This document shows positions 1 to 36,434 of a stretch of DNA of 36,434 bases, in pieces. This stretch comes from Akkermansiaceae bacterium (GTDB taxonomy: Bacteria > Verrucomicrobiota > Verrucomicrobiia > Verrucomicrobiales > Akkermansiaceae), in assembly GCA_030725745.1 (NCBI GenBank), contig JANRFH010000014.1:1-36434 (forward strand), written 5' to 3'. The position numbers and the translations under genes are program-made. How positions within the stretch are numbered: position 1 is the stretch's first letter; each line of letters opens with the position of its first letter. Below the pieces are notes generated by a model, which was given only the letters and a program-made list of their open reading frames with translations, had not been told where the DNA came from and ran no database searches.

Positions 1-628
1 TCGCCTTCGGGTAAGCCTTTGCGCCGATGGCTTCCGAATTTCCAAAAACCTTTCCCAGCGCCTTCGCGAAGCCTTTGTCTTGGTTTGCCGACCAATAGAC
101 CACTCGCCCACCCGGCTTGAGTGCCGCTTTCGCCAGAGCGATGCCTGCCCCATCGTAAAGCCCGGCGTTTCCCTTCTGAACGAGAGGATCCGGGCTATTA
201 TCCACATCCAGCAGGATAGCATCGTAACGATCTTTCCCCACCTTCTTGATGATCTCCGCGACATCGCGGATGTGGATGTGCACGCGCGGGTCATCGACTA
301 GACCTCCATTTACCTCTTTCAGAAACTCCCGATTCCACTCCACCACCACGGGCAGCAACTCGGCGACATCGACGATAGCATCCGGCGGGCAGAGCTCTAG
401 CACACGCCTTAACGTAAACCCAAACCCCAAGCCTCCAATAAGAACACGTGGCCTTGCTGGCATGTCCGAGCAGCCCAGCTCCGCCATCGTCTGCTCCGAG
501 GAGGAAGCGATGGTGCTCATGAGAGGCACTCCGCGCACTTTCATGAAATACTGGCCATCGTGCTCTTGGAGGATGAGTTGCTCCCCATCAGGCGTTTGGG
601 AGCTGGCAAGCGTGGTGGTGACTTTCAT
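1..628 (-). CDS. Spermidine-synthase-like methyltransferase (3' part beyond window)
   Basis: An open frame runs leftward from an ATG at 628 and leaves the window without a stop, giving 209 residues. I translated it by hand. Residues around 62-75 read VLIGGLGFGFTLRRVL, a glycine-rich SAM-binding motif I of the spermidine/putrescine aminopropyltransferase type. It is followed by an acidic strand end (DVAELLPVVVEWNREF) and later by DAILLDVDNSPDPL, which resembles the spermidine synthase motif around the catalytic Asp. Such proteins are cytosolic and transfer an aminopropyl or methyl group; many bacterial homologues are annotated only as spermidine-synthase-like, so the substrate is open. No good ribosome binding site precedes the ATG. 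The gene is transcribed divergently from the PEP-CTERM gene. The C-terminus is missing only because of the window edge. Confidence 0.8.
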   Translation of the reverse strand, partial: MKVTTTLASSQTPDGEQLILQEHDGQYFMKVRGVPLMSTIASSSEQTMAELGCSDMPARPRVLIGGLGFGFTLRRVLELCPPDAIVDVAELLPVVVEWNREFLKEVNGGLVDDPRVHIHIRDVAEIIKKVGKDRYDAILLDVDNSPDPLVQKGNAGLYDGAGIALAKAALKPGGRVVYWSANQDKGFAKALGKVFGNSEAIGAKAYPKA

Positions 629-691
629 GGAAACGTCCGGCGGGTATCGCCTAGCACCGTGGAAATGTCGATGGGTTTTGGGAAAACCGCA

Positions 692-712
692 TCATCCAAA
701 CGGAGGATAGAC
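692..712 (+). repeat. Upstream motif copy 1 (21 nt)
   Basis: This 21-nt stretch recurs at 1823-1843 with a single mismatch. Its core reads ACGGAGGATAGAC. It lies about 95 nt upstream of the PEP-CTERM start codon in otherwise featureless intergenic DNA. The GGAGGA core looks like a ribosome binding site but has no start codon at the right distance. A shared promoter or regulator site is possible; the function is inferred only from position. Confidence 0.55.
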
Positions 713-805
713 AGACTTGAGGAAAAGGCTATATTTGTGATGAGTTTGAGGCCGATACTTCGAGTAGAAAGTCCAATATCCTTATATTTTCAAACAAAAC
801 ACACT

Positions 806-1714
806 ATGAGACATACTATCAGTGCAGCCTGCCTGCTCATCGGAATCACGACAGGCGCACAGGCCGCCGTGTTATTTCAAACCCAAGCCATGCCCAACGT
901 GTCTCCTTTTTACAACGATGCCTTCTGGTCATTAGACGGAAAAGCGCCTGGCGTGGTTCCGACATCAGGAAACACTTATGTTAACGATAACCCAGCCAAC
1001 TATTTAACCCGGTTATCAGGCCCATTTTTGGGGGATTCGCTCACTGTAACGAGCGGTGCTAGTGTTATGTGGAAAGGTTCCACCCAAACGGTTGACCTTA
1101 TTTTTAATGGTTGGACGGGCACATTCACCAACGCGCAGGGCGCTCCATCACTCAACGGCACCATTACCGGAACCGGTGCTATGGGATTTACGGTTGCTAC
1201 AGGAACTGATAATAGAACTATGAGGTTGAATTCTCAGCTTTTGGCGGGAAATACCTTTACTGACATTACGGTGAGAGGCAGCACTAGCCTTACCGATTTT
1301 CTCAGTGTCACCAATGGATCCAATGTTTTCACAGGAACATGGGATGTGGATACGATCACCTTGAATGGAACCGCTGCGGGATCGCTTGGCGCTTCCAGCT
1401 TCAATATCGGATCAACCGGTATCATGAATTTTGACTATGATTTCGCCAACACCTCAGGAACCTTCGAGATCTTGAGCGGCGGAACACTATTGCTCGATCA
1501 GGATCTGACCTTCGGTTCCGCGAAGTTCGGCACCACCGATGTGACAGCAGGCACCTACACGATGGCTCAACTTGATAGCACCTTCGGAATCGCGTCCACA
1601 TACTTCGCGGCAGGCTCCGGAGCTTCCAATACCATCACCGTCGTCCCCGAGCCATCCAGCTTCGCTTTGCTCGGTCTCGGACTTGCTGGTCTTATGGTTC
1701 GCCGCCGCCGGTAA
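806..1714 (+). CDS. PEP-CTERM sorting domain exported protein
   Basis: This gene encodes 302 residues. The ATG at 806 was chosen because it starts directly with a signal peptide (MRHTISAACLLIGITTGAQA, cleavage near residue 22). The open frame itself extends further upstream, but nothing there looks coding. The body is rich in Gly, Thr, Asn and Ser, with many short beta-strand-like stretches resembling autotransporter-type or passenger repeats. The last 23 residues are a textbook PEP-CTERM signal: VPEPSS, then a hydrophobic span (FALLGLGLAGLMV), then RRRR. In this family the tail is recognised by an exosortase and the protein reaches the outer surface or the exopolysaccharide layer. The exact role is unknown. 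A strong intrinsic terminator follows 52 bp after the stop, so the gene is probably monocistronic. Confidence 0.9.
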   Translation: MRHTISAACLLIGITTGAQAAVLFQTQAMPNVSPFYNDAFWSLDGKAPGVVPTSGNTYVNDNPANYLTRLSGPFLGDSLTVTSGASVMWKGSTQTVDLIFNGWTGTFTNAQGAPSLNGTITGTGAMGFTVATGTDNRTMRLNSQLLAGNTFTDITVRGSTSLTDFLSVTNGSNVFTGTWDVDTITLNGTAAGSLGASSFNIGSTGIMNFDYDFANTSGTFEILSGGTLLLDQDLTFGSAKFGTTDVTAGTYTMAQLDSTFGIASTYFAAGSGASNTITVVPEPSSFALLGLGLAGLMVRRRR

Positions 1715-1766
1715 GAGGTAAGTTTTTTATGGGTATAGCAACGGGTTCCTTTTCATTCCCGGTGTC

Positions 1767-1804
1767 CAAGCGGGGTCTTCTCAGGAAGGCTCCGCTTGTT
1801 TTTT
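1767..1804 (+). terminator. Strong intrinsic terminator after PEP-CTERM gene
   Basis: The arms 1767-1780 and 1785-1798 pair over 14 bp with two G-T wobbles and a TCAG loop. Six T residues follow at 1799-1804. This is the best terminator in the window. It separates the PEP-CTERM gene from the downstream enzyme block. Confidence 0.93.
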
Positions 1805-1822
1805 CTGAGATCCGCTGCCAAC

Positions 1823-1843
1823 TCATCCGAACGGAGGATAGAC
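1823..1843 (+). repeat. Upstream motif copy 2 (21 nt)
   Basis: This is the second copy of the motif at 692-712, differing only at position 1829 (G instead of A). It lies about 60 nt upstream of the esterase start codon and 19 nt after the terminator. The core GATAGACGAG also appears at 4160-4169, about 65 nt upstream of the first GH29 gene. The placement fits a promoter or operator, but no known consensus is matched. Confidence 0.55.
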
Positions 1844-1900
1844 GAGGTTTCCCATAGGAGTGATGCTCCCAACCTCCGATGGATTCGGGGAAGCCAAATC

Positions 1901-4075
1901 ATGAAACATTGGATCACCTTTCTGACCGCCCCCGCCTTGGCTCTGCTCAACGCACAAAGCGAAACCCTTCCCCCGCTCAAAGATGGCCTCGCGCCGCAGA
2001 CGGTCGAAGAGGCATGGGCAGGCTATGATCCGAGAGCAGAGCCGATCGAGGGAGAGATTATCAAAGAGTGGGAGGAAGAAGGCACCACACTCCGTGCCAT
2101 TCGCTATTGCATCGGCACTTTTAAAGGGCAGAAAGCGTGGATGGGCGCGATCTACGGCTTTCCGAAAGGCGGAAAAGGCCTGCCTGCAATCGTACAAATC
2201 CACGGCGGCGGCGGCAAAGGCTCCAAGGATCCGTGCATCGATAATGCAAAACGCGGCTACGCCACCCTCTCGCTGAGCTGGCGTGGAGACGAACGCTACC
2301 TCACCGAAAACGACCTTCCTGAGAGCGCCCAGACTGATTGGGGCGCGGTGGAGGGACGGCAGGTTGCGGAATCTCGTGGAATCGAGCCGAACAATGACAA
2401 GCGCTTCGATCCCGTGCCATCCGCACGCAATGACGGCTATTTCCTCCGCACGCTGGCCGCGCGTCGCGCGCTCACCTTTCTGGAGCAGCAGGAAGAAGTG
2501 GATGGCGAAAAGCTCGGCGTGGACGGGCACTCGATGGGCGGGGTCATCACCCTCCAGACAGCTGCCATGGACTCCCGCATCAAGGCGGCCGCGCCGTCCT
2601 GCGCACCACCGCTTGAATTCGAAGACAGCCTGAAAGTCCGCACTGCCAGCCCTGGGGCTTATGCACATCTCATCAATGTCCCCATGCTCTTCATGAGCCC
2701 GTCCAATGACTTCCACGGCCTGGTGGAGGCGAGCGAGTGGATCATCGACCAGATGCCTGCGAAGGATTTCCGCATCGCGCGCTCGATGCATGTAAACCAC
2801 AAGCACGATGCCGCCGCCCTCGCCGCGAAGCAGCTGTGGTTCGACGCTCATCTGAAGGGCAGTTTCCCCTACCCCGCCCAGCCGGAAATCACCGTGGATC
2901 TCAATGCCACCGGCGGCCAACCTACTGTAAAGATCGTACCAGACAGCTCCCTGCCCATAGCTAGCGTGGACATCTATCTCACCCGCGACGGGAAACTAAC
3001 AGAGTATGCCACAAACCGCACCCGCCTCTGGAATTTTATAAAACCCGAAAAAACAGCAGACTTGTACACCGGCAGAATCGGCCTTCATGACCTTAATGAG
3101 CCGTTCTGGGTTTTTGCGAACATCAGCTACAAGATCGATCAAACAAAGGAATCCCCTGCCCTCACCCAAGAATCCGATACTTTCACCGTGACCACGCGCA
3201 TGCTGATGTTCACCCCCGAGCAACTCGAAGAGGCGGACGTGAAAGCCGATGGCAGCACGACGCAAGTCATCGAGTCCTTCGGTGAGGATTGGGAAAAGCA
3301 GTGGATCGTCTCCGCGAAATCGATCGAAACATGGCTTCTCAACGACGCCCGCGTGCCGATGCCGGAATACGGCAAGCTCGTCATCGAACTCAGCACAGAG
3401 GCGAAAACAGATCTCCTCGTAAAAGTGGGCAATGACCACACCGCCAAGTTCCCTCTGCAAGGTGCTGGTGCGGCGGAAACGATCGAGATCTACCCCTTCG
3501 AACTAACGGACAAAAACACCGGAGCGAAGCTGCTGAACTGGCAAGACTTGAGCCGCCCCATGCTCTCGCTCGGCACCAACCAAGGGCAGCCTGCTTTCAA
3601 GAAAGTCTCATGGGTGGAGATCCCCGCCGCAGAGTTCATGGCCAAGCGCCCCTTCCAGCTCGGCGAGGCGGAGAAGATCGACGGAAAAATCCCCCTCAGC
3701 TTCGAACTGGCAGACAGCTCCACCGGCCGCATCGACCCCGAGAATAAAACGGTGAAGCTCACCAAGGAAGAGAAGGAATCGCCCTACCCGAACGGCCTGC
3801 AGGTTCACTCACCCAGCGAGCAAACCTACTTCCTCAAAGGTGGATTCTCCACCTTCAGCGCAACACTCGTCCCCGGCTATCAGGCATCCGTCACCTTCGA
3901 GGTGCATGCGGATGGGAAGAAGCTCTACGACTCGGGAAACTTCGGCGGCCAGAGTGAACCCAAGGTCATCGAAGTCGATGTGACCGGCGCGCAGGAGTTG
4001 AAGCTCGTCGTCACCGAGGGTGGCAATGGCTGGGGCGGCGACTGGGTGATGTGGGCGGATGCGGCGGTGGAATGA
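1901..4075 (+). CDS. Secreted alpha/beta-hydrolase esterase with NPCBM-like domain
   Basis: The gene encodes 724 residues. The ATG at 1901 opens a signal peptide (MKHWITFLTAPALALLNAQS) and is preceded by a weak GGGGAAG. The N-terminal half is an alpha/beta hydrolase of the acetyl-xylan-esterase/dienelactone-hydrolase group: an oxyanion-type HGGGGKG near residue 104, the nucleophile elbow GHSMGG with Ser211, a probable acid at Asp270 (SPSNDFHG) and a candidate His around 297-302. Residues from about 330 to 630 form further beta-rich domains I cannot name. Residues from about 639 (SEQTYFLKGGFSTF) to the end look like an NPCBM carbohydrate-binding domain, ending GGDWVMWADA. It opens the block of polysaccharide-degrading enzymes, so removal of acetyl or other acyl groups from a glycan is the likely job. 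The acyl substrate cannot be read from sequence. Confidence 0.85.
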   Translation: MKHWITFLTAPALALLNAQSETLPPLKDGLAPQTVEEAWAGYDPRAEPIEGEIIKEWEEEGTTLRAIRYCIGTFKGQKAWMGAIYGFPKGGKGLPAIVQIHGGGGKGSKDPCIDNAKRGYATLSLSWRGDERYLTENDLPESAQTDWGAVEGRQVAESRGIEPNNDKRFDPVPSARNDGYFLRTLAARRALTFLEQQEEVDGEKLGVDGHSMGGVITLQTAAMDSRIKAAAPSCAPPLEFEDSLKVRTASPGAYAHLINVPMLFMSPSNDFHGLVEASEWIIDQMPAKDFRIARSMHVNHKHDAAALAAKQLWFDAHLKGSFPYPAQPEITVDLNATGGQPTVKIVPDSSLPIASVDIYLTRDGKLTEYATNRTRLWNFIKPEKTADLYTGRIGLHDLNEPFWVFANISYKIDQTKESPALTQESDTFTVTTRMLMFTPEQLEEADVKADGSTTQVIESFGEDWEKQWIVSAKSIETWLLNDARVPMPEYGKLVIELSTEAKTDLLVKVGNDHTAKFPLQGAGAAETIEIYPFELTDKNTGAKLLNWQDLSRPMLSLGTNQGQPAFKKVSWVEIPAAEFMAKRPFQLGEAEKIDGKIPLSFELADSSTGRIDPENKTVKLTKEEKESPYPNGLQVHSPSEQTYFLKGGFSTFSATLVPGYQASVTFEVHADGKKLYDSGNFGGQSEPKVIEVDVTGAQELKLVVTEGGNGWGGDWVMWADAAVE

Positions 4076-4234
4076 ATTTGGCAAAAACAGCAATCACTGG
4101 CACCGTAATTCCCTTACTATTCTCCCCCCAATCCAGACACGCTCACACTAGAAAAATTCGATAGACGAGTCCAATCAGACCCGTATCGGTGCGAACGACA
4201 TAAAACCACTTTAAACAACTTACCCATCAAAAGC

Positions 4235-6208
4235 ATGACCACCATCCAACACACCACAACCCGCAACATGACAGGTAAAGCACTGTGCATGCTTTTCTTC
4301 GCCGGGATCGCCTCAACTTCCATCGTCCACGGCCAAGGCAATGAGAAACCGAAAGCAGAGGGTGATCTGCGCAACAAACCCGAGCGTGAGGAGGAATTTA
4401 TGGATTGGGGGCTGGGGCTCTTTGTCCATTGGGCGCATGATTCTCAGCTTGGTTCAGTCATCAGTCACCATATGGACATGGCTTCAGACAAGCATTTGGA
4501 TCGTATGATCAATGAATTGCCGAAGACCTTCAATCCGAAGAACTACGATCCAGACGAATGGATGCAGCTCGCGAAGTTGGCTGGAGTGAAATACATGGTG
4601 CTGACCACGAAACATCACAGTGGTTTTTGTCTGTGGGATTCTGAGGTGACCGATTTCGATATCGCCAACACGCCCTATGAGAAGGATATCGTGAAAGAGT
4701 TTGTCGATGCGTGTCGGCGTCACGACATCAAGGTGGGTTTCTATTACTCACCGGAAGACTTTGCCTTCAATTACAAGGCAGGCTATCCGGCCCGTGGTGG
4801 TAAAATGCCAAAGGAGAAGCAAGAGGAGCTCGTTGAATTCACCAAAGTTCAGATCAAGGAGTTGTTAACGAACTATGGCCCCATCGATGTGATGTTTCTC
4901 GATGGAGGGCATAAGGGAATCCTTGCGCAATACTGTCATGAACTTGACCCGAATGTCATTGTGACACGTGGTGAGATGGTAACTCCCGAGCAACGCCTGC
5001 CAAAAGACCCGATTCCGGGGCCATGGGAGACTTGCTTTACGCTTGGTAACCAATGGCAATACAAGCCCACCAACGATGATTACAAGTCGGGGACGAAACT
5101 CATCAACATGCTTGTCGAAACACGTGCGAAGGGCGGCAACCTGTTAATCAATGTGGGGCCGAAGCCCGATGGTGTCATTCCGATCGAGCAAGAAGAGCGT
5201 TTCCGCGAACTTGCGCTGTGGATGTTTGTGAACGATGAGGCGATTCATGATGTTCGTGCCTGCGTCGTCGCGGGGTCAAGGGACGCGGCTTATTACACTC
5301 AGTCCAAGGATGGCAAATACACGTATGCGATCGTCACCAAGTTTACCGAGGATGAGCCCGATCCTAACAATCGAATCTGGGGACGTGGTTCACGCAAAGA
5401 GTTCTTGCTGCCTGAACTTGTCGCCAATGAAAAGACAACCGTGCAGGTCATCGGGCAAGACCATCGCAGCGAGCGATACAGTGATCGTATTGATCTAGCC
5501 ATCAACTTCGAGAATACCGACGACGGCTTGCTCATGGATGTGATACGTCAACAACGGCTCTACAACTGGCGCAATTGGCCAAATGCAGTCGTGCTTCGTT
5601 TTGAAAATGTAGACTTCATTCAGCCTGAGAAATCTGCCGAAATAGAGACGGCCGGGAAAGAATACACTTCAGAGTCGGGCATCACCTGGATTAGCAGCCC
5701 TGCTAAGACGAAAGATGGCACCTTATCACCCGGACTGTTCGATAAGACGGGCAATCTAGCTTATGCCGAAAATACAGGAGGCACCAAGTTGACCTTTGAT
5801 GGCATCGATTTCCGTGCTGGAACAACTGCAGCGACAACGGTGCTCGGGGCGGATGGCCCCGTATATACCCAATATGCTGAAGGAGAGCAGATCATTAGCT
5901 CAGGAATGTATCCATCGCCCTCAACCGCGACTCCCGAGCTCAGAGGACTCAACATCGGCAGCACATATCGCGTGCAAGCTTTGTTTTATGACGAGCGCCC
6001 GAACCAAGAGGGACAGCACATTATTGCCGAAGGGATGAATATGGGTCGCTATGCGAATGGCCGCGGCGGTAATGGCTTGCTTGTGACCGGCACCTTTGTT
6101 GCGACTGCAGATACGCAGTCCTTTAAGCTCGAGCGCACGTCTAACGATGGAAAAACGCCAGATAAGGAAATTCAGCTCAATGCATTGGTTCTGTATCAGC
6201 TTCCGTAG
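4235..6208 (+). CDS. Secreted GH29 alpha-L-fucosidase, divergent type
   Basis: The gene encodes 657 residues from the first ATG; an in-frame ATG at 4268 gives a cleaner signal peptide (MTGKALCMLFFAGIAS...) and may be the real start. The GH29 barrel is clear: FVHWAHDSQLGSVISHH (residues about 66-82), TTKHHSGFCLWDS, VGFYYSPEDF, LLTNYGPIDVMFLDGG with the predicted nucleophile Asp223, and GGNLLINVGPKPDG. The usual HWG after the first strand is HWA here, followed by DSQLGSVIS, which marks a subgroup I know from Verrucomicrobia and Planctomycetes. The C-terminal ~170 residues (from TSESGITWISSPAKT) resemble a beta-sandwich found in exported proteins of these phyla, perhaps glycan-binding. The enzyme should release L-fucose from glycans by the retaining mechanism. 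It precedes the sulfatase by 72 bp. Confidence 0.93.
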   Translation: MTTIQHTTTRNMTGKALCMLFFAGIASTSIVHGQGNEKPKAEGDLRNKPEREEEFMDWGLGLFVHWAHDSQLGSVISHHMDMASDKHLDRMINELPKTFNPKNYDPDEWMQLAKLAGVKYMVLTTKHHSGFCLWDSEVTDFDIANTPYEKDIVKEFVDACRRHDIKVGFYYSPEDFAFNYKAGYPARGGKMPKEKQEELVEFTKVQIKELLTNYGPIDVMFLDGGHKGILAQYCHELDPNVIVTRGEMVTPEQRLPKDPIPGPWETCFTLGNQWQYKPTNDDYKSGTKLINMLVETRAKGGNLLINVGPKPDGVIPIEQEERFRELALWMFVNDEAIHDVRACVVAGSRDAAYYTQSKDGKYTYAIVTKFTEDEPDPNNRIWGRGSRKEFLLPELVANEKTTVQVIGQDHRSERYSDRIDLAINFENTDDGLLMDVIRQQRLYNWRNWPNAVVLRFENVDFIQPEKSAEIETAGKEYTSESGITWISSPAKTKDGTLSPGLFDKTGNLAYAENTGGTKLTFDGIDFRAGTTAATTVLGADGPVYTQYAEGEQIISSGMYPSPSTATPELRGLNIGSTYRVQALFYDERPNQEGQHIIAEGMNMGRYANGRGGNGLLVTGTFVATADTQSFKLERTSNDGKTPDKEIQLNALVLYQLP

Positions 6209-6246
6209 ATTCGGCGTTTTCCCTATCGGCGCTTGGCGCTCCGAGA

Positions 6247-6252
6247 TATAAT
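6247..6252 (+). promoter_or_regulatory. Possible -10 element upstream of sulfatase
   Basis: A perfect TATAAT lies 28 nt before the sulfatase ATG in an AT-rich stretch. No convincing -35 sits 16-18 nt upstream. It may give the sulfatase-GH28 pair its own promoter within the block, but the evidence is only the hexamer. Confidence 0.3.
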
Positions 6253-6280
6253 ATTTTACTGATACTAGATAATCCCTAAG

Positions 6281-7825
6281 ATGAATAAACAAATACTTAT
6301 ACCAGCTATAACAGCCTGCTTGGCTCTACTCGCGAATGCGTCCGAGCGCCCCAATATTGTCTACATCCTCGCCGACGACCTTGGATACGGCGACGTCCAG
6401 TGTTTGAACCCAGAGCGTGGCAAGATCCCGACGCCTCATATGGATCAGCTGGCTGCGAATGGCATGACATTCACGGATGCACACACGACTTCTTCGGTAT
6501 GCACGCCCACTCGATACAGCATTTTAACTGGGCGGTATCACTGGAGAACGACACTACAAAAGGGAGTTCTCAATGGGTACGGAGAACCATTGATCACAAC
6601 GGATCGCATGACGGTGCCAAGTTTCCTGAAAGAAAATGGCTACACGACGGCAATGATCGGTAAATGGCATCTAGGTCTAGGCATCGCCACGACAGATGGT
6701 AAGAAAGCCAACGCGAAAGGCGGCTTGAAGGAAAAGAAGGGAAAGGGTGCTTTCCCTCCATCTGAGCTCTCGAATATCGACTGGAAGGGAACGATCAAAG
6801 GCGGGCCTGTCGACCTTGGTTTTGAATCCTGGTTTGGCATTACCGCCTCTCTAGATTTTCCTCCGTATGTCTGGATTCGTGATCGCAATTGGATCGCCGA
6901 AGGCACGCATGCGAAAGCCTTCCATCGGGATGGGCCAGCCAGCGAAGACTTTGAAGCGATTGATGTGTTGGATAAGCTCACTGCGGAAACCGTGGAGTTC
7001 ATTTCTGCGTATGAAAGCGAGAAACCTTTCTTCATCTACATGCCGCTTCCTTCACCACACACACCCATCGTACCGACAGAGAAGTGGCAGGGAAAAAGTG
7101 GTATCGGCGATTACGCGGATTTCGTCATGCAGACTGATGCTGTTCTCGGACAAGTGGTGAAAGCATTGGAAGATCGAGGTATTTCGGAAAATACGATCGT
7201 GATCATGACTAGCGACAATGGCTGCTCACCAAAAGGCGATTTTAAGAATCTTGAAAGCCATGGGCACTTTGCCAGCGCTCAATACAGAGGTGCCAAAGCC
7301 GATATCTGGGAAGGTGGCCATCGTGTGCCCTTTCTTGTGAAATGGCCGAAGGTGATTAAGGCAGGAAGTGTTTCAAATGATCTCATTTGTCAGATCGATT
7401 TGATTGCAACTTGTGCAGAAATCGTGGGCAAAGAACTGCCGAATAATGCTGCAGAGGATAGTGAAAGTATCCTGCCATTTTTTAAGGGTGAGAAAACTGA
7501 CTTCACGCGAAAAGGCCTCATTCATCAAAGCGTGAGCGGTCACTTCGCCTACCGGGAAGGAAAGTATAAGTTGATACTCGCCTATGGCTCCGGTGGGTGG
7601 ATGTCTCCGAATGAAGGTGCGGCGAAAAAGCAGGGTCTTCCAAAAGCCCAGCTCTACGACCTCGAAGCCGATCCCGGAGAGCAAGAGAACCTCTACGAAT
7701 CACATCCAGAGATCGCCGAAAAATTGCTCCAGCAACTGACGGATTACGTCAACTCCGGCCACTCTGTCGAAGGAAAGGTCTCCGAGAACGACATCGAAGA
7801 GATCAAGCTGTGGAAGACGAATTGA
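6281..7825 (+). CDS. Secreted type I (formylglycine) sulfatase
   Basis: The gene encodes 514 residues with an N-terminal signal peptide (MNKQILIPAITACLALLANA). The mature protein starts with RPNIVYILADDLGYGD, whose paired Asp residues bind calcium. The sulfatase signature is CTPTR with Cys74, the residue that must be converted to formylglycine; IGKWHLG follows. The C-terminal half has MTSDNGC, a second metal-binding signature, and ends LYDLEADPGEQENL, typical of arylsulfatase-A-like S1 family members. It should remove sulfate esters from a polysaccharide in the periplasm or outside. No maturase (formylglycine-generating enzyme or anSME) is in the window. The next gene starts 30 bp after the stop, so the two are probably co-transcribed. 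The exact S1 subfamily cannot be assigned by eye. Confidence 0.95.
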   Translation: MNKQILIPAITACLALLANASERPNIVYILADDLGYGDVQCLNPERGKIPTPHMDQLAANGMTFTDAHTTSSVCTPTRYSILTGRYHWRTTLQKGVLNGYGEPLITTDRMTVPSFLKENGYTTAMIGKWHLGLGIATTDGKKANAKGGLKEKKGKGAFPPSELSNIDWKGTIKGGPVDLGFESWFGITASLDFPPYVWIRDRNWIAEGTHAKAFHRDGPASEDFEAIDVLDKLTAETVEFISAYESEKPFFIYMPLPSPHTPIVPTEKWQGKSGIGDYADFVMQTDAVLGQVVKALEDRGISENTIVIMTSDNGCSPKGDFKNLESHGHFASAQYRGAKADIWEGGHRVPFLVKWPKVIKAGSVSNDLICQIDLIATCAEIVGKELPNNAAEDSESILPFFKGEKTDFTRKGLIHQSVSGHFAYREGKYKLILAYGSGGWMSPNEGAAKKQGLPKAQLYDLEADPGEQENLYESHPEIAEKLLQQLTDYVNSGHSVEGKVSENDIEEIKLWKTN

Positions 7826-7855
7826 ATACTTAGAAAACCCACTCATCAATACAAC

Positions 7856-9304
7856 ATGAAGCGACCGATCCCGGCCTTCTTTGTCGCGCTCGTTGCTTGT
7901 GCAACGCCGGCTCAAGCTGCTAAAACTTTCGACCTCAGGGACTTCGGAGGTCTTGGTGATGGTGAGACCCTAAATACCACCGCGCTACAAAAGGCAATCG
8001 ATACCTGCACTGATGCTGGCGGCGGGGTGGTTCGGGTACCAGCCGGTCGCTATGTGATCGGCACCGTGGAGATGAAAAGCAACGTGACCCTTTCACTCGA
8101 TCATGGCGCTGAGTTACTGGGCAGCCAAAAGATAGAGGACTATCCCATCGACAAGATTCAGCCGGCACGTGAGGGACAATCCGAGTGCCTTTTCTATGCC
8201 AAGGACGCGATCAACATCAGACTGGAAGGTCTTGGCGTGATCGACGGTCGCGGCACGCCAGATCACTTCCCGAAACGATCGAGAGGAGGTGGCAGGGACA
8301 ATCGCCCGCGACTGTTCCGTTTTGAAAACTGTGAGGATCTGACCTTCTCCGGCCTGACTTACAAAAATCCGGCTTTTTGGGGGATTCACCTAGTCGATTG
8401 CCGCAAGGTGCACTTCACCGGAGTGACAGTCCGCATGCGGAACAACAATTACAACAACGACGGCCTTGATATCGATGGTTGCGAGGACGTGCTCATCGAG
8501 AACTGCGACATTGCCGCCGGCGACGATGGGATCTGCCTGAAGAGTTCGAAAAATCCCTGCCGCCGGATCGTGGTGCGGGACTGTGTCGTCACTAGCAATA
8601 CCGCTGCCCTGAAATTCGGTAGCTCCTCCCACGGTGGATTCATCGATATCGATGTCAGCAATTGTTATTTCTACGACTGCCCGATGGGAGCGATCAAGTT
8701 GCAGTTGGTCGATGGTGGTCAGATGGAGAACGTAACGATTTCACGCATCGTCATGGAAGAAGTCGGTAATCCGATTTTTATCCGTCTGGGAAATCGGGGA
8801 AGTAAATTCACCAAGAACACCAAAACCGGTTCCGACCAAGGGAGTGATGTGCCGCCTGAGGACGTAGGAGTGGGAAGCATCAAGAACATCCGCATCAGCG
8901 ATGTGGTGGCCAAGGTGACAATTGAAGATCGAGAGAAGGCCGCAAATGCTCCTTACAAGAAGCTCAAGGTCGACCAGACGCCTGGGGTGACTGATAAAGA
9001 AAAGTCCAAGGCAGGCCCTATCATGATTACGGGAATTCCAGGACATATGGTGGAAGACGTCGTTCTAGAGAACATTGAGATTTCCTATCCGGGGCATGGT
9101 ACGGAAGCCGATGCCAAGCGTGAGGTGCCCGAGGATATCGCAAAATACCCAGAGCAGTTCTTCTTCGGAGTTCTCCCCTCATGGGGTGCCTACATCCGGC
9201 ATGCCAGAAACATCCAGTTCAAGAACGTGACGATGACCACTCGCGCCGATGATCAGCGCGAGAAAGTTAAGCTCGTCGATGTGGATGGATTCGTCAGCGA
9301 ATAG
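7856..9304 (+). CDS. Secreted GH28 polygalacturonase-type glycosidase
   Basis: The gene encodes 482 residues with signal peptide MKRPIPAFFVALVACATPAQA. A right-handed beta-helix is evident from repeated V/I-x-N/D-C turns. The four GH28 signatures are present: NNDGLDID with Asp202 (usual form NTDG), AAGDDGIC with Asp223-Asp224, SSSHGG with His259, and AIKLQ with Lys281 (usual form RIK). The N-terminus (FDLRDFGGLGDGETLNTTAL) is the usual family opening. GH28 enzymes hydrolyse alpha-galacturonide or related linkages by inversion; members also act on rhamnogalacturonan and xylogalacturonan, so the uronate substrate is open. It lies 30 bp after the sulfatase and is convergent with the next gene, only 10 bp away, with no terminator between. 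Confidence 0.93.
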   Translation: MKRPIPAFFVALVACATPAQAAKTFDLRDFGGLGDGETLNTTALQKAIDTCTDAGGGVVRVPAGRYVIGTVEMKSNVTLSLDHGAELLGSQKIEDYPIDKIQPAREGQSECLFYAKDAINIRLEGLGVIDGRGTPDHFPKRSRGGGRDNRPRLFRFENCEDLTFSGLTYKNPAFWGIHLVDCRKVHFTGVTVRMRNNNYNNDGLDIDGCEDVLIENCDIAAGDDGICLKSSKNPCRRIVVRDCVVTSNTAALKFGSSSHGGFIDIDVSNCYFYDCPMGAIKLQLVDGGQMENVTISRIVMEEVGNPIFIRLGNRGSKFTKNTKTGSDQGSDVPPEDVGVGSIKNIRISDVVAKVTIEDREKAANAPYKKLKVDQTPGVTDKEKSKAGPIMITGIPGHMVEDVVLENIEISYPGHGTEADAKREVPEDIAKYPEQFFFGVLPSWGAYIRHARNIQFKNVTMTTRADDQREKVKLVDVDGFVSE

Positions 9305-9314
9305 GCGAATGGCA

Positions 9315-11138
9315 TCAGCGTTTCCTAAGAAGGACAACCCAATCCTGCTCCAGTGAGTTTGGAGGAAGCCCCAAAGACACCATCTCGGATTGCCCCCGTA
9401 TGGTGCGGGGTTTGCCCTCGATCAAATCCCCTCCGGAACGCGGGTTGAACCATTGAACTGAAAACTCCTGATCCACTCCCCCGGAGAGATTCACTTTGGC
9501 TTCTCCGCCATTTTTCAGGTAGATCAGGTAAGTCCGGCCTTCATCTGCCATCGCCCAATTGTCTTCCTCGTCCGCAAGTTCGTCACTCGGCTTCATGCTG
9601 ACAACTTCATCCGCCAGATGGTCGTTCATGAATCTCGCGGCAATGCCCATCGCTTCCCAGCACTCTTCGTATTTTTCGTAATCGATGTGCTTGACGTCAT
9701 CGCTACCTGCATAGAACTCCATATGTCCTCCCGCGAGAATCGAGCCCCAGATGACTTCCTTGCGTAGGGTGGCGACCAGATTCTCCGCCTTTTTCCCCCA
9801 CCAAGGCTCATCCACCGAGACAACCCATTTGTGCCCGGCCTCGGCGCTTTCGTCATACCACTGCTTCACCTCATCGTGGTTGCTCTGCAGTTTGGGATTC
9901 TTCAAAAATGTCTGAAGGCTTGGCCCCGTGATGTCCTCGTATCCGATGAGCTGAGGAAAGATATCGGCGAACTTTCCGGCTGGGCCATTGTGAACTGAAA
10001 TGTGATCCTTGTAGCAAGTGAGTGCCCTGATCCGGGTGGCAAATTCCTTTCTCTGCTCATGGGTATTGGGTTTCTCAAATCCCGTGCCCTTCGCCTGATT
10101 TTCCTCACCAATATTCCAAGTGATCGCCATATGGTGGCCGAAGCGGGCGATGAGTTCCCTATAGAGAATCTTGCGGGCATTCGAGAAGTCGCCTCCCCCA
10201 TCCCTTTCCTCCAAGTAGTTGGTGTTCTCGGATTCCGAAAACTGGAAATGCACCATCAATCCCATCTTGTCGAAGTGGGTAAAAAGCACCTCCCATTGAG
10301 CCAGCTTGGAAACATCATACACATCGACATCATCCGCTCCAGTCCAAGGCCAGGCTTCTTTGCCATCACCGTAGGCATTCATACACAGGAAGTAGTGCGC
10401 GTTCACGCCTAGGGATGAGAGGTAGTTCACCACCCCGATGATCCCTTTGCCCTTGTCGTCTCCCCATGTTGGATCTCCAGGTTTCCAATGTTTGATCTGG
10501 GGTGAGTATAGATCCTTATCATGGCCGGGTGTGCCATCAAACTCCCCATACTCCAGCAGCACTTCCGGGCTGTTTGCTCCGAGCTTTATGAAATAGTCAC
10601 CATCGGCAAACCGCAGGTAATGCTCGCCGACATATTCCAGTTTTCCCTTCGCCCGGAAATCCTTTCCTGATTTATCCTGAGCCCCGATAACAAACGTTCC
10701 GGTTGCCCCGTCCGGCGCGGTGCCGTGCGTTCCACCAGTCAAGTTTGCCGCCACGTTTTCCCCCGTCACAAAGCTGGCTCGATAAGTCCACTCACCTTCT
10801 TCTCCTCCCGCGAAACGTGCCTTCCATTGGTTTCCGCTGGAGGCGGAGGTATTGGCGGGATCTCCATCGGCATCAAAGAAGCCCGGGACTTTGTATGCTT
10901 TTCCGCTGGGCGAGGTGAATGTCACATCCAGCCTGTGATTCCTGAATGTGGCAGGAGATTCATCGGACAGAGGCCCCTCGAAAACCACCTCGATGCGATG
11001 CCACTTCTTAAAACTCCCGTCTGGATTTTTTTCCCCTTCGATGGAGGAAGTAACGATGGATAGGGGCTTTTCAAATGCATGGCCGAGAGGAGCAAGTAGC
11101 AGGCATGAGAAGAACAGGTGAAGAATTGGGGTTTTCAT
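9315..11138 (-). CDS. DUF5060 glycoside hydrolase with collagen-binding-type C-terminus
   Basis: The gene encodes 607 residues with signal peptide MKTPILHLFFSCLLLAPLGHA. Residues from about 22 to 105 form a DUF5060-type Ig-like domain (RIEVVFEGPLSDE, TYRASF). A TIM-barrel follows: YFIKLGANSPEVLL, then WNIGEENQ with Glu345 as likely acid/base and VSVDEPWW with Glu444 as likely nucleophile. The last 90 residues match the domain Pfam calls putative collagen-binding (MADEGRTYLIYLKNGG ... VQWFNPRSGG), which usually sits behind DUF4038/GH140-like barrels. A retaining exo-glycosidase acting outside the cytoplasm is likely; the sugar is unknown. It begins 12 bp after the stop of the upstream GHL15-like gene, so the two form an operon. 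Confidence 0.85.
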   Translation of the reverse strand: MKTPILHLFFSCLLLAPLGHAFEKPLSIVTSSIEGEKNPDGSFKKWHRIEVVFEGPLSDESPATFRNHRLDVTFTSPSGKAYKVPGFFDADGDPANTSASSGNQWKARFAGGEEGEWTYRASFVTGENVAANLTGGTHGTAPDGATGTFVIGAQDKSGKDFRAKGKLEYVGEHYLRFADGDYFIKLGANSPEVLLEYGEFDGTPGHDKDLYSPQIKHWKPGDPTWGDDKGKGIIGVVNYLSSLGVNAHYFLCMNAYGDGKEAWPWTGADDVDVYDVSKLAQWEVLFTHFDKMGLMVHFQFSESENTNYLEERDGGGDFSNARKILYRELIARFGHHMAITWNIGEENQAKGTGFEKPNTHEQRKEFATRIRALTCYKDHISVHNGPAGKFADIFPQLIGYEDITGPSLQTFLKNPKLQSNHDEVKQWYDESAEAGHKWVVSVDEPWWGKKAENLVATLRKEVIWGSILAGGHMEFYAGSDDVKHIDYEKYEECWEAMGIAARFMNDHLADEVVSMKPSDELADEEDNWAMADEGRTYLIYLKNGGEAKVNLSGGVDQEFSVQWFNPRSGGDLIEGKPRTIRGQSEMVSLGLPPNSLEQDWVVLLRKR

Positions 11139-11150
11139 TAGAGGAATTGT

Positions 11151-12200
11151 TCAATCCGCAGATTTCCAAGCGATAGACGAGGTTTTCTCCTTCAGATCCA
11201 AATCGACGACACAGTTTTCAAATTCCCTGTGATAGGAGTATCCATCTTTGGTGGCCTTGCCCAATGGCTTGCCGATTTTCTTACCGAAGTCATCATGCCA
11301 GGTCATCAGTGATTCCTGGTTCCAGAGGTGGGCGCCTTCATCCACCCAACGGTAATAGGCGTTGTCATTGGCCACGATGAGGTAAGCCGCATGACTGAAG
11401 TTGTGGGTTTTGCTCCACCCGTCATGTGCGGAAAAGCAGACGAACATCTTGTCGTTCGGGATCTGCAGGCAGGTATCAATCATGGTCTGGCCAGCAATCA
11501 CACTATCGCATGTGTGACGAAACCAACTATCGATGAAGACACCATCCACTTTGTCGAGCATCTCGATACCATCATACATTCCGTCACGATCTTTATTGAG
11601 TATGAATCCGTTGATCAGTCTGAACCCGGTCATCTTCGAAACGATGTATGAGACATTGGGTTTGTGTTTCCGAACTGCAGTGCGCCAGCCATCGATGAAA
11701 ATTCCTTGGAGATCGCTTTCGTCGCAATTCCGGTTTGTCGTCTCCACATACCAGTCGTTTTCCGCCTTAAGGTGAAGATTCAGGTGCGTCGCCACGCCTT
11801 TGTCATTTTTGATAAAATATTCAGGATGCTCTTTGAATGCTAGAGCTTCGGACTCGAACCATTTGCAGTAGGCTGCGCTAATACTGTAAATCATCAGCGG
11901 CTTGCACTTCGGATTCTGCTTGATGAGTCGCGTCGCCGTCAAATGGCTGGTTTTTTCATGGGATGGATCAGGATGAACCGAGCGCATATGCGGCTTCTCA
12001 ATGGTGAAAAACTCGAAGTTATCTTTTATCCATTTATATTGCTCATCTGTAAAATCGCCACCGCTGTAGGAATGGCCGTAAAGACGCGTCTTAGTCCATT
12101 CGCCGGCATAGCAAGGTTCTGCATTTGCTGAAGTACCGGTCAACAGAACCAGCAATGTACTTAAGTGAATCAACCGACTGCTGAAATTGAAAATTCTCAT
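11151..12200 (-). CDS. Secreted GHL15-like putative glycoside hydrolase
   Basis: The gene encodes 349 residues. The ATG at 12200 was preferred over an in-frame ATG 17 codons upstream because it opens a normal signal peptide (MRIFNFSSRLIHLSTLLVLL, cut after SANA). The body looks like a TIM barrel with strand ends KPLMIYSI, LQGIFIDGW and VDGVFIDSWF, and an exposed Trp-rich end (HLWNQESLMTWHDDF). Order and motifs recall the hypothetical glycosyl hydrolase family 15 (GHL15), an uncharacterised clan in which a strand-end Asp such as that of FIDGW or FIDSW may be catalytic. I cannot name the substrate. It is the first gene of a minus-strand pair with the DUF5060 enzyme and is divergent from the second GH29, with a 210-bp control region between. 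Confidence 0.65.
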   Translation of the reverse strand: MRIFNFSSRLIHLSTLLVLLTGTSANAEPCYAGEWTKTRLYGHSYSGGDFTDEQYKWIKDNFEFFTIEKPHMRSVHPDPSHEKTSHLTATRLIKQNPKCKPLMIYSISAAYCKWFESEALAFKEHPEYFIKNDKGVATHLNLHLKAENDWYVETTNRNCDESDLQGIFIDGWRTAVRKHKPNVSYIVSKMTGFRLINGFILNKDRDGMYDGIEMLDKVDGVFIDSWFRHTCDSVIAGQTMIDTCLQIPNDKMFVCFSAHDGWSKTHNFSHAAYLIVANDNAYYRWVDEGAHLWNQESLMTWHDDFGKKIGKPLGKATKDGYSYHREFENCVVDLDLKEKTSSIAWKSAD

Positions 12201-12410
12201 CGTCAATAAATATTTTTGGGGATGTATTTGCAGGTTTTCAAACGAACCCATTGGCCTTAAAAGTAGTTTCTAGGTTCGCTTAGCCAAGAATTTTGCAAAT
12301 TCAGACTCGGGAGAAACATGCCCAGGCTACATATGGTTGCCGTGTCATCAGAATGAGTTACGGAGACACTTGACCTTGAGCAATCGATCTTTGAATCTAA
12401 AACGTATTCT

Positions 12411-14264
12411 ATGAATTCAAGAACAAGACAAAACATGATTACAAAAGCTTCTGCAACGGCTCTTGCACTCCTCTTTGCCTTTCCTGTGATGGCCGAGCCA
12501 GAAAAGGAGAAGGGCATGGACGAAATGTGGGGAGAGGATAAAGTTTCAATCAAAGCAGACCACCCCGGGCTGAAGTGGTTCGAAGATGACAAGTATGCGA
12601 TGTTCATCCACTGGGGCGTTTACTCGCAGATGGCCGGTGTCTGGAAGGAAAAGACCTACTACGGTATCGGAGAATGGATTATGCACATGGCTGAGATCCC
12701 AGTAGAGGACTACAAAGCTGCTGCAAAAGATTTCAATCCCGATAAGTTCGATGCGACAGAGTTTGTGAAGCTCGCAAAGGCTGCAGGGATGAAAACGATC
12801 GTCATCACGGCAAAGCACCACGAGGGCTTTGCGATGTTTGATTCGAAGGCTAGCGATTTCACCATCACCAAGGCGACACCCTACGAGGGAGACCTGATGA
12901 AAGAACTCGCGGATGCCTGTAAAGCTGAAGGCATGCGCTTTGGCTTCTACTACTCGCAGAATCAGGATTGGACTGAACCCTATGGTGGCAACTACAAAGG
13001 AGAGCGTCCGGAAGGTTACACACCCGCAGACTTCGACATCTATTTTGAAGAAAAGGTCGTGCCACAGGTGACTGAGCTTCTGACGAACTATGGGCCTATT
13101 TCAATTATCTGGTTCGATACCCCAGGTGGTATGGACAAGAAATACAGCGGCAAGCTCATGGAGCTTGTGACAAAGCTCCAGCCAGAATGTCTAGTCAATA
13201 GCCGTATCGGCGGAGGCTACGGTGATTATGTCTCGCTAGGCGATATGCACATACCGCCAGTACGCCCTGATGTGGGTGTTTGGGAAACTGTGGATACCAC
13301 AAATGATTCCTGGGCTTATGCCTGGTATGATGAGAACTGGAAGTCACCTAAGCTAATTTGCGAACGCCTAGTGCAAGTCGCTGCTCGTGGTGGTTCATAC
13401 ATGCTCAACGTTGGCCCCAAAGGAGACGGCTCGCTCCCTGAGAAAGCTGTTGAGACTCTGATTGCCTCCGGTGATTGGATCAAGGCGCATGGGGAAGCCA
13501 TCTACGGCACGAAGGCATCACCCTTTGACCAAGGTTTCAGCTGGGGAGATATTACCTCCAAGGGCAACGACCTCTACCTGCATGTATTTGACTGGCCTGA
13601 AAAGGGTGTTCTACGCCTCGCGGACTTGGGCGCAAATGTGACATCAGCTTCACTGCTGCACGATTCATCGGAAGTGAAATTCACCCAAGAGGGCTCCGTT
13701 TTTGAAGTTAATCTTGGCTCTCAGGTCGGGCGTGAACTTCCTATGATCACAGTAGTAAAACTGACTCTCGATGCTCCTGCTAAAGTGGGAAGCCAAGCGA
13801 CTCAGATCGATGGCCTTACCCCTGCCACACTTCTTGCAGAGATGTCGAAGCCGGAAGGCTGTAAAGTAAATGAGCGACGCTGGATGGAGAAATTCGGCGA
13901 GTGGAAGCACGATTACTATGTCGAAAAATGGGGATCTACAGATGCCAAAGCAACTTGGGACATTAATGTTCTCGAAGCTGGAGATTACCTCGTCAGCGTC
14001 GAATATTCCTGCGAAAACGAAGCGGCTGATTCCGAGTGGGTTCTGTCCTGCGGCGATGACAGCATCACCTTTGTCAGCCTTGAGTCCGGCTTCGATTCGA
14101 CAAAATCATTCCAGCCCGGCCCACCGCGTCAGCGCAACTTCGCGGTCACTCTGGGAGTGCTGAACATCGCCAAGGAAGGCATCAACCAGCTGCAGGTCAC
14201 GCCACGTAACCTCATCGGAAAGGGAATTGGTCTGAAAGGCATCACCTTGAAGCCATACCGTTAA
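12411..14264 (+). CDS. Secreted GH29 alpha-L-fucosidase, canonical type
   Basis: The gene encodes 617 residues; an in-frame ATG at 12435 (MITKASATALALLFAF) may be the true start of the signal peptide. The GH29 core is canonical: YAMFIHWGVYSQMAGVW, ITAKHHEGFAMFDS, FGFYYSQNQDW, and LLTNYGPISIIWFDTPGG, whose Asp (residue 236 from 12411) is the predicted nucleophile. YMLNVGPKGDG closes the barrel. A short beta-sandwich follows, as in other GH29 enzymes. Residues from about 460 onward contain an additional domain (GDYLVSVEYSC ... IGLKGITLKPYR) that looks like a carbohydrate-binding module. It differs clearly from the GH29 at 4235, so the two probably attack different fucose linkages. It ends 28 bp before a good terminator. 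Confidence 0.95.
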   Translation: MNSRTRQNMITKASATALALLFAFPVMAEPEKEKGMDEMWGEDKVSIKADHPGLKWFEDDKYAMFIHWGVYSQMAGVWKEKTYYGIGEWIMHMAEIPVEDYKAAAKDFNPDKFDATEFVKLAKAAGMKTIVITAKHHEGFAMFDSKASDFTITKATPYEGDLMKELADACKAEGMRFGFYYSQNQDWTEPYGGNYKGERPEGYTPADFDIYFEEKVVPQVTELLTNYGPISIIWFDTPGGMDKKYSGKLMELVTKLQPECLVNSRIGGGYGDYVSLGDMHIPPVRPDVGVWETVDTTNDSWAYAWYDENWKSPKLICERLVQVAARGGSYMLNVGPKGDGSLPEKAVETLIASGDWIKAHGEAIYGTKASPFDQGFSWGDITSKGNDLYLHVFDWPEKGVLRLADLGANVTSASLLHDSSEVKFTQEGSVFEVNLGSQVGRELPMITVVKLTLDAPAKVGSQATQIDGLTPATLLAEMSKPEGCKVNERRWMEKFGEWKHDYYVEKWGSTDAKATWDINVLEAGDYLVSVEYSCENEAADSEWVLSCGDDSITFVSLESGFDSTKSFQPGPPRQRNFAVTLGVLNIAKEGINQLQVTPRNLIGKGIGLKGITLKPYR

Positions 14265-14292
14265 TTGGATCCTGAGAATTGTATCTTCACTG

Positions 14293-14326
14293 ACCGGCAG
14301 GAATTCTAAGTCCCTGCCGGTTTTTT
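14293..14326 (+). terminator. Intrinsic terminator after second GH29
   Basis: ACCGGCAGG at 14293-14301 pairs perfectly with CCTGCCGGT at 14313-14321 around an 11-nt loop, followed by Ts to 14326. It separates the GH29 transcript from the GH36-type gene downstream. Confidence 0.9.
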
Positions 14327-14460
14327 GCGTAACACAGATGCCCCAGCCGCCAATCCGGTTTGCCCACCGAACGCATGCCAAGCCAAGCGTAAAAATCCAC
14401 CTACCTGATCTACTTTCAAAAAAAGCTTACACTCCCAGAACATTTAGCAAAAAGTCACAT

Positions 14461-16509
14461 ATGAAATTGAATCCCATTCTACTTACCTTGACGGCCTTTC
14501 TAGGGCACCTTCCGCTTCATGCTGAATCGCTAACCATCACTGGCAATGCGACAGGTTTACTCAAGGAAACCGTTTCCGATCTGAAGTCAGGTAAAGACGG
14601 CACAGGGCTCACCCAAGAGGTGGAACTCCCGGAATTCACACGCGGTGCCTACTACCGCCCGCACTCCGCATCCACGGCGGCGGGTAATCGTGTTGAAGCA
14701 GTAGCTTTCACGTCGATCGCGGAACTCGAGGCCTACCAACCTTCCAAAACTCGTAAGGCTCACAACAAAGTCCAAGAAGGCCAGTTCATTCTGCTAGAGC
14801 TGAAGGACGGTCGCTATCTCGCGCTCTTGCCGATGACTTCCGAGAAGGTCTATGGGCAGTTTTTCCTCAAGGACGGAAAGCTTCTCTTGAAAACCGGCAA
14901 CTTCGGAACCGATGCAGTGAACGGCGAGATCCCATTGATCTGCTGGGCTTACGGCGAGTCCCCCTACTCCGCTACAGAGGCAGTCTGGAAACAGGTGTTT
15001 GCATCCGGTTATGTGGCCGCACAGCCGCGCGCGAGCAAGACCTACCCCGAGGAACCCTACGGCTATCTCGGCTGGTGCTCGTGGGAGTTTTATAAAACAA
15101 AAATTTCCGAAAAAATCATCTCGGATGCATTTCATACAATCGAAGACAACAGCGCACCGATCCGCTGGTTGATGGTGGATGATGGTTATCTGGATGAGAA
15201 AGGCCGCAAGCTCATCAGCTTCGGAGTGGACAAGAAGAAATTCCCGAATGGCTGGGATCCGATTATGGATCTCAAAGACCCGGAAAAAATCAAGTGGGTC
15301 GGAGTATGGCGAAACTTCGGAGGTTACATGAGTGGTGTATCATCAGCGAATACGATGAAAGATCTGAAGCCCTACCTGAAGCCAGTTAAAAAGAAGGGCA
15401 CGGTAATGGCCTATGGCGGCAAAGAGGCGGCAAACGCCTTCTACGACGCTATGGTTTCCGATACCAAAGAAAGCGGATTCAATTTCGTAAAAGTCGATTT
15501 CCAAGCCCGCACCTTCGATCACTACAAAGGCATGCCCGACCCGATCGGTGCGATGCGTGCGAACAATGAGGCGCTGGAAAACGCCACGCACAAGATGGGC
15601 ATCCCACTGCTGAACTGTATCGCACAGCACAACATCAATTCCCTACAAACAAAATACAGCACCCTGACCCGTTCCAGCCCAGATTACAACCAGTCCGACA
15701 AGGACAAGAACAAGTGCAACACCTACCAGAGCTTCGCCAACCACCTGTGGATGGGGCAGACAGTCTGGGGTGACCTAGATATGTTCCACACCCACGATGA
15801 GCGCGATGTGAAGCCGATGGCCATCGCACGCGCGATATCCGGCGGGCCGGTATACATTTCCGACGAGCCTTCGAAGATTGTCCCTGAAGTGCTAGTCCCC
15901 TTCGCATACGAGGACGGGAAACTGCTGCGCACAGCAGCACCGGCAACACTGCTGCCGGAGAGCTTTTTCATCCATCCGTTCCGCGACGAAAACGTCTTCC
16001 GCGTGATCGCACCGATGGAAGACGGGGTGGCCGCCATCGCGCTGTTCAATTTCACCGAAGGTGGCAAGGCGCTCAGCGGTGGATTCAACACAAAGGACTA
16101 CACCTACGCCGGCGAGTTGCTCCAGCCAAACACAGGCGCGTGGAGTTCCCCTGAGGAAGGTCTTGTGGTTTATGATCGCGAAGCGAAATCGGCAGTCGAT
16201 CTGGCGGATGGTTTCACCACCGAGATCCCTAACTTCGATGCAAAATTGTTCCTACTCTATCCAAAAACCAATGGCTGGGCAGTGATCGGCCGCACTGACA
16301 AATATCTCCCTGCAGTAGCGGTGAAGGTAAAATCTGCTGACAATGATCAGATCGTTTTCACATTGAAGGAGTCCGGCCCCTTGGCGATCTGGAGCGAGAA
16401 AGGGGCACCGAAGATGGAAGGAGCCACCTTCAAGTCCATCGGCGAAAATCTCTACTTTGCGGATCTACCGGTGAAAGCCGGTGAACTGGAAGTCACCGTC
16501 ACCCGCTGA
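14461..16509 (+). CDS. Secreted raffinose-synthase (Sip1)-type GH36 alpha-galactosidase
   Basis: The gene encodes 682 residues. The ATG at 14461 starts a signal peptide (MKLNPILLTLTAFLGHLPLHA); codons upstream in the same frame are non-coding. Family motifs of the raffinose synthase/seed imbibition group within GH36 are clear: YGYLGWCSWEFYKTKIS, WLMVDDGYLDEKGRKL, VGVWRNFGGY and FVKVDFQ with the predicted nucleophile Asp346. RSSPDYNQ has Asp408 as a likely acid/base, and WGDLDMFHTHD follows. Plant members transfer galactose; secreted bacterial members are better read as alpha-galactosidases, but transfer cannot be excluded. It has its own intergenic region after a terminator, and ends 7 bp before a convergent dehydrogenase gene. 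It fits removal of alpha-galactose from the glycan attacked by the neighbouring enzymes. Confidence 0.88.
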   Translation: MKLNPILLTLTAFLGHLPLHAESLTITGNATGLLKETVSDLKSGKDGTGLTQEVELPEFTRGAYYRPHSASTAAGNRVEAVAFTSIAELEAYQPSKTRKAHNKVQEGQFILLELKDGRYLALLPMTSEKVYGQFFLKDGKLLLKTGNFGTDAVNGEIPLICWAYGESPYSATEAVWKQVFASGYVAAQPRASKTYPEEPYGYLGWCSWEFYKTKISEKIISDAFHTIEDNSAPIRWLMVDDGYLDEKGRKLISFGVDKKKFPNGWDPIMDLKDPEKIKWVGVWRNFGGYMSGVSSANTMKDLKPYLKPVKKKGTVMAYGGKEAANAFYDAMVSDTKESGFNFVKVDFQARTFDHYKGMPDPIGAMRANNEALENATHKMGIPLLNCIAQHNINSLQTKYSTLTRSSPDYNQSDKDKNKCNTYQSFANHLWMGQTVWGDLDMFHTHDERDVKPMAIARAISGGPVYISDEPSKIVPEVLVPFAYEDGKLLRTAAPATLLPESFFIHPFRDENVFRVIAPMEDGVAAIALFNFTEGGKALSGGFNTKDYTYAGELLQPNTGAWSSPEEGLVVYDREAKSAVDLADGFTTEIPNFDAKLFLLYPKTNGWAVIGRTDKYLPAVAVKVKSADNDQIVFTLKESGPLAIWSEKGAPKMEGATFKSIGENLYFADLPVKAGELEVTVTR

Positions 16510-16516
16510 AGGCTCT

Positions 16517-18190
16517 TCACTCCTTGTGCCCACCGGGATCGAGCGAAAGGATGGCTTCCACCATCTGACTCACTTGCTCCTCGGTGTATTGAGGATGTGG
16601 GGGCATCGGGATATCGCCCCACACGCCGACGCCGCCATTGATGATCTTGTGCGCGAGCGTTTTTTCAGCGTCTTTGACATCCTTGTAGCGATCCGCCACA
16701 TCCACATAACGCGGCCCGACAGACTGGCCTTGCGTCTGGTGGCAAGAAAGGCAGGTGGCTTCAGCTAGCAGGATGGTGCCCGGATGTTTGATATCCAGAC
16801 CCTCAAGCCGGGCGTCCGGCCCCTCGTCTTCCACTTGCGCCAGCTCAGAGGCGGAATAGGTGACCTTTTTCAGCTTCCCATCATTGCTATCATACCAGCC
16901 GGAGCCGTATTCGAGGACATACATGACACCATCTGCGCCGACCTCTACATCCGAGGGGTGGATGAATTTTTTACCTTTCAAGAAATCCTCTTTCCATTCC
17001 ATGTCGCCCTTCGCGTTGAGCTTGGTGAGTTGCATATGGCCATTGTTCCAATCGTAGGTGATGAGGCAGGAATCCATTTCCTTAGGCAGCTTGCCCGGAG
17101 TCTCGGGATGATCACCATAGTAATAGACAGGCCCCGCGCAGTAGCAGGAGCGCGGCTCAAACCAGAGAGGAGCCTTTGCGGGAGGCAGCGCTTCTAGGCC
17201 GGTGTTCAGGCGTGAAAGATTCTTCGGTGTCTTGGCATCGAACTTCTCGCCGATCTTGTTAGTTTCAAAATCGAAGGCGGCATAGGCCTTGTTATCGGCG
17301 ATAAAATATGGCCAACCGTGATTCCCTGCCACCGGCGCTTGGTTAATTTCACAAAATCCACTAGAGCCGCGTGGCCCCGACTTCCGGGCATCCGGCCCCA
17401 CATCTCCCCAGTAGAGGGTGTTGGTGCGCTGGTCGACACCGATGCGCCACGGGTTTCGGCAGCCCATGACATAAATTTCAGGGCGTGTCTTTTCCGTTCC
17501 TACAGGAAAAAGATTGCCCTCGGGTATTTCATAGCCGCCGTCGTCGGTCGGGCGGATGCGTAGGACTTTTCCACGTAGGTCGTTCGTATTGCCCGCAGAG
17601 CGTTGCGAGTTGATTGACTCTCTGCCCTCGCGCTCATCGAGGGGCGGGTATCCATCAGATGCAAAAGGATTCGTATTGTCTCCTGTAGAGAGGAAAAGAT
17701 TGCCCTCGCTATCGAACGCGAGCGACCCGCCTTCATGGCAGACACCATCCTCACGCGATTGGGAAATGCGGAGGAGATTCTTTTCATCCGTAAGCTTCCC
17801 AGCCCGGAAAGTGAAACGTGACAAACGGTGTTCTTCCTCACTTTTGGGAGAGTAATATACATAGATCCAGCCGTTCTTCATGAAATTCGGATCGGCCGTG
17901 ATGCCGAGAAGCCCTGTTTCCCTAGAAAACTTTTTTTTCTGCCTCACGGACACATCAAACTGCATGACGTCCTTCACCTCACCGGTCTTCGGGGAATACC
18001 ATTTCAGCGCTCCCGTCCGCTCCACGATGAATATATCACCGGACTCCACAACGGTCATTTCCATGGCATCGACGAAGCCATCAGCCAGTGTCTCTACCTT
18101 GAAGTGGTTGGTAGCTGGCACTTCAGCGGCGGCGGATAGGCCTGCAAGAAGCATAGAAAATATCGGACTTAGAAGAGAAAAGGTTTTCAT
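16517..18190 (-). CDS. Secreted PQQ-type sugar dehydrogenase fused to cytochrome c
   Basis: The gene encodes 557 residues with signal peptide MKTFSLLSPIFSMLLAGLSAAA. Residues from about 30 to 440 form a six-bladed propeller of the glucose/sorbosone dehydrogenase family: GLLGITADPNF, HEGGSLAFDSEGNLFLSTGD, VMGCRNPWRIGVD, AGNHGWPYF and HPSDVEVGADGVMYVLEYG. The C-terminus carries a c-type cytochrome domain with heme motif CLSCH (Cys480, Cys483, His484) and a probable Met ligand in DIPMPPH. Family members oxidise a sugar aldehyde or alcohol in the periplasm with PQQ and pass electrons to heme. Lying beside the glycosidase block, it could oxidise a released monosaccharide, though this is inference. 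Convergent with the GH36 gene; about 93 bp separate it from the terminator behind the TonB receptor. Confidence 0.9.
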   Translation of the reverse strand: MKTFSLLSPIFSMLLAGLSAAAEVPATNHFKVETLADGFVDAMEMTVVESGDIFIVERTGALKWYSPKTGEVKDVMQFDVSVRQKKKFSRETGLLGITADPNFMKNGWIYVYYSPKSEEEHRLSRFTFRAGKLTDEKNLLRISQSREDGVCHEGGSLAFDSEGNLFLSTGDNTNPFASDGYPPLDEREGRESINSQRSAGNTNDLRGKVLRIRPTDDGGYEIPEGNLFPVGTEKTRPEIYVMGCRNPWRIGVDQRTNTLYWGDVGPDARKSGPRGSSGFCEINQAPVAGNHGWPYFIADNKAYAAFDFETNKIGEKFDAKTPKNLSRLNTGLEALPPAKAPLWFEPRSCYCAGPVYYYGDHPETPGKLPKEMDSCLITYDWNNGHMQLTKLNAKGDMEWKEDFLKGKKFIHPSDVEVGADGVMYVLEYGSGWYDSNDGKLKKVTYSASELAQVEDEGPDARLEGLDIKHPGTILLAEATCLSCHQTQGQSVGPRYVDVADRYKDVKDAEKTLAHKIINGGVGVWGDIPMPPHPQYTEEQVSQMVEAILSLDPGGHKE

Positions 18191-18282
18191 TGGGCGCAGA
18201 AAACTTCGCAGCTAAAAAAGCCGAATCAAGGCGTAATTACATCCTCATGTGTATTCCCAATATTCTCGATACATCCCGAAAC

Positions 18283-18309
18283 AAAAACACCGGAGGTTTC
18301 CCCCCGGTG
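18283..18309 (-). terminator. Intrinsic terminator after TonB receptor
   Basis: On the minus strand CACCGGGGG and CCTCCGGTG form a 9-bp stem (one G-T pair) closed by a GAAA tetraloop, followed by five Ts (18287-18283). It lies 23 bp after the receptor stop codon and isolates that gene from the dehydrogenase gene. Confidence 0.92.
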
Positions 18310-18331
18310 CATTGCGATAGCTATTGATCGA

Positions 18332-20170
18332 TTAGAATGTCGCCGTAAGCCCGCCATAAAAACCGATTCCTGCGCCGGGGATACGAGTGCCGCCGAAGTT
18401 CGAAAGCTCATATTGCTGATCTGCGATATTCTCTACTCGCCCATGAAGTGTCAGATTTTCCGATACCTCATAGCTGCCATACAGGCGCAGAAGCAAATAG
18501 TCATCCAGAGGCGCACCACCGTAGGAGCGCGTATCGACATATGTCGCACCGATTCCGAGAAGTAACTTCTCCACAGGACGCCAATCGAGGGACGCGGTAG
18601 CCGTATTCTCTGGCTGATCCACAAGGGAGTCCGTGAGGTGGGTGTATGAAACGCGATAGCCAAGTGTTTCTCCGAGTTCACCGCCCAGCGCCAATTCGTA
18701 ACCTCGGGTTGGCGTTTTTCCGGACAGATTCACTGGAGGTGGGCTTAAGGGGAAGACAAACGTATTTTGAATCCGGTTCTTGATGGAGTTCTCGAAATAG
18801 GTGAGTGACACTCTATGATGGTCACCCAATTTTTGCTCCACACCTAAGTCCCAGCCAAGGCTTTCTTCGGCAGCGAGATTGGGATCGCCAAGACCGAAGG
18901 TGCTGCCGTATCGATCTTGGAAACTCGGCGTACGGAACGCCTTGCCGATACCTGCACGGAAACGTGTCTGCTCAAGTGCCAGCCAAGAACCACCCACGCG
19001 CCATGTGATCTGATCGCCAAAGTCCACATAGTCCTCCCAACGCACCACAGCATCTAACAGCACTGTTTCATGCGCCTGCCACTCAGCGCCAAAATGGGCT
19101 CCATAGCGCACCTCGTTTGAGGCCGTGTTAAAAGTGTTGGCGAAATCCGTGTATTCCAAGAATGCTCCGCCTAACAGTGTAACATCATCGCCCAGCGTGT
19201 AGCTCTGATCCGTGGACAGCACCGTGCGATCCAAATCCGTCCCGAAGTTCGCGCCGAAGTAGTCATTGTAATAGCTTTCAGCATAGCGACCCAGCGTAAA
19301 TCGGGCTGTCCAGTCTGGTGTGAGTTGTGCATTTGCATAGACCGTCAGCAGATCCGCATCGACGTGATCGGTGTTCGTCCCGAAAAACTGATACTGGAAT
19401 CGGCTATCGATGGCACGATATGTCATGCCCATCGTGAGAGTGTCCGATTGCGCCCACTCTAGGCGTAAACTACCTCGCACTTGGTCGAAGTCCTCCCCCA
19501 CTGCATCGTTATGCGTGCCATCATAGCCTGCCCCCACGAACCACGAGAGCGCACCCTCCTGCCCTGCATTTGAGAGAAATCCATTGAACGAACCGAACGA
19601 TCCACCCTCCAGCCGCAGCTGTGTCTTCGCATCACCTTCGCCACGTGCCGTTTCCAACCAGATGACTCCGCCGACAGATTCTCCACCATGGATCGCTGCC
19701 TGCGGCCCTCGCAGCACCTCAATCGTGCTCAGATCTTCCAGCCGAGCACCTGCCAAAAAAGTCCCCATTGATGTATTCGAATCGCTCACCCGCATCCCAT
19801 CCACGACGAGCTGCGAGTAGGCAGTCGTTGTTCCCCGGATAAAAACCGAGCCGGCAGCTCCTGTCTGACCACCCGTCGATGTGGCGATCACACCCGGGAT
19901 CTCATTGAGCGCCTGACGGAGATCGAATATTCCTCTTTCCTCAAACTCCTCAGGATCAAGCACCGTCACCGCAGATGTGGCTTCAGAGACCTTGCCCGGC
20001 ATTCTCCATGCGGAAACGACAAGTACATCAAGTTCCCCATCGGTAGGCAGGCCGACTTCTTCTTCAACCTCAGCAGAAATATTTCCACCAAGCGCGAGCG
20101 CTGCAACACCGATGAGGGTGCAGCTTATCCTGTTCGTCCGGCATTTCGCGGACGTTATGTTTTGTATCAT
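18332..20170 (-). CDS. TonB-dependent receptor, probable cobalamin transporter (BtuB-like)
   Basis: The gene encodes 612 residues. A signal peptide (ISCTLIGVAALALGGNISA) is followed by a TonB-box-like stretch (ELDVLVVSAW) and a plug domain from about 60 to 170 (LNEIPGVIATSTGGQ, VFIRGTTTAYSQLVVDGM, IEVLRGPQAAIHG, GGVIWLET). A 22-strand-type barrel ends in TATF, the usual C-terminal Phe signal for outer-membrane insertion. The length of about 610 residues fits BtuB and is far shorter than SusC. The decisive evidence is the cobalamin riboswitch directly upstream, 18 nt before the start codon beyond its last hairpin. The protein is therefore expected to import vitamin B12 across the outer membrane and to be shut off by it. 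No BtuCDF genes are visible. A dedicated terminator follows. Confidence 0.9.
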   Translation of the reverse strand: MIQNITSAKCRTNRISCTLIGVAALALGGNISAEVEEEVGLPTDGELDVLVVSAWRMPGKVSEATSAVTVLDPEEFEERGIFDLRQALNEIPGVIATSTGGQTGAAGSVFIRGTTTAYSQLVVDGMRVSDSNTSMGTFLAGARLEDLSTIEVLRGPQAAIHGGESVGGVIWLETARGEGDAKTQLRLEGGSFGSFNGFLSNAGQEGALSWFVGAGYDGTHNDAVGEDFDQVRGSLRLEWAQSDTLTMGMTYRAIDSRFQYQFFGTNTDHVDADLLTVYANAQLTPDWTARFTLGRYAESYYNDYFGANFGTDLDRTVLSTDQSYTLGDDVTLLGGAFLEYTDFANTFNTASNEVRYGAHFGAEWQAHETVLLDAVVRWEDYVDFGDQITWRVGGSWLALEQTRFRAGIGKAFRTPSFQDRYGSTFGLGDPNLAAEESLGWDLGVEQKLGDHHRVSLTYFENSIKNRIQNTFVFPLSPPPVNLSGKTPTRGYELALGGELGETLGYRVSYTHLTDSLVDQPENTATASLDWRPVEKLLLGIGATYVDTRSYGGAPLDDYLLLRLYGSYEVSENLTLHGRVENIADQQYELSNFGGTRIPGAGIGFYGGLTATF

Positions 20171-20188
20171 TCTGTTTTCGTATCCATC

Positions 20189-20207
20189 GGGCTGTGTTCC
20201 GCAGCCC
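20189..20207 (-). promoter_or_regulatory. Expression-platform hairpin of the riboswitch
   Basis: GGGCTG and CAGCCC (minus strand) form a 6-bp stem with a 7-nt loop, ending 18 nt before the receptor ATG. No T-run follows, so it is not an intrinsic terminator. Its position fits the loop that docks on the aptamer and hides the translation start in cobalamin riboswitches that control initiation. Confidence 0.55.
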
Positions 20208-20216
20208 TATTAGACA

Positions 20217-20344
20217 ACTCCCCCGGCTGGCGATCTGGCTCAGCCTCCCGCTCACGCGAAAAACCATACAGTGGCGGTACCGCTCCGGATTCACACCGGA
20301 TTCCCCATCAATTTCCTACCCGTGCGACGAGCTTCCGTTGGAGT
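20217..20344 (-). promoter_or_regulatory. Cobalamin (B12) riboswitch aptamer
   Basis: Read on the minus strand, this leader contains GGGGAATCCGGTG, then GTGTGAATCCGGAGCGG and CCGCCACTGTA, which together are the B12 box. It ends with AGCCAGATCGCCAGCC, the conserved 3' half. A closing stem pairs ACTCC (20344-20340) with GGAGT (20221-20217), giving a compact aptamer of about 128 nt without the larger peripheral arms. It sits directly before the TonB receptor on the same strand. Binding of adenosyl- or methyl-cobalamin should repress that gene, probably at translation because the downstream hairpin has no U-tract. Confidence 0.9.
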
Positions 20345-20421
20345 GACGCCGTTGTTTTTCCGGCGACGCGTAGTTACATGCACCCAACGGTTCACTCGGT
20401 CAAGGTTTCCGAAAGTATTAC

Positions 20422-21840
20422 TCAATCACCTTCCTCAACGGGCTTGCCTTCCCGGTAAATCATTTCACGAACCACCCCACCCTCTTCGTCATACTCGATG
20501 AATTTCCCATCCGGCAGACCCGCCTTGTATGAGAGCGACATCTTCAGCTTTCCTCCGGGGAAATAGACCTCCGTAATGCCCTCCAAGCGATGGCTGGCAT
20601 AGCGTTTCACATAGCCGACTTCCCCCTCTTCGGTCAGTCCCTTCATCGTCCATTTCCCCTCGCCAAGAAAGCTGAGGCGTATATCGCCATTGGTATATGT
20701 CCCCACCGGAGGAGCTTTGATCACCACAGGCTCCTTCTGCTCCTCATCGAAAAGATAGATCCGCCCCACCTCTTCGCCGTCCATGTGAAACGCCGTGAGA
20801 TTCTCATACCGCATCTTGCCAAACGTCGCCCGCGAATCCTCCTTCGGCTGGAGGCTCCTGAAATCGTTGGCCTGGACATTGACGCGCAGCACCTTCCCAT
20901 CACCGCCTTCCTCCGAAACCTCGAATCCGAAGTAATCATAGTAGTGCGTGATGATCGGCTCTTCTTCGTCATCATTGTGATCCGAGTTCAAAAGGTTCTT
21001 TTCGGAACTGCTCCGTATAAAATCGGCCTTCCCATATTTTGCAACGATCTCAGAAAGCTTCGGCTGCCTATTGCAAGGCGGAGTGGACGTCGCAATCTGT
21101 ATAAAAAATCCACCTTCCATATCCTTCTGCTGCCTCATGGAGAAAAACAGGGAGTCGATCCGCCCAGCAGCGTAGCCTTTTTCGAACAACGCCTCATCGA
21201 GCAGGATTTTGCCACCCAGCGAATCCAGCCCCTTCACCTGCCCTGCGGCTGGCAGCGGCTTAAGCCCCAGTGCCTTCTCGAAAGCCTCGTGATCCCAGTC
21301 TTTCACCGACTTCGAAAATGCAGCACGGACGCGGAGTTTCCCCTTCGATTTCTCATGCATTCTTCGGAACCAAAGCACATATTCCGCTCCGGGTTCAAAA
21401 TAGCCACCCTCCAACACCTGCATCGTGCGGAAACGGTTTTTCTCCCAAGGTTTGTCTAGGCCTTCGTAGAACTTGTCAGCTATCACCCAGTTCCTGAAAC
21501 CCGCCTTCACCTCCTTATCCAGCGGCAGTATGTACCAGTTCGACCACCCTTCTGGCACATTGAAATACCACACGAAATCCTTCCCTTTAATGTTCTTCGG
21601 AACGGTCAGCCGTATCCCGTCATATTGAGTGCCGCCGGACTCCACCATCGTTTCACCGAGATTCAGATCCAACCGCATCGCCTTCCCATCCCCTCCGAGT
21701 GCCAGCTTATCTAGCTTATCCCTTCCTTCCGAAAGCGCCTTGGACAGCGCCACCATCTCATCATCCTGGCTCCACGCCGAACCTGCAACCGCCAGCAGCC
21801 CAAACAAAATCAACTTTCCGAACATTCTCATTTCTATCAT
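20422..21840 (-). CDS. Exported protein of unknown function with C-terminal MORN-like repeats
   Basis: The gene encodes 472 residues from the first ATG; in-frame ATGs 3 and 5 codons on are equally plausible. It starts with a signal peptide (MFGKLILFGLLAVAGSAWS). The large middle part (about 30-390) has no domain I recognise. The last 60 residues contain two to three short repeats of the MORN_2/YwqK-like kind (YFPGGKLKMSLSYKAGLPDG, FIEYDEEGGVVREMIYREGKP), a motif widespread in exported bacterial proteins and of no fixed function. It reads divergently from folD across a 113-bp gap. It ends about 78 bp before the riboswitch aptamer, so read-through into the B12 receptor would be possible; no terminator was found there. 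Confidence 0.8.
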   Translation of the reverse strand: MIEMRMFGKLILFGLLAVAGSAWSQDDEMVALSKALSEGRDKLDKLALGGDGKAMRLDLNLGETMVESGGTQYDGIRLTVPKNIKGKDFVWYFNVPEGWSNWYILPLDKEVKAGFRNWVIADKFYEGLDKPWEKNRFRTMQVLEGGYFEPGAEYVLWFRRMHEKSKGKLRVRAAFSKSVKDWDHEAFEKALGLKPLPAAGQVKGLDSLGGKILLDEALFEKGYAAGRIDSLFFSMRQQKDMEGGFFIQIATSTPPCNRQPKLSEIVAKYGKADFIRSSSEKNLLNSDHNDDEEEPIITHYYDYFGFEVSEEGGDGKVLRVNVQANDFRSLQPKEDSRATFGKMRYENLTAFHMDGEEVGRIYLFDEEQKEPVVIKAPPVGTYTNGDIRLSFLGEGKWTMKGLTEEGEVGYVKRYASHRLEGITEVYFPGGKLKMSLSYKAGLPDGKFIEYDEEGGVVREMIYREGKPVEEGD

Positions 21841-21953
21841 CCGCTATTTGTATGGGAAGCAAGAAGGGGATCCTGTCTGAAAACATTCACCACCCGACCA
21901 AAACGCCCATCAAAACAGTTTAAAATTCCGATTTCCCCACTACTATCCCGCGC

Positions 21954-22832
21954 ATGTCCCAACCCCGCATCATCGACGGAAAAGCCGTCGCCGCCTCCGT
22001 CCTCGAAGAATGCCGCACCGAGACCGCCGTCCTTAAAGCAAAGGGCATCACACCTGGTCTCGCCGTCGTCCTCGTCGGCAGCGACCCCGCCTCCGCCGTT
22101 TATGTCGGCTCGAAAGCGCGAACCTGCGCCGATCTCGGCTTCCACTCCGTCAAAATCGAACTCCCGGAAGAAACCACCCAGGAAGAGCTCCTCAAAGTTG
22201 TCGCTGATCTTAATGCCGACCCCGCTGTGCACGGCATCCTAGTCCAGTCACCGCCTCCCGCCCACATCGATGAGGCGACCGTCATCCGCGCCATCGACCC
22301 ACGCAAAGACGTCGATGGTTTCCACCCGGAAAACGTCGCCAAGCTCGTCCTCGAAGACCCCAGCGGCTTCGTCCCCTGCACCCCGGCAGGTTGCATGAAA
22401 TTGCTGGAAATCTCCGGCGTCGAGACTAAGGGCACGGAAGCCGTCGTTATCGGCCGCTCCATGATCGTTGGCAAACCAATGGCCATGCTCCTCGTTGCCA
22501 AAGGCTCGGACGCCACCGTCACCATCGCCCACTCACGCACCAAGGATCTCCCCGCCGTCTGCCGCCGTGCGGACATCCTCATCGCCGCGGTCGGTCGCCC
22601 TGAAATGGTCAAAGCCGATTGGGTGAAACCCGGAGCCGTTGTCATCGATGTCGGCATCAACCGCATCCCAGACGCCACGAAGAAATCCGGCTCCCGCCTC
22701 GTCGGCGACGTCGATTACAACGAAGTAGCCCCACGCTGCGCCGCCATCACCCCCGTCCCCGGCGGAGTCGGCCCCATGACCATCGCCATGCTCATGAAAA
22801 ACACCCTGCAAGCGGCAAGACAACTTGGCTGA
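21954..22832 (+). CDS. folD: Bifunctional methylene-THF dehydrogenase / methenyl-THF cyclohydrolase
   Basis: The gene encodes 292 residues, the usual FolD length. It interconverts 5,10-methylene-, 5,10-methenyl- and 10-formyl-tetrahydrofolate in the cytosol. The catalytic YVGSK (Tyr50 to Lys54 by position), [10 protein letters not shown], the Rossmann motif [10 protein letters not shown] and the C-terminal signature [10 protein letters not shown] are all present. The usual VQLPLP segment reads VQSPPP, keeping the Gln but changing both Leu residues. Codon use is strongly C-ending compared with the enzyme block upstream. The stop codon abuts the stop of the convergent downstream gene with no base between. 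A decayed copy of this gene's last 13 codons is found at 23705-23740. Start: ATG at 21954, without a Shine-Dalgarno. Confidence 0.97.
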
Positions 22833-23549
22833 CTATCTATCTTGCGCGCTTTTTGTTTCCGCCTCCTTCGCCTCGACCGCCAGACGGTTCTCGGTGATGA
22901 ATTTAAAATCTACGGGGCCGCGTGACTGATCCTCGCCTGGCACCATGAAAACGAGATGACGCTGCTCTTGCTGATGTTGCCATATCCCCGAATAGATGGG
23001 TCTATCGCGTTTATCCGGCGCGAAAACTGCCACGCCTATTTTTCGTGATTCCCCACCAGGAGCCACTTCCACAGGAGACCAGCTTACTTCTATCTTCACT
23101 TCTTTTTCCTCATAGTTGAAATAAAGTTCCTGCTCGGTAGCATTGATCAGATGAATCGTCCCCCACCCGAATTCATTCACATCATCCTCCAATACGATCA
23201 AACGCAGTCCAGCCGGCACTTCCTTATCCGGCAATAACAGGACGAGAGGATTTTTCATCCCTTTCCCAAGCTCCAATGATATGGAGGCAAATCCGCCTTC
23301 TTCATCTTTCCTATCCATCGCGACGACGCGCAAGCTCTCCGCTCCGGCCGGCACATCAATTTTATCCGTTCGCTGCGAGGGGTGCATTTTTTTAATCGCT
23401 ACAGTCTTTTTGCCCCAAGCGACGGCGATTTCACGTGAGGAAACCCCTTCGTCCCATGCCAAGAAGCGAACCGGAACAGCGCTTGCAAAAGTGGAACTTA
23501 GCCCCAATGCCAAAATGATAAAACAAACCTGGTACTTTCTAAGTGTCAT
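22833..23549 (-). CDS. Exported protein of unknown function, paralogue 1
   Basis: The gene encodes 238 residues with signal peptide (CFIILALGLSSTFASA). It is not a family I can name. My hand alignment with the gene at 23763-24482 gives about 73% identity over the full length, with blocks MHPSQRTDKIDVPA, MKNPLVLLLPDK, TIHLINAT, DKRDRPIYS and DQSRGPVDFKFITENRLA nearly unchanged. The protein is predicted to be beta-rich and free of other membrane segments. Its ATG overlaps the stop of a decayed Verru_Chthon A fragment (ATGA), exactly as the intact paralogue overlaps the living gene. It therefore has probably lost its original upstream gene and its own promoter is unclear. It is convergent with folD and touches it. 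Confidence 0.85.
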   Translation of the reverse strand: MTLRKYQVCFIILALGLSSTFASAVPVRFLAWDEGVSSREIAVAWGKKTVAIKKMHPSQRTDKIDVPAGAESLRVVAMDRKDEEGGFASISLELGKGMKNPLVLLLPDKEVPAGLRLIVLEDDVNEFGWGTIHLINATEQELYFNYEEKEVKIEVSWSPVEVAPGGESRKIGVAVFAPDKRDRPIYSGIWQHQQEQRHLVFMVPGEDQSRGPVDFKFITENRLAVEAKEAETKSAQDR

Positions 23550-23713
23550 TGCTGAGCCTCAGTATGAATGAGATTGCGGAAGGAAACGATAAGAAATTTC
23601 CTGCCGAAAATCTCGGAATCGGGCGTATCCTGCGCATCCATAAACTCCTATGTGCGCTGCCCTGACACTTCTAGGTGGGCTTTCGCCACCAACTCCCCTC
23701 CGGAATCGTCATT
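23546..23713 (-). pseudogene. Decayed 3' end of a Verru_Chthon A gene
   Basis: On the minus strand this stretch translates in one frame as 55 codons plus a stop, with an internal TAG at 23648-23650. LVAKAHLEVSGQRT, a stop, EFMDAQDTPDSE and IFGRKFLIVSFRNL match LAKAYLEVTVQRTPEFTD and FFGRKFRIVSFRYL at the C-terminus of the intact A gene (24479-27985), minus a nine-residue segment. The terminal TGA overlaps the ATG of paralogue 1 as in the intact locus. The similarity stops near 23704, where a folD remnant begins on the other strand. It is a remnant, not a gene. Confidence 0.85.
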
Positions 23714-23740
23714 AAAAACGCACTACAGGCGCAAGGAGGC
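23705..23740 (+). pseudogene. Decayed 3' end of folD
   Basis: Read on the plus strand, codons at 23705-23731 give IVIKNALQA. This matches MLMKNTLQA at the end of folD (22788-22814), and most base changes fall in third codon positions. The match then fades into the intergenic sequence after paralogue 2. Together with the Verru_Chthon A remnant it marks the junction of an old tandem duplication. The short length keeps confidence moderate, but order and orientation agree with the model. Confidence 0.7.
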
Positions 23741-23762
23741 ATGGCGATTACCTGTCTTGCGT

Positions 23763-24482
23763 TCACTCTCCCTCTTGGGCTTTTTGTGCTTCTGCTTGCT
23801 TCGCCTCGATCGCCAGACGGTTCTCGGTGATGAATTTGAAATCCACCGGCCCGCGCGATTGATCGTCACTTGGCACCATAAAGACGAGCTGGCGTAGCTC
23901 CTCCCGATGCTGCCAAACCGCTGAATAGATGGGTCTATCACGTTTATCAGGAAGGAAAACCGCCACGCCTATATTTCGTGACGCTCCTCCGGGGGCGACC
24001 ACCACAGGAGACCAGTTTGCTCCCAGCTTCGTCGGCTTTTTCTCATGGATGAAATAGAGTTCCTGCCCAGTAGCATTGATCAGATGGATCGTCCCCCAGC
24101 GGAAGTTGGCCACATCATCCTCAAGCGCGACTAAACGCAGTCCTGTGGGCGCTTTCTTGTCAGGCAATAAAAGGACAAGCGGATTCTTCATCCCGTTCGT
24201 AAATTTCAATGGAACAGAGAGAAATTCACCTTCCTCATCTTTCCTATCCAGCGCGACGATGCGTAAGCTCTCAGCTTCAGCTGGAACATCAATTTTATCC
24301 GTTCGCTGTGAGGGGTGCATATTGGCAATCTCTACTGCGTCTTTGCCCCATGCGACGGCAATCTTTCGCGAGGAAACTCCATCGTCCCATGCCAGGAAGC
24401 GAGCGGGAACAGCGCTTGCAAGCGCGGAACAGAGCCCCAAAGCGAGAACAATAAACCGAACGTGGTATTTCCTATATGTCAT
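23763..24482 (-). CDS. Exported protein of unknown function, paralogue 2 (coupled to Verru_Chthon A)
   Basis: The gene encodes 239 residues with signal peptide (FIVLALGLCSALASA). It is a close paralogue (about 73% identical) of the gene at 22833-23549. Shared blocks are FLAWD(D/E)GVSSR, IAVAWGK, MHPSQRTDKIDVPA, VLLLPDK, WSPV-VAPGG and GPVDFKFITENRLA. The ATG overlaps the stop codon of the Verru_Chthon A gene in an ATGA, which predicts translational coupling. The product probably works with that protein, for example as a periplasmic or surface partner. No enzyme motif or metal site is evident. The C-terminus is Lys/Glu/Ala-rich and variable. Function unknown; the coupling is seen, the partnership inferred. 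Confidence 0.88.
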   Translation of the reverse strand: MTYRKYHVRFIVLALGLCSALASAVPARFLAWDDGVSSRKIAVAWGKDAVEIANMHPSQRTDKIDVPAEAESLRIVALDRKDEEGEFLSVPLKFTNGMKNPLVLLLPDKKAPTGLRLVALEDDVANFRWGTIHLINATGQELYFIHEKKPTKLGANWSPVVVAPGGASRNIGVAVFLPDKRDRPIYSAVWQHREELRQLVFMVPSDDQSRGPVDFKFITENRLAIEAKQAEAQKAQEGE

Positions 24483-27400
24483 AGTTGAACTTCGTTTTGA
24501 TTGAGATAGCGGAAAGATACGATCCGAAATTTCCTGCCAAAAAACCCGTTTTCCAAGCTCAGATCAGAGATCGCAGTCTCCGGATCATCACCTGTATCCG
24601 TAAATTCCGGCGTGCGCTGCACGGTCACCTCAAGATAAGCTTTTGCCAGCACATCTCCAGCACTGTTACGGGATTCACCGTAGCTGCGTATCGTAAAGGT
24701 ATCCGAGCGAGCAGTGAGCAGAGGCGCGAGCGGTTTTAGCAGGTCTGCCTGAGTAAGGTAACCGGGAATTCCGACCCCTGTATCTGCCGGATTCAGGTTA
24801 TTCGCCTCCGCGCCATCATAACTGGCGGTAGACATGCTTTCCTGCAAGGCGTCCTCATTGATTTCAGTCGCATCCAGTGCTGCCTGCAACGCCCCGGCCA
24901 GACCGAGATTATCAGAGGAAACCCTGCGGTTCACGAATTCCGCCAGCGACAGGAATGGCCCTCGCTGTTGAACCTGATTCACGATCGCCGTGGCAAGCTC
25001 CTCAATCTCACCATCTGAGAGCGTCCGGTAGCCATGCCAGTTATCATTTTCCTCACCCACTGGATCACGAAAACGCGGAAAAGGAGTCACATTTGGCGTT
25101 CCGGCAGCACTTCCGTTCGCTAGCGTGAACTCCGCCGATCTAAGACCCGACAGCATCGCCTTCCATGCCTCGACGCTCGTCGAGTTCACATTGAAAGCAC
25201 CATCCACCATCAGGTTCCCAGCAATTTTCAGGCAGCCCTGTGGCTCAATCATATCATTGACGAACTCCGAGACATCGAATTCCCCATCACCACGATAGAG
25301 TCGCATACGGGGATTTCTTAGCGGGTTCTCATCCGGATCTTCCGCAAATTCCCTTACCACGGATTGGAGGGTCTTACCCTCGGTGGCAATCTCTGAATCC
25401 CATACATTTGAGCCACCCGTGCGTGTGCTGTATGAAAGAGTCGGAGCAGCTCCGCTGAAAAAAAAGCGATCCCACAACGCCTCGTTCGTCAAGTAGCAGT
25501 GATCCACTTCCGATGCCCCATCTTGAACCGCATCCCTAGGCACGTAGCCGCTCGCCCAGCTATTGCCGAACTGGTTTGCCGGAGAAAATGGCGAAGGGGA
25601 AAAATCTGCGTGTTGCAGTGCAGCAAGAGAAAGCAACGGAGCCTGCGGAATTTCAAAAAACGATAGATTGGTACGACCCGTCAAAGCTCCATCCGACGCA
25701 CCGTAGAATGATCTCCGCCCAGTGATATCTGTCTGCAATACCCCACTGAATGAATTCACCGCACGCATCCGCATCTGATATTGCGAACCTGTCTTGAACG
25801 AGCTTTTCGTCACGAAAGGGTTCATCCATGCCTGCCTAGGGTTCCCCGTATAGACGAGATCCGCAGATTGGATATCCGATCCCGACAGAGCGACTCGGTG
25901 ATAAGTTTCCAGCACTCCCACCGGCACCGGCTCAAGTCTCAAAGTTGATCTATCAATTCGAGCCGAACTGAAATTCTCCGTCTCTCCAGAGATCGCAAAA
26001 CCATCCGAAATAATATCAGCTATTACTTGCCCATATTCAGTCTCAGCCGGTGCGACACCCCTAGCGCGAGTCGCATCTTCCAGCGCGAAGCTAAATGGGT
26101 AGTCTTCACCCCGCCAATCTACCGTTCGAACAAGTATTTCCGCCTGCTCCCCAGTGGCCAATGGTAAGCTATTCCTACGAATGAACAATCCTCCCTTGGT
26201 TGAAAGCTGCGAAATATCATCCACTGGCCTCATAAAAACTGTTCGATCACGGACGGATACACCCTTCGCCTCTGGGATGACTTTAAGATCAGGACTTGAA
26301 GGAGCGAAGACCCTGACCTCCCCGGGCTCAAAGCGCACGGGCGTAGGTGCTCCGCGGCCGATGGGCTGCCCATCTGCTGTGATTGCAGCAAAGAAATAGG
26401 GCAATGACGAACGACCCGTAGTGGTCTGGGTTGTCATACCAGAGAAGTACTTGGTCTGTCTCGCTTTCCGAGACCCACTTGAGTTGTAAGTCGTCAGAAT
26501 TCTTTGGAAAGGAATGTCTAGCCAAGGAAAAGCCACTGCACCTTCGATCTCTAGGGCTGTATTATATGGGTTCCAAAGTGTGATAATAGGCGTGACCACG
26601 AAATTACAAAGATCCGTACCCGGATCATCCCCTGGAACTACTCCCAAACTCACGAGAAACATCAATTTATCCACCACCGGGCGGAGACCCATCTGTGTCT
26701 CCGTCCCTTGAAATGTATCACGCGGTGCAGGGCTATAGCCTGAGCTAGTCGACCCACGAGCACCCGCCACATGATCCGCTTCACGCTCAAACGCAGTCAC
26801 ACCATCAGATGTTAGATAGAGATGTTTCGGAATGCGGTAAAATGAACGCAAAGTATCAAATGTAGGCACACTTGCAGTGGGAAAGAAAAACTCCACATCC
26901 GCTCCCGCGAAAGCACGTTGATAATTATAGGTTCCGCTATCCTGCAAAGGCTGGTAAAACGGTTTCTGTCCCAGATAGGTGGAAGGCGTAGAGGCCACGC
27001 CATCTGGGTCATCACCTCGGAAAGGATTATCAAGACCATCCCAATTGTCTTCGACGTAATCAGAATCACTCATTTCCATGCCTAGGCTCAAATCCACCTT
27101 AAGCCCGCCACTTACTACATCCGTCAAAAGACCATATGAGCTAGTCGTAAAATCCGCCCCCCCCAGCTCCACATTCTCCGGTGCCCCAAGCCCACTATCT
27201 AGCTCCGCTTGTGTGAGATCTATCACCTTTCCCGCTCTCTCGTCCCAGCCACTTACAGGTTGTTGGAAAATATTTCCCAGCCCTAGGTTAGGACGCGGTT
27301 GTGCCTGCAAATCATCATTAGGAATGCGGTCAGCCAGCTCTGGCCCCGCCACATTAATCTTTGCTCGAGTGTTCTCCTGCTTAACAGCCCAAGCATACCG

Positions 27401-27985
27401 CCCGTTTGCACGAGATCCATCCACCGCTAGAAGCGGTGCATTCAGCGAAAAGCCATCTATATTCTCGTGGAAAAGCGAGACACTATCGCCGGCCAATGCT
27501 GATTTCACCCAATCCATATTCTCCACATCCGCTTCACTTCCTGAAACCAACCACTTCAAAAACCTTTGCTCTTTTTCGGACTCATAATCCGGCGCAGCTG
27601 CTAGCAAGTCTTCGGAAAGTCGCGGCGACCATGATTCCCAGACTCCCACCACATTTTCCTCCAACGCTCCGTCCAGAATCGAAGAATCCGCCGTAATCCG
27701 CCTATCGTCGCCCAGCGTGGTTTGAAGCTCACCCAGCGCCAACATCATCGCCAAATTCGCATTCGCCCTAGCCTCTGCCTGCGCCTGACCATGACTTGAA
27801 CCTCGTAGAGCCACACTAGAAAGCGAGAGCAGTCCTATCGCTAGGATCAACAGCAACACCATCAAAGTCAGCGTTACAATTAGCGCAAAACCTCGTGTTT
27901 TGTGTGTCTTAGACACTGCGAGGCCTTTAAACTTCAGGCTATTCCTATCTGGCGTTCTCATTGGGTTTTGGATTAAAAACACCAT
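24479..27985 (-). CDS. Verru_Chthon cassette protein A-type pseudopilin-like protein
   Basis: The gene encodes 1168 residues. The ATG at 27985 has GAGG four bases upstream, rare for this window; an ATG 8 codons later has none. Residues 31-57 are a type IV prepilin-like N-terminus: Arg-Gly-Phe, then the hydrophobic ALIVTLTLMVLLLILAIGLL, then Ser-rich. A GLn/Ala-rich helix follows (RANANLAMMLALGELQTTLG). Length, start and the C-terminal signature (FGRKFRIVSFRYLNQNE) fit Verru_Chthon cassette protein A, a family known from Verrucomicrobium and Chthoniobacter with no known function. In those genomes it usually sits beside further prepilin-like genes (B, C, D); none is visible here. Instead it is translationally coupled to a 239-residue exported protein and is divergent from a giant lamin-tail surface protein 225 bp away. 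Export by a type IV pilus or type II-like machine is likely but inferred. Confidence 0.85.
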   Translation of the reverse strand: MVFLIQNPMRTPDRNSLKFKGLAVSKTHKTRGFALIVTLTLMVLLLILAIGLLSLSSVALRGSSHGQAQAEARANANLAMMLALGELQTTLGDDRRITADSSILDGALEENVVGVWESWSPRLSEDLLAAAPDYESEKEQRFLKWLVSGSEADVENMDWVKSALAGDSVSLFHENIDGFSLNAPLLAVDGSRANGRYAWAVKQENTRAKINVAGPELADRIPNDDLQAQPRPNLGLGNIFQQPVSGWDERAGKVIDLTQAELDSGLGAPENVELGGADFTTSSYGLLTDVVSGGLKVDLSLGMEMSDSDYVEDNWDGLDNPFRGDDPDGVASTPSTYLGQKPFYQPLQDSGTYNYQRAFAGADVEFFFPTASVPTFDTLRSFYRIPKHLYLTSDGVTAFEREADHVAGARGSTSSGYSPAPRDTFQGTETQMGLRPVVDKLMFLVSLGVVPGDDPGTDLCNFVVTPIITLWNPYNTALEIEGAVAFPWLDIPFQRILTTYNSSGSRKARQTKYFSGMTTQTTTGRSSLPYFFAAITADGQPIGRGAPTPVRFEPGEVRVFAPSSPDLKVIPEAKGVSVRDRTVFMRPVDDISQLSTKGGLFIRRNSLPLATGEQAEILVRTVDWRGEDYPFSFALEDATRARGVAPAETEYGQVIADIISDGFAISGETENFSSARIDRSTLRLEPVPVGVLETYHRVALSGSDIQSADLVYTGNPRQAWMNPFVTKSSFKTGSQYQMRMRAVNSFSGVLQTDITGRRSFYGASDGALTGRTNLSFFEIPQAPLLSLAALQHADFSPSPFSPANQFGNSWASGYVPRDAVQDGASEVDHCYLTNEALWDRFFFSGAAPTLSYSTRTGGSNVWDSEIATEGKTLQSVVREFAEDPDENPLRNPRMRLYRGDGEFDVSEFVNDMIEPQGCLKIAGNLMVDGAFNVNSTSVEAWKAMLSGLRSAEFTLANGSAAGTPNVTPFPRFRDPVGEENDNWHGYRTLSDGEIEELATAIVNQVQQRGPFLSLAEFVNRRVSSDNLGLAGALQAALDATEINEDALQESMSTASYDGAEANNLNPADTGVGIPGYLTQADLLKPLAPLLTARSDTFTIRSYGESRNSAGDVLAKAYLEVTVQRTPEFTDTGDDPETAISDLSLENGFFGRKFRIVSFRYLNQNEVQL

Positions 27986-28044
27986 GCAACCTCATGATTA
28001 CAAAGTATTTACAACAAGATCTAAGCAAATACGGCTCTCACCGT

Positions 28045-28066
28045 CTATGGCGCGTTCATGCCATAG
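28045..28066. repeat. REP-like palindrome in divergent intergenic region
   Basis: CTATGGC and GCCATAG form a perfect 7-bp inverted repeat around an 8-nt loop. Read on the minus strand, the surrounding frame ends GVSPMA and a stop, a peptide I recall as a common spurious translation of dispersed palindromic repeats in Verrucomicrobia and Planctomycetes. No T-run follows on either strand, so it is not a normal terminator. Confidence 0.45.
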
Positions 28067-28130
28067 GCGAAACCCCCAAAGCTCCTCCAGCTCCCCCCAC
28101 CCGGATCTTCACCTCCTCGCTTGCTCGCCT
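28061..28130. repeat. Direct repeat, left copy (remnant of macroglobulin 3' end)
   Basis: The core 28091-28130 matches 34456-34492 at about 34 of 40 aligned positions, including a shared 17-nt run CCCCACCCGGATCTTCA. A weaker match (CATAG-CG-AAC) continues to the left. Read on the minus strand it gives SEEVKIRVG, compared with SDEMKIRVG at the end of the macroglobulin gene. It lies in the 225-bp region between the two divergent genes. It is either a gene fragment or one copy of a dispersed repeat. Confidence 0.55.
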
Positions 28131-28210
28131 CGTCGCCAGATTTTTGTTCATGCTGGAAAAAATTTCGGACGTCGACATGTGATACCTGCTTGGCTAAGAC
28201 GGCATATTCT

Positions 28211-31200
28211 ATGATAAACCCCCATCACCTCCTCAAAGCTTTTTGCTTTTTAGCATTGGTATCGAGCGGAATCTCTGCAGCAGAGGTAGTCGTGGAGCCC
28301 GCAGGTGCGTGTACGCGTAAAACCGGATTCGTGATTTCAGAAATCATGTACAAACCGGCAGGGGCAACCAACGCCCTCGAGTTCATCGAGATTTACAATT
28401 CCAACCCATTTGAAGAGGAAATCGGCGAATATCGCATTGAGGGAGAGATCAGTTTCACCTTTCCCGTAGGCACTATATTGGATGGAGAGTCTCGACTTTT
28501 GCTGGTCAAAGACTCAACCGCCTTCCAGCAGCAATACAATTTGTCAGGTGTGCAGATATTTGAATATGGCGCAGCCGACGGAAGCAATTCACTGGGTAGC
28601 TCCGGCAATCTGACAATGGTCAATAGCTCCAATGGAATCGTGCTGGAAATCGATTATGAAAACGATGCACCATGGCCGGTGGCGGCGAATGGCGCGGGGC
28701 ATTCCATGGTACTAGCTCGCCCATCATATGGCGAAAACGATCCACAGGCATGGGAGAGCAGTGATCAAGTCGGAGGCTCGCCAGGTGCGGCTGATACCTA
28801 TGGAGATGCGGCGTTGAGAAAAGTAGTCATCAACGAAATCCTCGCGCATACGGACAGTCCACAGCTCGATACCATCGAGCTCTACAATCACTCGAACTCC
28901 AGCATCAATATTTCCGGTTGCACGCTTTCCGATGACGCGACGCTGAGCAAATACACCATCCCTAATGGCACGGTATTGGCTGCACGTGGTTTTGTAATTT
29001 TTAATGAGAATCAATTGGGCTTCAAGCTCGGCTCAGATGGTGAAGCCGTCTATTTCCGGAATGCTGCGGGCACACGTGTGATCGACGCTTATAAGTTTGG
29101 CGGACAGGAAAACGGTGTATCGATTGGCCGCTATCCAAACGGGGGCTCGGAATTCCATCGCATGGCCAGTCTTACCTTAGGCAGTGCCAATGGCGCTCGG
29201 CGCATTGATGATGTGGTGATCAATGAAATAATGTATAACCCCATTTCCGGAGAAACTGGGGATGAATATGTCGAACTGTTCAATCGCAGCGCGGTCAGTG
29301 TCGATCTGGATGGCTGGCGTCTATCTGGGGGCATCAGCTACACATTCCCTGCTGGAGCACAAATTCCCGCCGGTGGCTATATGGTGGTTGCGGCGGATGC
29401 CGCGCGGTTAAGAACCAACTACGCGCAGCTAAATACTTCCAACACATACGGAAACTACAGCGGAAAATTGGGCAACGGCGGTGATCGTGTGCAGCTCGAT
29501 ATGCCCGATACGATTATCGACAATACGGTTCCTTCCGCGCCAGTAACCACAGTGATCCACATTGTGGTGGATGACGTCACCTACGAAACAGGTGGGCAGT
29601 GGCCAGTCTGGGCCAAGGGCGGCGGCAGCAGCATGGAGCGCGTGGATCCCCGCTCCAATCCCCGCCGTCCGACCACATGGGCGGACAGCGATGAAACCGC
29701 TAAGGCGACTTGGACGGACATTTCACATACCGGACTTCTGCAGCTCGGACAAGCATCGGCCAACCGCGTCGAGGGCGGCCTCCAAGGTGCGGGCGAGTGC
29801 CTGTTAGACGATGTAAAGGTGGTGAGTAACGGCACGAACTACGTCAGCAATTCGACATTTGATAGCAACCTGACAGGCTGGCTCGCCCGAGGCTCGTTCA
29901 TACGTTCCTCTCTGTCTTCCAATGGTTTTGGAGCAACGTCCTGCCTGCATATACGTGCGAGCACACGCTGCGATACCGGGGCAAACCAAGCTAGCGGTGC
30001 CCTTTCCTCAACGATCGCAAGCGGAAGCACTGCAACCATTTCCGCGAGAGCCAAATGGCAGAAAGGCTATCCATGGATGTACCTGCGCCTGCATGGCAAC
30101 TACCTTGAAGTGGCTACACGACTCAATGTTCCCACGAATCTAGGATCGCCCGGGCAAGTAAACAGCCGGGCAATCGTCAATGCCGCTCCTGCGATCGATG
30201 ACGTGGCGCACACACCGGTAGTGCCTTCTGCCGGGCAGAGTGTGGTAGTCACTGCACGCGCCGAAGATCCGGACGGACTCGCAACGCTTTCGCTGTTCTA
30301 TCGAATCGATCCCGCGACATCCTACTCGACCGTTTCTATGAACGATAGTGGCACCTCTGGTGACGCAATCGCGGGTGACGGCATCTTCAGTGCCACCATC
30401 CCAGGGCAATCCTCGGGGGCACTTGCAGCCTTTTACGTGAGCGCAACTGATTCCGCTGGATCGGCTGCGCGCGTGTTTCCCGGGAACAATCCGTCGAACT
30501 CTGCCCGCGCACGGGAGTGCTTGGTGCGCTTTGGGGATGCCACACGTGCCAGCAGCTTTGGCACCTATCGCATGTGGTTTACGGCGGCCGCAATCACTGA
30601 CTGGGAAACAAGACTCGCCTTGAGTAACGAGGATGTTGAGGGCACGTTCGTTTACAACGACAACCGTGTAATCTACAACTTCGGCGCATACTATGCGGGA
30701 GGCAGCTACAAGCAGAACTATGGATCGCCTCTCAGCGACTCGAATTACACCATGGATATGCCATTGGACGACAAGCTCCTGGGTACTGACAGCTTCAATA
30801 AATTGCACGCTACCGGGCAAAATCCGTTCGACGACGCATATATGACCCGGGAGCAAGCAGTCTTCGAGACGGCACGGCAGCTAAAACAACCATGGCTATA
30901 CCGGAGATATGTAAACGTCTATGTGAACGGCGTAGCACGCAAACAGGGCTGGCTAATGGAAGACACCCAAGTCCCAAGCGGTGATTTCATCGATTCCTAT
31001 TTCCCAGACGATGCGGAAGGCAACCTCCATAAACTAAGCCTATGGATGGAGTACACCGATTTCGCGACTACGACTACCGTGGAGCTAACTGACCAGCGCA
31101 AGGGGCAAGCCAAACTCCTCGCTCAATACAATGCTGTGGGAGAGCTCCACGCTCCGGCCTACCGCTGGAGCTGGGCACCGCGATCCTATGGCAACAATGG

Positions 31201-34200
31201 CAGCAATGATTTCTCCTCAGTTTTCGAACTGATCAACTCTGCCAATTCGGGAGCCGATATGACTCAGCGCATGATGGCATTTGCGGATATGGAAGAGTGG
31301 ATGCGGATATGGGCAGCTCGCCACGCATCTGGTGACGTGGATAACTTCGGTCGTGATCTGGGGCAGAATTTCTATATGTATAAACCCACAAACGGACGGG
31401 CGAAATTGCTAATCTGGGATGCGGGACATGTTTTTGGAACCGGTGCTTCATTCCTTCCGGGTCGAGGTCTGTTTCCTAATTTTAAATCCCCAAACGGCGC
31501 CGATGACACGATCTGCAAAGCCATATTCGATAACCCGACGTTTCGTCGTATGTATCTGCGAGCCTATAAGGAAATCGCGAATGGATCATTCAGCGCGACC
31601 CGTATGAACAACTGGCTTGATGTGCGTTATGCCGCGTTTGCTGCAGATGGAATTACCGCGGCAGTCTCGCCCGATACCTCCTTCAGCCATGACGACAACG
31701 ACAGGGGTGAAAACTATGATAAACTAAACGCGTCAGGTGGCGCGACTTCATATACTGGCAGCTTGAAAAATTGGGTAGCAACCGCGCGCACCGGCATCCT
31801 GACTCAAGTGGCAGCACAGGATGTCTCCTCTTTTGCGCTGACCAGTCCAAGTTCGGTTACCAGCAGTAGCAATACGATTACCATCACAGGATCGGCTCCA
31901 GTTGAAATGGCCACCATGACGATCAATGGCGTGGCATATCCCGTCACTTGGATATCGGCGACATCGTGGACAGTCGATGTGGTGGCAAATGCCTCACCCA
32001 CAACGTTTGTTTTGCAGGGACTGGACGTAAACGGAAATCCATTGTCCGGATTTTCCGCGACGGTTTCTGCAACGGTGACAACACCTCTGGATGCACCTGA
32101 AACCTCAGTAGTCATCAATGAAATCCTCTACAATCCTACAACCGCTGGCGATGAGTTCGTCGAACTGCGCAACCGCTCCACCACGACTGCGTTTGACCTG
32201 ACGGGATGGCGAGTAAACGGGTTAGGTTACACATTTCCAGCCACGATACTTGAACCCGGAGGCTACCTAACCATTAAAAACTTCCCCGGCAAACTGGATC
32301 AGGATGGCGAGACTCTGACCCTTTATCGTCCCGATGGAAGCGGCTCGGAATTAGTGGTGGATAAAGTTCGATACGAGAATGTGGCTCCATGGCCGACGAC
32401 CCTCGCTGGAAGTTCATTGCAGCTCATGGACAACGAGCAGGATAACCGCCGAGCCGCACTCTGGAGTGCTTCTAACGGTGTCCCGCCATCTGGAGGAACC
32501 CTCTTCGACTGGGGCTCAAGCTGGAAGTATCGTCAGGGCGTAAACCTGGATGGCACGGGCTGGCAGACGTACGGTTATGATGAGGCGGGTTGGTCTACCC
32601 CTGCACCCGGTGCATTTGGAGTCGAGATCGCGACTCTACCTCATCCGATTCAGACACCGTTGACTATGGGGAATCTTACTTACTATTTCCGCAAGACGAT
32701 TGATTTCACCGGAGACGCAGGCGCTTCACTGTTGATGACGAACATGGTGGACGATGGTATGGTGGTGTATGTCGACGGCGTGGAAGTTTATCGTGTCCGC
32801 ATTCCTGACGGCACACCGACCTACACAACACCCGCAACGTCGACCGTAAATAACGCCACCGAAGAGGGGCCATTCGTCATACCTTTGTATCTGCAACTGG
32901 GCTCGCACGTGATTGCCGTCGAGGTACATCAGATCAATACCGGCAGCAGTGATCTCGTGTTTGATATGAAGGTGGAAACTGACTACTCACATCTCGCAGA
33001 TCAAGCCACCCCAGGCGTGGTCAACAACGTCGGTTATCCGAATGCCGATATACCCGCACTCTGGCTTAACGAAGTATCCCCCTCGCCCATCAGCGGCATG
33101 GCATGGGTCGAACTCTACAACGCTGGAAGCACAGCACTATCTCTCAACGGGTATTCCCTGAGCGACGATTACAATGACTTGGCTAAATGGCCGCTTGCCA
33201 CTGGAATCACAATTCAGCCCGGAGCGTTTCTGAAGGTCGATTTAGCGGTTGGGTCACTGACCACCGGAAGTATTGCGCTTTCCCGGGATATCAATGGATC
33301 TCCCGAACTGATCGATTATCTCAACCATGGAACCGTTCCGGCGGGCTGGAGCTACGGCGACTTCCCCGATGGCGACCCATGTTCTCGCCTGGCGATGTAC
33401 GTGGCGACACCAGGTGCATCCAACACCAACCAGTCCGCCCCGCTCGCCGTGGCCATCAATGAATGGATGGCCGACAACACCACGACGCTGGCGGATTCAG
33501 TCGATGGTAATTTCGAGGATTGGTTCGAAATCTATAACCCCGGAGACAGCCCCGTCGATCTTGGCGGTTATTTCCTGACCGATGATTTAAACGATCCCTT
33601 TCAGTTTGAAATCCCAACGGGCGGAAAATACACGATTCCCGCTCACGACTACCTGATCGTCTGGGCAGACAACGAGTCCGCTCAAAACGATATCGATGCC
33701 TCTTCACTGCACGTAAATTTTGGCCTATCGAAAAATGGAGAAGCCATTGCGTTAGTCGCCCCCGATGGAAACGTGATCGACAGCGTCACATTCGGTGCGC
33801 AAGTAGCGGATCAAAGCCAAGGGCGAATGCTCGATGGAGGTGCCACCATTACCAATATGTTGTCGACGCCGGGCTCTACGAATCAGGTCGTCAACACCGC
33901 ACCTGTATTGGCTGCCATTGCTGATGCGACATTCTATCCCGGCGGATTGATTGCATTTTCGGCTTCTGCCACGGATGCAGAGAGCGCATTCCAAACCCTA
34001 ACTTATTCCTTAGAATCGGGAGCTCCAGCTGGGGCTTCGATCACACCTTCAGGTTCATTTTCTTGGAGCATTCCGACTAACGCGGTTCCATCAGATTCGC
34101 CAATTACTATCCGTGTGACAGATAACGGCACCCCTACGCTCAGCGATACAAAAAGCTTCACGCTTCACGTCGTAGACCTACCGACATTTAGCACCATCCC

Positions 34201-34420
34201 AACCTTATCGGGAGATGGACTCACGCTGAAGATTGAAAGCCCTGTCTCAGGGCACAGCTACTCCCTCTTCTACAGCAATACCTTGTTGGATTCGTCTTGG
34301 TTCCCGATGGGCGCGGCCAAGCTCGGCAACGGCACACCACTGGAGTGGGAGGTTCCGATTACGGAGGGTGTTCCGAAACGATTCTACCGCTTCGCTATTG
34401 AAGATGCTGCATCTCCATAG
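28211..34420 (+). CDS. Giant surface protein: six lamin-tail domains, CotH-like domain, Ig-like repeats
   Basis: The gene encodes 2069 residues. The ATG at 28211 opens a signal peptide (HLLKAFCFLALVSSGISAA). Lamin-tail domains start at about residues 39, 204, 335, 1300, 1616 and 1746, each marked by (V/I)INEI-type strands and a later VEL(Y/F)N or IEIYN. Residues from about 540 to 660 look like a jelly-roll module. Residues from about 780 to 1190 resemble a CotH kinase domain (RRYVNVYVNG, GDVDNFGRDLGQNFYMY, LIWDAGHVFG). Ig-like segments lie near 1205-1295 and 1896-1990, and a galactose-binding-like fold near 1432-1600. There is no PEP-CTERM or barrel anchor; the end looks like a sorting-type beta domain (GHSYSLFYSNT). 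It is divergent from the Verru_Chthon A gene, and large proteins of this kind are typical of the phylum. Adhesion or matrix function is inferred. Confidence 0.88.
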   Translation: MINPHHLLKAFCFLALVSSGISAAEVVVEPAGACTRKTGFVISEIMYKPAGATNALEFIEIYNSNPFEEEIGEYRIEGEISFTFPVGTILDGESRLLLVKDSTAFQQQYNLSGVQIFEYGAADGSNSLGSSGNLTMVNSSNGIVLEIDYENDAPWPVAANGAGHSMVLARPSYGENDPQAWESSDQVGGSPGAADTYGDAALRKVVINEILAHTDSPQLDTIELYNHSNSSINISGCTLSDDATLSKYTIPNGTVLAARGFVIFNENQLGFKLGSDGEAVYFRNAAGTRVIDAYKFGGQENGVSIGRYPNGGSEFHRMASLTLGSANGARRIDDVVINEIMYNPISGETGDEYVELFNRSAVSVDLDGWRLSGGISYTFPAGAQIPAGGYMVVAADAARLRTNYAQLNTSNTYGNYSGKLGNGGDRVQLDMPDTIIDNTVPSAPVTTVIHIVVDDVTYETGGQWPVWAKGGGSSMERVDPRSNPRRPTTWADSDETAKATWTDISHTGLLQLGQASANRVEGGLQGAGECLLDDVKVVSNGTNYVSNSTFDSNLTGWLARGSFIRSSLSSNGFGATSCLHIRASTRCDTGANQASGALSSTIASGSTATISARAKWQKGYPWMYLRLHGNYLEVATRLNVPTNLGSPGQVNSRAIVNAAPAIDDVAHTPVVPSAGQSVVVTARAEDPDGLATLSLFYRIDPATSYSTVSMNDSGTSGDAIAGDGIFSATIPGQSSGALAAFYVSATDSAGSAARVFPGNNPSNSARARECLVRFGDATRASSFGTYRMWFTAAAITDWETRLALSNEDVEGTFVYNDNRVIYNFGAYYAGGSYKQNYGSPLSDSNYTMDMPLDDKLLGTDSFNKLHATGQNPFDDAYMTREQAVFETARQLKQPWLYRRYVNVYVNGVARKQGWLMEDTQVPSGDFIDSYFPDDAEGNLHKLSLWMEYTDFATTTTVELTDQRKGQAKLLAQYNAVGELHAPAYRWSWAPRSYGNNGSNDFSSVFELINSANSGADMTQRMMAFADMEEWMRIWAARHASGDVDNFGRDLGQNFYMYKPTNGRAKLLIWDAGHVFGTGASFLPGRGLFPNFKSPNGADDTICKAIFDNPTFRRMYLRAYKEIANGSFSATRMNNWLDVRYAAFAADGITAAVSPDTSFSHDDNDRGENYDKLNASGGATSYTGSLKNWVATARTGILTQVAAQDVSSFALTSPSSVTSSSNTITITGSAPVEMATMTINGVAYPVTWISATSWTVDVVANASPTTFVLQGLDVNGNPLSGFSATVSATVTTPLDAPETSVVINEILYNPTTAGDEFVELRNRSTTTAFDLTGWRVNGLGYTFPATILEPGGYLTIKNFPGKLDQDGETLTLYRPDGSGSELVVDKVRYENVAPWPTTLAGSSLQLMDNEQDNRRAALWSASNGVPPSGGTLFDWGSSWKYRQGVNLDGTGWQTYGYDEAGWSTPAPGAFGVEIATLPHPIQTPLTMGNLTYYFRKTIDFTGDAGASLLMTNMVDDGMVVYVDGVEVYRVRIPDGTPTYTTPATSTVNNATEEGPFVIPLYLQLGSHVIAVEVHQINTGSSDLVFDMKVETDYSHLADQATPGVVNNVGYPNADIPALWLNEVSPSPISGMAWVELYNAGSTALSLNGYSLSDDYNDLAKWPLATGITIQPGAFLKVDLAVGSLTTGSIALSRDINGSPELIDYLNHGTVPAGWSYGDFPDGDPCSRLAMYVATPGASNTNQSAPLAVAINEWMADNTTTLADSVDGNFEDWFEIYNPGDSPVDLGGYFLTDDLNDPFQFEIPTGGKYTIPAHDYLIVWADNESAQNDIDASSLHVNFGLSKNGEAIALVAPDGNVIDSVTFGAQVADQSQGRMLDGGATITNMLSTPGSTNQVVNTAPVLAAIADATFYPGGLIAFSASATDAESAFQTLTYSLESGAPAGASITPSGSFSWSIPTNAVPSDSPITIRVTDNGTPTLSDTKSFTLHVVDLPTFSTIPTLSGDGLTLKIESPVSGHSYSLFYSNTLLDSSWFPMGAAKLGNGTPLEWEVPITEGVPKRFYRFAIEDAASP

Positions 34421-34436
34421 AATTTCTTCGTGTGTC

Positions 34437-34492
34437 TCATAGCCGCAACAAACTACTCCCCCACCCGGATCTTCATCTCATCGCTATTCGCC
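34437..34492. repeat. Direct repeat, right copy (macroglobulin 3' end)
   Basis: This is the partner of 28061-28130. Most of it is the genuine 3' coding end of the macroglobulin gene (minus-strand peptide NSDEMKIRVGE and stop); the remainder is the 32-bp gap after the giant gene. The two copies have the same orientation and bracket the giant surface-protein gene. Confidence 0.55.
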
Positions 34493-36434
34493 TTTAGCTC
34501 CGGCGCATACATCGCCTCAGCACGTGTCGGCAGGGCGCTGAATTTCCCGGGGATCTCGGCGCGTAGCTGGTAACTGAGGTTATGCCTGCCGCGTGGCAGG
34601 TTCTGCACAAACAGGCAGACCTTCTCGTCGCGCAGCTCCATGTAGGCACCCATGCCAGCAGGATTGTAACCGCTCCTCACCTCCACGGCCTCTAGCCCTG
34701 CGGCTTTCCAATCCTCGAAGATCAGGTACTCGTAGTCGTTCTTACTCTCGATACTCAGCTCCACCTCAATCAGGTCGCCGGACATGACTTCGTCGCCTGA
34801 CTTCAGCTCCACGCGTTTGAACTTCGCGCGTTTCTGATCGATGGCATTGCCCTCCGAATCCACCGCCGTGATATCCTTGGTCTCAGGCACGAGTTTGTAG
34901 AACGTCCGCTCGACCTTGATCTCCAGCCCGGCCTTGGTGATGAAATCTTCAAGCGTGAAATACTCGACGTAGGCATTCGAATACAGAGGCCCCTCGCCCG
35001 TTTTCCTCAGCTCGATCTCATGCTCACCGCTCGTCAGGATGTCCCCGGCGACCAGCACGGAGCTATCGTAGGTGAAAAGGTTCTCCTTGGTAATCTCCAC
35101 GGTCTTGAGCGATTTCCCATCGAGCGAGACCTCGACGGTTAGATCCGGATCGCCCTCACCACTGGCTTTCAGATAATCGCCGATGGCCTCGATGCAATAC
35201 GCGGTGTCTCTCGTAGAGTTCCAGTAGGTCGTGTGGCTGCGGTTGTTGATTAGGTATTTCACCAAGCCCTTCGCATCCGGGCTCTTCGGCTCGGCGGCGG
35301 CGAGCAGTTTCAGGAACCAAGCCTGCGCCTCGAACTCGCTGCCATACCAATACCACCAGTAGCCACGGTTCGGCAGGTCGAGGTAAGCCGTCTGGTTCTC
35401 ATCATCGCGCTTGAGATACTGGCGGATGTTGCGGATCACCTCGTCGCGCTTCGCCGTGTCATCCTTGCGGTGCAGCTCCAGCCCCAGCAACGCCTTCGCA
35501 TAGACAGGCAGGTCGTTCTTATCGCGGAAAAGGAAGGCCGTCATCTCCTGGCTGTCTTTCCCGCCCTCGCCGAGCACGCGGCGCACGAAGGCATCCATCG
35601 CGTCCGCCTTTTCCTTCTGCGGCTTGTCGTTGTCTTTGTCCCAGTTCTTGAGCTTCCGGATCTCGATCTTCTCGTATTTCTCCAACCACTTGAGGCCACG
35701 CTCGATCATGTCCCCCGGCACCTCTGCGCCATTCGCCTTCGCGAGCAGCAGGCCGTGCATCACCACCACGGTGGTGTGCGGATAGGAATACGTGCCATAC
35801 GCGGAGAACCATCCCCATCCACCGTCGGGGTTCTGCTGGTTGCGCAGCTTGGCGATTCCCGCCCGCTCCATTTTCGCGACCTCCGCCTCATCCCACACTG
35901 GATTCCAATCCGGATGATCCGGCTGCCACTGCGCTGCACGCTCCTTCGGATCGCCGAGTTGCTGCGGGTTCAGGTTCACCTTCTTGTCCTTGATCGCCGC
36001 TAGGTCGTGGCCGAGGTCTTTGAGAAGATGGTGCACGATCGTCGTCGGCACGAAACGGTTCAACGTCTGCTCGGTGCAGCCATACGGGTAGCTCGCGAGG
36101 TATGGCAGTGCATCGACCATCGCGCTCGCCACGCTAGGCGAGTAGTTCACGATCATCTTGCTCTCGCTCGGCCTGCGCTCTTCAGGGATAGTGAAAATGA
36201 TCTTCGCGCTGTCACCCTCCGGCGCAATCGCCAGGCTGAACGATTCCGTCTTCGCCATGCCGTGCACATACACGGGGAATTTCATCTCCATCGCATCCGA
36301 GTCATCGGCGGCAAGCGCTTTCATGCGCACCGTCACCTCGCCCTCTTTCTCCACCTTCGCCACCCAGTCGATGCGAGTCTCTCCCTTCGCCGCGATCACC
36401 ACCCGCCGCTCCATCGCGCCTGAGGCTGTTAGAT
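34453..36434 (-). CDS. Bacterial alpha-2-macroglobulin, C-terminal part
   Basis: The frame stays open to the right edge of the window (codons before the ATG at 36414 read LTASGA), so the visible 659 residues are the C-terminal part of a larger protein. YPYGCTEQTLNRFVP holds the thioester motif CTEQ (Cys at 36078-36076), in the sequence context typical of bacterial alpha-2-macroglobulins. A helical thioester-domain barrel follows (NPDGGWGWFSAYGTYSYPHTT, WYGSEFEAQAWFLKLL, NNRSHTTYWNSTRDTAYCIEA). The end is a receptor-binding-like beta domain (GDLIEVELSIESKNDYEYLIFEDWKAAGLE). Such proteins trap attacking proteases in the periplasm or at the surface. A penicillin-binding protein 1C gene is a common partner, but none is visible here. 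Convergent with the giant gene, 32 bp away. Confidence 0.93.
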   Translation of the reverse strand, partial: LTASGAMERRVVIAAKGETRIDWVAKVEKEGEVTVRMKALAADDSDAMEMKFPVYVHGMAKTESFSLAIAPEGDSAKIIFTIPEERRPSESKMIVNYSPSVASAMVDALPYLASYPYGCTEQTLNRFVPTTIVHHLLKDLGHDLAAIKDKKVNLNPQQLGDPKERAAQWQPDHPDWNPVWDEAEVAKMERAGIAKLRNQQNPDGGWGWFSAYGTYSYPHTTVVVMHGLLLAKANGAEVPGDMIERGLKWLEKYEKIEIRKLKNWDKDNDKPQKEKADAMDAFVRRVLGEGGKDSQEMTAFLFRDKNDLPVYAKALLGLELHRKDDTAKRDEVIRNIRQYLKRDDENQTAYLDLPNRGYWWYWYGSEFEAQAWFLKLLAAAEPKSPDAKGLVKYLINNRSHTTYWNSTRDTAYCIEAIGDYLKASGEGDPDLTVEVSLDGKSLKTVEITKENLFTYDSSVLVAGDILTSGEHEIELRKTGEGPLYSNAYVEYFTLEDFITKAGLEIKVERTFYKLVPETKDITAVDSEGNAIDQKRAKFKRVELKSGDEVMSGDLIEVELSIESKNDYEYLIFEDWKAAGLEAVEVRSGYNPAGMGAYMELRDEKVCLFVQNLPRGRHNLSYQLRAEIPGKFSALPTRAEAMYAPELKANSDEMKIRVGE

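Follow-up and report, generated by a model that had tools for sequence, protein, structure and literature searches.

Introduction

Gene duplication and amplification in bacteria gives rise to tandem segmental duplications, which can carry truncated remnants of the flanking genes at the junction between the copies. Translational coupling by termination–reinitiation at ATGA overlaps is described in two reports (PMC6728339; PMC10666635).

The locus analysed here lies in a window of 36,434 nt that is the entire contig C14 of its source genome. It reads folD (plus strand), B1 (minus), a gap containing the tail of gene A and the tail of folD, B2 (minus), and the intact gene A (minus). The features are collected in Table 1.

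Table 1. Features of the folD–B1–B2–A locus, in window coordinates
Feature	Position	Strand	Basis
folD, methylenetetrahydrofolate dehydrogenase/cyclohydrolase gene, intact; source of the folD arm (22792-22832)	21954..22832	+	Pfam PF02882/PF00763
B1, intact distal copy (238 aa) of the gene for a small secreted protein	22833..23549	-	Comparison with B2, tree
A remnant, 3′ end (copy 1), 153 nt; in frame except for one TAG and 27 deleted nt	23546..23698	-	Alignment, shuffles, codon reading
Candidate 31-codon ORF within the A remnant; TGA overlapping the B1 ATG (ATGA)	23546..23641	-	
Duplication junction, end of copy 1 and start of copy 2, resolution about 10 nt	23699..23708	.	Limits of both alignments
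folD 3′-end remnant (copy 2), 39 nt, two 1-nt deletions	23709..23747	+	End-anchored alignment; indels from local alignment
B2, proximal copy, 239 aa, intact, shorter tree branch	23763..24482	-	ORF, tree, codon model
Intact gene A (1168 aa; N-terminus prepilin/GspK-like), from which the A arm derives (24479-24658)	24479..27985	-	ORF, profile matches

Results

Both arms of the duplication are present in the gap

Self-alignment of the two arms, proposed as a check in the preliminary description of this DNA, gave significant similarity in the predicted order and orientation. The 3′ end of A that had been suspected in the gap aligned at 23546-23698 with 24479-24658, with 112 of 180 columns identical (gaps counted) and a score of 99 that was reached in 0/1000 shuffles (shuffle means 20-27). 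For the folD arm, local alignment paired 23709-23735 with 22792-22819 (22/28 identical). In an unanchored local match to the entire folD gene this arm is weak (18/1000 shuffles reach its score), but against the last 73 nt of folD its score of 29 was reached in 0/1000 shuffles (maximum 28). Anchored at the B stop, in a test picked once the alignment had been seen, the arm ran collinearly over 22792-22832 and 23709-23747 with a score of 28 (shuffle mean 2.3, maximum 19, 0/2000). It is thus its position that makes the folD arm convincing, and the folD 3′ end claimed earlier for the gap stands at 23709-23747. The intact folD scores above the NCBIfam PRK14188.1 cut-off.

The two copies are direct repeats, and the junction joins both ends of the repeated unit, as in a tandem duplication. 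The earlier breakpoints, which placed the copies at 22791-23704 and 23705-24660, are correct within about 10 bases, the junction lying at about 23699-23708; the sequences there are too diverged for microhomology to be read. The ATGA overlap occurs twice, between A and B2 at 24479-24482 and, kept in the remnant as had been noted, between the remnant and B1 at 23546-23549.

Elsewhere in the window, a gene with a weak MORN-like match (20422-21840) sits between a TonB-receptor gene and folD. A carbohydrate-active gene cluster (4235-16509) comprises two alpha-L-fucosidases, a sulfatase, a GH28 gene and a raffinose-synthase-like gene, with a TonB receptor nearby. A very large LTD/CotH protein (28121-34420) is encoded divergently from gene A; it has 2099 aa counted from a TTG, and an internal ATG may be the true start.

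B1 and B2 are constrained sister genes

B1 and B2 share 74% amino-acid identity, differ at 155 nucleotides over 238 codons (41, 26 and 88 at codon positions 1, 2 and 3), and come out as sisters (support 100/98) when 22 B proteins are placed in a tree. The end branch of B1 in this tree is 0.28, and that of B2 is 0.083. Private changes were more numerous in B1 in 15/20 outgroup comparisons (4 ties, 1 reverse); the excess attains a chi-square of 3.84 with only 5/20 outgroups, and the 20 outgroups are mutually related. A pairwise codon model over the first 235 of 238 codons gave an omega of 0.26 (0.18-0.34) and a neutral distance of 0.61 (0.46-0.75), an omega that shows purifying selection on both B copies as a pair.

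The same type of model for A and its remnant gave an omega of 0.24 (0.10-0.49) and a neutral distance of 1.14 (0.64-2.47), nominally larger than that of B1 and B2, with intervals that share only 0.64-0.75. The neutral distance of folD to the nearest of seven relatives tested is 1.34 (1.03-1.94). The distance between B1 and B2 is smaller, so the duplication would postdate the split from the relatives compared, if neutral rates are equal between the genes. The order and orientation of the fragments, the sister relationship of the B genes and the overlapping age ranges give good support to the reading put forward in the preliminary description, in which the unit [folD 3′ end - B - A 3′ end] was duplicated in tandem and in place; the observation behind it, a repeat with gene remnants at its junction, is confirmed.

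The A remnant bears signs of coding constraint

Read in the frame of A, the remnant contains one TAG and lacks 27 nt, and is otherwise open down to the TGA overlapping the B1 ATG. The deletion is a single gap in the codon reading, which the nucleotide alignment divides into 15, 3, 1 and 8 nt. The A arm has no net frameshift, and within its 39 nt the folD arm has lost a single nucleotide at each of two places. An ORF with its own ATG occupies the last 31 codons of the A remnant. Once the TAG, the nine codons lost by deletion and three junction-adjacent codons are set aside, 52 codons remain, over which A and the remnant differ 11, 12 and 26 times at codon positions 1, 2 and 3; the pairwise model of A and its remnant likewise omitted the junction-adjacent codons. 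The changes had been described as mostly at third positions, and this excess is real, but the conclusion drawn from it, that the remnants were copied from functional sequence long ago, is unsupported: a copy dead from the start would gather changes at all positions, so the bias suggests constraint after copying.

Pure neutral decay as a full account of the A arm was rejected with a clock, where a remnant branch of free omega improved on a neutral one by a 2ΔlnL of 8.98 (0/120 simulations reach it), and at a p of about 0.015 with no clock (5.90); with lengths fixed from B1/B2 the value was 3.17, and neutrality was not rejected (two-sided 5%). Closer outgroups, 12 of 22 relatives' A genes, gave 8.99 (clock), 6.29 (no clock) and 3.28 (fixed lengths). 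Omega on the remnant branch was estimated at 0.19-0.32, or 0.64 with fixed lengths. Pairwise omega between A and the remnant was 0.14 for the codons before the TAG and 0.25 for those after it. The former alone gave a non-significant 2ΔlnL of 0.37 with no clock; the latter gave 4.25 with no clock, 4.83 with a clock and 2.83 with fixed lengths, and the branch tests resolved no difference in constraint between the two parts. One valine is common to the remnant and the window's A, and an alanine takes its place in all 17 other A tails compared (L125, whose A is cut by a contig end, omitted).

These results suggest a period of coding constraint on the A fragment after it was copied, and the third-position bias seems to point either to a second A that was once longer and lost its front later, or to a function of the tail. 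In neutral simulations the frame stayed as open as this in 25% of runs at t = 0.3, 10% at 0.57 and 5% at 0.9, and the ORF by itself is therefore no proof. The anti-SD energies were -6.8 for the ORF, -6.3 for A, -5.6 for B1 and -0.5 for B2. Random 20-mers matched the anti-SD equally well in 8% of cases for the region before the ORF and 18% for that before B1. With random or pre-ATG 20-mers, 8-21% equalled the strength of the ORF and B1, and anti-SD strength was therefore dropped as evidence of translation.

No A–B pair beside folD was found in the relatives compared

The comparison covered 73 genomes of the genus, the window's own included, with matches to B in 32 (E <= 0.001), to A in 68 (E <= 1e-10) and to folD in 71 (E <= 1e-30). 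Among the matches listed, compared by eye, no relative had a B match on its folD contig save single-contig genomes, in which the two are at least 300 kb apart. Neither A nor B was detected in 20 folD neighbourhoods of relatives (tblastn, 1e-8), some of which are ended by contig ends that may hide cases, and an A–B pair beside folD was not found in any relative among the genus genomes compared. A close homologue of the TonB-receptor gene (18332-20170), with 58% identity or more, lies within about 500 nt upstream of folD in 8 of the 20 neighbourhoods. The lack of A and B at the relatives' folD, together with this adjoining receptor, suggests that the A–B pair arrived beside folD in the window's lineage. 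As a side observation, folD is split over two overlapping matches in L137 (G069, 8269-9145), likely by a frameshift or assembly error, and is split too in G010 (C49:15946-16822).

In a tree of A genes, the window's A joins locus L150 of an Opitutales MAG (96/95) and, at 100/100, Roseibacillus persicicus with another two MAGs, and stands apart from A genes assigned to several members of the genus. Such a grouping could result from horizontal transfer or from an old paralogue. The ATGA overlap of A and B is also found in L150. Among 66 loci surveyed, 25, some of them cut by contig ends, have a strong tblastn B match behind A, and more have weak ones. A single B behind A is the rule (23/25 loci), the exceptions being L164 with two B genes and L167 with two whole A–B pairs. 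L167, from Haloferula luteola, contains these complete pairs in the order A-B-A-B (1070-10067).

A second duplication of the same type occurs in the genome

An N-terminal profile identified nine A-like genes in the source genome, a list that may be incomplete (A has 20 matches in this genome, and 9 of 12 candidates were scored). In the window and in the stretches examined around the other eight, a B-like gene follows 8/9 of them, and two such genes follow at three loci (C14, C49 and C53). The C49 locus (L225, G000:C49, 4183-5728) has the order A-B-B′, with two B genes that are 71% identical. The 44 nt before B′ match those before B, including the last 16 nt and stop of A, with a score of 48 (shuffle mean 1.7, maximum 19, 0/1000). 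Judged from its sequence, C49 is an independent duplication of [A end - B]. It resembles C14 in having a second B copy with the A end duplicated alongside; it differs in that only the last 16 nt and stop of A are included, no folD was found in the alignment, and A and B are separated by 25 nt in place of an ATGA overlap. With a second A-B-B′ that includes the A end, duplications of this type recur. L226 (G000:C53, 4136-5314) also reads A-B-B′; its second B frame is broken by a TGA, and its B genes are about 30% identical.

A falls short of the Verru_Chthon A cut-off, and B has no family match above cut-off

Gene A had been named Verru_Chthon A, a name that does not hold: against TIGR02600 (Verru_Chthon cassette protein A) it scores 22.4 bits, with a cut-off of 332.3, over residues 32-90 only. 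None of the nine matches to TIGR02600 in the source genome exceeds the cut-off. Likewise, none of TIGR02598, TIGR02599 and TIGR02596, which we take to be cassette proteins B, C and D, exceeds its cut-off in this genome, and none of the weak matches is on C14. The Verru_Chthon cassette was thus rejected as an identity for the locus. The match of A to GspK NF037980 is 19.9 bits, with 130 needed. We found no literature on the Verru_Chthon cassette, and titles and abstract openings revealed nothing recognisable as the present case.

B1 and B2 have no Pfam or NCBIfam family over cut-off; DUF4397 is a weak match in 5/27 relatives, and a contig scan of genomes with B2 alone as the query was uninformative. 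In the high-confidence predicted structure of B (mean pLDDT 91.5), a signal-like helix at the N-terminus precedes a fold that is mostly beta. The structures most similar to it are the extracellular domains of PepT1/PepT2, with Z up to 13.3; seven of the eight PepT1/PepT2 entries have Z of 10.8-13.3 at 7-13% identity, and the eighth has 8.0. For this predicted model the similarity is taken as a common arrangement and not a common function. The pairing of A with B suggests a joint role, either at the cell surface or in secretion.

Discussion

One tandem duplication of [folD end - B - A end] very probably explains the locus. The A–B pair would first have come to sit downstream of folD in this lineage, an arrangement that presumably existed before the duplication. 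Roughly 0.9 kb, reaching from the final codons of folD to a point about 60 codons short of the end of A, would then have been duplicated in tandem to produce folD - B1 - [A tail, folD tail] - B2 - A. B2 would have retained the ancestral place behind A, and the operon would have acquired in B1 an additional, third gene that changes faster. More tentatively, the A tail was perhaps not simply lost, as it holds the B1 start region, the ATGA overlap and the open 31-codon frame. The coding constraint on the remnant fits poorly with a fragment useless from the day of duplication; the remnant may have persisted because it serves as a translational leader, or may be the leftover of a longer second A.

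A longer second A would imply two steps: first a duplication of the whole A–B pair along with the folD end, after which the extra A was long functional, and later a 5′ deletion that extended up to the folD fragment. The poorer fit of a neutral remnant branch (2ΔlnL 8.98-8.99 with a clock, 5.9-6.3 without), the codons before the TAG, which seem no less constrained than those after it, and the existence of whole A-B-A-B arrays as in Haloferula luteola are in keeping with such a history. However, it needs two events and a deletion that happened to end beside the folD fragment, neutrality was not rejected with lengths fixed from B1/B2 (3.2-3.3), the part before the TAG is not significant by itself with no clock, and at C49 only a very short A end was copied; we regard the two-step history as rather improbable. 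The alternative of chance similarity, with B1 and B2 as paralogues of long standing on either side of an unrelated spacer, can draw on the 18/1000 shuffles that match the folD arm as a free local match, but is so much at odds with the anchored test (0/2000), the A arm (0/1000), its amino-acid reading and the collinear order that we reject it as having next to no likelihood.

Use of the tail as a leader would add to the single duplication rather than replace it: the A tail would be kept as a translated short ORF whose termination hands ribosomes to B1 by termination–reinitiation at the ATGA. Its 31 open codons end in ATGA at the B1 start, the deletion is a multiple of three, an equally open frame survived in at most a quarter of the neutral simulations, and the codons after the TAG show a degree of constraint (4.25 to 4.83, or 2.83 with fixed lengths). 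Against this, the ORF is short and its survival not improbable under neutrality, and the ribosome-site matches are weak, 8% (ORF) and 18% (B1) of random 20-mers being as good; a leader function is a possibility to be held only tentatively. B was copied along with an A end in two independent duplications of one genome (C14 and C49). It is a little more speculative still that the duplicated A end has been retained as a translated 31-codon leader starting B1, such that copying the tail of gene 1 with gene 2 would carry a coupling device along.

The locus provides a clear example of an operon gaining a gene, in which the copy brings along the end of the preceding gene, where its own start region lies. 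Should the remnant still be translated, it would show a gene fragment put to new use as a leader; if not, it is an ordinary fossil in good preservation. In kind, the locus is ordinary genome evolution, unusually clearly preserved, to which the analysis adds a likely constraint on the remnant and an independent second case elsewhere in the genome.

Like other bacterial tandem segmental duplications, C14 has direct-repeat copies and a novel junction joining the ends of both flanking genes. It differs in being old (neutral distance about 0.6) and uncollapsed, with both B copies constrained. With the systems described for ATGA coupling (PMC6728339; PMC10666635), A–B2 and remnant–B1 share the ATGA overlap; the difference is that the upstream partner of B1 would be the remnant of a gene, in a coupling that is putative here.
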